This document shows, piece after piece, positions 1 through 64,000 of a stretch of 64,000 nucleotides of DNA (the stretch's first letter is position 1; every line of letters starts with the position of its first letter). Both the position numbers and the translations under genes were made by a program. A model generated the notes under the pieces. That model was not told the DNA's origin and did no database searches. It saw only the letters and a program-made list of their open reading frames with translations. Origin of the DNA: Nereocystis luetkeana (taxonomy: Eukaryota; Sar; Phaeophyceae; Laminariales; Laminariaceae); contig JARUPZ010000007.1 in the NCBI GenBank assembly GCA_031213475.1, forward strand, positions 6,319,586-6,383,585, read 5' to 3'.

Positions 1-298
1 GCAGCCTTCGCCGTGTTAACTTAGTGCGGGGAATATGGAAACGACAGGGAAGGTGATGTATGCTTTCGTTTAGCCCGCCGCGCGTGGTTGCTGTTTTTAA
101 GTGCTGACGCTGAGTTTTTTTTTTTTTTTTTTTTCAAAGTGGTGGTGGTGGTGTGTGTTTTGTGTGTGTGTGTGTTTTTTTTTCAAGTCTTGGTGCGCTG
201 ACAAGGTTTTTCGTTTTTGTTTTTGTTTCAAGTGGTGGCGCGGGTTTGGCGTGCTTGCTGACCCTCCTGCTCGTTTGTCTCTCGCCCGTGGAATCCAG

Positions 299-398
299 GT
301 ACGTGGTGGAGCAGCTGCAGTGCCTTGGCATCCTGCAGACATGCGAGGTGCTTAAGGTCGGTATGCCCACCCGCGTCACCTACACCGACCTCAAGGAG
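299..398 (+). CDS. Myosin exon (motor, relay/SH1 region)
   Basis: Acceptor AG at 297-298 and donor GTGAGG from 399. The first base completes a split codon. It encodes YVVEQLQCLGILQTCEVLK and then KVGMPTRVTYTDLKE, the conserved stretch before the converter in most myosin motors. Confidence -1.
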
Positions 399-3300
399 GT
401 GAGGACACAACAAGCAGAAGGGGAGGGAGGGGGGGGAGAAAGAAGGAGGCAGGGACAGAGATATTGACGGAAACAAGCGAGAAAAGAGAGAGGGAAGAGA
501 GGGGGGGGGGGGGGGGGGGGTTGTACTCGATAAGAGAGATGTACTCGATCTCATGCATGGCCGTAGTCGTATGACCATAGACCCTCGCATCCCTACAATG
601 CCGGGACGGAGCTTGTCGGGTTTTCACCGACCAGGCAGACATATGCTGAGAGGGGGAGTGGGGATACATTTGCGCCACTAGATACTGCTGTTCGAGCGAG
701 TGCACTTCCACTATAGCTCGCCCGTGGGGAAGTCGACGTGTTGATAATTGATCATGCGGCGGTGGTACTGTAAGGTTGCGGGTTTTGCGTGCCGGTGATC
801 TCGGTGATGATGGAATGGTCATGTTTCTGCCTTGCAGGCTCCGGACCCCTTTTGCCCTCTCGTGTTCCTCTCTCTCGCTTGGCCCTGTTTTTTCATTCCG
901 GCTGTCGTACGCTGGCGTTCCTTTTGTCGGCCTCGGTACAGGTTCTCGGAAGCAATGCGGCGGAGGCTGAGAAGCTGTTCGCGGGAGAGCCGGAAACGGC
1001 ACTGATCGCGTCCATCCTGTGGGCTTTCGAGGTACGCGCGTTGCGGAATGTACTGTTATGTATAGTCTTGGCGCTACATCTTTTGACACTTCTGTGAAAC
1101 GCCTTCCCTCTCCCGGTCTATATGTACTGCGTGCCAGGTAGGGATCAGAAAAGTCGCGCTGCTATTAAACTTGGTCAGTAGCTCTTGTCACTGGTGAAGA
1201 AGCAAATGATACTCCCGCACTATTATTAATAGTAACTCCCCATTAATGGTAGTTTTTCGCGGAAACATGTACCAGGGTAGAGAGTTTTCGGAGGGATTTT
1301 TTCTTTCAGCAATGCCAGGTCAAATATGGCACATTTTTTTTTTCTTTTCTTGGGGAAAGCAGGAGTGCTGGCGGTTTTGGAAGCTCGGCACCCCCCTTTC
1401 CCCTCCTCCCTCTATCCCTCCGTCCTGTGGATACAGAGCGACTTGCCTGGCGACATATCGTACATCGAAGTACAAATCATAGCCACATGTACACGGCCGC
1501 CAAAGCAGTCGTTTTTATTCGCACTTTTGAGCATGCGCTCCCGCTTCCAGCGCGGCCCGCGGCATTTTGTGTTTGGTTGAGCCGCGGCTCAAGATACGGC
1601 ATGGTTCCCCCCCCCCCCCCCCCCCGCACCCGCCACACGCCCGCGCGCATGTGTCTTGTCCGGGGTTTTAGGTCCCTTCGGAGGCGTTTAGGTTGGGCAG
1701 GACGCGCGTTTTCTTCCGCGCAGGGCAGATCTCCACCTTACAGAGGATCCTCAACGAGACACCGGCGGAGAAGGGGCCCTGGATCTTCGCGAGGCTTCAG
1801 GAGGCGCTCGCCAACAGGGAGAAGGCCAAGGCGGCGGCGGGGGAGGCGAAGGTGATGCTGTTTTTTTTTTGTGCTGTGCTGTGCTGTGCTGTGCTGTGCT
1901 GTGCTGTGCTGTGCTGTGCTGTGCTGTGCTGTGCTGTGCTGTGCTGTGCTGTGCTGTGCTGTGCTGTGCTGTGCTGTGCTGTGCTGTGCTGTGCTGTGAG
2001 AAGGCTGCTCTGGGCACCAAAAAAAGGATTCGGCTCGCCTTTTTTTGGTGTTTCGGAGCGCGGCATGAAGGCTCGACCCCTCTCCACCCCGCCGGCCCCC
2101 CCCCCCTTGCCGCCGCTCTGCCCTTCCTACATGTTGGACGGCGGTGGTCGGTCGTTAGGCTTGTTGGCTCGGGAGTGCGCGCGCGCTGCGTTTGTTTTCG
2201 TTAACTTTGACCCTTGGGTTGGAAGGTGATGCTCTATGCGGTGTGTGTGTTGGCGCAAGTGGCGTGGCGAGTATCGTCAATAAAACACGGGGCTTCGAAT
2301 CGTGACAGGCACTGACTGTCTTATCCTATGGGGAATTCCGGTTGACGGGAAAAGACGTGTGCCCTTGAACCGCAGGCGTGTGGATCGTCTCGAGACAATT
2401 ATTACTATGAATATGCTGGAATAGATCGTTTTTTTGTGTATATACTTCGGAGTATGATGGGTCCTGATCACCATTGATATGGACCCCCGCTATAGTGGTT
2501 CTTCCTCATGACTCTTTTGCCCCTCGGTACAGCCTGTCTTGGAATTTTGTGGGACCGTCTGGCAACGAACCTCTCCACCTCTCCGCGTTCACCGACTCAA
2601 CCGACCCACTAACCTGCCCACCCACTACTTTACTAGTAACGACGCAGAGAGTACAAGAGGAGAGACAGCTTACTGCTGCAGTCCAGTGTTTTGATTGATT
2701 TTGACGACAGCGTAGTCGCTGCTACTGACCGAGTCAGCCAGTGCCCCAAGCCTTATCCTACAGTACCAAGCGGCTTGATCGAACGAGCTATTATTACCAA
2801 CCTAGCATCCCCCGACGACAATCGCTTGGCCCTTTGCCATCGCGAGGATGCAGAAGGCGATGGTGGCGCCGACGCCAAAGAAGCAAAACCCCTCCGACGT
2901 TCTCGCGCCAGGCTCTCAACCAACCTACCGACAGCTTATACGTACAGTACTAGTAGTATGTTCCTGTACTAACCCACCAACCAACCTATCTAATAGAGTG
3001 CTATTACGGGGGACCATAAATTAACAGGACCAAATATTGTTAGTAAAAATGGTTAAACATATAGGTTTTTTATGTATACCATAGGTCCTATTAACTATGG
3101 TCCCCCGTAATAAGCCAATCAACAAACTAACCGGTCGAACGACCGTCCCCGAAACCAATCCCTCTACGTAGGCTGCCCTCGCGAGGGTGCAGAAGGCGAT
3201 GGCCGACGCCGAAGAGGCGACCTCCGACCTCCTCGAGCCAGACTCGGACGACGAGAGCGAGTCCCGCGGCCGCCGCCGCACGGCCGCCCCCTTCAGGGTC

Positions 3301-6300
3301 ACCGAGGAGCAGCTGCGGCCCATCGTGTCGGCGGCTAAGAGGGCTCGCGCGGCGGGAAGCACCACCTCGAAGGTGATACATTTAGTCAAATCATGAATCA
3401 ACCGACCAGTCAGCGCGCGGACGATCTGAATTACCCGAATGAGTAGGGGGCTGGCGATAAGCCGGCGGCTGCGGGATGAGTTCGATCTTTCTGGGCGCGA
3501 GACCGCGAATGGCACAGGGGGCAGGGGGCAGGGGAGGTTTACCGGGCGTTACGACGGAGGTTTGGCTGACGCGGTGGGGGCGGAGGAAGTAGGGAGGGGT
3601 GGAACGGGGGGGCAGCATGGTGATGGTGGCAGGAGGGGGGGGGGGGGGGAGGCGGGGGTGGTTTTGTCCGTCTCTTTCGGGTGATTTTGCCCATTTCAGC
3701 GTTGACAGCGTTACGCGTCCCGAGGTGCGTGTGTGCGACACGCAAGTGGGTTCGGGCGCGCCAATTCTTGCTCGTTAGATTCGGTATGCCCATGTACTCT
3801 GGTCAATAAAATACTTCGTTTTTGATGCGTTTTGGGGCGTGGCGGGATTGAGAGGTGATGGATAATAAGTCTGAACAGTGGTGGGTCCTCCCCCTCCCCC
3901 CCCCCCCCCCCCTCCTCCCCCCACGTGCGTTCCCGCCTCCTGGAATCCCCGTTTTTGGTACGATGTGTGCACTGCCGCAGGTCCACGACTTGCTGCAGGC
4001 GGTGGATGAAGACGAGATCGGGACACACGCCAAGGGAGCGAAGGATCGCGTCGTGGAGGCGTCGAATGTCGCGCTCGTCGACATCAAAGCTGCCTCGACC
4101 GAGTGAGATGACCCATCGACTCTGTTGTTGCCGTCTTTTTTGGCGATGCCCGTCGACACCTTGCGTGCGTACCGCAGTGTTGGGAGCACGAAGCTTTTTT
4201 TCAAGCTAAACGCGGTGCCGCCCCCCTCCCTCCTTCCCTCTCCCCTTCCCTCCCTCCCTTCCTCCCTCCCTCCTTCCCTCCCTCCCTCCTTCCCTCCCTC
4301 CTTCCCTCTCCCCTTCCCTCCCTCCCTTCCTCCCTCCCTCCTTCCCTCCCTCCTTCCCTCCCTCCTTCCCTGCCTCCTTCCCTCCCTCCCTTCTTCCCTC
4401 CCTCCTTCCCTCCCTCCTTCCCTCGCTCCTTCCCTCCCTCCTTCCCACCCACCCACGACGTTGTGCTTGGTCTCCGTCCCTTCAGAGCGTCAGAGCTTGA
4501 CGCCAACATCAAAACGATCAAGGGCGTTGACGAGGCGGCCGCGCTGCGAGAGCTGGAGGACGGTCTTCGTAAGCTCAAAGCGGCCTTCAAAGAGGTCAAG
4601 GGCTTGGCCCAGGGGGCCCAGGAGGCGGCCGATAAGTGTCAGGTGCGTGCCCTGCCTGTGCTTGCTGTTGTTTGGTGGTGGTTGTTGTTGTTGTTGTTGG
4701 TCGTGTTGTTGTTGTTGTCGTTGGTCGTGTTGGTGTTGCTGGTTTGCTGTTTGCTGTTGATTGCTGTTGTTTCGGTGTTTTTTGGTATTATCTCCTCTTT
4801 TTGTGTGTGTGTTGGTGTTGGTGTTGTTTTGTTGTGTGAATGGCTGTTGCTGTTTGCTGTTGCTGCTGGTCGATGTCGTGGTTGCTTCTGCTTGCTGGTG
4901 TTGCTTGCTGCCCGTTAGTTGTTGCTTGCTTGGTGCTGTTGGCTGTTGCTGCCTGACTTTTGTTGCTTGTTGCTGTACCGACAGTTTCTCGCTGTTGCTG
5001 CTTGACGCATCTTGGGTTACCGTTGCTTGAGAGCAAGCTTCCGAGCGCGCGAGAAACAGCCAGTGGCAACAGTCGTCTTTCGCTGCCTTGCTGTTATTCG
5101 GTTAACCAATCGATGTCGGCAGTAAGAGAGGTAGCCTGCCTTTTTTCCTCCGTTCGCTGCGCGGCGCGTTTTTTTTCCCCACGTCTACATCACCGGGTAT
5201 GATACAGCATTACTATCTTCAGTATGCATATCTCGTCCTCAGAATCCACATATTGTCCTTAGAATACGTCTGAGCGAGGATACTCCTCAGTATACACGCA
5301 CGAACTATGATCATCGATGTGAACTATTACGGGGGACCATTGTTAATAGGACCAAATATTGTTCGTAAAAATAGCGAAATATAGAGTTTTTTGTGTGCAT
5401 CGCAGGCCCTATTAACTGTGGTCCCCCGTAATACGATCACCATCAGAACACACGCCTGAACGTCTGAACAATTGATTGTAGGACACACCTAAACTACGAC
5501 TATTGCCCGAATACCTGAACTACGACTAGCCCTAGTAATACACGCCTGAATAAACTGCATCCATACGATCGGGAACTATGTGCGCACGCTTGCACCCTGT
5601 GCCACCCTATATGGACTGTCGATGTGTTATGAACATCGTAGGTGGAGAAGACCGAGGAGATGACGGCTGCAGCCACGTCAAAGGCTTCCGACGTGGAGAG
5701 CCAGGCACGGGCTGTCTCCAACGGGGCCAAAAATACGGCGCAGGCATCGCAGCGACAGCAGGAGGCCTTCAAGAAGGCCTCCGCCGCGGTTGTGCCGGCG
5801 CGTGCTGCGGCGGAGAAGGCTCAGGCTTCATTCAGGTGAGCAGCCGCTGGTTGTAGTGGTGGTGGTGGTGGTGGTGTAGGTGGTGGTGTAGTTGTGTCTG
5901 TTGTTGGTTGCTGGTAGTGGTGGTGGTGGTGGCGGCGGCGGTGGCGGTTTTTGTTGAGGTTTTTGGTGGTGCTGTTGCTGTTGCTGTTGTCGTAAGGTGT
6001 GATCATCAGTAGGCGTTGCGGTGGGTTTGGTGACTCTTGTTGCTGTTGTTGTTGTTGTTGTTGTTGTTGCCGTTGCTGTGATTGTTCTTCATTTTTGCTC
6101 TTGCTGTTGTCGCTGTTGATGTTGATGTTGTGGTGGCTCGAGGTCATTTTAGTGCTGGTGTAAGTTGACTAGCTGCTGCCTTTCTTCTGCTTTTGCTTGC
6201 TGTTGTTTTGTACCCTACCTATTCGCAGTTAGTTTGCGTTTTTCGTCGGGCGAGCAACCATTTGATTCCCCTTGGTTGGTGACTCTGCCGCTGCTGGCGG

Positions 6301-7988
6301 CGTCTGTTCTCCCCCCTATGTCCATACAACTACGAGCATGCATGACACTAGTACCCCCCCCCCCCCCCCTCCCCACACTTCCTTTTTTCTCTGTCGCGTT
6401 CCAGCAATCTCAAGACTGTGGTCGCGGCGGCTGGCGAGGAAGAGGAGAAGGCGAGGGAGGCTAAAATGGCCGAAGCCGAGAGGCAGGAGCTGGCGAGGAA
6501 GAAAGCGGTGGAGGCAGCAGCAGCGGCAGAGAGGGAGAAGGAGGCTGCTGCTGCCGCCGCTGCCGCCGCCGCCGCCACCGCCGCTGCTGCTGCCGAGGCG
6601 TCGTCCAAGAGCCTCGCGGAGAAGGTGGCTGCGTCTAGGGCTAAGGTACGTACTGCGATTTTACTTCATGTTTTCCGCTGGCCATGGAAGAACGAGTTGG
6701 TGTTGTCTGCAGAATGTCTCAACACCCAAGAATCGCGTGTACCAAGCAACTCACGGGGTGTGTTTCGTTTTACTTTCATTCAGCTCCCCGACGTCTAGAT
6801 CGACCGCGTTTGCGATCGTACTCCTCCCGCCTTCCCCCCTTCCCCCCCTCTCCCTTTCTCCCTTCCCCCCTCCCTCCCTGTCTCTGGAAGTGGCTACACC
6901 GGAAATTAAATTTAACTCATTGAAGCTGTCATCCATATGCAAGTCCGCCTCACAAGCGGTTCTTAGTAGGATGCAGCTCACCCCTCTTGCGACTCGCCGG
7001 ACACCTCACGGCGCTTCGCGCTTGGTGCAAGCAATGTCTGCCTGGTCGGTGAAAACCCGACATGCTCCGTCCCGGCATTGTAGGGGTGCGAGGGTCTTTG
7101 GTCATACACACAACTACGGCCATGCATGAGATAAAGTACATCTCTCCTATCGCGTACACCCCCCCTCCCTCCCTCACCCCCCCTACCCCTCGGTGTCTCG
7201 CTCACTACTCTAATCTCTACGTTGTTGTTTTGTAGCCTGCCACAACGTGCCTCCGTTCTTAGGTTCGGAATGACTAGCCCCGGGTGTTTGCTATCATCGC
7301 GATTTATTTAGATCACTAACACGGATCCCCCTCCCCCCCGCCTGCTCCGGTGTAACGCGTGTGTGTCTTGTCTGCTTATGATCGTGTCTGTCTGTGTTGT
7401 CTGTCTTGTATTTCTCCCTGTCTGTCTCTCTGTCTCTCTGTCTCTCTGTCTGCCTGCCTGCCTGCCTGTCTGCCTGCCTGCCTGCCTGTCTGCCTGCCTG
7501 CCTGTCTGCCTGTGCGTGTTTTTGCGCACTGCCCTTAGCTGGAGGATGTGCATATCGTCAACCCAGCTCCCTCGGAGGCTCCGACGAACCGGGTCGGCCT
7601 CATGCGCAGGCGGTCCGAGTCGGTCAAGAACATCTTGAGCTCGCAGAGCATCAGGACACCCGAACCGAGGTATGAAACGTGTGTTGTGTGTTACATTCGC
7701 AAGGTGGCTATGGTGTTGTTCCTTTTTCTATGTTTTTCTCCAACGGCGTTTTCCTCCGTCCTGTTTTCTGACGGGGGGGTCCATTTTCTCTTCTTGTCCG
7801 TCTTGGTGGCCAAGCTGGACAGGGGGTACTGCAGTCGCGTACTACCGCAGCTCTTGACGCCGACGTGTCGCCGCTTGCCATCACTTCGCTACTGCCGTAG
7901 TCCTACAGTATAATAGTGACGAAGGAGTAACTGCAAGTGACGAAGGAGTAACTGCGGACGTACTGTAGTACATACGGCAGTAGTAGTG

Positions 7989-8030
<42 letters not shown>

Positions 8031-8031
8031 A

Positions 8032-8072
<41 letters not shown>

Positions 8073-8097
8073 ATAGTAGTAGTAGTAGTAGTAGTGA

Positions 8098-8129
<32 letters not shown>

Positions 8130-8130
8130 A

Positions 8131-8162
<32 letters not shown>

Positions 8163-8163
8163 A

Positions 8164-8205
<42 letters not shown>

Positions 8206-11200
8206 CCAAGTGGTGGTAGAACCAGGCACTGCGTTCGGGCTGTTGATGAGTACGGGCAGCTATTCGAGCCCCCGAATAAGCCGTGCTGCCAAGTTGCCAA
8301 AATTAGCCTGTCGAGAAAATCAAGCCGCGCGCACGCACGCACACCACAGCCCTGTTTCCTCCGCTGCACCCTGAGAGCGACCGCTTCGCACGATGATTTC
8401 CGTGTGCACCAGCTCGAGCTGGGTTGACGACTTTCTGACGTGGCCAAAATAGTCCCGATCGAAGCCACAACAGCAGACACGAGTAGTCGAGGAGTGAGCA
8501 CGCGGATTTAAACCCCCATCGATACAAAACGGAAGCCTGTGCGGAGCTGTTCATTTGTACCACTCACAACAATCGAGCACGCGATACCGAATGTGTAGCT
8601 CCTACGTGCGGACGCGCGACGATTCGTGTGTCACCCCCCCCCCCCCCCCCCCCCGCCCTTTCCTCCGCCTCTTGGCTGTGAAGCACCGCCTCCTTGTGAC
8701 GCAACCCCCCCCCCACCCTCTCCCCTACGCCTCTTGGCTGTGAAACACCGCCTCCCTGTGGGGTAAAACGACGGGACTGCCCGGCCAGCCCGCCGCCCAA
8801 GTCGCGTGAGGAGAAGGAGGCCGGCTTGTCCAACGTCTCCACGCGGATCGGTCCCAAATCGGCCGCGGGGCGCAATCACTTCGAGAAGGTTTTCGCGGAA
8901 GCGTTGGAGGGGGGCCATGTGGAGGTGCGTGCGACCTGTCTGTTGCTCTGTTCGTCCGTGCTATTGTAGAGGGGGGGGGGGGGGTGGGGAGGGGCTGACT
9001 TTGGTGGGAGATATGCATAAGCGAGAGTCTGTCTTGTCTTGTCTATCTGTATGTCTTGTCTGTCTACCGGTATGCATGTGTGTATCTATGCCTGTCTGTC
9101 TGTCTGTCTGTCCGTGGTAGCGCATGATAGTTGCGATTGACGGCGCCCTCGCGGTCCGATTTCCAATAAACTTCAAACCTGGCACATGTATACGAGGTAG
9201 ACGTAGGCATCTGTGAAGAGGCCATTTCTTAGCCGCCACCGGCTCTAGCTGTGCCTGTTCCTAGCCCTCCGCCCAGCAGGTAGGTTCCTTGTTCTCCGCG
9301 CACGAAAATAGAGTACACCTTTCGCCAGAAACTTGCGCAGCAGTGTGTATCTGTGTCTGCCGTCAACTTGTGTGCGTTAGCCCGTGGGTGGGTCGGTCGG
9401 TCGGTCGATCGCTTCGGCCATCTCCAAAGGTGGCCCTATTTTTTGGCCCCTTGTAATTAGAAAGTCACATTCGCTCGTAGTGAACGTAAGACACCCTCTT
9501 ATCCATCGCCGACATTGCCCCCCCCCCCCCCCCCCCCCTTCCCCATCCACCCCATACCCTCAGGGCTACCTGATGAAGCAGAAGAGGTTCACGGCGCGAT
9601 GGAAGTCGTACTACTTCCGCTTGGAAGACGGCTACCTCACGCACTACGAGAACAAATCGCTCGTCGGCACGCGCAAGAGCAAGGTGAGAAAGCCGTTAAA
9701 AACTCTTATCAACGCGCATCTGGTAGGTATCATAGTATATTATAGCCATACGACTATAAAACCCGTACGTACCTGTTAGTATTACGGGGGGCCATAGTTA
9801 ACAGGACCGAATATTGTTAGTAAAAATGGTTAAACATACCTGGTATAGGTTTTTATGTGCCCCATAGGTCCTGTTAACTATGGTCCCCCGTAATAGTACG
9901 CGCGATTGAAGCATCACACACCGCTCCCAAGCAGAAGTTTCGATGAAAGAACCCTCGGTCTCATATCCGTTTTTTTTTTTTTTTTCATGTATGCCATTCT
10001 GGCCGTAAGTGCAATAAGATTATTCTTAGGGTGTTGACCCTTTTGGAACCGAGATATATATCTAGTACTTAGTGTAGCGGCCCAAGATGAGATAAGTGCG
10101 GTCTTGTATAGTGCGGTCGGTTTGACGCGTCTAGGAAGAGCGTGCGGCATTACACGTATACTCATCGTCGTTGTCATGCACGTGTCTTACAGATCCTTGC
10201 GTTGCACTACTGATGTAAGGGCACACACCCCACCCCACCCCACCCCGGAAGCCCGGGCTGCTCGGTGTGACCAATGCTCTGCTCGTAAACGGCATTTCCC
10301 CCCCCCCCCCCCCCGCATTTTTTTCCTTTCAAGCCTAAACGGCGTTTTTGCCGGTATGCCGTAAGGACCGTTTAGTGGAGGGTCGGCTTTGGGAGCGTTT
10401 CCTGGGATGGTCATCGCACATGTACCAATGGGAGACGCATCAAACGTAACTTGCCGTACTCGGGATAGTACCTCAGGAGCCTCAGGAGCCGAGAGGCGTC
10501 TTGTTGACGTGAACCGTCCGAGCTCACTCGACTCTTCTTTTATTCTACACGTAGCCGTGGAGAGCTCCCTCCTTGCCTGCATGCAAGGGAGAAAACGTGC
10601 AGGCCCTTCACCTGGGGCCTCCAAGCAAACCGCGCAAACAAGCAACTCTACCCACCAACCAATTTACCAATCAATCAATCAATCAACCAATCAATCAATC
10701 AACCAATCAATCAATCAACCAATCAACCAATCAGACAGACAGCAGTAGCATAGTTTTGTGTGTTTACTATCCGTTCTGATGGTGTACAGCGGACGATGTA
10801 TCATAGCTCTGAGAGGATAAAAACGCAACCGTTGAGGTTTGTATGCTATATTATACCTGGTATATTATATGGTCGTGTCGGATTGAGTATATACGAAGTA
10901 TGCCGGATGAATTAGTTGCATTCTTCGGGACTAAACTTTTCTTGAGGAGGTCGCTTTTTACCGTCGCGAGCACCTCCTTCGCCGATGGCCTTTGGTATAC
11001 TTCACTACTGTTTTAGTACTACATTACGTACGTATGACGAAGTGTGCACACCTTGGACAGGTCATGGACAGATAGATCATGATCTAAATCTTCTTCAGGG
11101 CAGATGCTAATAGATCATGATATCTACAGTAGCTCACGTTGCCCAGTGGGAGCCGGGTATGTAGCTTGCATGGTACACTGGACACGTTTCATGGGTTGGA

Positions 11201-14200
11201 TCTGTACTATACAGATAGATCCTTCACGGTGTCTCATATGGGCAGGTTAGGTTGTAGGTGACTGTGCTGTAGATGGATATATCAGATGGATCATGATCTG
11301 TTGGACGTTTGGAAGCATTTGTTTTCTTCATGCGCCCAGGCGGAGGGAGTTTGAGGAGTGTACGAGTTGTGGCAGACGGCAACGCAAGATTGAGTTTGCT
11401 CGAGTGCACCGAAATGCAGACTTACCATGCCCACGCGCTTCTCTTCCCTTCCTACGTGTACGGCCGACATGCCGACATGACTCAAACTTGAAGTTGAAGG
11501 TGAAGCGCTGGTGGTTGCTGACCGCCCTTTGTTTTTTGTTTCGATTAGGTTCGTTAGCTTAGGTTAGGGTTGGGTTATAGGATCGGTTCGGTTCGGTTCG
11601 AATCGGTTCGGCTCGGTTCGATCCCGCTCTTCAGTCCGACCCGGTTCAGTTCGTTTCGGTTCGATTCGGTCGTCCGGCTCGGCTCGGTTCGTTTTGGTTT
11701 TGATTTCGTTTTTTTCGTGTGTTCCGTTCCATCTTTTGTTGTCGGCCTGTTATTTTTTTGTTGTAATTTCGTTCTTTCTCGTCCTCTTTCTCGTCCCCCT
11801 CGCCCAGGTGCTAACGCTGACCAGCGCGTCGACCACTGCCTTCACCAACACGAAGTGCTGCTTCTGCGTTCGCACAGGCCAGGTGGGCTTTCTTTTTTCC
11901 AGCGCGTGATGACGGGGCTAGTACACATGTTGCGGGCCGTTCCGTTGGTGTGCTGCGCTCTCGCCGGGGTTGGAGTTGGGCGCGGTCGCCTCAAGGAGAG
12001 CAGAATACGTCGTTGACGGTCTGGGTCTAGTTTTGGCCGGTCGAGGTATTTTCGTACATGATATAAGGGTCAATCTTAACGAGGAGTGTTTTTTAGGTTT
12101 ATTTCAGTATTTTCCCGAAATTTCGGTATTTTCCTATAGTAAAAAAACCCCGACAAATGCCGAAATTTCGTGAAAATACTGAAATAAACCTAAAAAACAG
12201 TCCTCGTTAAGATCGACCCTAATACCTGTAATGTAGAGACTTTGTTGACGGCTGTCCATCAAGGGGCGGCCTAGGTGCAGTTTTGACTCGCCTTAGACTC
12301 ACTTATAGGGTTAGGGTTAGTCTATTACTAGCTTTAATGTAGAGATTTTATCGATGGCTGTTCGTCAAGGAGCGGTCTAGACGTATTTTGACCCGTCAAA
12401 GTCTCTTCGTCCTTGATGCGAATACTATACCTTGGTATTTATTGTGGAGAGTTCCTTGACGGCTGTCCGTCAAGGGAGCCATTTCTACACTAGGTCTATT
12501 TTTGACCCGCCGAGGTATCTTGATATACTAGCTTCAATGTAGAGGGTTCGTTGACGGCTATCCATCAAGGGGCGGTCTATTAATAGTGTGGTTTTCTTCC
12601 GTCAAGATCTCCTCGTACATGTTATACTATTAATAGTTTTAGTGCGCAGAGTTCCTTGACAGCGGTCCGTCAAAGGTAGGTCTAGGTCTATTTTTGACCC
12701 GTCAAGATCTCTTCATACCAGATAATTTATATATTTAGATTGGAGAGTAAATTGACGCCTGTCCGCCTGGGGGAAGTCTAGGTTGAGTTTTGACTCGTAA
12801 AACGCCCTTCAGACATGATATACCAGCTTTAGTGTGGAGAGTTCATTGACGGCTGTCCGTCAAGAAGCGGTCCGAGACTAGTTTTGACCCGCCCAGGTCT
12901 CTTTAGACTTAATATACTAGCTTTAGTGTGGAGAGTTCATTGACGGCCAAGAAGCAGTCTAAGACTAGTTTTGACCCGTCAAAGTCGTTCAGACTTATAT
13001 ACTAGCTGTAGTGTGGAGAGTTACCTGACGGCTGTCTGTCATGGAGCAAGAATGCCGTCAACCGACAGCTTTGTTTGATAATGGCAGGGGCTTTCCTTCA
13101 GTGCGTGCATGCGTGCTTGGTCTGAAGGGCGTGATCGCTTGCTCGCTTGCTCTCCGGTTCTCCAGCAAAAACGAGGCGTGTGATGTCCAGGGGGAAGGGG
13201 GGGGGGGGGAGGGTGGCATTCACAGTTCTTCTCCTCTCCGCTGTGGGATTTGATTTGCTACCGGTTTGGCGTTCGTTCGCGCAGATTATCTCCTTTTTTT
13301 GTGTACGACCAGTCTCTCTACAGTATATACTTTCTTTTTCACCCCTTTAAGCCGAAACTATCCTCAACATGATAAAACCTGGCCCTCGCGCTTCGGTTTA
13401 TCGGGTTCCTTGGACAAGCAGAGCGCGTGGTTCCTCATCTCGAAGGACCACGACACCATGACGATGTGGATGACAGCCATCAACGCGCAGATTTACCAGC
13501 TGTTCACCAAGTCTTTCACGCCGCCGGAGGACAACTACTGGAGCCAAGGGTGAGTCGAATCAAGGGTACATACATACCGCATCACATTACCACACGAGTG
13601 ATAGGTTATCACACCCCCTTGGGTGAATTTCCGGGTATGTAACGTATCACACGGGTGAAGGATATCACACCCCTTGGTGTGAATTTATGTGTATATACCG
13701 ATCACATTATCACACGGGTGATAGGATATCACACGGGTGATAGGATATCACACCCCCTGGGGTGAATTTCCGGGTATATACCGTATCACATTATCACACG
13801 GGTGAGAGCATATCACGCCCCCTGGGGTAAATTTACGTGTATTTACCGTATCACACGGGTGATAGGATAGATATCACACCCCCTGGGATGAATTTCGCAG
13901 CCGTTTTTCTCCATAACAAGGGGAAAAAAAGACAACGAAAATGGTGCCTTTGGAAACTGCCCGTGGAGATGTTTCCGTATTGATTGACACGATCGCTCGA
14001 CGCTTGCGTCCATTTTCGAGGAAATCAGCCTGGAAAGTCGTCTGAGGGGGTGTGTTTTCGCTATAGCGTGTTACATGATGGAATGCGTTGTCTTGTCACA
14101 CGTGCTATATGGTCAGTGTTATCTTAACACGTGTGTTACTGGTATGTGTTGTGATATGGTGGTACGTGTTATTCTATCACGTGTGTTACTGGTATGTGTT

Positions 14201-17200
14201 GTGATATGGTGGTACGTGTTATTCTATCACACGTGTTGCATTACGTGTGCTATCTTATCACACGTGTGTTATTGGTATGTTGTTATTTTATCACACGTGT
14301 TATATGGTGGTATGTGTTATTTTATCACACGTGTTACATGGTACTGGGTATGGTATTTTATGACACGTGTGTTCCATGGCACCTGGTACCAGGTACCAGT
14401 GTGTCATCACACGCGTATATGGTACCTGGTACCAGGTACCATGGTATGTGTTATCTTATGGTGTTCCATGAAAAAAGGCCGAAATCAGCGTGGAAACCCC
14501 GCCGGAAGAGAATTTCGATGAAAAAATTGCCGAAAACGTATTGATGATTGCAGCGTCTCGCCCACATAAAAAGCAAGCAGCCACATGACGCGTGTGCGTA
14601 ACACTGACTGGGTACGAGTAGGGGATAGTCTATCCGAAGCGCAAGGTTAGCAGCTATTTCCAGTACGGCACGTATTATTTACCTGGTACCGTACATGGTA
14701 CATATATACCAGCAGGACACGAAAGTCCTCGCGCTTCATGAGCACTGACTGCTTTGATTTCCCGTCGTTGCTTGGCATACAGCAGAAGTACGTAGTGACG
14801 TGGGGCATGGTGATCAGAACCCACCATGGGGGGAAAAAAAACAGGGGTTCTCCCGTACTCATAACCCATACGTATTTGGTTCGACTACTATTACGGGGGA
14901 CCTATAGTAAATAGGACCTACGGTAGACACTAAAACCTACATATTTACGTATTTTTACCAACAGCAGTTGGTCCTATTTACTACCTGGTATGACCCTCCG
15001 TAGCTAGTGCGGTATGTATGCCCCCCCTCCCCCTTGCTGTAGGTATGTTCCCCCTGTAATGCTATGAATAGTAACATTTGAAGTTTTCCAGAGACCCCTC
15101 CGATGTGAGATCGAGAGTCTTTCTTTCGTCGGGGACAAAAAAAAAATAAGAACCTTTTGCGAGCTTCGTGTGTGTAATCATTCGATCGGCAGCGTGTGTT
15201 GTTTGTTTATCGTGTCATGTTTCCCATGTTTTTGTTTTTGTTTTTGTTTTTGCCGTGACAGGACGAAGGGGCGCTTCTTCTACGGCATGCCAGAATCCGG
15301 CGCATCTCAGTGGATCTACACCCACCCCGAGGAGGGTGCGCCGCGCACGGGAGAGGGCATCTTCCCCATGGAGGTCATCGAGGTCACTCAGGTATTGATG
15401 GACAAAACACAACTTATGAAACCTTTTTTTGCCACCCCCCCGAAGAAAAAAACACGCACACACAACTATGAAACCCTTTTTTCGCCACCAAAAACAACAA
15501 TCACGCTACAGCAGTACTGCTCTAATATCCAATTCGTGATGTAACCCGTCTAACCACTTGAACTATTGCCACACTATTGTAGTTCCAAGTATTGACAGTG
15601 ATACAAGCCACTAAAACTAGTGTCACACCTCTGTAATTCCAAGTATTAATAGGGTTGTAAGCCACTAAAACTACTGTAGTGTCACACCATCATGTAATTC
15701 GAAGTGATATAACTCGTTTAACTACCAAAACTCGTGCCGCACCGGTGTGATTCCAAGTGGATTGTCTCCAAAAACGTGGTTAGAGGTGTATAGAGGTTCT
15801 TACAGGTACAACTTCTAACCCATCTAGGACCCAGATTGATGCCTCGTACGATACTTCGTTTCGGAGTGGTGAGCAATCGCATCGATGAAAGAAGACTACA
15901 TAAGGCGTCGTAACGTATTATTTTTCGAATGTACAGCAGGTATCATAGGTACGAAAATGTCCGAACCCAGCTGCACCAAGGAAGGTACGGTTCTTACGTC
16001 TGATGGTCTATAAAGGTTCTCAGGGTGACCCAAAATATATGCCACTAATACTGCACTCATCTATATGTAAGGCTACTCGTACTTCGAAGTCCCAGGTAGT
16101 ATGTATGTGCCAAGTTTAGCGTTGTACGTAAAAGTCGCGAGAAGTCTGTGTTGAGCTGGTGTCCCGCGGCGGTACCAGGAATGTTGCTATTGGTAGTAAT
16201 AGCGTACGAAGCAGCCACAGCGGGAGGGATACACGAAAATATCAATCGGTAATAAGCCGGTGTTGTTTTTGTGTTTGTTGTGGTGGCGTTTTTGTGTTTG
16301 TTGTCGACCGTGGCCAACATTGCTGTTGTTTTCGTAGCGTAGTTAGTGCTGTATATGCACATATACATGCCAGAACGAGCAGATTGCGGTATGTATGTAC
16401 AGCTACTACCGCTGCTGCTGCTGCTGCTGTAGTTGGATCTGAGGTGATGCTCTGTGTTGTGTGTTCTTTTATTGGGTCGTAACTACTGTAGTATAGTAAG
16501 TACACTATTACGGGGGACCATAGTTAATAGGACCTATGGTGTACATAAAAACCTATATATACAACCATTTTTACTAACAATATTTGGTCCTATTAACTAT
16601 GGTCCGCCGTAGGAACATGGACCCTTTTCGGCCCATACGGAAATATTAAATTCCTGGCTTTTTAGAGTAAAAAATACTCACTATTTATAGTGCGAGGTTG
16701 CAGCAAATAACGATAAAAACGATCGACGATTTTTGTATGAACCAAAAACAATTACGTCAGCGAAATCAATCTACCCGCAACGAAAAATACAGCACAGCAG
16801 CGGTTGGGGGGTCTAGCTCTCCGAAGTTGTACGTATGTGCTGCTTTTTTTTTCGGAAGCGGGCGACCTCAGCTCTCCAGCGGCGGACAGCCAGACCCCGG
16901 CACGAAGGCGAAATGTGTATGCGACCGCCGGGGCTTTCCTGGGTGTGTTGCAAACTGCGGGTGAAGGCAGGAAAACCACAGAAATAAGCTTGGTGGCGGC
17001 TGTTTGAGCTGTCAGCTGACGGATTGGCTGGCGATACCCGTCGTCCGTGTTTGTCGTATGTCGTGTGTCGTATGCTGTCAGCTGGTCGGGCCAGTCGTCG
17101 TCGCGCACGTCGCCCGCTGTCATCTTCTGGCGCTAAAAGCTACCCAGCTCGGGCTATAGTCGTTTTTCGTGCGTACGTCGCCTCCTGTCAGCTTCTGGCG

Positions 17201-20200
17201 CCAAAAGCTAGCCTACAATAGTCGCACCTAAAAGCTGTTACGGGCGACCATCGTAAATAGGACCAAGCATTGTTTGTAAAAATGGGGAAATATCTACCTG
17301 GTAGGCTTTTTTGTGTACCGTAGGTTCTATTTACTATGGTCCCCTGTAGTAGTCGTGCCTAAAGCCCAGCCCAGTCTTACGGACCGCCGGGTACAAACGC
17401 TTACCAGGTCCTTTGTTTCCATTATATACCAGGTTTACTTTTTATATGATACCTGGTATTCAATATATAGCCGTTCGACATAAAGGTCGTAAGGATGCAG
17501 GGTGCTAGGTCGTGGTTATCGGTGTGCTTATTTATCCCGAGCGGGAGAGACGACTGGGCGGTTTGTCTGATATGCACGATCAGTTGCTGATAGCTTGTCT
17601 TGACTCCCCGCCGCTGGCTGCCCGCTTCTCTCTTAACCTTGTCCGCCCGCCCACTGTGTTTTTTTCCTCTCTTTTCCTGTTTCTTTGCCCTTTGTCGTCT
17701 GAACTCAATGAACAACACGGACCGTCACGTCACATGGCGTCGTACGACACGACACGTCACGTCACGTCACGTCACATGACATGACATGACATGACAACAT
17801 GACGTGAGCAGTTGCTGCCGATGGGAGACATGCTTTACCTCAGAATCGCGGACGACCGAGGATGGACGTGCGGCAGGCACTCCAAGGATGGAGAGCCGTG
17901 TCTCATGGAGGTGCCGGGCGATATCACCGAGGAGAAGTGAGACCTACCGCCTTCTTGCACCTGGTGTATCATATACCTGGTATATACTACTGTAGACACA
18001 TGCGTTGCTCGTCCGATAAACTTTGCACACAAACGGATCATCGATGACCGATCCGCACTTGACCCTTGTATTTTTGTGACCCCCACATGGAGCATCAAGC
18101 TCAGCCACAGCGCATGGGAAAATACCGGCAAGAAATTACCGGAGCGGTTTACTTCGGAGTTAGTGTGGTAACCATAGCGCATGCATGCCTTAACCCTCTT
18201 AGGACCGCAGCCCCGTTTTGGGGACAAACTGCTTGGAATTCGAGTGGGTTGTCCCCAAAACGGGACTGCGGTTCAAACAGGGTTATTATAACCCCTTCCG
18301 GGGGACTACCGGTAGAAAGGATGGCAGCAGTTTTACCCGGAGTTAGTGTGGAGCCACTTTTTCAATAATATGCGAAATGCAGACTTTTTGGGCAGGTATC
18401 CCGGTTTACGGCTGTATGACGAGACAGGTCGGGCGTGTGGTTCGTGGCGCACTGCTGCTGTAGCTATATGCGGCACTTACCTGGTATGTATTACGAGGGC
18501 CCTTACTAGTTGGAAGCCAGTATTGACCCGAAAAACCTTGTATCCCCTTTTGTCTGCGCACTGCTGTGTTTACACGCCTTGTTCGGTCATGATTAAAAAT
18601 ACCTAAAGAAGAAGGTAAAAAAGCGCGTTCCTCCGTGATGGTAGTCAATGTTGGATGGAGCTGCGGGAGCGACGGCAGCAACTAGCACCCTGTTCGCTTG
18701 CCTCGGGACGAGGCCGAATGAAGAACGCAATGGAAACCCCGCTTTTTTCATTTTTACGGGGGACCATAGTTAATAGGACCTATGGTATACGTAAAAACCT
18801 ATATATTTAGCCATTTTTACTAACAATATTTGGTCCTAGTAACTATGGTCCCCCGTAATAGTCGGAGGTGTTTCGAGAGCTGCCCGCTTGGAAATACTAA
18901 AACACTTTTGAACTGCTGTGGTACCAATGACATCTTCGGGGAAACATTACTTGGAATTCGATTTGAGTCGTTTTTTGCAGTACTATTAATAGACTAGATA
19001 GCACTGTAGTAAAAAAAACTGCACCCACTTTTTAGGCAAAATTTATTTGGAATATTTTCGAGTTGGCTGTGCTGCCGTACTGTTCTGTTACAGATTGGAT
19101 TGGAATACACTGGGTTTTTTGTGCTTGGATTGACGTGGGTTGCATCGGATTGGGTTGGGTTGGGTTGGGTTCATCACTGATGCTCTCCGGGTCAACCCGC
19201 GTGTCTTCACGCTTGGCAGCCTTGTAAGCAAACGCCCTGGTTTCGGGTGTGCCTCTACTACTCTAGTTTCTCCCTTTCTCCCCCTCCAGTGTATGCATAA
19301 GCCATGCCCTGCCATGCCTTGCTTTTCATCGCGCAGAGGGGTGGTCAATCAGCACTTCCGCTGCTCATCGAATTGGCTGTGGCTCTAGCAGATTAGAGCT
19401 CCACAGCCCAGATGGGGCATACCCAGATTGAGTCAGAAGGCCTCAGGTCCGAGTGGCGCAGCCGTAGTGCCATCAACTGTTGCGCAGCAAACGACTACGT
19501 GGAGACAGGCGGCACGCCCCCGGAAGCGACTTGTGTTTTGTCGTTTGTAGGGTGCCTCGCTAGCCTAAATTAAAATGGGCGTGGGATAATTGCGTTCCCT
19601 CCCGCGTGTGTACGCAGTAGTCGCGAGTGAGGATGAGGACTGGCTGTTGCATAGTCTTCCCGTGACAACAGGCGAGCTGCATTGCTTTTAACTTTTAACG
19701 AAGCGACAACTCTGCTATCCCACAGCGTAATACCAGGGGGGGGGGGGGGGGGTACGTATATATCTCATGCATGGCCGTAGTCGTATGACCATAGAGACCC
19801 TCGCATCCCTACAATGCCGGAACGGAGCATGTCGGGTTTTCACCGACCAGGCAGACATTACTTGCACCAAGCGCGAAGCGCCGAGGGGGGCATGACCGTA
19901 AGGGGGGGGGGGGGGGGGTGACCTTACACATATATAGCGGAGGATTTTTTATTCTTAATACCTGGTACATTTTTTTCGGGTAGGAGAACAGCCAGCCGAA
20001 TTATTTCCCCTGTGCTGACCTGTTCGTCCCCCTTTCGCCGCGTGATGCCCTGCAACTTTCTTTTTCGTGGTCGTGTTTGAAACAGGCGCATGTACACCCT
20101 GCCCAAGAGCCTTGACCCGACTACCCACGTCCTCTGCGGTCCTTCTGTGCAATCCGAGGTTACGGTGAGTGGGTTTTGCCCCGACTTGGAACTGAACCTC

Positions 20201-23200
20201 TGTTTGCGAGAGGTTATAACCCTCCTGGGACTTTTGACTTGACACACACAGGCAGGAGGGGAAATAAAAAAAAAAAAAAATACCGTTGAATGCAGCGGTC
20301 ACCGCGTGATTGGGTCGTGATGTGTATATGCTTAAGGGTGCCCGAGTTACCAGGTACAATGCAGCTAGTCATGGAGCACAGGCACAGGCGCATCATGATC
20401 CTAGTCTCACTGCGGGTTGGTTACGCTGCCCGTGGACTGGTCGATATCCGCAGAGCTTCCTACAGCATCACTTGTGTCGGGGTCGCTATCGCGGGGTTAA
20501 AAGTGTGTGTGTGTTTTTTTGCGTTCTGCTTGATTCTACCCCAAGTGTATGATAAACCAGGACACCAAGCTGGTTGAACGATGCGCCTGTAATACGAGAT
20601 TTGCTTGTAGGGATTTGGGGGCCAACATGTGCCAGGTATCTGGTATGTATGCATCGCACGCACGTAATTTCGCATATAGGTGAGTTGTAGATTCAGTCAA
20701 TCTTTTTTTGTCGGTAGTGTCTTCGTTGCTAGATTATTTCCCTGGTAAGATCCATCAGGGTGGCGGCCATACCTCTCCGGTTTTGCGGTCGAGGTTAGGG
20801 TCGGGGGGTTTGGGGGCGTTTTTTCAATCCAAGGCTTCTTCGACCATGCTACTGCTGCGTTCCCTGAAGTTTGTCCTATGCGTGTCTATACACAGCTTAT
20901 GTTAGACCAGGTTTATTTTTTCAATTCATCAAGCCTCGCATAGATGGGCGGCTTGATGTTGCGGTCAGTGCACAAGCCGCTCGGCCACTGGTGTGCAACA
21001 CAAAGGACTGGCACTGGCATGAATATAGACCGAGCTCCTTGCAGCAACGTGTCTTTTTCGACAACTGCAGTAGAGCGCAGCAACGTACCAACATGTAAAC
21101 TTTCGCTGAACGGTTTCTGGTATATTCTGGTATATATACTCATGAGAGGGAAAAGTTGTTGGAAAAGCCGAAAGCAAAATGACGTATTTGTGTACAGCAT
21201 CAGCCGCACCTCTTCAGAAGCAATGCCAGTGCAAGACGACACGCGACACAATTAAAGCAAGAGCAAGTCTGGGGCTCTTGGCCAAGCGATGATACTTTTA
21301 GTGACCCGAGAGACCTGGCACGATAGGGATAGCACTTTGGTTGGCCAAAATATTTTTTGACTGCTCCCTTAGTACATACATACACTGCTGGTATGTCTTT
21401 GTCTTTTTCTTTTTTGTCTTTTTTAACGCTATTTTTCACTATATTTTTGTAGTTGTGTATACCTACAGTAAAGCTTCGTTTTGTTTGTCGGGCTGCACTT
21501 TCAGGTTTGTGAAGGAGTTGTTGTTGTTGTTGTTCTCACATTAACTCACAATACAATGCAGTCAGTGGTCGCTGGACAGGCTCCAATAACTCTGGAGTGG
21601 AAGAATACCTCGGGAAAAAAATCAAATAAATAAGCAAATAATAATACACATGACAACTGAAGCACATTTACACCTCAGACGAAAAAAAAAAAGTGAGGTC
21701 CGCGCACGTAAGTATCAGGCACATGCTGTAACATATCGCCAGAGAAACGGACAAGACCGCATAATACTCACAAGTTCACAAGAAAAAAACAGGATGAAAA
21801 AACAACTTGACGTCGAAAAATCGAAATCGACCTAAATAAATCGAAATAAATAAGTCGAAAAGGGGAGATGGAGCAAAACGTCAAAAGCAAGAAGGAAAGC
21901 ACGAAAGGAAACACACAAGAGAACACGCAGATTATCGCAGATTGCAGGCTCGCAAGCTAGGCGAGGGGTGTAGAACAGAGAGAAGAACCGAAAACAAACA
22001 TACATTGCTACTCCGCTACCAAGAACACCAGGGAAGCAAAAAATAAACTACTATTAATATTAATAGACGAAACACGAGTTGTACCTGGCTGGGCCGGGAT
22101 ACAGAACCCCTCGAAAGAGCAGCGTCAGAAAATGCTACTACGGGGGGGCATATCAAATAGGACCCACGGTGCGCACAAAAAACCATATGTTTGCCTATTG
22201 TTACTGACAATATTTGGTCCTATTTACTATGGTGCGCCGTGTAACCTCTATCATAACATGCGTCTTTGAGAACTACGCCAAACCTGTGCTATGGGTTGGT
22301 ACGTAATAGGTACGACTGTGTGGCTTGACCGGATTTCCCGGCGACCAGGTAGTTATTACCTGATAGTTGTCTGTTGGAACCCGCCAAGTAACTGACTGTA
22401 GCTGACTGTTAGGTAGTGCGGCTGGCGCAATTTGGTTTCGTTTTACATTTGGGAAAACGTTTTGACATCAGAAACGCCAACTCCATCAGGCACCGTCGAT
22501 GGCGACGGGGGTTTTCATGCGCAAGGAGTTGAAGGAGAACTCTCAGCTCTGCCTCTTGTCCCTCTTGTCTCTCCCTCTCTGAGCGAGTGGTCTCACGGGC
22601 AAAAACGCCCCACGTATATAGCAAATAAGCCTTCCATCGATATGGAAACCCAAACAGTCGGATAGACGGAACCGCTGCAACTATTAACTATAACTACAAA
22701 CCTAGCCAACTTATACCTGGCTGGCGACTTGAGGTTATCCAACAGCTCTACAGTAGTAAATAACGTAAGCGTCGGGCTAATGAGACATATAACTACCCGT
22801 CTCTGCACATTATAGCATACCGGTCGATGCGATGCACGGTGCCCACGCTCCGCGCTCGCTGCCTGTGCCACGTATGAAGCACTCCACCTCCACTCCGCTT
22901 CCGATGTAGAATCAGAATTCACGAAATACCTCATCCAGAATTCACGAATTCCTGGCCCAGCGAGCGACCGCTGTCCAGGTGCAAGCTACGGGCCTTGTCT
23001 GTTCGCGTGTTCTACCAGTCTGCCAGGACCGTTCCGTGCGGTATCTATCCTCTTGGTACTCCCCCAAGCGCGATCGACCTAGCAGTTCCTGCTGCTGCTG
23101 GCTAAGTGACTACCGGTACGTACTACTGATACGTACCCAGCCAGAGAATATGAACCATAACGCCTACTTCTCTCCACAACAACAAACTGCAGATTATGAT

Positions 23201-25901
23201 CACATCGGTTTTTCCCGATCCCTAGCGATCGTTTCCTTTTCGTTGGTCCAAACTTTGGTCATGAAGGGGATACGTGCATGTTATAAGCTTACAAGCGGGC
23301 AATTTAGGCTTTCGAATCCTCCGATTTTGGATTTTTCAGGTGGGTCCCCCGATTTTGAGGGCACCCCGTGACGAGCCTATCGGGCCAAAACGAGCGCTCT
23401 TAACCTGTTTAGGGCCGCACTCCCGTTTCGGGGACAAAGTGCTCCACACATATTTACAGTACAGATCATGATCTATCTATATATCTATCTATCTGCAGAG
23501 AGAGAGATGATCTATTATAGTTCCCTCACCTGCCGTTTTGAGAGGCTGTAAAGGATTTGCCGTACAGGGCAGATCCAACCCAACAAGTATGTGCTATATA
23601 TACTGTAGATCGTGCAGGCTATACGGGTCCTACCCGTCAACGTGAGCTACATTAGATACATGAACCATACCAAAAGGGGAATATATTAACTCTCTGCCTT
23701 GGAAATATGTAGATGATGTGGTAGGAATGATCTATCTGAGGTGTGAACTACTTGGAATTGGGATCATATATATAATATATATATATATATATATCTATAT
23801 ATATATATATATATATTATATGTGCGTGTGCAGTGCAGTGCAGTACCATCAATAACAGGGTTAGCTACAGATTTGCTCTCACCCGTAGACGAAAAGCGCA
23901 TTGATTGGTATTTTACACCGGAGTAACAGCAAAGACGCGGAAGACTACCAGAGTTAGCAGGTCTGTTAGATGCGGGAGACTTCATGACGTACAGCAGTAG
24001 TGTTATATTAATATTAATTGTAGCTCTGCTGACTGAAGACTGACGTGCAGTGCCCCTGGCGGTATGTACCAGGTACATGTTTTATCTGTGCGATAACCTC
24101 GTAGTTACTCCGGCCAAGAACAGGCTTCCGGGGAGGACGTTCGTGCTCGTTCACATGCACTCCTGCTGCTGCTGCTGCTGCTGTAGAAACAGACATATAT
24201 TAATATACCGTGTAATATATAGCAGGTGCCTTGCCGCTGCTGAGTCGCCCCCCCCCCTCAATCCTCAACCATGGAAGATATGGCGAGTCGGACCAAAAGA
24301 GTCAGACCAATCAGACGTGAGGGGCGGATAGATTTTGGGGTGACGACAACTGCCGCAGCATATAATATGCCTACTTTTTTGTTTGTTTAACAAATCTCGC
24401 TGCCTGTACACACGTGTGCACAGGCAGCGAGATGTGTTATGTACAGCAGTAACTCAACTGTGTGAAGACCCTACTGCTGCTGCTGCTGCTGTAAGTTTTT
24501 TTTTTTTCTCGCCCGTTCGCCGGAGGATTTTCTGAAAAATGGAAAGCTGGAGAGCATATTGTTATTATATATCACCAGGTAGGAGAGATTGAGACCGGCG
24601 CCAAGAATAGTGTCGGTGGTTTTGTTGTGAGGGGCAATTAATAGGCGTTTTGGTTTGTATTCTGGGGGTTGGAAGAATGGACTTGGTGCAATAATGTGTC
24701 TCGACAACTTTCGTTCGTGGCTCCAAAAATGGCCACGTTCTCATCCTACTGTGTGATGATGTAGAGCGACTGGCGTCCTAAACAGCAGAGAATGTCGTTA
24801 CGTAGAAGGGAAGTCCAAAGGCTGGGGGTAGTAAGTCGTAGGTATTGCGATGCAAGTGAGCAAGTCGTGCATCCAAGCATAATGCCGAAAATAAAGACAA
24901 GGCGTGCCGACTTTTGTTGTTTTCTCAAGCGCTATCTTACCCTGCCTGATACACGCTTAAGGATAGCTTATTAAAACGTGGGTGGCGCTTTAACCACTTT
25001 AGAACCGCAGTCCCGTTTTGGGGACAAACTACTTGAAATTTGAGTGGTTTGTCCCCAACACGGGACTGCGGTTCTAAAAGGGTTAAAGGAGTTGTACGTA
25101 AATTGGCGTTGATTGTTTTTTGGTGGTGTATAAACATGACAACGTGTGTGGTGTAAAATGTTGTATGGTGTGTGTTTTCACATTAAACCGGTCTTTCTAC
25201 CCGTCGACATCCAGCACAACCAGTGTCCGAGCCGATTTCTTCAATCCTAGAGAGATATAACATGATATGATACGATGTCATATAATACCATAAAACAGGC
25301 ATAACTGCTGTGAAGATTCGAATTACGACCTCTGCTCTATCTCCCGGTACGACGTAAGCGTATTATATAATTAGGATATGGTATGAGCTGATGTATGGTA
25401 AGATGTTACATCATGTGATGATATGATATGCCCTGTCTGTTCGCGTGTTCTACCATTCTGCCAGCACCGTTGGATGCGGTATCCACTTGGTACTCCCACA
25501 AGAGCGATCAAGCCGAACAATGCCAGCTGCTGCTGTCAAAAGTGTACTACATACGTACGACCGATACGTACTCAGCCGAAGAATAATGAACCATAACGCC
25601 TAATTTTCTCTACAACAACAAACTGCATGCATGTTATCATATCGGTTCCCGATCCCTAATAATTCCTTCCATTGTACCAGGTAATACATACGATGTGCTT
25701 TTTTTTTTTCAACATTCCGCCGCGCCGTCTACCTTGAACTTGATCGCCTCCTTCCATTCGCGCGCTCAGGGTGAAATCCTCGCTCCTGGAGACGTGGTGG
25801 AGATCATCGAGCGATTCACGCCCCTACGAGAAGTGGGGGGGGTAGTGTACTTCAAGCTAGCCGATGGCCGGGGATGGATACCGGCCAGGGTCGGGGTTTA
25901 G
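299..25901 (+). CDS. Myosin heavy chain with PH and SH3-like tail (3' part, 17 exons)
   Basis: This is an actin-based motor protein; the window starts in an intron, so most of the motor lies upstream. Exons: 299-398, 942-1031, 1672-1851, 3193-3372, 3981-4102, 4486-4642, 5642-5835, 6405-6645, 7539-7669, 8789-8924, 9564-9683, 11808-11882, 13422-13549, 15262-15391, 17812-17936, 20086-20164, 25770-25901. All introns are GT-AG, phases match, and the spliced frame gives 772 codons plus TAG. Visible residues 1-80 are the end of the motor and converter (YVVEQLQCLGILQTCEVLK, GRTRVFFRAGQISTLQRIL). Residues about 124-460 are Ala/Glu/Lys-rich with coiled-coil character, 511-609 form a PH domain, and about 640-690 and 720-772 form two SH3-like modules, each with a DDRGW or DGRGW core. 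I see no canonical IQ motif. PH domains usually bind phosphoinositides, so a membrane-linked motor is inferred. The myosin class is not assignable without the motor. Confidence -1.
521..650 (+). repeat. Poly(G)-linked dispersed repeat, copy 1
   Basis: Begins after a 20-base G run (501-520). Core CTCATGCATGGCCGTAGTCG, CCTCGCATCCCTACAATGCC, GGGTTTTCACCGACCAGGCA. Shared with 7.0 and 19.8 kb. Intronic. Confidence -1.
942..1031 (+). CDS. Myosin exon (motor C-terminal part)
   Basis: Begins VLGSNAAEAEKLF in phase with the preceding exon's LKE and ends at AFE before donor GTACGC. Thirty codons, phase 0 on both sides. Confidence -1.
1672..1851 (+). CDS. Myosin exon (converter and start of neck)
   Basis: Contains FRLGRTRVFFRAGQISTLQR, the diagnostic end of the myosin converter, followed by a helical Ala/Lys-rich stretch without a clear IQ motif. 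Sixty codons, phase 0. A 19-base C run at 1607-1625 lies 47 bases before the acceptor. Confidence -1.
1871..1998 (+). repeat. (GTGCT)n pentanucleotide microsatellite
   Basis: About 25 perfect units just inside the intron after the exon ending at 1851. Confidence -1.
2843..2930 (+). pseudogene. Relic duplicate of the 3193 exon start
   Basis: CGCGAGGATGCAGAAGGCG here matches the acceptor and start of the exon at 3187-3260 (CGCGAGGGTGCAGAAGGCG), and the next 30 bases remain alignable with small indels (GACGCC.AA.AAGC, CCTCCGAC). The frame decays afterwards. Probably a local duplication; a MITE-1 copy lies between the two. Confidence -1.
3004..3110 (+). mobile_element. MITE-1 copy, TA target duplication
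   Basis: Terminal inverted repeats start TTACGGGGGACC and end GGTCCCCCGTAA, about 30 bp with one or two mismatches, flanked by TA on both sides (3002-3003, 3111-3112). A TA duplication fits a Tc1/mariner-type non-autonomous element. Intronic. Confidence -1.
3193..3372 (+). CDS. Myosin exon (acidic linker)
   Basis: Sixty codons, phase 0. It encodes an acidic segment (EPDSDDESESRGRRR) and then a helical part (EEQLRPIVSAAKRARAAG). The first bases of the exon and its acceptor have a decayed relative about 340 bp upstream. Confidence -1.
3981..4102 (+). CDS. Myosin exon (coiled-coil region)
   Basis: Acceptor GCCGCAG at 3974-3980 is preceded by a long C run (3896-3912). It encodes VHDLLQAVDEDEIGTHAKG and ends in phase 2 (GA), using the GT inside GAGTGAGAT; reading on would hit TGA at once. 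Confidence -1.
4222..4450 (+). repeat. CCTT/CCCT homopyrimidine microsatellite
   Basis: Pure pyrimidine on the + strand over most of its 230 bp, ending about 35 bp before the acceptor at 4484-4485. Can form triplex DNA in principle. Confidence -1.
4486..4642 (+). CDS. Myosin exon (coiled coil)
   Basis: Starts in phase 2 (A completes GAA) and encodes heptad-rich sequence such as LRELEDGLRKLKAAFKEVK. The acceptor CCTTCAG follows a 230-bp CCTT/CCCT pyrimidine microsatellite. Confidence -1.
5327..5431 (+). mobile_element. MITE-1 copy
   Basis: Same ends and same internal order (ATATTGTTAGTAAAAAT-type core) as the 3004 copy, with TA at 5325-5326 and 5432-5433. Confidence -1.
5642..5835 (+). CDS. 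Myosin exon (coiled coil)
   Basis: Encodes VEKTEEMTAAATSKASDVE and onward, rich in Ala, Gln and Lys, ending in phase 2 (AG) before GTGAGC. A MITE-1 copy lies about 210 bp upstream of the acceptor. Confidence -1.
6405..6645 (+). CDS. Myosin exon (Glu/Ala-rich, polyalanine)
   Basis: The first base completes AGC. It encodes EEEEKAREAKMAEAERQEL and then an alanine run from GCT/GCC codons at about 6544-6600, probably a length-variable trinucleotide tract. Ends AAK before GTACGT. Confidence -1.
6972..7150 (-). repeat. Poly(G)-linked dispersed repeat, copy 2 (inverted)
   Basis: Reverse complement of the same core (GGCATTGTAGGGGTGCGAGG, CTACGGCCATGCATGAGA). Includes CGCGCTTGGTGCAAGCAATG, shared with the 19.8-kb copy. 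A C-rich run follows, as expected for an inverted poly(G)-linked copy. Confidence -1.
7385..7516 (+). repeat. CTGT/CTGC tetranucleotide microsatellite
   Basis: Interleaved TCTGTCTG and CCTGCCTG units ending about 20 bp before the acceptor at 7537-7538. Confidence -1.
7539..7669 (+). CDS. Myosin exon (basic Ser/Arg linker)
   Basis: Encodes LEDVHIVNPAPSEAP then MRRRSESVKNILSSQS, a possible phosphorylated linker (RRRSES, inference only). Ends in phase 2 (AG). The acceptor CCCTTAG follows a CTGT/CTGC microsatellite. Confidence -1.
7978..8201 (+). repeat. (TAG)n microsatellite with periodic TGA variants
   Basis: About 75 trinucleotides interrupted by GTGATAG at several points. Explains the long poly-Val, poly-Tyr and poly-Thr pseudo-ORFs here. 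Confidence -1.
8789..8924 (+). CDS. Myosin exon (linker before PH)
   Basis: Starts in phase 2 (C completes AGC). It encodes PPPKSREEKEAGLSN and FEKVFAEALEGGHVE and leads into the PH domain. Upstream is a 21-base C run at 8634-8654. Confidence -1.
9564..9683 (+). CDS. Myosin exon (PH domain, strands 1-3)
   Basis: Encodes GYLMKQKRFTARWKSYYF and LEDGYLTHYENK, the typical first strands of a PH domain (GxLxK, then KxxxFxL). Forty codons, phase 0. A 21-base C run (9518-9538) ends 25 bases before the acceptor. Confidence -1.
9782..9893 (+). mobile_element. MITE-1 copy with internal CCTGGTA insertion
   Basis: TA flanks at 9780-9781 and 9894-9895. Relative to other copies it has 7 extra bases, turning a TA into TACCTGGTA (9837-9845). 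Confidence -1.
10665..10735 (+). repeat. (AATC)n microsatellite
   Basis: CAATCAATCAATCAACC units, intronic. Confidence -1.
11580..11700 (+). repeat. Imperfect (GGTTC)n microsatellite
   Basis: GGTTCGGTTCGGTTCGAATC and diverged units, 110 bp before the acceptor of the second PH exon. Confidence -1.
11808..11882 (+). CDS. Myosin exon (PH domain, middle strands)
   Basis: Twenty-five codons, phase 0: VLTLTSASTTAFTNTKCCF then CVRTGQ. The flanking introns are 2.1 and 1.5 kb. Confidence -1.
12005..13040 (+). repeat. Minisatellite, ~100 bp period, about 10 degenerate units
   Basis: Each unit contains TTGACGGCTGTCCGTCAAG, then GTTTTGACCCGTCAA, then CTTTAGTGTGGAGAG. Unit landmarks lie near 12011, 12241, 12344, 12452, 12549, 12653, 12752, 12847, 12938 and 13023. 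One unit is split by a MITE. The half-palindromic TTGACGG...CCGTCAA is kept in most units. Intronic. Confidence -1.
12067..12219. mobile_element. PIF/Harbinger-type MITE (Tourist-like), TAA duplication
   Basis: 153-bp hairpin with ends GGGTCAATCTTAACGAGGA and its near-complement. Arms run about 60 bp (TTTTTTAGGTTTATTTCAGT). TAA occurs on both sides (12064-12066, 12220-12222). It sits inside one unit of the 100-bp minisatellite. Confidence -1.
13422..13549 (+). CDS. Myosin exon (PH domain C-terminal helix)
   Basis: I chose the acceptor CAAGCAG at 13415-13421. It is in phase with CVRTGQ and gives SAWFLISKDHDTMTMWMTAI, the expected last strand and C-terminal helix (conserved Trp). The earlier AG at 13350-13351 would break the frame. 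Ends in phase 2 (GG). Confidence -1.
13560..13900 (+). repeat. Minisatellite with TATCACAC...GGGTGA units
   Basis: Degenerate units of about 65 bp with ATATCACACCCCCTGGGG, TGAATTTCCGGGTATA and TATCACACGGGTGATAGG. Directly follows the last PH exon, in the intron. Confidence -1.
14075..14460 (+). repeat. Degenerate tandem repeat with CACACGTGTTA core
   Basis: Repeated CACGTGTGTTACTGGTATG and TGGTGGTACGTGTTATTCTA segments, ending in paired TACCTGGTACCAGGTACC palindromes near 14420. Intronic. Confidence -1.
14891..15003 (-). mobile_element. MITE-1 copy, degenerate, reverse orientation
   Basis: Left end TTACGGGGGACC is intact and the right end is decayed (ACCCTCCGTAG). TACCTGGTA at 14982-14990 replaces the TA of the usual AACTATGGTCC. 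Confidence -1.
15262..15391 (+). CDS. Myosin exon (start of first SH3-like module)
   Basis: Acceptor GTGACAG; G completes GGG. It encodes GRFFYGMPESGASQWIYTHP and IFPMEVIEVTQ. The last strand continues in the next exon. Confidence -1.
15540..15770 (+). repeat. Minisatellite, ~75 bp period
   Basis: Three to four units with AAGCCACTAAAACTA and TGTCACACC, then TAATTCCAAGTATT. One unit carries TACTGTA (15672-15678) where its neighbour has TA (15618-15619). Confidence -1.
16508..16612 (-). mobile_element. MITE-1 copy, reverse orientation
   Basis: TTACGGGGGACCATAGTTAA at the left, GGTCCTATTAACTATGGTCC at the right, core in the opposite direction (TTTTTACTAACAATATT). The right terminus carries a substitution (GTCCGCCG). 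Confidence -1.
17238..17349 (+). mobile_element. MITE-1 copy with CCTGGTA insertion
   Basis: Ends TTACGGGCGACC and GGTCCCCTGTAG. TACCTGGTA at 17295-17303 stands beside the position where the 9782 copy also has it. Confidence -1.
17812..17936 (+). CDS. Myosin exon (first SH3-like module, DDRGW core)
   Basis: Encodes LLPMGDMLYLRIADDRGW and onward. It ends in phase 2 (AA) at GTGAGA, because reading on gives AAG TGA. A CGTCA/GACAT microsatellite directly precedes the acceptor. Confidence -1.
18194..18282. mobile_element. MITE-2 copy, TTAA type
   Basis: Near-perfect hairpin: CCCTCTTAGGACCGCAG paired with CTGCGGTTCAAACAGGG around GTTTTGGGGACAAAC. TTAA lies on the left (18190-18193) and TTAT on the right. 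TTAA duplication and CCC ends resemble piggyBac-type elements. Confidence -1.
18754..18858 (-). mobile_element. MITE-1 copy, reverse orientation
   Basis: Both termini are intact (TTACGGGGGACC, GGTCCCCCGTAA) and the right flank is TA. Confidence -1.
19753..19900 (+). repeat. Poly(G)-linked dispersed repeat, copy 3
   Basis: Same core, with G runs on both sides (19736-19752 and 19902-19918). Confidence -1.
20086..20164 (+). CDS. Myosin exon (link between SH3-like modules)
   Basis: Acceptor AAACAG; G completes AAG. It encodes RMYTLPKSLDPTTHVLCGP then SVQSEVT, donor GTGAGT. The next intron is the longest seen (5.6 kb). Confidence -1.
21516..22045 (+). repeat. (GTT)n-linked dispersed repeat, copy 1
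   Basis: Short (GTT)n, then TTCTCACATTAACTCAC, GACAGGCTCCAATAACTC and TGGAGTGGAAG. It shares ACACCAGGGAAGCAAAAA (22024-22041) with the 55.5-kb copy, so the repeat is about 500 bp or two linked pieces. Intronic. Confidence -1.
22138..22244 (-). mobile_element. MITE-1 copy, degenerate
   Basis: Left CTACGGGGGGGCATATCAAA, right GGTCCTATTTACTATGGTGC. Core in reverse orientation. Older copy by its mismatches. Confidence -1.
22997..23230 (+). repeat. Direct repeat, first copy
   Basis: GTCTGTTCGCGTGTTCTACC ... ATGAACCATAACGCCTA ... CCCGATCCCTA; matched by 25435-25665, 2.4 kb downstream in the same intron, with scattered differences. Confidence -1.
23404..23443 (+). mobile_element. MITE-2 left arm only
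   Basis: TTAA (23400-23403), then CTGTTTAGGGCCGCACTCCC and GTTTCGGGGACAAAG; no right arm follows. A truncated copy. Confidence -1.
24994..25082. mobile_element. MITE-2 copy with exact TTAA flanks
   Basis: Arms GAACCGCAGTCCCGTTTTGG and its complement enclose the loop CTTGAAATTTGAG. TTAA at 24990-24993 and 25083-25086. Confidence -1.
25168..25262 (+). repeat. Foldback repeat with GTCGACATCCAGCA core, copy 1
   Basis: TTTTCACATTAAACCGG, then TACCCGTCGACATCCAGCAC and AACCAGTGTCCGAGCCG. Keeps the uninterrupted CACATTAAACCG that is split by MITE-2 at 48.75 kb. Confidence -1.
25435..25665 (+). repeat. Direct repeat, second copy
   Basis: Diverged copy of 22997-23230, ending about 100 bp before the terminal myosin exon. 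Confidence -1.
25770..25901 (+). CDS. Myosin terminal exon (second SH3-like module)
   Basis: Encodes GEILAPGDVVEIIERF, then VYFKLADGRGWIPARVGV and TAG. It mirrors the first module (xGDxxxI...Y.K.ADGRGW). Confidence -1.
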   Translation, partial: GEILAPGDVVEIIERFTPLREVGGVVYFKLADGRGWIPARVGV

Positions 25902-28900
25902 TGACGGCGGAGGGGGGACGGAGAAAACCCCTCGTGGGAAGGCCTCATCCGAGGCAGTCTGATACTTGAGCTAAAGCAGTAGATCAGTCAACGAGTCAGC
26001 AAGCCTCTGCTTCTTGTTCGAACGAAGAAATAAACGAGAGGATGAGTTGAGACTGCTCCGGAGGGGGGGGGGGGGGGGGGGGGAGCCCGCGTGGTGTTAC
26101 GATACGAGTAGTTCGACTTTCGGCTGCTGCTGCTGCTGTGCCCTGTCGACCGGAATGGCGATGATAGGAAGAGGAGGAGGAGGAGGAGCGATAACGGCCG
26201 CAAGCAGTACTGAACGGGAAGTGCGCTCACGGCTGGAGTTTGTTTTTGTAAGCGTTACCTTTTGGGAGGGGGGGGGGTCGTACTTTCCGACTTCGTTTGA
26301 TGTGACGACAAGTTATAGGGGGGCGTTGTCGTTACCGCCGTAGGAAAATTCGAGCGTTTGCACGATTTGAGTGCGAAGCGCCCAATGGGTTTTTGTAGGT
26401 GTTGGGTAGGATACACTCCGTAGCGCCGCGGTAAATGGTATTCTGTGGTCTGCGCGCGGTGTTTTTTTTTTTGTGACGCGTGGTGTGTTCTGCGCGTGTG
26501 GAGATCTCAAAACAGCAGCTGTGACTTTGTGTTGGTCAGCGCCTGCCTCGTACTCGTAGCAACTTTGGAGTTTGCAAGTGGTATTTATGCCGTCACGTGT
26601 TGCCTCCATGTTTGAAGCTTGAGCACGGACCGCGAGACGGTTGGGTTGACAGTTAAAATGTTCGGAAGGCAGCCATTAGCAGTAGAAGTTGTTATCCTTG
26701 ACGGGAAAAAAAAGCCCGAACAAAGGGTATTGAATCCACCTCCTTCTCTCCTTCGATTTATCATCCATGTTCTTGCGCGACATTAAATGTAGCAAGTAGC
26801 TGTCTGCAACGGCTTGGGTGGGACTCTCGAGCTCTCTGTGACACGAGCAGTCTCTTATGATACGAGCAGCTCTGAAGCTAGAGCTCGCTACTAGTGAAGA
26901 GCTCTAGAGCCACGTACCTGGTCACGCACCTAGACGGCGACACTGCTGCAGTTTCCGAAGATTGTCTTTCTTCGCTCTCTGATTTTTTTGTTTCTTCTTG
27001 CTTTTTGTTGTTGTCGTTGTTGTTGTCATTGTGGCATGCCGCCGTAGGGTTCGTGGACATTCACATCCACCGGTCCAGGTTGTACGACTGCTAAAAAGTA
27101 TTCCACACTCGAAATTCCGACTGTTTTGTTCCCGAGATGGATGCGGTTCTGAAGGAGATTTTTGAGGCACATTTGACGGCCACGCAGGGCGGTCGGTCAT
27201 GATTGAGGCGTGTTTTTCAGAAAGCGCGGTGTGTTTTTTTTTCTTCGTGTTCTGGCTCGCGCACGCTATATACAGACAGGTATAATATAGTGAGTGCAGT
27301 AGTCACGTACTGCTGTAGCGCCACGTACTTCGATACCTGTATACCGGTATCTCGTACCAAAACAAGCAAGGGGGGGTTTAGATCGACCCCGGGGTGGGCG
27401 GGTGGGGTCAGCCCGGGCGATTCTATAATTTGATACCGCTATACCAGTGTCGGGTAAGGTTAACTTTCTCATATATACTGCGAGGATAATCAAATTATGA
27501 AGTATGTACGAATGTACCACTCTGAACGATGTAATCCCCGGTTGAACGCTTGGAGTTGGTATCAAAGGAGGCTTATATTTGCGGTCAGAGTGTTATGTAG
27601 GTGGGGATGAAACCGAGTCATCCAAGTTTTTGACGAGGCGTTTTGCTCCTCTGGTTTCGCCCTGTTTTCCTTGGTGTGTGGTGTGATTTTTATATATAAC
27701 TTCACTGCTGTCAGTCAGTCAGTCAGTCCGGACAGAGCCTTTATTGAGAAAGAAGCAATTGGTCCCCAATCTCCTTAGCGGGTGATTGTCGTTCTCTGAG
27801 CGGTTCTGATGCGTGGCCAAAGTTCACTCAGCCCAGCCTCTGTTCTTGCAAGAGAGACAGACGCACAGGGTCATTATTATACGCGTAGGGGAGTTTGGAG
27901 ATCGAACGCTCTTGGTGCTGCTTTCTGGCTCTTGACTTTGTGCACTGACTAGACTGCCTCTTGGCTGGTTTGGCTGGCTGTGGTGTGAATGCTTCTCGGC
28001 GATGCACTACTGTGCCACCGTGAGAGAGAGAGAGAGAGCCATGCGCCGAAAATCGTTCGATATGTTTGCCCCGAGCTTTCCCGACTCTCCCTATCAAGCC
28101 ACTTTTTTTGGCGCGATCGTTTCAGGGCTGTCAAAGTGTGAACGGACGCACCAGGTACAATGACCAGGTATGCCTGGTATTACGAGCACAGCTTTTAGAT
28201 AGAACTCCATTCTTTGTAAGCCACACTTCAAGCCGCAGGAACACATCGTACACGAAAAACGAAAGACGGCAAGAAATCACTTGTTCGTAGTATAGGAAAG
28301 GTGCGTGCACCCACGTTTTATTTATGCGACGAACTACTTGAAATTAGAGCGGGATTATTTTTGCAGCAGTGAAACGGAAAGGGTTGATTGAGAACCGGTT
28401 AATTGGTTTACGCTATTAATATGTATATCGCAATCGAGGCTCGCGCGCGCCTTGCTTTCTTTCTCTCCGAGTCGAGACAAAAAAATGTGTTTGTGCAACC
28501 ATTTTTTTTTTTTTTAAGTCAACACAATCCAGTGACGATGTTTTTCACGTCATTTTTTTTTCTGTCAGGAGGTTCAGTGCAAATGTGCAATGTGCAATGC
28601 GAGATGTAAACATATTATTTGTGCTATATTTTTTTGTTATTTTATTTTTCCTTGTTCGTGCAGGCAGCGGTTCTGAAGGTTCGAGATTGCAACCGGGAAG
28701 GACACAAAGTGACGTAATGCTCCGCAGGGAACACCGCTTAGAAGCAGCCACCATTACTCTCCAAGGAATAAAAAACGGCTCAGGAGAACACGCTGACTGC
28801 CCACTGACTGCCTAAATACGTACGCGTGTTTACATAATAGTACGTACTCTGTATAATGTTGAAGCGTTCCTGGCCTTCAAAACTTCAAAATCAACTCAAG

Positions 28901-30214
28901 GCATTCCCTCACATACATTCGTATACTGCTGTCGTCGTTGTTAAGCGGATTCCGAACAGGACAGAATGGCGTATACAAAAATAATGCGGTTTCGGGTGGA
29001 GGGTGGGGATTTGCGGACGGTATTTGTCCGTATTTGACAAGACATGAACAAGCAAATTCGGGTGTGTTGGCGCAAAGTAACCGCTAGTCATATTATACGG
29101 GCATTATATGGACGTGCACCCTCATTTTGGCGACATTCTACTTGAAAATAGTGAGGGGCGACAAACTACTCGGAGTTACGAGCGTTGAAGCGATAAACTA
29201 CTCGGAATTAGTGTCGGGGCGGCCCTCTACTGCTGCGAAAGAGTGTACCAGGTAGGGGGCGGGAAACTACCGCTACTTGGAAATTGGAATTAGTGTGAGA
29301 AAAAATGGCGGCGGCGGCTTTCCATTCAGCCGACGTCATTCACGTACGTATATATCGTACACCTGGAAGCAGATTGCCGCTCAATATGCGACACGAGCTT
29401 GACTCGGCAACAAGGCGATAGGAGCACTTGAAACTGGAAACCCATTCATTTGCAACGTACGAGTAGCTGACGTGATGCTTTTCTGAAAAAAAAAAAAAAA
29501 AAAAAAGCTTCACAGAAAGTTTTTATTCTGCTTGTGTGCTCTGTCCGATCTTTCGGCGGCGAGGCAGTTGGCTGCATTCAGTCATTAAGTCTTTCAGTGA
29601 AATCTCGAGACCCATTAGTACCCTTTGTAGTACCTAGCTGCCCACGATACGGAAAAGACCAAAACAGAAACCAGCCTGCTCCGCCCGAACCACGAACCAC
29701 AATCATCATGGGTTCCCCCAATCCCCCCCCTTCCTGCCCCCCCTCATCCTCTCTTGGGGGGCTCCCCTCCCCCCCTCCCTCCGGCAACACCGAGTGACGG
29801 TGCGAAACTTGGCTCAAGGAGTTCCTGCACTAGTAGCGACAAGTGTGAGGGGGGGGGGGGGGGGGGAGGGCACCAAAGCTGCTTACGCACGACAAATCAA
29901 AGAAAGCCCCGTGGACGTGGATTAACCTCATACAGAGGCAAATAGGGCTCAGGTAATATATATAGTACATAAGTCTACACTACCGATATTACGTGCTACA
30001 TACCCCATACCTCCCCCCCTCCCCCCCCCGCGCCTCTCGTAACAAAGACTCCCACAAGCTCCGTCAGCCATAGGCCCCACGCACGCCGTAAGCAACCCTA
30101 AGTTAGGGCAAAAGACCGGTACGACGGTATATAATTGTGGGAGCGGCTATGCACTGAAGCTTGTGTGGAACACACCCTTTTCAAAATAAGAAATCTAGCC
30201 TGGGCCTTTACTTT

Positions 30215-30385
30215 ATCCCGGTTTCTTATTGGAGGGCCGGTACTGCGGGCCAATATCCCGGTTTGTTATCCGAGGGTTGGTACTGCGGGTCATTTTCCCG
30301 GTTTCTTATGGGAGGGTCGGTTAGGTACCGCGCGCGGGGTCCACTATCATCCCCGTTTTTTTTATGGGAGGGCCGGATACTGCTG
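30215..30385 (+). repeat. Minisatellite, ~53 bp period, about 4 units
   Basis: Repeats of CCCGGTTTCTTATGGGAGGG followed by CCGGTACTGCGGG. Intergenic. Confidence -1.
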
Positions 30386-31089
30386 ACTGCGATGCAAGCG
30401 AAGCCCTTTTAACGTGCAGAATTACTGTTACTGGTTATATTATACTTTTAATTCTAAAGTCGTACCGGTAGCACGCCCTAAAAAGCCACCGCCGCCGCCG
30501 CCACCGCCGCTGCTGCTGCCTACAGATAAAACAAACCTCTCTAGGTTACTTTTCACGCGGTCGATTCACCTACTATTTAGGCTGTCGACATCTGTCTGTC
30601 TATCGCTCGACATCTGTCTACTCGTAGGCTCTATAGCAGTGCTCTATAGCAGTACTCCTCCAGCAGTGCAGCCAGTCGGTGCCCAACCAACACAACAGTT
30701 CGTTACTCACGCTCAGGAGAGGAAAAACAAAAACAAAAAAAACGCTGTGCTGGTCGTGGTGGCGGAGGACTGGATAAGAAACAATTAACAGAGGCAAACC
30801 CTGTACACTTTTTATACCTCCCGACAAATGAAGAAATCCTACCGCACACAACGATACGACCTTCGAGACGTCGCCCGCCCGCCCGCCCGCCCGCGCGATG
30901 AAAAAAAAGCGCACGACACTCAAGTTGACCTACCTCGCGGCAAGCTACGGCTGCACAGGTACATATATACTACCAGGTACCTGGTATGTAGATAATACGA
31001 ACTAAAGCACGGGTACATGCATGTCTTATATTATGTATACGCAGTTGTGCTTCGGATCAACTCCTGCAACTCTCGCGAGACCAACTTAA

Positions 31090-31179
31090 CTCTTTTAGGA
31101 CCCCGGTCCCGTTTTGGGGACAAATCAGTTGGAAAATAGACTGGTTTGTCCCCAAATCGGGACTGCGGTACTGAAGGGG
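31090..31179. mobile_element. MITE-2 copy with exact TTAA flanks
   Basis: TTAA at 31086-31089 and 31180-31183. Arms CCCGTTTTGGGGACAAA and TTTGTCCCCAAATCGGG. Intergenic, downstream of the myosin. Confidence -1.
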
Positions 31180-32603
31180 TTAAAATCACCCCGACTACGC
31201 CCGCACGTACCCCAATAAAAATATAACCGGTACCGAACATATATAGTATTTCGAAAACATACCGGCACACCAGGTATACTGTAATAGCATGGTATATAGG
31301 TATCAAGCCGCTGCTGATGTATGCCAGCCACGAAGCAAAAGAAAGGTCCACTTGCGAGCGAAAGCGGTGCAACAACACCGATCGTTTTCCCTTCCGCCCT
31401 TCCACCACTAGACGTACCCGGTACGTACAGCAGAAGAACCAAAAAGAAACACCGCCACCCAAGAGAGGCCGCCAAGCCGATTTTCAATGAAGAAGTTGCT
31501 GTGGCCCCCGACAGATCCAAGCAATCGCCCCTCCCACCTTACACCGCCTACCTGGCTGGGTACACCTACCTAACAGAGCATATACTACGGTACAGCAACA
31601 GCACAGCAACTGCTGTACTCTGGTGCCCGAAAGTATAGTCGCCTGTCAACCCTTGCGCAGGCAGCACAGCAGCGGCAGTATCCTATAAAACAAATACTGT
31701 CAGCAAGCAACCACAGTGAGCCGTCGCCATAATCACGGGGCAACAACTGCAAAAAAACATTTGCTTCGGGTGAACTTCGATGCCTGCTTCTAGGGGCTAA
31801 CAAAAAATAGCTACGTAACGTACGTACGTACGTACGTAAGTGACGGATGTCGCTACAACAACCTATACATCTAGACTATTAATACTCGGAGGGCATAAAG
31901 AAGCACAGCCAGCCGTACAGCAAGCCGTCAGCAGCAGCAGTAGTATTAATAGTATTATTATTAGCACACAGCGCTCGACGAGGTGAAAATAAAAATAAAG
32001 CATAGAAGGAGTGCAAAAACACACAGGCCAAACAAAAAAAGGCCTCAGGTAAAACGTTCGGGCGAGCTACGTACACAAATCTTATGAAATCGAAAACCAA
32101 CGAGATACCCATCCATCCATCATCGCCATCCACCCAGCCACCGACTGGCACGAAAAAGAAAGCTAAAAGCCGTATCTCCTCAATCGAAAAGGGGATCAAA
32201 CGGAGCAGAAAAACGACATATATAGCAACGAAAAATCTCCCTCGATTAGAAAAGGGGATCAGACGAAGCAAAAAAAAAAAAAGAAGACCAAAACGAACGG
32301 GCGTAAGTAACACTCCGATCCGACTCTCACGGCAGTCAACGGGTGGCAGCGCTGTGTTTTTGTCGTCCTCCAATCCCACCTACTAAAAAACTCTTCCCCA
32401 ATTTCCATTGTCAGCGCGGCCGGCTATATCCGCTTGGGCTGGCTGCTGGCCCTCGTCAAAACAGCGCAATACATCCCCCCACCTCGGCCCCTATCGAACT
32501 ATCCCAACCAACATCATCGGCAACATCATCGGCGTGGCCAGATTTCGCTTGGAGTGCAATCAATCCACCTAAACCTCGGCCCAACCCAACTCTACCGATG
32601 TCC

Positions 32604-33863
32604 TCAACGCGGCCAGATTCTCTTGGAGTGACCTTCCTCGAAGGTGCAATCCACCTCGGCCCCGCTTTTATCGCACCTCCATCTCCCGCCCCCCCTGGGC
32701 AGGCCCTCGAGCCACATGCCCTCGAAGCTCCCCACCCCGTCCCCGGGGTCAATCCTCCCCCCGCCCCCGGTCCACTCCCCTTGCTCGATGTGGCCGAAGT
32801 ACGTCGCCTGGCCGTACCCCATCATGCCGTCACCGTGCGGAAGTCCAGCCTCGAAGTTCCCCGAGTACCACCCTACACTTGGACGCGCTCCTTTCAATTT
32901 GCCACTATCGTCGCCAACCCCTCGCGCGTCCCCCTCCTCCCTTTTCTCCCCCGCCTCTTTCGCCCGCCCCTCCTCCACCGCCGCCTCCTCCACATCCTCC
33001 TCCTCCTCCTCCTCCTCCTCCTCCGCCCACCCCTGCGTCAGTTTCCCCCCCCCGCATCTCAACCCTCTGCTCCAGCCCCCCTCAAACCGCTCCCCGCCTC
33101 CGCTGGCGTCGACGTACACCCCGTACCCGTGCGGCACGTTTCCCTCCCAATCGCCGTCGTACGCCGCGCCGTCCGGCAGCTCCAGGCGGCCCACGCCGTG
33201 CTTAAGGTCGCGCAAAAACCCCCCCCTGTACACCGCCCCCGTAGCGTATCTCAGCGTGCCCGACCCGCTCCTCTCCCCCGTCTTGTAGTACCCGTCGTAT
33301 CGCGAACCGTCAGACCAGGTGAAGGTCCCGAGGCCGTGCTTCCGCCCGTACGCCCACGACCCCCAGTAGGCGTTGCCGTTCTGGAGTCGGAGGGCGCCCT
33401 TCCCGTGGACCCGTCCCCCTAACCAGGTGCCCTCGTACACATCCCCCCCCTTTAGGGTCACGCTACCCCAACCTTGCGGTAGCCCGTCAAATCGGCGAAG
33501 GTGGCCCTCGTAGGTCCGGCCGCCGGGAAGATGTACCCGCGATGACGAGACGACGACGCCCATCCCCTCTCCCCTTTCCTCCCCCGCCTCTTCCGCCTCC
33601 TCCGCCTCCTGTCGTCCGTCGGCTGCTCGCCTATTAATAGTGTCCGGCCGGCGATATTTCTCGAGGAAAAGGAGCAGCTCTCCGGCAACGGGTGGGAGCG
33701 GGTCGAAGATGGCTGCTGCTGCTGCTGTTGGTGTTGTTGTTGCGGTCGCTGGCGAATCGCTATTGTTACTGCTGCTGCTGCTGCTAGTGTCGCTGTAGCT
33801 GCGTGATGGAGATGGTAGTTCTTGGGTTGGAGTTGAAGTTTCGCTCTCTTCTGCAAGGGACAA
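32604..33863 (-). CDS. MORN-repeat protein, single exon, 419 aa
   Basis: Residues 1-50 are Ser/Thr/Ala-rich, with (AGC)n and (GCA)n codon runs. Residues 80-100 are Glu-rich. From about 116 there are seven to eight MORN motifs of the form Y-x-G-x-W/F...G-x-G (TYEGHLRRFDGLPQGWG, VYEGTWLGGRVHGKG, YDGYYKTGERSGSG, YDGDWEGNVPHGYG), then a 40-residue Glu-rich insert (280-320), then more (YSGNFEAGLPHGDG, FEGMWLEGLPRGGG). MORN proteins commonly act at membranes, cilia or as scaffolds; no catalytic domain is fused here, so the role is open. The ATG lies in CAATGTCCCTTGCAGAAG, which is also a good acceptor (CTTGCAG), so an upstream exon is possible. CTATTAATAG interrupts the CDS in frame at 33631-33640. 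Confidence -1.
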   Translation of the reverse strand: MSLAEESETSTPTQELPSPSRSYSDTSSSSSSNNSDSPATATTTPTAAAAAIFDPLPPVAGELLLFLEKYRRPDTINRRAADGRQEAEEAEEAGEERGEGMGVVVSSSRVHLPGGRTYEGHLRRFDGLPQGWGSVTLKGGDVYEGTWLGGRVHGKGALRLQNGNAYWGSWAYGRKHGLGTFTWSDGSRYDGYYKTGERSGSGTLRYATGAVYRGGFLRDLKHGVGRLELPDGAAYDGDWEGNVPHGYGVYVDASGGGERFEGGWSRGLRCGGGKLTQGWAEEEEEEEEEDVEEAAVEEGRAKEAGEKREEGDARGVGDDSGKLKGARPSVGWYSGNFEAGLPHGDGMMGYGQATYFGHIEQGEWTGGGGRIDPGDGVGSFEGMWLEGLPRGGGRWRCDKSGAEVDCTFEEGHSKRIWPR

Positions 33864-34695
33864 TGAGCAAACCAGGAATTTTGTTGGTCAAGACATATCG
33901 AAGCATGCCTCGGATCAGGTCCATGGAACATCCAAGCCTGTATCGGATCAGGCCCATGCGCGTAGGCACACAGGATTATTATAGGAGGCTCGTCCGTCTG
34001 CGCTTCCAGAAGAGCACGAGACAGGGTTACTACGTATAATACAAATACCGCCACTACTACAGCTCTGTAGCTGTGAATTCAACGCATACCTTTCAACGCA
34101 TACCTGGTACCTGAAAGCAGGTGTCAAGCGCCGGACGAATGCAAATGCAGCAGTACATGGAAACACTACAGTCACTAAGCGAAACACAAGTGGTGGGGGG
34201 AGGTAATTGAACGACCAATTGCGCGACAACATGCAGATGCAGCAGCAGCAGCAGCAGTAGTAAACACCTATCTACCAATACGTTTATACCAGAATACCGA
34301 TACCGATACCTCCGTGCATTCCGCTTCATAGTACCAGTGTGTACACCATACAATAATCAAGTGATGTGATATCATGCACAGAGTCACGAGTGACACATGC
34401 TGACATGAATGCACCCGAATACGTGCGTATAGAGGCTACAACAGGCAGTCGTGTTGTCTTTCCTGTCTGGTAGCCTGGTACTAGCTACCTGGTACACAGG
34501 AGTACATACAACAGGAATCCACAGCACTGAAATACTAGACCGCTCTCGTCGGAAACATAAGGATCCTTTTGTCTTCATTTTAATATGTAGAAGCTCCTTG
34601 TACTTCCGCTCAGTTTGCTGGTCGGAAATATAAGGACCCCTTTGTCTTCATATTAATGTGTAAAAGTTCCTTATATTTCGGCCTAGAGTGGTGCT

Positions 34696-34835
34696 ACAGG
34701 TATTATTAATAGTGTAATCACATTATTAATAATATTATTATTACTATTAATAATGTAATCATATTATTAACATTAATATTACTATTAATAATGTAATCAT
34801 ATTAATATTAATAGTATTATTAATAGTATGTTCGT
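34696..34835. repeat. Dense cluster of ATTAAT/TATTAATA units
   Basis: TATTATTAATAGTGTAATCA-like units recur about four times. The same TATTAATA word is dispersed singly elsewhere. Confidence -1.
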
Positions 34836-36395
34836 CCAAGAGCAAGGGATACTTGTACTCCGAAGTAAGCAATCACCTGGTAGAAAATTAGGTGATTGAA
34901 CGTCGCGCTGGCGCATCTTTTTCGTCAGGATTCCTTCCGCTCAGTGCTCGCTCAGTGCGGCACCATAACGAAAACGGCTACTCGTACTCGTATGATATGT
35001 GCGGCTGCTGGCTTGCCGCACATGCTTTTTGGAGCCCCGCATTACGTATGAGTAGGCGAAAAAAGTGTGTGTGCGTGTGTGTGTGTGTGTGGTTTCGCCG
35101 AGGGCGAAAGAACGAAGAACAATGCAGCAGTACAGCAGGAGTAGTGTCGTAGGGGGCTGTTTTCGCCTCAGACACATTTTTTTTTTTTGTCTGTTCTGTC
35201 ATTTTTTCTTTCTTTTTTCGACATCACTCGTTGCGGATTTTCTCCATGGCTGGCTTTCTTTCTTTTTTACATAGATAACTAAATCAAGCTCGACGTTTTC
35301 CTCTGTCCGAGCATGAATCAAGCCTTCAAAAGCTTGCACACCTGTATATACATACACACGTTCAATGATTTGACTATTTGATGAGGGAAAACGCTTACAT
35401 GAGTAACACCCCGTGATACGTAACAATGCCGCGTGAATACACAGAAACCCTCTTTCCCCAACATTCAGTATCCCGGAGGGCACAGGGCATGGAGACGCAC
35501 ATTTTGAGTGAATTTACGAGAACACGTCCGTCCAAATTTTAGCCTCTGGCGGCCCTACGGGCCGTCCGTCCTGCGTGGGGCTGCAGCCTCCGGCTGGTGG
35601 TTCGGGGGCTGCTCCACGGCCTCCGGCCCGTCGCACCACGCCACAGACGCCCGAGTATAACTCAGGTAGTGAGTGAGTACCCACAGAATATGGTCGACGG
35701 CGGGTGTAGATTGTACCTGTGGTATGGCTAGATGGTATATGGGCTATTGAGAGCTTATTTCTGTCATATCTTAGCCATCTAATCATATATGCTGTAACCC
35801 ATACGAACGGGGTGTGGGTACGTGGGATATGAATTCATACGGGCAGTATGCACACCAAGTTGTCCTATTGTTACTGCTGAACACATACCTGGTACCTGGT
35901 ATATATTACGTTCGTAGTGGTTGGTGGCAGGCAATCAATTGCCAGGTGAGGCACGCATGCCAGTGTGATGTGGCCATGTAGGGCATGGCATGAGGTACGG
36001 ACAGTTTTTGGCAACATGATGTTTTCATGAATTTGTACGTACATGGATATATAAAACCGAATGCAGTACATACCAGGTACCAGGTAGTCATCAAGGCCAA
36101 AATCTCGATCTTGTCGCACATCAAGTACCATGTTCCTACCGCCCACGTAGATGTAGCACAAGCACGCAAAAAAACAGGAAACAACCACGACTACGGACAT
36201 TCATAACAATTGCTACATACCAGGTATTGAGTACCAGGTACATGACTACTGCCTACACACCTGGTACACCCCCCCCCGCCCCGTTGGGATGAATTTGCAA
36301 GTTCGTTTTCTTCAAACCAAGGGGGGTCAGTACACACACCTAAACACCTACCGGTACACACAAGCAAAATCGTGGTTTTGGAGATATTCGACGTG

Positions 36396-36658
36396 CGTGT
36401 GTATGTATGTATGTATGTATGTATGTATGTATGTATGTATGTATGTATGTATGTATGTATGTATGTATGTATGTATGTATGTATGTATGTATGTATGTAT
36501 GTATGTATGTATGTATGTATGTATGTATGTATGTATGTATGTATGTATGTATGTATGTATGTATGTATGTATGTATGTATGTATGTATGTATGTATGTAT
36601 GTATGTATGTATGTATGTATGTATTTATGTATGTATGTATGTATGTGTGTATGTATGT
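36396..36658 (+). repeat. (GTAT)n tetranucleotide microsatellite
   Basis: About 64 nearly perfect units over 260 bp, with two interruptions near the 3' end. Its open frames on both strands (YIHT, YVCM) are artefacts. Confidence -1.
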
Positions 36659-36749
36659 AGGCGTTTGCACTCTCTTCGTGTCGATAAAATCAGCTCTAGT
36701 CTCAGTGACATTCAGCCGAGGGGGTGTATCATCTTCATTGTAACTGCTG

Positions 36750-36802
36750 GTTATGGTGGATGTCGACGGGTATATCGAAAGAACGTTTTACTGTGAAAAC
36801 AC
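36750..36802 (-). repeat. Foldback repeat, partial copy
   Basis: TGGATGTCGACGGGTATA, GAAAGAACG and ACACACAC in the order seen at 47.66-47.72 kb. Confidence -1.
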
Positions 36803-37048
36803 ACACAAAAAAGGTTCGATCGTTATTCAGCGCTACATACAACACTGCCGTGTATTGCTATTGCTATTGCTATTGTTGCTATTGATATTGCTATTGCTAT
36901 TGTTGGTATTGATAGTTTTAACGAAAACGGCAAAGGCGCTGAGTGCTATAAGTCGAACATTGTATTTTCGGAAGGCTCTCTCTCTCTCTGCCAGATCTTT
37001 TCCAGAAAAACGCCTTGCTGTTCGGAATAATATTGGCAACCTTGACTG

Positions 37049-37150
37049 ACCCTTTTAGGGCAACAAACTGCAGTCTATTGGGGGGACAAACCACTTGGAA
37101 CCGGAGTGGTCTGCCCCCAAAATCGGGACGGTAGTTTGGCCTAAAAGGCT
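37049..37150. mobile_element. MITE-2 copy, degenerate
   Basis: Arms CCCTTTTAGGGCAACAAACT and AGTTTGGCCTAAAAGG, loop CACTTGGAACCGGAGTG. No exact TTAA. It ends 11 bp before the 1.83-kb TIR element. Confidence -1.
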
Positions 37151-37161
37151 AAAAAAGTTTA

Positions 37162-38994
37162 GGGCCCGTTTTAACGAGAAACCTTTTTTCATGACAGCCG
37201 AGTAGGAAAAACTGAATTTGATTTGATTTATATAGAATTTCGCGAAAAAAAAAGTCTTTATTAGGTTCTATCAAGGAATAGAGTATTTGAAAAAAAAAAC
37301 GAATAACGCACAAGGGCCAACGAACACCCGAGGGCAACCAACGAGGCGAGCGACGGCCCGCGTCCTCTCCGGGTTGCCGCGGTCAGCGGCCGATTGTTTC
37401 TGCCGGCACCGCCGAAGAGGCTATATTGCTCTTGGGACGTCTTGGGTGCCTGGCGCAGCCCCGAAGCCCCACGCAGGCAGCAGCGACGGGGATACAGCGA
37501 TTGAACTTCTGAGCGAAGTCGTGACCTGGTCGGTGCTCGTGTGGTTTGCGAGGCGAAAAGGGGGATTAAAAACTGGGTTTACGACGGCCTTGTACATTTT
37601 TGAGGCGCCGCGGATGGTCTAATCTGTGCTAGGGGCCGTCGGACCTCGCGCTGCGGCTGCTCCGGTGGCCCTGTCTCTCGGGAATGGTGGATCTCACCTG
37701 TGAAGCAGTCGACAACACGGCTCAAGTTTGCGTGGCTTGCTTCGGTTTCAGGAACATGCCAAGTCGAGTTAGACGAATTCCCTAGTTTGAATAACACGAA
37801 TGTATGGCAAATATTATACATCACGGGACAGCTTCCGGGGACTTTAATTGCGCGCCGCGCAATGTATATAAAACCCCTGTTCTGGCAGGCACTGGAGCAA
37901 TTTATAGTCAGTCATTCCCATCGACTTGAGCCAACTTTTATGATAATCCTCAGCAGACATCGATCGACAAAACCAACGAACAGTGTCATGAAATCTGAAC
38001 GCAATGCGCTGGTCAAAGTGAGGTGTCCGACTCACCCTACTGTCACAGTGCTCACACCTTGGTCGGTGATATGTGGCGTGGACTGACTAGGCGTCTGATA
38101 AAAAAAACATTTTGGCGCTGGTCTGCAAAAGACAGACGACAAAAAATCTCGACCCCTCTCCGATGGCGAGGAAACAGACAATTTTTCAGGTTTGACATCG
38201 ATCGACAAACCCAACGATTACGTCACGCACTCTGAATGAATCGCGCTAGTTAGATAAAAAGCTCCGTACTAGGATCACAGCTCTCACACTTCGGTCGGTG
38301 ATATGTGGCGTGGGTGGGCCAGGCAGGCGTCTACTAAAAACATATTTGGCAGCTGATGTGAAAAAAACATACGACAAAAACTCTCGATTCCTCTCAGGTT
38401 GGCATACAACCGAACATTTTGAAAGTTTTGACGAAGAGCGCAAGACGCCGCGGCCAACCTCTCTCGCCCCCTGAACAACGGATTCCAATCATGCTTCCGA
38501 GGCCATCATTTTCTCTCATTAGCAGCCTTGCCCGGTACGAAGCTCGTTGACCGTGGGTGGATTATACTCGTATGTCGAGATCGAAGGTCAATTCAATCGT
38601 CGCGTGACTGCGGGTGTGCGAGCTGCGAGTTGTGCCTTTCTTCACCTTGTTTATGTGCGGCGTGATTTCGCGTAGTTCCCATGGTTCCCGTTAATACAGC
38701 GAGCAATTTTACAACATAACTCCAGTCGTTCGCGTTGTTTCAGCCATTTGATTGGGAGATAGCTGGCTTCAACTGCCCCGTGTTATTTTATTTACACTCG
38801 CCGACCACGAAAGGGCAAAAAGAAGTCTCAAAAGCCTTCTTGTCGAATACGTGTTTTTTCGTTTGATTCGAATCAAATGTCAAAATGCCTGATTGGTTAC
38901 TCACTTCTCGACCAATCAGATGCAAATCAGATCAAAAACGAAAAAAATATTGCCGGAGTATCATGAAAAAAAGTTTCTCGTTAAGATTGGGCCC
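37162..38994. mobile_element. 1.83-kb PIF/Harbinger-type element, TTA duplication
   Basis: Termini GGGCCCGTTTTAACGAGAAA and, inverted, GGGCCCAATCTTAACGAGAA; TIR about 35 bp, reaching TTTTTTCATGA. TTA stands directly on both sides (37159-37161, 38995-38997). The inner sequence has a duplicated block with CGGTCGGTGATATGTGGCG (near 38061 and 38290; period about 230). A GC-rich patch at 37310-37540 is open on the + strand, but I see no DDE transposase or Myb-like motif, so it is probably non-autonomous. Confidence -1.
37958..38430 (+). repeat. Internal tandem repeat (~230 bp) of the 1.83-kb element
   Basis: Two diverged units, each with ACATCGATCGACAAA.CCAACG, then TCGGTGATATGTGGCGTGG and GACAAAAA.TCTCGA. 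Confidence -1.
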
Positions 38995-39235
38995 TTAACC
39001 TTTTCCCCTTCTGGAAAAATCGAGCGCTGGAAAACGATTGCGCCAGTACATACCATCCGTCTCAAGGGTCTTCTGACGATACTAAAGAGTACACACTACA
39101 ACTGGTAGATTGGTGCCGGGCAGAGTCAAGCCGCCTTCACGACCACGTACAACTACTGTACTTCAACTTCAACCCTGTCACGACGCTAACCCTGATCATC
39201 TTGTACAAAATAATGCGGTGAAATGGTGAAGGCTA

Positions 39236-39788
39236 AGGCCACTTCCTTCTGATGCAGTCGGATTTGCAGTCAGTTGGAAATGGTGCTACCAGCACGTTCG
39301 CACGAGCTTTTACCCCGAAAATGTGCGAAACTGCTGTTTCTCGCCCCAGAATGACTTACCTGGTAGGACTTTTCTCCAAGACCTATCTAGAGCAGTTCCC
39401 CGCTTCTCCGGGAGCCCAGTTGCAGGAAATCACCTTCGGTATTTTTCCGATCCAACTGGGTCAAATACGATTACGATCAGGGATCGGATCGGAAAAAAAG
39501 GATTTTGCCATCCAATCGGGGGTTGTAATCGTATTTGACCCAGTTGGATCGGAAAAGTGCCGGAGGTGATTTCCTGCAACTGGGCACCTGGAGAAACAGG
39601 TTTTTCCGATTCGATCGCTGATCGTAATCGTATTTGACCCAGTTGGATCGGAAAAGTACCGAAGGTGATTTCCTGCAACTGGGCGCATGGAGAAGCGGGA
39701 AACAGCTCTAGATAGGTCTTTGGAGAAAAGTCCAAGTCATTCTGAGGCGAGAAGCAGTAGTTTCGCACATTTTCGGAAGAAGCCTGCA
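39236..39788. mobile_element. Foldback (hairpin) element, truncated copy
   Basis: Left arm starts AGGCCACTTCCTTCTGATGC and runs about 240 bp to GATCAGGGATCGGATCGGAA. The return arm is present almost 1.5 times (GACCCAGTTGGATCGGAAAA occurs at 39537 and 39637) but stops before its outer end. Confidence -1.
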
Positions 39789-40292
39789 AGGCCACTTCTT
39801 ATGCAGTCGGATTTGCAGTCAGTTGGAAATGGTGTTATCAGCACGTTCGCAAGAGATTTTGCCCCGAAAATGTGCGAAACTGCTGTTTCTCGCCTCAGAA
39901 TGACTTGGACTTTTCTCCAAGACCTATCTAGAGCTGTTTCCCGCTTCTCCATGCGTCCAGTTGCAGGAAATCACCTTCGGTACTTTTCCGATTCAACTGG
40001 GTCAACTTCGATTACGATCAGGGATCGGATCGGAAAAAGCGTTTTTTCCGATCCAATCGGGGATTGTAATCGTTTTTGACCCAGTTGGATCGGAAAAGTA
40101 CCGGAGGTGATTTCCTGCAACTGGCCACCTGTAGAAGCGGAAAACAGCTCTAGATAGGTCTTCGAGAAAAGTCCAAGTCATTCTGAGGCAAGAAACAGCA
40201 GTTTCGCACATTTTTGGGGCAAAAGCTCGTGCGAACGTGTCGAAAGCACCATTTCCAACTGACTGCAAATCCGACTGCATAAGAAGTGGCCT
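39789..40292. mobile_element. Foldback (hairpin) element, complete 504-bp copy
   Basis: Starts AGGCCACTTCTTATGCAGTC, ends GACTGCATAAGAAGTGGCCT; arms of about 240 bp pair nearly throughout, with the centre near 40035. Landmarks in both arms: GTCAGTTGGAAATGGTG, GTGCGAAACTGCTGTTTC, ACCTATCTAGAGCTGTTT. No coding frame is expected in such a palindrome. Confidence -1.
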
Positions 40293-40294
40293 AA

Positions 40295-40538
40295 GGGTCA
40301 TTCTTATCGGAGAGTTTTTTCCCATAATTTCGACATTTTTTTCGCGCAATTTTCTAAACTTCCATATTTTCCTTATCTTTTTTTCCAAATATGCGAAATT
40401 TAATAAAGTTGAATTTTTGCTTCTGGAGAATTTCACGAATACATAGTGACAGAACGCCAACGTATATTGATACATATCTCCGATTATTTCCAAACTTTGG
40501 AAATTATGGAAAAAACGTTCTCCGAATAAGAGTGAGCC
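40295..40538. mobile_element. 244-bp TIR element, Harbinger-like ends
   Basis: GGGTCATTCTTATCGGAGAG at the left; reverse complement of the right end GGCTCACTCTTATTCGGAGA. TTTTTTCC.ATAATTTC follows in both arms. TAA on the left, TTT on the right, so the duplication is not exact. It abuts the hairpin element. Confidence -1.
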
Positions 40539-40539
40539 T

Positions 40540-43290
40540 TTTACTGAGCAGGTCTAATAAATACGAGTGTGTACAGGTACGGGTATGTACATACAGCAAG
40601 CGGTACGGACGAAACTGTTTGGCTGTTTGAGCATTGGGTATTATTTACCGAAAGGCTTGCGTGTTGACTGGACTAACTGCTGCCTGTACCTGCCTTGTAT
40701 AGAGGGAAAATATACAGACCGGTGAGGAAAAGTCAAACGCGAAAGGCTCAAATACGAGAATACACCAGGCAGCAGCAGTACTCCATCCATGCACGAAGAT
40801 ACGATCATGATACTTCCAAGTATATGCGGAATGTATGCGACGTGGAAGTGTATTTTTACACTATTATATTAATATTAATATTCATACCTGGTACTATTTA
40901 TTATTAATAGTATATTCATGAAAATAAAAAAATGACAGCTGCGAGATCGAGGATGTGGTCGAAGCTCCTATTTGCAAGTTGTGTGTGATACTTCGATCGC
41001 GCGTACTACTGCTGTACGTTAATCTTTGCAAGCTGTGTGTGATACTTCCATCGCGCGTACCACGGGCTTGAATTGATATGGCCTCATGCCGGGTATACAA
41101 ATCCATATATGAGGAAGACGAAATCTGAAACCGTACTATAATTATATAACTATGATTATCAGCGCGGGGGGTTGCCTGAATATATATGTCGCCGACTACG
41201 TGCGTCAATTGTACAGCAGTACTGGCTGTAGTTTCAAGCTGGCTACGTGGGTACGTACGATGCTACGCTGCTGTTGTACTGCTGTAGTGTACGAGTAGTT
41301 GCCTAGTAGTTAGTAGTTGCGTGCAGCAATCTGCGGAGTTTCAAAGTTCTGCGGCTGCGTACCTTTCTAGCTAGCGCGCGGAGTCGCTTGATTGGGCGTG
41401 TGTTACTGAAAATAATGAGTCGGTACATATGTAGTTTGCTTACTCCGCCACCCAAGGTATGACTATAAACAAATAACATGATGCAACAAGTACGAGTACC
41501 AGGTAACTGTCAAGTCTACTGTACGTAAGGCATGCATGCGTGTAAATGTTTCTATAGCGATTATACAGCGGCGCTGCTGCTCTGAAAATATCTCACAGAT
41601 GCGCGCGCTCCGAGCATTCACGCAGTACACAGGAGAAAAGCAAAGTATCTCGAGGAACAAACACTGGAGACACTTCGAGCAACGGCAGTTTTTTGGGATC
41701 ATGTGCTGCGGAATACTGCGAGTACCACTCACTCCACTCCCTGTACGAGTACTTCCAAGTATTCGGGGGTTCGATACCCTGGAATAGTGCCAATACTCGA
41801 AGCACTTAGGGATCCTGTACTGCTGATTGATACTTTTGAGTACTCGCATTTTTTTCGGCTGTTGGTACTGCTTGCACTTCCAATACTCGCAGTATTTCAG
41901 GATTTTGTACTGCGAGGTGCAGTATAGTTATTAATATTGATATTAATAGTACCAGCACCATTCCAGGGTTAGTACTGGCAGTATTGCAGGGTTTCATACC
42001 GTGATGTACTGCGGGTGCAAGGAACACTCGAAGTATTTTACTCGCTGGCTGCAGTACATCCGGGTTCGCTATACTCTGGATACTCTGAGCAATCGGTTGC
42101 TACCAGCATACCGGTATAATTTATAAGAAAACTACAGTAGGGATAAGAAAGGCCAGCTGGTATTTACAGGAATATAAGAAATTCGGGAGGCGGCACAGCG
42201 TTGCAAATATGATAACCAGCCTGTCAGCATTTACTACTACTTTAGTCCTGTTTTGCACTGCCGTATATATGTACAGCAGTATATGGAGATAGCGATGGAG
42301 ATAGATACTCGGCAGGGTTTCAGTGTAGTAGGCAGGCGTTCGCTGGGCTTTGTTACACGCATCAGTGTGACATAATACCAGTTAACCTGGTATATATCAT
42401 GTCATATGAATATGTACACAGAGGGCAGGTACCCCGCTAACGCTCACCGCATCTGATAATCCTGTTATAATACTCGTACTACTACTTGCTGCTGCTATAT
42501 GACGTGACACTTGGAAGTACATACATATTTTTCAGATCAGAACCGCAAGTGCGAGGAGCATTTTGTTTTTCAGGATGACGGAGAAAAAGGAAATCGACTG
42601 GAAGGGAATGGCAACGAGTGCACGCGCAAAGGAGCGGGTGGATTGGGCCAAGGCGATGAGGCGGCCATGAAGAGCGGCAGGAAGACGGTGCACGGAGACC
42701 CATGATCTGCGCGCACACCATCATCACGAGAGAAGCGGTCATAGTTTGTTTTTTGGTATTGTTTTTCACTAGGCAGAATAGTATCTACCGGTACTTGTTA
42801 TTAACGTCGTCACTGCTGGTCTTTGTAGTTTAACGAGTTGTATACCCTTCATGGGGAATAACCTACGCAATTATCAGGGGCGAGGTACCATAACTGCTGT
42901 GCTGCACCTTTTTGTGTTAGACAATCCAGGAAGAGATAGCGATCGTTGATATTCGTGTGGTAGTAAGGTTCGATTGCTCCTTTTTTCACTGCATATATAT
43001 CCGCGAGTCTTCACTCTGACAGCACTCCAGATAGCAGGCAGGTGTGTTCTTCTTTCGTTTTCACGACTACCGTGCGTTTCGTACGGTGCAGGCAGCACTT
43101 CAGACAGCATCCGCTGTGGTCTGCAGCCACGAGTTGGTTAGTGGTGGGAACGGGGGTACTCTTCTATGTTATAGTTGAGAGGATATACCCGTGGCCATGT
43201 TAGTTCAGTTTGCACATTGGTTTTAGATCGTGTGCGCTTTCTTCGTCTCGTGTATTTTGAGGCAGCCGAATTTTCGTTTTTTTTCGTTTT
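40540..43290. other. Non-coding region
   Basis: Rich in TACAGCAGTA, TACCTGGTA and ATTAATATTAAT motifs plus the 41.7-kb tandem repeat. A small GC-rich patch at 42536-42705 follows TTTTTCAG and has a short open frame (MTEKKEIDWKGMATSARAKE); it could be an isolated exon but has no partner I can see. Confidence -1.
41690..42070 (+). repeat. Degenerate repeat of TACTGCGAGTACT-like units
   Basis: Loose repetition of GTACTGC, AGTACTC and CCAAGTATT/CCAATACTC with TTTCATACC-like ends. No reading frame of interest. Confidence -1.
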
Positions 43291-43299
43291 TCGGATCTT

Positions 43300-43359
43300 C
43301 CTAGGGCTCCAGCACCTTTTGTGTGACCACGGACTCCTTCGTCAGAGAGTTAATGTGAG

Positions 43360-43396
<37 letters not shown>
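43300..43396 (-). repeat. (GTT)n-linked dispersed repeat, copy 2
   Basis: Reverse orientation: GAGTTAATGTGAGAAC followed by (AAC)n at about 43358-43396. The rest is shorter and diverged (GTGTGACCACGGACTCC). Confidence -1.
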
Positions 43397-44224
43397 TACA
43401 TACATGCATACATACATACATACCAGTACCTGACATCTACCAGGGTAATAGAGCAGTCCGAGGTGACTACTTACGAAATAGATACTATTAATATGAATAC
43501 GTAATGAATAGTGAATGTTGATACCGCTCTAGCGATATCAAAACCAAAGCCGGGGTAAAAGACGAAGTAATAGCCCTGGGTGGGGTCTCCAGCCGTGACT
43601 GCTGAGGTTTCAGAGTGGGAGGCGAAGCGAAACGCCAGTATCATCCGGGACCTTTGATATGCTGGATGGAACTTGGATAAGGGTTACCTTTTTCCAACCA
43701 TCTCTTCGATAGGAGAGGGCAGTACACCGACGCGAGGCTCATTCCCACTTTCAGCAAGCCCCCGAATGACAGACAGTGCTTCTGAAGCAGAGCGCAGTAG
43801 CGGCCGGCGTACAAGGGGATTTCTCGATGCATTCGTTTAGGTCGGGGGGGGGCGATTTCACGAGCATTAGCAGGCGACGACCTGTCCACAATTATGCAAA
43901 AGGCGTTCTGGAAGAACCCTAAAACGGCTTGGAGGTACATGCAGCTGGCTCAAGTAGTGTCACCGGGTTCGTCGGGGTATGATGCCATGATCCCAGGGGT
44001 GACAGAGGAGCAATACAGGTTGATCAACGAGCTTCCGTTGAGTGAGCAGAGCAGGTCATGGGGGGGGGCGTTCGGGAATGAACCGATGATGTCATACAAA
44101 GACTTACAGGAAGAGCAACCAAGAGAGAGGCGTGGGGGAAAACAGCCCCGTTCAGTATACCGACAAACCACAAGCAACGGAGAGTCGTGATACTGATGGA
44201 GAACGTAGAGTAAGGGAGGGGTGG

Positions 44225-44312
44225 TAGCACCGGCCACGGGAGGTGCTTCCACCCTTCTTATCCCACACTATATGAGAAGAACTGGCCCAAGAATACATGC
44301 GTATTATCCAGG
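44225..44312 (+). repeat. Direct repeat, first copy
   Basis: GGTGCTTCCACCCTTCTTAT, CCCACACTATATGAG, CTGGCCCAAGAATACATGCG and TATTATCCAGG. Second copy at 44785-44882; the piece CATCCGGGACCTTTGATATG near 43640 is related to its end. Confidence -1.
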
Positions 44313-44385
44313 AACGAGTTGGGGAACGTTCTTGAAGGGTCCCCCAACCCGGCCCAAAGGTAAGGCCTATTTATGGGGTAGTTAA

Positions 44386-44484
44386 CCCCTTTAGAACTCC
44401 ATTCCCGTTTTGGGGACAAACCACTCAAATTCCAAGTAATTTGTCCCCAATTGTCCCCAAAACGAGACTGCAGTCCTAAAAGGG
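44386..44484. mobile_element. MITE-2 copy with exact TTAA flanks
   Basis: TTAA at 44382-44385 and 44485-44488. The right arm holds a short internal duplication of TTGTCCCCAA. Confidence -1.
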
Positions 44485-44784
44485 TTAAGAGGCCCCCCTC
44501 GAGATCAGTGGGCACATCAGTGGGCATCAAGCTTTCTTCTCCAAATAGAGGTCGACAAGAAGAGGTTATTTGAGACACCACCCGCCCACCCCTCAAATAA
44601 ATAGACAAAACATGATACTTGGGACTCCAGGTATTCCCAGACCTGCCTGGTTTCTAAGTTTTTCTTCTCGAAAAAACCGCCGGTAAAAAAAAAGATCCGA
44701 GTGTCCGGGTTTCTATACCTTCGAAACAAAAACAAGACACCCGAACACTCGGGAGGCTTTTTTCGCCGACGGGGGAGACAGCAC

Positions 44785-44882
44785 CGACCCTTCGGTAGGT
44801 GCCTCCACCATTCTTATTCCACACTACTGGTATAATATGAAAACAAGACCTGGCCCAAGAATACATGCGTATCATCCGGGGC
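44785..44882 (+). repeat. Direct repeat, second copy
   Basis: Matches 44225-44312 but has TACTGGTA (44825-44832) where the first copy has TA. A MITE-2 copy lies between the two. Confidence -1.
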
Positions 44883-45129
44883 CTTTAATGTGTTCGGCTG
44901 CTGCTGCTGCTGCTGCTGCTGCTGCCTTTCTACACTGCTGTTTTCACAGGACACATCTCTGGTACATGGGTATGCGTGCTATAATACCGGCAGGCACATG
45001 GGATAGTCTCAAGCAGGTCTTTCGACACCTGGTAACTGTATTCAGCAGGTAACCGTTAGTCTCGGGGAAAAGTGCCACTTATCTGTGTTTTGCACATTGA
45101 ACCGTTATTTCGACATTACATCGTACCCG

Positions 45130-46700
45130 CCGACAGGAGAAGCCCCCCAAGCGATAGAAAGATGCGATCATTAAGAAGGTCCTGCACAAAAAGAAGGACC
45201 GAACTGAACAACTACAGAGGGATTTCGCTTGTTGCCCACGTAGGTAAAGTTTTGTTGAAAATCGTAGCGTCCCGCCTGAGCAACTACTGCCGAGACCGAG
45301 GGAATACTCCCGGAGGAACAGCAGTGCAGTGCGGCTTCCACCGCGCACGATCAGCGATTGACATGTTCGTCGTGCGCCGGTTGCAAGAGCTCGGACGAGA
45401 GAGAAAAATCCCCCTGTGCGTGTGCTTCATCGATCTGCAGAAAGCATACGACTCTGTCGACCGAGAGCTGGTATGGGAGGTACTCACACGCTTTGGCGTA
45501 CCAACCAAGATGCTGACAGTTATCCGTAATTTCCACGAAGGCATGCGGGCTCGCGTGCGTACGGATGACGGCGAGCACTCGGAATGGTTTGATGTCACGC
45601 AGGGGCTGCAGCAAGGCTGCGTGTTGTCACCTTTGCTGTTCAATGTGTTCTTCGCTGCTGCGTTACACGTCGTACTATGTAGTACGCTTCAGCCAAGACG
45701 AAGCCATCGTACGGGATTTGGTTCAACTCGGTGACGCTGGAGTAGTCGGAACAGAGGAGCAGGAGCCGTTGGCATGCATACGAAGGGCTGCGGGCTGTAT
45801 GGGGCATGTTGTACGCCGATGACGCAGGAACTGTCTCGAAGTCGGCTGAAGGGCTCGCGAAAATGATGGCAGTCATCGTGACTGTCTTCGAAGCAGCGGG
45901 CCTCACCGCATCGGAAAAGAAGACAGAGACAATGCTTCTACGAACACCAGACCAGACAACCCTCGCACCACCGCTCGTCATCGAAGCGGCAGGCCAGAGG
46001 TATAAACAGACGGCCCAATCGGCCCAATCATTATACCTAGGCGGCATTGTCCACGAAACGAAAACGCTGATCTTTCGTTCAAAATCGACCGACGGATCCG
46101 TCTCATGCAGGCATGCCTCAAACGGTGCGACCCGGAGTTGTATGATGGGACAACCACCCCCCTTACCCTGAAAGTCCGCATGCTGAATGAAGAAAGAGGT
46201 GATTGAGACCCTGCTGTACGGGTGTGTGACGTGGACCCTCAGAGCGGAACACTTTGTCAAGCTTCTAACGGCTCACCACCACGTCCTTTTGCGAGTCGTT
46301 GGCTTCCAGCGCCGACGTCGTATGGCAACGCCACCCTCTCGTAACGAAGACCCTCAAGATGGCACGTTGCAAGAGCATCGAAACGACCATCCGTAAACGG
46401 CGGCTCTTCTTTGCGGGGGGCGTGGCATGGCAAAGCAAGGAGCGATTACCCAGTCGGGTAATGTTCGGGACGATGGCTGGGGGGGAGAGCCCGAGACCTG
46501 GCGGACAGTTGAATACTTGGCATAGATGCATAGTCGAAGACCTTAGGGAGTTCCGAGCCACAGAGGGGTCAACGGAACTTGCCCCCTTGGTGTTTGGAGT
46601 TGAGACCGCACTGTGGTCCACTGCAGCAAAAAAGGCGGGGAAGTGGTACGGGGGGGTCCTCGAAGCAGCCGAATCATGGTGAGGTGGCACGAGGATGAGG
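45130..46700 (+). pseudogene. Non-LTR retrotransposon (LINE) reverse transcriptase, broken
   Basis: The remnant encodes reverse transcriptase motifs in order: [19 protein letters not shown] (about 45211), the first catalytic block [16 protein letters not shown] (45427), [19 protein letters not shown] (45604), YADD (near 45810), then VIETLLYGCVTW (46200) and RKRRLLFAG-like (46395). The frame changes near 45204, 45675, 45800, 46070, 46180 and 46300, so no intact protein is possible. No endonuclease part is seen upstream, which suggests 5' truncation, as is common for LINEs. The clade is not assigned. Confidence -1.
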
Positions 46701-48185
46701 CGCAGCTAAGTACGCAGCGCCGCGCATACGGGTGTGGGAGGTGTCCAAGGGAATGGGGGGGGGGGGGGGGAATAGGAGGAGTGGATGGAAACCCGACCAA
46801 GGGAATGCGAGGGGGGGGAACAGGAGTAGAAGGGAAACCGCGGTGGATCAAAGTAGGAAGGAGACGGCAGGCAGGGTAACAAGGCACCAGGCCAACTAGG
46901 AAGTAGAACATGCCTATGCTACTCGTGCCGCCAACTGGTGCAGATGAATCGAACGTGATCTTCCTTTGTCTTCTTTTTTATAATCGGGCTCGATCCTTTG
47001 TGATTTTCGTAATATATTTCTCCGTCTTCCTTTTTGCTATGTATAGGAGTCGCGTGCTGGGTGGATGACGAGCCTGCTTTGCTTGTTTCGTTTTGTCTGA
47101 CGCCAAGGGGTCGGGGCATAGTTGACGAACGTACGTACAGTAGTAGGACGGAGACGTCAGACAGGGTAGCAAGGTCCCAGGCGGACTACTAATAGTAGGG
47201 AGAACCTGGCTATGCTACTCGTACCACAAACTGCTTCGGCCACCTGGAGGGTGCTCTGTGCTTCGGTTTGCCTGTTATTTTTCCCTTGTTTCTCGGTCTT
47301 TCTGTTTATATATATAGAGCGGTGTTTTTTCTTTAGATCGTTCTTTTCAAGTGTCTGCCACATCCCCTTGCGGGGAGGCACGACAGTTTTTTATTTTCTC
47401 TTATCCTTCTCTTTCGATTTCTTTCCTTTGTGTTTGTTTTTCTTTGCTTTTTTTCGTTTTCTCTTTCATAGAATATGAATGTCGTGCCTGTAATGTTCAT
47501 ATTAGTATCATGACATGGCATTTCATTGTCTACAGTAGTTCGTGCTTACTGCATACCAGGTACCAGGTACCAGGTACGTAACGATGTAGTATCTCCGTTC
47601 CGTTTTGTGACCACAGAGCTTGTAGCTCTCTAGCAAGGAAGAATCGGCACGGACACTGGTTTTGCTGGATGTCGACGGGTAGAAAGAACGGTTTAACGTG
47701 AAGAACATACACACACATCCAGCACACCAAGTGTCCGTGCCGGATGGGACGAAATGACCAGAGAAATATACTTGTAAGTAAGTGCAACAGCGACAAAATG
47801 GTACGAGGGGTCTATCGTATAGCGAAGTATGAGTCGTATGATAGTACTGGTATGAATAGTAGTAGGTATCTCGGTTCAGGAGCGCCCCTTGCCTAGCCTG
47901 CGCAGGCGCAGAAGATACCACTCCACTGGCTGGGGCTTGCCTGGAGGGTGCTTCTTGTTTGTTTTTTTGTTGTGATTCGGTTTGGCTGTTCTTTCCTTTG
48001 GTTCTTTATTAATAGTCTCAACTCTGTTCATGTGTCGTGGGGTATGGTTTATTTTGCTTGTTTTGTACCTGGTGTTGTCTGACACATCTTCTGGGCGGCA
48101 CGACACTTTTCTGTTGTTTCTTTTCGATTGTTCTTTGTTTCTTTCTTTCGCTTTTTCTATAATAATGTTGTAATGTTGTATCTCG
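46700..48185. other. Non-coding stretch after the LINE
   Basis: Contains a G run (46757-46770) and a repeated phrase (GACGGCAGGCAGGGTAACAA near 46863 and GACGTCAGACAGGGTAGCAA near 47152), probably two LINE-tail copies, plus the 47.6-kb foldback repeat. No gene supported. Confidence -1.
47590..47775. repeat. Foldback repeat, two-armed copy
   Basis: Arms AATCGGCACGGACACTGG and ATCCAGCACACCAAGTGTCC, opposite in sense, around GTAGAAAGAACGGTTTAACG. Preceded by TTTTGTGACCACAGAGCTTG, which is also part of the repeat. Confidence -1.
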
Positions 48186-48188
48186 TGC

Positions 48189-48524
48189 CAGTCGTATTCA
48201 GGTTCAAGTGGTTAACGAATTCTACTTGTTTGAGTCCTGGGTTCGAGCCCCAGGTGGGTCGGACTTTGACTTTATTTGCGAAAATAAAAAAGGATTCAAT
48301 TGTTGAGAGCGCCTTGCAGCGTGGGTAGGCACAACTCGATGCGAGTCGACGAGGGAAGAAAAGGCTGAAATCTTCTCGCGATAAAAATGAAGGCACGTAC
48401 CGTAGCGGGAAGGGGGGAGAAGAGCCTGCTATGTGACCCCCGGATCTGAGTTACGAGTTGGAAGGAGAGAGAGAAGAAGATGTGCGAAGATAATGAATGG
48501 GATGAAAAAAAAAAAAAAAAAAAA
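48189..48524 (+). mobile_element. tRNA-derived SINE, copy A
   Basis: The head contains A-box-like GGTTCAAGTGG (48201-48211) and B-box GGTTCGAGCCC (48240-48250) at tRNA spacing, a 250-bp body, and a 20-base poly(A) tail (48505-48524). Such elements are transcribed by RNA polymerase III and mobilised by LINE proteins. Confidence -1.
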
Positions 48525-48649
48525 GTACGATGGATGGTTTTGTCTGCTCTACCAACAACAATGTAATAATAGGAGCCCTACCATTATTATACTATACTCT
48601 GCTGACAGCTGTGTTGTGTCGTTGTTTTGTGCTTGTATTCTATCTATAG

Positions 48650-48960
48650 ATTGAAGAATCGGAACAGACACTACACTGGCTGTGCTGGATATCGGAAAAA
48701 AAAACAGTTTAACATAATGTGCGTGTTCAATGTGTGTGTTCTTCACATTAACCCTTTTAGGACCCCAGTCCCGTTTTGGGGACAAACTACTTATAATTAG
48801 AGTGTTGTGTCCCCATATATGGGAGTGCGGTTCTAAAAGGGTTAAACCGCTGTTTCTTTCTATCCGTCGACATCCAGCAACCAGTGTCCGTTCCCATTCT
48901 TCAATCGTAGAGAGATGCAAGTTCTGTCGTCATAAAAATACGCCACAGAGATATTACGAC
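48650..48960. repeat. Foldback repeat, two-armed copy split by MITE-2
   Basis: Left arm GAATCGGAACAGACACT, right arm CCGTCGACATCCAGCAACC and CAGTGTCCGTTCCC. The MITE lies at the TTAA of TTCACATTAAACCG. Confidence -1.
48752..48841. mobile_element. MITE-2 copy inserted in another repeat
   Basis: TTAA at 48748-48751 and 48842-48845. The flanks CTTCACA-TTAA and TTAA-ACCG are continuous in other copies of the host repeat (25 kb, 47.7 kb), so the empty site is visible in this window. Confidence -1.
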
Positions 48961-48971
48961 AGCAGGGTTGA

Positions 48972-49060
48972 CCCCTTTAGAACCGCAGTCCCGTTTGGGG
49001 ACAAAACTACTTGAAATTTGACTGGTTTGTCCCAAGAACGGGACTGCGGTTCTAAAAGGG
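48972..49060. mobile_element. MITE-2 copy
   Basis: CCCCTTTAGAACCGCAGTCC paired with GGACTGCGGTTCTAAAAGGG. Flanks TTGA and TTAT are decayed TTAA. Only 130 bp from the 48752 copy. Confidence -1.
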
Positions 49061-49519
49061 TTATTGCATGCAGCAAGTAGAGTAGACAATGCAAAGATAG
49101 AACACACGTATTCTATGCTATTAATATTAATAATACTACAGCTATAGTGCTGCTGTACGAATATTGATAGGTCGAAAACACTCTCACGTCGGGAAAATTC
49201 GAGCGGAACACGATCGATCGTTCATCACATGACATCATGTACCATATTCTGTAACAAAAACTACCAGGTACAAACTACAGCAGTATAACTACGATATTGA
49301 TGGTACAAACTACAGTATAACTACGATATTGATGCGTATTATACGTACGAGGTACAGCAGTATTTTAATATTAATAGTAGTACTTGTAACCTACCGGTTT
49401 ACCATATATACCAGGTTCGTATTTCATGAAGAATTGAAATTTGGTCAACCCTTCAAAACAATGTGCAGGACACAAACAGCAGCACGCCCATTTTTCGGTG
49501 ACACCTTGAAATAACAGAC

Positions 49520-49909
49520 TTGGAGCTAAAAAAGGGCGTTAATGTTGACTGCATTTTTTTTTTTTCTCGCTTCGCGGAAGATTCACGGAAACGCGAACAA
49601 AATGCGGTGGGGCCTGTTATCACCTACAATATTAATAGCATGTATAATGAGGTTGCGACGCTCGTCCATCTGATCGAATCGTCAGAAACAGTGACGCGCG
49701 CGCAGGCCGTCCGCTTGATGGTGCCGCTGGAGGTGCCCCGACTCCTAGAGAGGCGACCATACCTCACCGTAGCTCGCGAGCGTCGCCTTAATCAAGTTAA
49801 CTTCTGGGGCGGCGAAGCCCTCCACAACATAAAAGTAGCTGGCGATTTTGTGTTGATCTCGGCTATGTCTCGTCTGTCTGTGGTTCGGCTCTGTCGACCA
49901 GACGAATAG
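49520..49909 (+). CDS. Unrecognised open frame, 129 aa, doubtful
   Basis: GC-rich from about 49660. Contains VATLVHLIESSETVTRAQAV and PRLLERRPYLTVARERR, amphipathic helix-like. The N-terminal part comes from the T run and is surely not coding. It could be an exon carried inside the TIR element at 49531-50213; I assign no function. Confidence -1.
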   Translation: MELKKGVNVDCIFFFSRFAEDSRKREQNAVGPVITYNINSMYNEVATLVHLIESSETVTRAQAVRLMVPLEVPRLLERRPYLTVARERRLNQVNFWGGEALHNIKVAGDFVLISAMSRLSVVRLCRPDE

Positions 49910-50213
49910 AGCTCTCGTTGTGCACGGCGCTTTTCTGCGACCAGCCACGGCCTGGAACAATGACCCTGCGGATGACCCTGATCTATATCCTGTACAGAAG
50001 TGGCGAGTGGCGACACGGCGGGCACACGGCTGACACCGTGCGCCTGCCCGATGTTCTGCGACGATGCTGGACTTTTCCGCGAGCACGGGAAATTACTTTT
50101 TAGATATTTTGCCGGGGACGAAATCTTTCCGCGAAACGCGAAAAAAGAAAAGCTGAAATCCGGGAATTTCCCTCGAAATGTAAAAAAAAAAACGTCCGGT
50201 TAATAACGACCCT
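49531..50213. mobile_element. Candidate degenerate TIR element
   Basis: The left part (GGGCGTTAATGTTGAC, T run, TCGCTTCGCGGAAGAT) and the inverted right part (GGGTCGTTATTAACCGGACG, T run, TCGCGTTTCGCGGAAAGAT) match as old inverted repeats. Between them lies a GC-rich + strand open frame (to 49909) that resembles nothing I recognise. Confidence -1.
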
Positions 50214-50619
50214 ATTAATAACCGACTTGGTTCACTTTTTTACCAGTGGTGAATTATCCGTGCTGTGGGGAAGATACAGACCGGATCCCTCCCCCCTATC
50301 AAACTGCTGTATTGAGAGTGAGAGGATCCCTCCCCCCTCTATCACACAATTGGCGAGCGATTCAACGAAAAATGCTACCCAAATATTTATTTCGGGACGA
50401 GCCGATTCGACGGTTCTTGTCTTTAGTCTCTCGCATGCTCTCTGAAACCGGGGTATTGTATTCATCGCTGTAGGGTAGGGTATTATTGTGGTGTTCATCA
50501 CCGCAGCAACGAGGTCGTCTTTTGTCCATACCCTGGAATACCTGTACGAGCTTCAACCTATGTCTTGGATACATATTATAGTTACTCGTAACTGGTGTTT
50601 GTGTGGGATATTTTTACCC

Positions 50620-50740
50620 GTGGATGGATATCCGGCACAACCAGTGTCTGTCACCAGTGCCGATTCTTGCTTCACAATCCCAGAGCGAGAGAGAGCCACA
50701 AGGTCTGTGGTCACAAAACTAGCAGGAGAGATACACTATA

Positions 50741-50742
<2 letters not shown>
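50620..50742 (+). repeat. Foldback repeat, one-armed copy next to a SINE
   Basis: ATATCCGGCACAACCAGTGT, GTGCCGATTCTTGCTTC and GTCTGTGGTCACAAAACTAG match the 47.6-kb copy read in reverse. Confidence -1.
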
Positions 50743-50754
<12 letters not shown>

Positions 50755-50771
<17 letters not shown>

Positions 50772-51092
50772 CCATCCCATTCATTATCTTCGCACATCTT
50801 CTTCTCTCTCTCCTTCCAACTCGTAACTCAGATCCGGGGTCACATGGCAGGCTCTTCTCCCCCCTTCCCGCTACGGTACGTGCCTTCATTTTTATCGCGA
50901 GAAGATTTCAGCCTTTTCTTCCCTCGTCGACTCGCATCGAATTGTGCCTACCCACGCTGCAAGGCGCTCTCAACAATTGAATCCCTTTTTTTATTTTTGC
51001 AAATAAAGTCAAAGTCCGACCCTCCTAGGGCTCGAACCCAGGACTCAAACAAGTAGAATTCGAGGTTAACCACTTGAACCACCGGGGCGACC
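50755..51092 (-). mobile_element. tRNA-derived SINE, copy B
   Basis: Starts GGTCGCCCCGGTGGTTCAAG; A-box TGGTTCAAGTGG (51070-51081) and B-box GGTTCGAGCCC (51028-51038) both match the Pol III consensus. The body is nearly identical to copy A, with a 17-base A tail. TATATA flanks both ends, a possible short target duplication. Confidence -1.
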
Positions 51093-51313
51093 GATATATA
51101 CCAGGTAGTTAATAAATGCGCTGGTACATTATTATGCAGTAAGAGAGTAGACAGACAAGACAAGAAAGAATTGCACGTGCACGCACGCGCGCAATCGCGC
51201 ACCCTGTTCGTACGAATACTCGTATATACCTGGTAAATGTCACGCCTTGCAAGAAAAATCGTGCAACATCTTTGGGCCAGTTTCTATCTTGCACGTCGCC
51301 TAAGCCCAGAGCC

Positions 51314-51337
51314 AACCCTAACCCTAACCCTAACCCT
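51314..51337. repeat. Interstitial telomere-type repeat (AACCCT)4
   Basis: Four exact AACCCT units (TTAGGG on the other strand). A shorter TAGGGTTAGGGTTAG lies at 12306-12320. Confidence -1.
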
Positions 51338-52098
51338 TTGGACACTCTTTGGCGGGCTAAAGGTCGTTTGTTTGTACAGAGCACAGCTGTACGCACACCT
51401 AAATACAGGTACTAAATAGTACGAGTATGAACATACCTTAGTACTGCTGTACCTGCTGTTTTCTACGTACCACGTCGTATAGTAAATCGTGTTGCGTATA
51501 CATATGTACCAGGTATGTGCCTGTATTACGTTCAAAGCTCAAGCATGAAGTACGACAGACGACTTTCAATGATACAACAGCTGTAGTATTAATAGTAGAT
51601 TAATAATTAGGAGTGAAATAACGCACACTCTGAGCGGAAATATAAGCACTGCTCGTGTACGTTATTATCATTAAGCGGTCTTTACATTTCCATCCAGTGC
51701 GTTGTTCCAACAATAGAATATCCTAACGGCTTTTCCGGCAACTGATGCCTAATAATATAATACGTAAGAATTGAACTGGGACATGTACGAGTATGCTCGA
51801 TACAATGCAATGAATAAATGATGATGACTGCTGTAGGCCAAAACGCGCATGACATGTCGAAATGGCCACAGCAACTGGTCTGACATCTGTTAGAATCTCA
51901 AGAGCACACGATACAAAAGATGCCCACGAAATAATGTCCGCAGTTTGCCACCTGGCAACCGACTTCGAGACAGGACAGGCCCACGAACCAGACAGAGAAG
52001 AGACACGCGCGATTAAATCAAACCACTCGTTCTACGAACTCCGTTCTAAAACTACTATTAATAATGATATGATACCAGGCAGGTAGGTACCAGGTACG

Positions 52099-52947
52099 TC
52101 ACGTTCCAACAGCCGCGGTCCGCCGAAACGAAAAAAAGGCAAGAACAGAGAAAAACAAGGCGCAACAACAAGACGTATCATATGTATGTGCCGTACAACT
52201 CGTTGCCTGAGGCGGGCGAGGAAAACGACCGCGGCACATTATACCAGGTACTACTATTAATATATGCGTATTAATCCCACCTTCAACAGCACCAGTAGTA
52301 TTGATAGTCAAAATAGCAGCAGCAGCAGCAATGGTGATGCAAGTTGCGCCATCCCCCTCCTCTGCGTGGCCGCCTTCCGCGACACCAGCCTGCGAAGCCC
52401 TCTTTTTATCGCCACCTCCCTTCACCCTCTCGCCCTCGCCCTCGCTCCCGCTCTCCCTTCTTCTCTTAGAGCTGTGATCCCTACCACCCTGAGCGGAGAT
52501 TTTTTCGTTTGAATCCCTCAAGAGAGAGGCAGAACCCTTGTGGCTGCTGCAGACTTTCGTACGGGTCCCAGGGAAAGTCTCTCCCTCGCTATCGAGCAAA
52601 CCAGCCTCGGAGGCCTCGTCGCTCGCAACGGAACATTGCTGTACAATAATAGTGGCAACAGCAGTCGCGGGCACCGCAGGGTCGAGCTCTTCCTCGGCGT
52701 GGGGGGTCATCGCCGGGGTCAGCGCAGGGCTGCGAGGCGAACATGCCGCCGCCACCGCCACTGCCGCTGCCGCTGCTCCGGCTGTCTTCTTGACCGGGAT
52801 GACATCATCGTGATGGGGCGCTGGGAGCTCCAGGGGTTCATTCGGGAGGTATTGGATGAGGTCGAGCTTGAGATTCGCTCGGGACCTCCGAGGCTTGTCG
52901 CCCAACTCGACGCTAGCGGTAAGCAACTTGCTGCTCTTGCACCCCAT
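52099..52947 (-). CDS. Predicted N-myristoylated MGCKSS protein, 282 aa, low complexity
   Basis: Starts MGCKSSK: Gly2 with Ser6 fits N-myristoylation and Cys3 fits palmitoylation, so membrane attachment is predicted. Then a basic stretch (ELGDKPRRSRANLKLDL), an Ala-rich segment (residues about 75-90), an acidic Ser/Glu part and a basic charged stretch (SKRRRESGSEGEGERVKGGG). No enzyme domain is seen. The frame is GC-rich to about 52300, while the C-terminal 60 codons cross AT-rich DNA with TATTAATA and TACCTGGTA motifs. The GAAGGTGGGATT near 52290 could be a donor, so the true C-terminus may lie in another exon. I do not recognise the family. Confidence -1.
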   Translation of the reverse strand: MGCKSSKLLTASVELGDKPRRSRANLKLDLIQYLPNEPLELPAPHHDDVIPVKKTAGAAAAAVAVAAACSPRSPALTPAMTPHAEEELDPAVPATAVATIIVQQCSVASDEASEAGLLDSEGETFPGTRTKVCSSHKGSASLLRDSNEKISAQGGRDHSSKRRRESGSEGEGERVKGGGDKKRASQAGVAEGGHAEEGDGATCITIAAAAAILTINTTGAVEGGINTHILIVVPGIMCRGRFPRPPQATSCTAHTYDTSCCCALFFSVLAFFSFRRTAAVGT

Positions 52948-54145
52948 GTGTCCTGGTCCTCTTCTCGGGCGCCTTGGAAATGATCAGCACAGGTGCAAAG
53001 GGATCAATAAGTTAGAAAGGGTACGCAGACCTGGAGGGTCGTACGAGCACAGAGCAGAGCAAGGTATGCAGCAGGTCTTTGCTGCTTCCAAGACAGGGGA
53101 CAGGGAACGGGAACCCGATATACTGGGACCCTTCGAAATCGGTTCGCTTGTAGTGTATGAAACGGCACATTTCCAGGAGTTATTATCAGATTATGGCGTT
53201 CTGGTTCGATCGAGAACGGAGTTTGCAAGCCACACGCAAACGCGACTGCCACCAGACACAAGCAATCCGTCTAGCAGCGTCAACATAATCATGAACGCAA
53301 TTGCAGATGCATTGGGCATGGGGAAACTACCTTCTCCGGTGCTCTATATCGTCGTTGGATTGGTGAGTGATAGTGCAGCCTCCGTAGGGTTCATTCGTTT
53401 ACTTGGGCACTTTTCGTATCACGTCCGAGTGCTGCTGTACCGATTTTCCTATTTTCTCCTTCTGCTCGCACCCCGCTATCAGGCCACGGCAGTCTTTGGG
53501 TTGTAGATAGTACAGCAGTAGTTTCCCCCGATTCGTACACGAATAGGTCACATCCTTGCATGCCCAATGTGGCATGTGGCTGTGCCGTCTCTGAACTCGG
53601 CCAGTCTTGCAAAGGTTTGCCGTCGCTGAATGATCAACCTATCATCCCTTTGATGGTTGATGCTTGACTGACACGATGCACACCTTTGATTGATGGAGCA
53701 CGTGAGCAACGGCGGTGTGCACATCGTACATCTGTACGCATCATACGACGAGTATATGGTTCTACGTGTGAGTACCGCATCTTGTTTGCGGTGCTTCGCG
53801 TGGGGTTGCGATAACGCCATACGTGCACGAGTACTTGAATGTATAATAACTCGTAACGAATCGCCCATCTGTATCCAATTCGCGCTCTTTCGGTGAATAG
53901 GTGGCCGCCCACGCTCTAGCGTTTTCGTACTGGCTGCTGCGGATATCGACCGACAAGAAGAGGCTCGACATGCGCTTCAAGGAGGAGTGATCTGCTCAAG
54001 AATCGAGACATGCAGTGCCTCACGCAGGCAGTTTGTTCGATATGGCTTGAGCAGGGGTGGGCCGCTCCGTTTTTTCTCTGTTCGCTGTGAGGTCCACGCA
54101 CGGCGCTGTACGGGACTTGGTTGACCGGGGGTGCGGGTGCACTAC

Positions 54146-54216
<71 letters not shown>

Positions 54217-55490
54217 GCATCAATCAGCTTCGCTCTCTGTGGTGGCGTTGGCTGAACTCAGCTGGGCGATGTAGGGCCTAGTGCTGCTGCTGTACTGCTT
54301 GAATGTTGTTGCACATACATCGAGCAGCTCTCTACAACTACGGCACAGCAGTCTAGACTACGACTACATATACAATATACAATGTAGGCAAGAAATTCCA
54401 GTAGTGTTTGAGTGAATGCTGCGTCTTGCTATCAGGCAGTGGAAACATCGAAATACATGCCAAAGAAAGGTACGCGCTGCGGACTGCTGTTCCTTCGAAC
54501 TAGTCGTAGACATGTACCGTTGGGGAGTTCAAAATTATATCATAGGACACTTGCTTCCAATCCTGATGCGGTTGTGCACTGGCAGATGCAGCCTTTACGG
54601 CACAGCAGTAGTGGGAGGGATTACCTGGAAGAGATTTCCTGTAGAAGCGACATGAAGCGGAGCAGTAGCGATTGGAAGGTCTCAGTTTCCTGTCTGGCAT
54701 TTTCTCGGATTGTGTTGAAGATTGATTTGTCAGAGCTATGCAGTAAAAAGGGGAAAGCCAGTCAGTTATCTGGGGGTCTGATTGAAACCGAACGAAGGAG
54801 AGCAAAAAGAGCGCGTTGTTCTGCTCGTTCGATGGTCGATCTCTGGTGTGCGTGTCATAGTGGCATGCGTCCTGGGAAAACCTCAGGTCTCCTACGTAGA
54901 AAATAAAAAAAGGAGTGTACAAGATATACGTGGCTTCTTCGATATCCTACGTACGTATAATGTGCCTGGCACGTTGTACGGCCGGTACATCTGCTGTCTT
55001 ATGAATAGGACGACATCGGTTCGTTTGCCGACCGACACCATCGTAGTGTGACTCGTACCGGGCAGAGTTTTGGTTTATCTCGGGCAGCTGGTCTAGGGCG
55101 TGAATAGTACCAACCGCAGGCAGATGGGAACATAGAGAGAGTATCGGACACATGGTCGGCCCCTGAGAGAGGCCAGTGATTAGCTTATTAAGAACGCGAT
55201 GAAACAAAAAATCGATGGCGCGTCAACCGCGGGAAGCTTTCTACAACGACGTGTGACTGGTCCCAGGCGCCGTCTGACGAAATATATATTTTATGGCAGT
55301 CAACATGCCCCAGCTACCCCGTCGTTTGAACCTGAGACGCCGGAGGTCTTGGCGATGGCGCCGATGATTACAAGCGTCTATTAATGGATATTGTGCTGTT
55401 ATTTGCCAGGTACCTGATATGCTTTTAACGAACCTGTCTGCGATGTCCGCTGCCATTGCTTGATATGCAAACGCGTGTGAGGACCGAAGA
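52948..55490. other. Region without supported genes
   Basis: Open frames at 52856-53506 (+) and 54412-54906 (+) have neither domains nor composition typical of the coding exons seen here. Contains a (CTG)n tract and several TACAGCAGTA words. Confidence -1.
54155..54214 (+). repeat. (CTG)n trinucleotide repeat
   Basis: About 20 perfect CTG units; shorter CTG tracts occur at 24165, 24477 and 44900. Confidence -1.
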
Positions 55491-55495
55491 CCGAA

Positions 55496-55540
<45 letters not shown>

Positions 55541-55700
55541 CTCACATTAACTCATGGCCACAATGCAGTGTAGTCCGTGGTCGCAGGACAGGCTCCAATA
55601 ACTCTGGAGTGGAAGAAATACCTCGGTAGTAAAACAGAGGCAAACACAAAAAAACAAGCATACGCATTCCACCACTAAGGACACCAGGGAAGCAAAAAGG
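55496..55700 (+). repeat. (GTT)n-linked dispersed repeat, copy 3
   Basis: (GTT)n of about 14 units, then TTCTCACATTAACTCATGG, GACAGGCTCCAATAACTC and, further on, ACACCAGGGAAGCAAAAA. Confidence -1.
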
Positions 55701-55989
55701 AGACTAGCAGACAAACCACTAAAAAAGATGAAGCGAAGCGAAAAAAACAAAAGCAGATAGCAAAACGCAAAAAAGCAAAACGGAGTATAAGAACAGAGAC
55801 ACAAAGAGGTCCAAACGAGAAAGAAAGAAAGATAAAAATAAAAAAGAAGGGACACAAGGGGACAAACGCGGGCGGGGGGGAAAGAAAATACGAAAGGCAG
55901 GCACTGGAGCATACAGACACGCAAAGTTGCCCAGGTGGTACCATGCTAGCTTCTTGGGCCCCAAAGAAGGGAGTGCATCATGACGATGA

Positions 55990-56740
55990 TGGCCATAACC
56001 AGGCTTCAGTCTGTTGGGCAGACCGCCTCCCCCCCCCCCCCCCCATCCCCCCTCGTCCCCCTTTCGCCCCCCCCCTCTTCCCTGCCATTCTGCGCACGCG
56101 CGTTGGCGTCAACGGTTGTGGTCGTGATTACAGTTGCAGCTATCCTATGCCGTTCTGCCGATGCCTCCTTCTCATCTTTATGCCATTTCCGCATGAAGGC
56201 CTCCGCCCCTTCCTCGACCCGTCGGAACCATCTGCCGGCTTCCTGTCCTGCCTCGCGCCACCCTTTGAGCTTGATGCCGAACTCCTTGAGGTCCTCCTCA
56301 AGGTACCTCATCCAGGCCCACTCCTGTCCTCCGGAGTAACCCTTACCCCCAACCATCTCCCCAAACATCGCCCTCTTCGGCAGACGCTCCTCTCCCATGC
56401 GTGTCCCAAAGCCCGCAAACAAGAGTCTACGTCTGCGTACCGTCGTCTCAACGCTCCTAGAGTTTGTCCTGAGAAGCGCGCTAGCATAGGATAGAATGTG
56501 GTCTTCGCGCTTTCGTTTTCGCCAGCCGATGCATCAGAGGAGCATCTTGTGGTGGACCTCCCGTAGCCTACCGTAATCAGTCTTGCTCGGGCTCCAAGTA
56601 ATGCAACCGTAGAGCAACGTTTCGATCACCTCGGCTCTCAGCATTCGCACCTTCAGGCGTAGGCGCACACCCGGGCGGTCATGGATTTCCATCTTATAAG
56701 TATGGTGAGCTGATACAGCAGCAGTAGTACAATATTCCAA
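55990..56740 (-). pseudogene. LINE C-terminal fragment, second lineage
   Basis: Read on the minus strand: LKVRMLRAEVIETLLYGCIT (about 56660-56600), then after a frameshift near 56545 RRRRLLFAG, EERLPKRAMFGEMVGG and EDLKEFGIKLKGW. It aligns with the tail of the LINE at 46.2-46.6 kb but differs enough to be another subfamily. Heavily 5'-truncated; a 15-base C run is at about 56029-56043. Confidence -1.
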
Positions 56741-56744
56741 AGGT

Positions 56745-57100
56745 CGTCCGAGTCCAAGTCATCGGGACTCAGTCATTGACTCGCGAGTCCATTTTATTTT
56801 GGAGTACTTAGCGCCAAGGGTAGCAGGAGCTGCAATGACTGAGTCCCGCGAGTCCCAAGGATACCAGAAGCTGGAATGACTGAGTCCTCGCGAATCCCAA
56901 GGTTACCAAAGGCAAAAAAATGCCGAGTCCTCGCGAGTCCCGAGGGTCACTGATTCTGCTGAGACTGCTGTTTCACATGCTCGTTCGTGCGACCGACGTT
57001 TGTTCACTGCGCCGTACTGAGGGTGGTCAAGGCAACTGAACTAACTCTGCGGCCTAAAAGCGAAAAACATGATTTGAGTCATCACGAGTCCCAAGGGCAA
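56745..57100 (+). repeat. Degenerate minisatellite GAGTCC-CGAGTCC
   Basis: Units of about 45-50 bp with GACTGAGTCCTCGCGAGTCC, CCAAGG and ACCAGAAGCTG. Weakens toward 57100. Confidence -1.
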
Positions 57101-57213
57101 CAGAAGAAGCTGAAATGGCGGCCTTTGCAAGTATTTCATTGTATTGCAGCCCCAATAAATGGCATTGACCTTCTTTTTCCTACTCTATTACAGGTGTCAG
57201 TACTTCACCGGTG

Positions 57214-57303
57214 TAGTACTGCAGTCCCTCTTTGGGGACAAACCGGTCAAATTCTACCTGGTAAGTAGTTTGTCCCCAGAACGGGACTGCAGTCCTGAAA
57301 GGG
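57214..57303. mobile_element. MITE-2 copy with shortened left arm and TACCTGGTA in loop
   Basis: The right arm ends ACTGCAGTCCTGAAAGGG before TTAA (57304-57307). The loop carries TACCTGGTA at 57255-57263, where the other copies have two bases. Confidence -1.
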
Positions 57304-57886
57304 TTAAGGTTCGATGGAGGCATGTTTTGTTTTCTTTTTCGGACGGCAGCAGCCAAAGACGGGTATACACCTGGTCACTTGGAAGCCGAAAACAAGTACG
57401 CTTTAGACACTGTACAAGTTGAAAACATAGACCAAGTATATATTCGTCGCGGCAGCAGCAGCAGCAGTAGGAGTGACGGAAGAACATCGAGCTTGGGTGA
57501 CACGCTTCGTGGTACTCGGTCGCCAAAGCCATCGAGATTTCGACCCCGGCAAAGAACGCACTACGAATATGTATGATATGTACGTGCGTTGTATCACGAT
57601 CGGGGTTGGGGGTGGTCCGTGGTGGGATCGGGTAGGAACTGTTGTACCAATCCGAACAGAAACAAGTGACAACCAACGGTACTTTTTTTTAACCCAAACG
57701 GCAGGCTCCGTGACGCACGTATCTCTCTTCCGTGGTCGTTTCCTTCTCTCTTCGCACTGCTCTATTTACATCATACCAGGTACTATACTATACATATATA
57801 TAATGTGTATAATGTGTATCGTTCTTCACCAATGATAGGTTCGCCTTGCCATCTACCACGTACCAGGTATTCTACAGCAGTGGTAT

Positions 57887-57889
57887 TAA

Positions 57890-57940
<51 letters not shown>

Positions 57941-57979
57941 GAGTAGTAGTAGGAGTAGTAGTAGTAGTAGTAGTAGTAG

Positions 57980-58032
<53 letters not shown>

Positions 58033-58048
58033 TTAATAGCAGTAGTAG

Positions 58049-58094
<46 letters not shown>
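57887..58094 (+). repeat. (TAG)n microsatellite
   Basis: About 68 units with GGAG interruptions and one TATTAATAG; the second (TAG)n tract of the window. Preceded by a TATTAATAG word. Confidence -1.
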
Positions 58095-58095
<1 letters not shown>

Positions 58096-58295
58096 TAATA
58101 GTAGTAGTGGTATTTGTTTAGTTTTTCGGCTGGCCCTAAACCCGCCGCCTATCATGTATTCCCTCCAAACCACCCGCAGTGCCGCAACCCCGCACTCTGT
58201 GCATCTGAGCATCGGGTTTTGTAAATAAATGTGTTCTTCACATGCCCCCCACGTATGTACCCATCATCGCACGCTCTGGCGGGGTGATGTGTGTG

Positions 58296-58420
58296 TTGTC
58301 TGTTGTTGTCATCACATTAAATCGCAATTTCTACCCAGGCTTCATCAGTACACCCAGCGTCCGCCATGCTGTCTTGCCCTAGAGAGATCCTATTAAAAAT
58401 TATGTGGTCACAGACTGCTG
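58296..58420 (+). repeat. Foldback repeat, old copy
   Basis: CATCACATTAAATCGC, TTTCTACCCAGG, ACCCAGCGTCCG and ATTATGTGGTCACAGAC are diverged matches in the right order. Confidence -1.
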
Positions 58421-58429
58421 AGAGACAGA

Positions 58430-61400
58430 GAAAGCCCGAAAAGAAAAAAAGTTAATAAATCGCAAGTTCGTGGGTGAAGAACGTGAAATAAATGCCAGCG
58501 TACTGGGCACGAGAACACATATATATATATATATATATGCAACCAAGACCGGGAAAGAAAAAGAAAAAGAAAATAAAAAATCTGAAAGTTTAAACAGAAA
58601 ACGAACGAACGATGCAAGGAGGTCAGTGAGGGCGGGACAATGCATGACATCTATCTGAGTGGTTGAATGTGAGCCTAAAACAATAGAAATTCAAACTGAG
58701 TTGTAGTGTGAATGAATGTTAAATATAATAATCTTCAATAAAAACAAAAAAAAAAAACGTATCGAAAATGCGTTTCGGGGGGGAAATGTTTTTGGTAAGG
58801 CCGGCAACCACCTGGGTTTGGGTATTGGGAGCGTGATTGTTTTGCCTGAAAGGCTTAATATGTACGAGTACCTCGGATGGAAAACCAGAAACCAGGGGTT
58901 TGGGGCGAGAATATGATCGTTTGGGTAGGTTCATAGTCGAGCATCTAGTTAGTTCAACCAGTGTGGCCTTTCTACGATAGGATAGTGATTCTTATTTTTA
59001 TTAGAAATGTGTTGTAAATAAATGTTTGCTCTACGTCGGACAGGGCTGCATTTCTCCCTTGACTACTCGGGTACGAGCTCGGAAAAACCTGCTGTCGGTC
59101 GCCAGTGTCCTGCGTGTTATTTTTCGGCCTACTTTTCCCAAATGATCCAGTCGTGTGCGAGAAATGGTAGGGCCCATACGGGAAAACTAAATTAAATACA
59201 ATTTTTGGGAATCTAACTTTTTCCACTTTTGATCTGATTTCGCGAAATACGTATTTGCGTCCCGTCGGGACGGGTGAATTGTTTGTTCAAATCTTTCTGA
59301 AATCGAAATATCGCACCGCGTCTCACAACGCCCAGCAGACAAAATTCCGACTAGATCGGACGAGAACGAAAGCATGCGTCGGCGCGTGCGCGCCCCGGCC
59401 AGTCTCTTGTTGTTGGGGGCAGCGCAGGCTAGGATGCTATCGCTCTGAGGGTATCTTGAGCGGGCGGAGGAATCCCTAAAACGCCACGGGTGGGGCAGCG
59501 ACGGCGATGCAACTGTGATCCATAATGAACTATCTCACTGTCCCTCTTGGCAGCACAGTCGCACTTACGGCCTCGATTTTCCTGCGTCCTTGACCATTGC
59601 GGGCATGCGTGGAGCCGCAGGCAGGCGTCGGCCTGTCACGGCGAAGCCTTCTCGTGGACTGTTTTTTTTTCCAAGCACTTGACTAAATCTCGAGTCGTAA
59701 TTCGATTTATCAAAGTCTACGTTCAGGATCCTGCATAAGTGCTTGAAAAAGTTTCTCACTTGATGAACACGCGGTTTGTTTTATTTAAGCATCCTTGTGT
59801 TTACCGAAACCACTTTACACACACGCAGTAGTATTGATGCTTTCACGACCACCATAATCACTTGTTGCGTACGGCATCTCCATCATCACTCTACAATAAG
59901 TTGCGTATGATATTATATACTGCTCTTTCCCCTACCGTAATGACTTGCGTACAGCGTTGCTCCTTCCACTACTATAAAAACAACTTTGCTATACGTAGCG
60001 TTTTGGATCGGATGCATGCCAATATTTGAGTAGAGAGACCCTAGGTTGGCACCCAGGGAGTATATGGTTCCTGCTTTCGCGAAGTATGTGCTTGTCTTGC
60101 TAACAATGGGGTGGTTGGGCTGGGGGCGGGGCGTACCCTCGCTCCCTGCTGCCCGCTCCCTTCCCCACCTGCGCCCTGCGCGAAACGGCGACTGACCGGC
60201 CTCAGCTGCAGCCGCACGCTCTAGATAGTTGCCTGCTACAGTAGCTCTCACCACGCAACCACCGTTGCAAGCTGCAAGCACTGTGGTTCTCGTCTCCCTC
60301 GGCAAGGCAGACGAGCATGCAACATACACCGCAGCGAGGCGTTTTGCGTTGTGCGAAGTCTAATTCCCGAAAATAAGGTTGAACCAGGCTCAGTGGCCAT
60401 AGTCATGCTGGTATTTGCCACGTACCGACGACGAACGATCTTGCGCCGCGGCTTATTAAAGCGGGTTCTAGGGAAAACGATGTTTGGAAGCGGAAAAGCG
60501 CTCTGTGTGATTTCCCTTCTGAAGTAACTATATATACGAAATCCGCATCGTAAACGGATTCAATTGCGTGATTAGTTCGCCCGCTGGCCCTTTGTTCCCT
60601 CGACCCTTAGCTATACAATCAGTGATTACCGCTCGTCTGCGGTGCGTCCGTTTAAATTCTCGGTGACACCTAGCAAGCCACGATAGCTGGGGCTAATGAT
60701 GCCCGACAACACCTCCAGTTTTCGACCGACTTTCCTCCTTGAGACACGCCCATTGGCGGTAGAACGGAATCACGAACAACGTGAACATGCCGCCTCTCGG
60801 CGCAAATCACCAGCAGTCCAAACAGCGTCTGCAAGGACGACGTAACCCCCCCCCCCCCCGCCGGTGCTCCGTCTCGAAAGGGGTGCGTGGTCAATGGTCA
60901 AATGACTAAGGCAAGCAATAAATCAGTACGCCCCCCCCCCCCCCCCCCCGCCCACGTCTTCCCTCGAAAGCAACGAAACAGCCCCTTCGTACTCTCACAG
61001 ATTTTCGTAGACATCAACAATTGCCGTCTCAGACCCTGACGCGTGCGGCTCACGCAACCGACGCGGTGATGCCTCAGCAATCGAAGCGTTCCTCCATAGA
61101 GACGAATATTGTTGACAGAGCTGCCATACATAGTACAAACTTTCCACCGCCCCCACCAATACACACCTCCATACCCCCCCCCCCACTCGACAAACCCGAT
61201 ATGCACTCATCAATAACATCGAAAAAAACATGCCCACGAAGAACCAAACCACAAGTCTATATATGGATCGACCATTTCACAGCCTCAAGCAATATATTTG
61301 GTGTCAGTGAAAGGAGCCTCCACGGCACTTCTGACTCGCAGCCACCAATACACGGCGACTAGAAGGAGTGCCGGGCAGCGCAGAGCGTCCTGCGTCGACG

Positions 61401-61450
61401 TCAGCTACCCACTAGGAGGAAGCTTGGGGCCGTTACCATCGCGAGCAGGG
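58430..61450. other. Region without supported genes
   Basis: Contains (AT)n at 58520, A-rich runs, GC-rich patches at 59370-59660 and 60040-60300, and C runs at 60847 and 60931. I find no coherent spliced frame. GGGCCCATACGGGAAAACTA at 59171 and GGCCCATACGGAAATATTAA at 16631 look like related element ends. Confidence -1.
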
Positions 61451-61459
61451 AGGGTTCTA

Positions 61460-62400
61460 CGGTAGTGATGTAGAGAGATAACGACGAAAACGCGCCGCTC
61501 CGAGGGCCTCGACGGCGGCCGCCAACTCGCTCTTCAGGCCCGCTTGAGCCTGAGAGAGCACCTCTGCAGTCTTCATTGTCTGGACTGTGGGACCGTAGGG
61601 GCAGTGTCAAGGAGTGGCGGGCAGCGTACATTTACCGACCTTGCGTTGAGGTGTGGAGGATCTGGGATACCACCACGTCTGGCTCCGAGGTATTTAGCAT
61701 GTCTACTGCGCTTCGCAGAGGTACAGTTGACCGGAATCGGCGGTACAGGAACCGCATTGCTTCCCAGCCCCAACCACCACTCCTAAGCATACAGTATCAC
61801 GCTGTATGGGCTTTGAGGTGAAGCACACTCTCTCCACGCATAGGGTGATTATCTCGGAGCGTTCTTGTATTCTCGTGTTTCTGTGCTCGAACGCAATTCA
61901 CCGGGGCGATTTTAAACGAGGTCCAACCCTCTCGACCCCTGATGCTCTTGTTCCACTCGCCTGTTCTACCCCTTTCTTCAGCTCTGGCGTCTTCTCCACA
62001 AGCACGGAAGGTGGCAGCCGTCGAACAGTCGTTTAGCACATTCGCGCTGATTGCTTTCATCCCCTTTGCTGCTTCCTCATGCTCTCTCTTGGCGACCGCC
62101 TGGATCAATCGACGGTGAGGGTGCGGTGAAAGGGGTCTAGCGAACTGGCCCCGGTTAAGTTTTTTCAGTCCTTTGGGTGCGTATACTTCGCGTAGGAGGA
62201 TATATACTCCAACGCGAACTGCTGTGTGTGTGCCCTGTGGTTGCGTACTTTCTCGAGAGACTCGTTTTGGGATGAAATAAATGCTGGGGTGGGAAACAAC
62301 TAACAGGTACAATCCGTCTTCTTCGCCAGCTAGGAATGCATTCTCCTCGGTTGTTGCTTGCCCGCACCCGCCCCATCCCATGACTCGCCTCTGCCTGTCG
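61460..62400 (-). other. Possible decayed coding sequence
   Basis: Minus-strand stretches look protein-like: EVLSQAQAGLKSELAAAVEA near 61550-61490 and KREHEEAAKGMKAISANVLN near 62100-62040. They lie in different frames, without joining splice signals I trust. They could be remains of the retroelement to the right or of a host gene. Confidence -1.
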
Positions 62401-62769
62401 TCTTCCGCTCACACGTATCTTCCTACCGAAAATTTCCAGGCGGAAAAACCTTCGCAGCAGTATTCTGTGCTGGTGGAGTGTGGCGGCTGCCACGGATGTA
62501 AGACACAGATGGAGTGGCCACTGCCGGAGTGGCAAACACTTCGTCCCCCTTGCTCTCCGCCGCCGGATTTACGTCCCCCCTTCTCATCTGAAGCTAGGAC
62601 GTTTTTAAGGCCTGGGTAAGGCTAGCTTTCCAGTCGACTCGGATGGCTCGGCGGTCGTGGAGGTGGGTCACCCTTGCCGCCACGGAAGCCTTCCGCCCCT
62701 TGCGCAGCAGGATAGCCCGCTGTCGCAGGATCCGCCGTGTCTCTGCTCTCAATCCGGAATTCTCCTTCA

Positions 62770-64000
62770 ACTTCTTGCAGTTGATAGTGAGACGAGTCCC
62801 GCCTGATTTCTTGGGTATGATGACCACAAGGCTCGCGTATGGCGAGGTGGAGTGTTGTGTGAGGCCAGCCGCAAGATATTCGTCCAACATAGCGTCCTTT
62901 TGTTTGGACACAATGGGATTCACACGGTAGGGGGCGAGAGGTCACTGGTGGGCTGTCAGATGGGATCGAAAAGTCGAAGGGCAGGAGGAAACACGAGCCA
63001 AAGTCGGTAGATGACGTGGAAAAGACATCTGCGAACTCGGTGGGGGAGTCTCCTAGCTGGGGTCATGTGAGGGTCCCAACTTGGGCCGTGGTTCTCGAAC
63101 GAGTTTTCTTTGAGATGCGTCGGCAGTTTGTGCCATACTTACAGGAAATTAATGCGCTGGCCGGGGTCTAAGCGTTCCAGTAAGGAGGGTTGCGGCTCGC
63201 GGTTAGCCGAGGGAATCCTGGTGGGGCCGGGCCCACCGCGAAGGGGTGTTTCATTCACGAGATGAACAAAGGGATCAGAGCAGGTCGGCGGGGCAGAGAT
63301 ACCGGCTGAGGGGGAGGCAACAGGACCCGGGACGACCATATAAGGTTCGTCGGGGGTGTCAAGGTACCGTGTCGAGGCGCTGTCGTCTCGATGCAAAGCC
63401 GATGCGGCAGGCACACGAAGAAGTGGGCAGGAAGAGGTACCGATCAAGTCACCAGGTTCCAGTGCCGCAGTGCCGGCCAACGGAATCTGTTGAAGGCCAT
63501 TTTCGACGAGGTGCTCGTCGACGGAAAAGTTGGCGGAACCTCGCAGCATATCCACGAGATGCCTGCCGGCTAAAGCTGATGACCCGTTCTTGCGAACTAG
63601 AGCAACTCGAACGAGTTGGTGGTCGCGCGAAAGCGATACACCTCGGTCACCGGCATAACGCAGGTGATAACCGCCCGCTGGGGCCAAAAAAATCGGAGAC
63701 AAAGGCCCCGGCACCAGGTGAGTTCGGGTGAGATAAGGTGAGCCCGCCGAACACGCTGTCATCGCGTGGGCGCGGGAGTAAGGTGCGGTAGGATCGCTTG
63801 CTGAACCGCTTCCGACTGTCGCGGCCGAGGAAGACATCGTGCTGCATGGCCTTGGAGGGGGCTATATAAGCCCAGACCACGAGCGACGCAGTAGGTTTAT
63901 CCTCATGCAGGAACTGTATGCTCAAGTGGACTGTGGTAAAGGTCTGCAGGGGGGAGGGGCTTTCCGAAGCCGCCCCAGGGTCATCGCAGATAGCCGAGGC
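62770..64000 (-). pseudogene. Ty3/gypsy retrotransposon pol (protease to RT start), broken
   Basis: Minus strand, entering from beyond the right edge. Order: end of retropepsin (AMQHDVFLGRDSRKRF, about 63850), a linker (SALAGRHLVDMLRGS), then the RT start with EFADVFSTSSTDFGSC (about 63030), DEYLAAGLTQHSTSPYAS (about 62885) and PKKSGGTRLTINCKKL (about 62810). Lesions: frameshift near 63690, TAA at 63139-63141 with homologous sequence continuing after it, frameshifts near 63065 and 62935. After about 62770 the RT similarity ends abruptly, so the element is truncated; the catalytic RT block is absent. Confidence -1.

Follow-up and report, generated by a model that had tools for sequence, protein, structure and literature searches.

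TACCWGGTA in the kelp Nereocystis luetkeana: probable excision footprints of a Tc1/mariner-type transposon

When transposons of the Tc1/mariner type excise, a footprint of between 1 and 4 bp of element end stays beside the TA target (PMC1925063, PMC2642840, PMC7913693). Sleeping Beauty, a member of the Tc1 family, targets and duplicates TA and leaves a short end remnant between two TAs, and a review attributes its CAG footprint to end joining (PMC8151067). For the Stowaway MITEs of grasses, remnants of 1 to 4 bp beside the TA duplication were deduced from natural empty sites, at one intron site compared across species with a second gene cited (PMC1925063). Among brown algae, Ectocarpus carries 17 Mariner-Tc1 families with mostly non-autonomous copies, and the main text of that repeat survey contains no word starting footprint, excision or MITE (PMC12477816). 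Among the open-licence papers listed, titles and abstract openings gave no precedent for a genome-wide footprint word with a series of joins, and the titles gave none for algae. Stowaway, mariner-like elements, and Sleeping Beauty all provide examples of short TA footprints; what appears new in the brown alga Nereocystis luetkeana is a dominant genome-wide scar word accompanied by a join series. Unlike the three-base footprint of Sleeping Beauty, this scar mainly has five bases (CCWGG) and its 182,395 copies come without an element in hand, and unlike the Stowaway case at one intron site, it dominates a genome.

The window, meaning the whole 64-kb stretch analysed, covers positions 6319586-6383585 of contig JARUPZ010000007.1, in an assembly of 465,085,209 bases (465 Mb) and 1,987 contigs. 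The motif TACCWGGTA, which reads TACCAGGTA in one orientation and TACCTGGTA in the other, has 41 exact copies in the window against a mean of 0.48 in 100 dinucleotide shuffles; the largest shuffled count is 3, and none of the 100 reaches 41. The original prediction had spoken of about fifty copies; its coordinates are correct and the excess over chance stands, with fifty replaced by the exact count. Genome-wide, the motif is found 182,395 times, against 1,744 for a control in which the same pattern is read backwards. This amounts to one scar per about 2.5 kb or, by our own arithmetic at 7 bp each, ∼0.27% of the assembly. Words between two TAs were ranked against an order-2 expectation with simple repeats masked, in a sample of 315,559 bp (the 315-kb sample) made up of the window, pieces of the start of contig C1, and 100 kb each of C1 and C2. 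CCWGG heads this ranking by excess (161 copies, 48 times expectation), with TTAA (95, 51 times) and CAGCAG (55, 51 times) also prominent and CGAG (76, 6.3 times) and CCGG (24, 4.2 times) ranked lower. Half motifs, TACCWGG without the following TA, number 146 in the sample and have no common flank.

Many copies in the window stand alone by exact-word count. In the TACCTGGTA orientation they lie at 10854-10862, 14680-14688, 17450-17458, 17974-17982, 18478-18486, 19959-19967, 34101-34109, 34486-34494, 40885-40893, and 51227-51235. Those reading TACCAGGTA lie at 14387-14395, 20348-20356, 24067-24075, 25675-25683, 29246-29254, 36218-36226, 36232-36240, 49262-49270, 51099-51107, 51507-51515, 52088-52096, 52242-52250, 57774-57782, and 57861-57869; another at 41497-41505 has a TA in common with the word TACGAGTA at 41491.

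Copies of TACCWGGTA are insertions at TA sites, as evidenced by repeats that preserve the state before and after. The repeat MITE-1 measures ∼110 bp, has TTACGGGGGACC as its ends, and shows a TA duplication; three of its eight copies in the window carry the motif. The internal site is empty at 3002-3112 (+), 5325-5433 (+), 16506-16611 (-), 18753-18860 (-), and 22136-22245 (-), the ends of the last two being approximate. The copy at 9780-9895 (+) has a clean 7-bp insertion at 9837-9845, where TA has become TACCTGGTA; six sister copies are empty at this position and the seventh has an insertion of its own. That seventh copy (17237-17351, +, ends approximate) carries TACCTGGTA at the next TA, before GG (17295-17303), with one nearby substitution. 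Most MITE-1 copies in the genome-wide listing have AAATATATAGG or AAACATATAGG, so this insertion needs no extra bases. In the third copy (14889-15003, -, ends approximate), alignment by eye again shows TA changed to TACCTGGTA, close to the MITE-1 end (14982-14990). All three cases agree with the original prediction.

Three further sites differ in how cleanly they can be read. The motif TACCTGGTA at 57255-57263 does lie in the loop of a MITE-2 copy as predicted, whereas the proposed replacement of two bases is the less likely history: the sister copy at 48748-48845 has TA there (ACTTATAATT). A TA insertion in MITE-2 is likely according to this alignment, one sister having TA and the others lacking it. 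At 44825-44832, TACTGGTA does stand where the other direct-repeat copy differs, but further changes make the comparison less clean. At 39357-39365, TACCTGGTA corresponds, as anticipated, to an 8-bp insertion ACCTGGTA at TT|GG relative to three sister arms, which is no clean TA case.

An all-against-all repeat comparison of the 315-kb sample turned up 412 carriers of insertions between 4 and 16 bp long. When insertions in these repeat alignments were tallied, CCWGG made up 12 of 36 in the 7-bp class, three of them in the window. Inspection by eye finds TA in the compared copy in 10 of these 12 and no TA in 2. TATTAATA accounts for 6 of 66 six-base insertions, and the compared copy has TA in 3 of the 6, two of those three belonging to copies of one repeat (by eye). 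Thus TA on both sides and a TA as empty allele, as expected of a Tc1/mariner footprint, are the rule, the exceptions being 39357, 44825, and the two seven-base cases.

MITE-1 extends the comparison to the whole genome. Copies of MITE-1 that match two internal anchors number 3,031 + 3,029, and among the first 100 matches listed, all from contig C1, 12 insertions of at least 4 bp were seen by eye: nine of TACCWGGTA (one double), one of TACCTGGCA, one of TACCGGAA, and one TATA expansion. The word or a one-base variant therefore makes up 10 of the 12 in these matches. Filled MITE-1-anchored sites, with the word between shorter anchors, number 300 + 335 = 635 genome-wide, against 0 for the control; set against 6,060, this gives a rough rate only, because the left anchor is not the same in both patterns. 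T and A both turn up at the centre of the word at the same oriented site: 59 of 100 filled matches listed have T there and 41 have A (by eye).

The sites also have a preferred context. Tc1-like elements favour AT palindromes around TA (PMC7913693, PMC5481204), and ATATATAT, reported as the target of ZB, offers a comparison for the TACCWGGTA preference (PMC7913693). In the outward flanks of 163 sites, excluding those next to another copy, A at +1 is reduced to 0.3 times and G at +3 to 0.5 times, T at +6 is raised to 1.8 times, and at +7 A is raised to 1.8 times and C reduced to 0.3 times. When the CCWGG sites themselves are used to train a target matrix, all TAs score -1.00 on average, and CCGG (0.22, z 4.2, n=23), CCATGG (1.38, z 3.8, n=5), and CCAG (-0.10, z 3.2, n=25) score higher. 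The signature is not clear for CC-N3-GG (z 1.1, n=14) or CC-C/G-GG (z 0.8, n=6). A transposase-like target preference is thus found on both sides of the TA, in a form that is not unique to these words: TATATA (z 11.0), CATACA (z 12.7), CG (z 4.8), and all TA-N5-TA words together (z 8.1, n 1137, CCWGG included) also exceed the mean TA, so that AT repeats and other TA words score high as well.

A second family displays a similar relationship with an element that is present. The 315-kb sample contains 18 MITE-1 copies and 95 of TATTAATA, 37 of these in the window; one example is TATTAATATTAATA at 22052-22065, two adjoining TATTAATA words that may be read as MITE-1 footprints. That MITE-1 duplicates TA is seen by eye at copy C1:14790 827-932, which is absent from 9 aligned paralogous stretches, 8 of them with TA; moreover, 27 of 39 MITE-1 end matches are preceded by TA. 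The outward flanks of TATTAATA (G.54, T.61, A.57) resemble those of MITE-1 ends (G.59, T.63, A.52; 27 flanks). A matrix trained on the 27 MITE-1 flanks, with sites beside simple repeats dropped, scores TATTAATA at 0.57 ± 0.13 (n=87) against -1.29 for all TAs, -1.56 for TA-TATA-TA, -0.74 for TA-ATAT-TA, -1.52 for TTAA without a preceding TA, and -1.86 for CCWGG. The set of two CATTAATG scores 0.47; with the single CAG at -0.27 and CAGCAG at -0.76, CAG words are not cleanly separated from MITE-1 targets. MITE-1 ends begin TTA (TTACGG), and TTA overlapped with its own complement is TTAA. We infer from the shared target preference that TATTAATA would be MITE-1's own excision footprint. Of the other footprint words in the original prediction, TTAA is borne out in this way; CAG/CTG and CAGCAG are borne out as over-represented between TAs and no further.

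Variants of the main word suggest what the element that left it looked like. In the 315-kb sample, TACC-N(k)-GGTA joins number 24 at k=0 (5.7 expected), 167 at k=1 (6.4), 24 at k=2 (6.2), 14 at k=3 (6.2), 4 at k=4, and 3 at k=5, and five of the 14 k=3 joins are one repeated sequence type, CCCCGGG. The full joins are unequal: CCATGG occurs 6 times against 0.3 expected and CCTAGG 0 times against 0.2. Genome-wide, TACCATGGTA reaches 3,002 against 623 for its backwards control, whereas TACCTAGGTA stays at control level (175 against 182). The main word cannot separate CCA from CCT and the full join can; the flank tail is therefore TA-CCA, and CCA is the expected start of the missing element. Its end may perhaps be CCAG, CCAG occurring 26 times in the sample (11.8 expected) and CCTG 16 times (15.5 expected). 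CCTGA/TCAGG (10 against 2.6 expected) is an excess outside the CCA-end prediction. As in Tc1/mariner footprints, the word appears to consist of a few end bases with imprecise variants, the end itself being read from the joins. Ends of the mariner element Mos1 begin CCAGG; unlike Mos1, the kelp genome gave no mariner transposase match with one mariner model, whose control was silent.

Taken together, insertion at TA, target preference, imprecise joins, and the parallel between TATTAATA and MITE-1 support the original prediction of excision footprints of TA-targeting transposons, with an inferred source: TACCWGGTA is probably the excision footprint of a Tc1/mariner-type cut-and-paste transposon that was highly active in the past. 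Judging from the scar, an element with ends 5'-CCA(G)... would insert at TA and duplicate it. A transposase would then excise the element so that each end leaves ∼3 to 4 of its bases behind as single-strand flank tails. End joining by tail overlap would give TACC-A/T-GGTA, the main product seen, whereas full fill-in may account for TACCATGGTA and trimming for TACCGGTA, both also seen. A point against this reading is that its dominant five-base word depends on tails overlapping at a mismatched centre base, a step argued by analogy. In Sleeping Beauty, the two strands give C-A/T-G. MITE-1, with ends TTACGG, may leave TATTAATA in like manner, to judge by the common target preference.

The source itself was sought by several routes. 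The 315-kb sample, small for a rare element in 465 Mb, holds 161 footprints and yielded no element with TA-CCA ends. TA-flanked inverted repeats in the window and the 315-kb sample comprised MITE-1, MITE-2-like repeats, one MITE-4 candidate, local duplications, and simple repeats, none of them both CCA-ended and multicopy. A TA-anchored 10-mer boundary scan ranked MITE-1 first, and the two TACC words it listed were a local tandem repeat and a GC palindrome. Clusters of TACCA/TACCT starts resolved into repeats and minor footprints, and the five TA-CCA inverted pairs included a degenerate simple repeat and pairs within two inverted LINE copies. Genome-wide searches gave 0 matches to PF13358 among 30 candidates (its control matched in 3 of 14 genomes) and 0 to the mariner model PF01359 among 3 candidates (control silent); being six-frame scans with a loose first look, these do not show absence. 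The source element may be scarce, degraded, or lost; alternatively, the scars have another origin.

Such an origin could be a process free of transposons, in which CCWGG and a TA copy are written straight into TA sites by an enzyme or a repair pathway and there was never an element. Such a process might produce 182,395 scars while a search of 315 kb detects no source element, and it might produce an inserted word as uniform as this one (161 CCWGG against 24 CCGG). On the other hand, the CCGG, CCATGG, and CCAGGG joins, with CCATGG commoner than CCTAGG, resemble two identical ends imprecisely joined, TATTAATA displays like logic with the known element MITE-1, and the target preference is transposase-like, making this origin unlikely. 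The more specific proposal that a TA-targeting transposase or repair system writes CCWGG at fresh TAs, leaving ∼180,000 five-base marks without insertion and excision of an element, is likewise doubtful, and slightly more so.

MITE-4, the 105-bp inverted repeat found in the search, has TA flanks and CC ends (CCGAGG/CCTAGG) and might thus seem a source of the footprints. A CCT end, however, predicts TACCTAGGTA as the full join, the word that does not rise above its control, and the 315-kb sample contains one clean copy with two partial relatives; MITE-4 is a highly improbable source.

An exact palindromic word far above chance could also be a dispersed binding motif or another selected palindrome. 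Sister repeat copies have an empty TA in its place, and within MITE-1 neighbouring TAs are also used, with the word there in both orientations; selection of this kind is thus very improbable indeed.

Some copies adjoin and share a TA. In the window, two copies in opposite orientation (CCTGG then CCAGG) lie at 14423-14438, followed at 14437-14446 by TACCATGGTA, the predicted full 3+3 join, with a TA in common with the preceding copy. A second opposite pair is at 30971-30986, pairs in the same orientation are at 35886-35901 and 36071-36086, and three copies in the same orientation adjoin at 47554-47576. Among the 163 sites of the 315-kb sample there are 12 adjoining pairs, with centres AA in 4, TT in 2, and mixed in 6, where random targeting would give ∼1.5 and weighting TAs by the target matrix gives 8.4, a partly circular estimate. 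Slippage of a 7-base tandem repeat, which runs of two or three units might suggest, has a negligible chance of being the explanation, since copies are mostly single, single insertions occur at empty TAs, and slippage would preserve the orientation that 6 of the 12 pairs reverse. For excision footprints, the runs would reflect a scar whose two TAs lie at a spacing favoured by the target preference, to which new insertions return; the pair counts are partly in line with this.

Each scar is most simply one insertion and one excision, then inherited. If the footprint reading is true, one genome preserves the traces of ∼180,000 excisions of one element, plus a second family. It would then serve as a dating tool and document the end joining of a natural transposon on a scale beyond ordinary excision assays. 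Copy counts of DNA transposons could then miss most of their activity. On the footprint reading, the missing element is further expected to have the end TA-CCA(G). In viral contigs, a MITE-1 piece gave 0 matches and the double word 5 stretches, about chance level by our own estimate.

Two other words are enriched between TAs in the 315-kb sample. The CAGCAG word, TACAGCAGTA/TACTGCTGTA, is not palindromic and occurs 12 times in the window (for example at 15507, 49276, and 51442). The CGAG word, TACGAGTA/TACTCGTA, has sites that include 34979-34992, 41491, and 51217, and two insertions of it were found between repeat copies.

The window is rich in other repeats. MITE-2 copies lie at 18189-18285, 24990-25086, 31086-31184, 44382-44489, 48748-48845, 48968-49063, and 57204-57307; several have the form TTAA-CCC...GGG-TTAA, resembling a piggyBac-type MITE, and the copy at 44382-44489 has a 10-base internal duplication. 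A third short repeat, at 25168-25260, 47586-47712, 48842-48957, and 58294-58388, has the core CCGTCGACATCCAGC in most copies. The inverted pair 48201-48524 (+) and 50753-51080 (-), 329 bp at 96% identity, has a tRNA-like box GGGTTCGAGCCC near one end and a poly(A) tail and looks by eye like a tRNA-derived SINE; ARAGORN found no tRNA in the 64-kb window. A LINE-type element at 45072-46171 retains reverse-transcriptase pieces (PF00078) in two frames, the second below the curated cut-off. At 39228-40217, a 370-bp unit is arranged in overlapping inverted and direct repeats from which large hairpins are possible, and a perfect TGTGC array of ∼26 units occupies 1870-1998. The frame at 32604-33863 (-), free of interruptions, codes for a MORN-repeat protein (PF02493) whose best database match is a Laminaria digitata protein, with 80% identity across 76% of the query.
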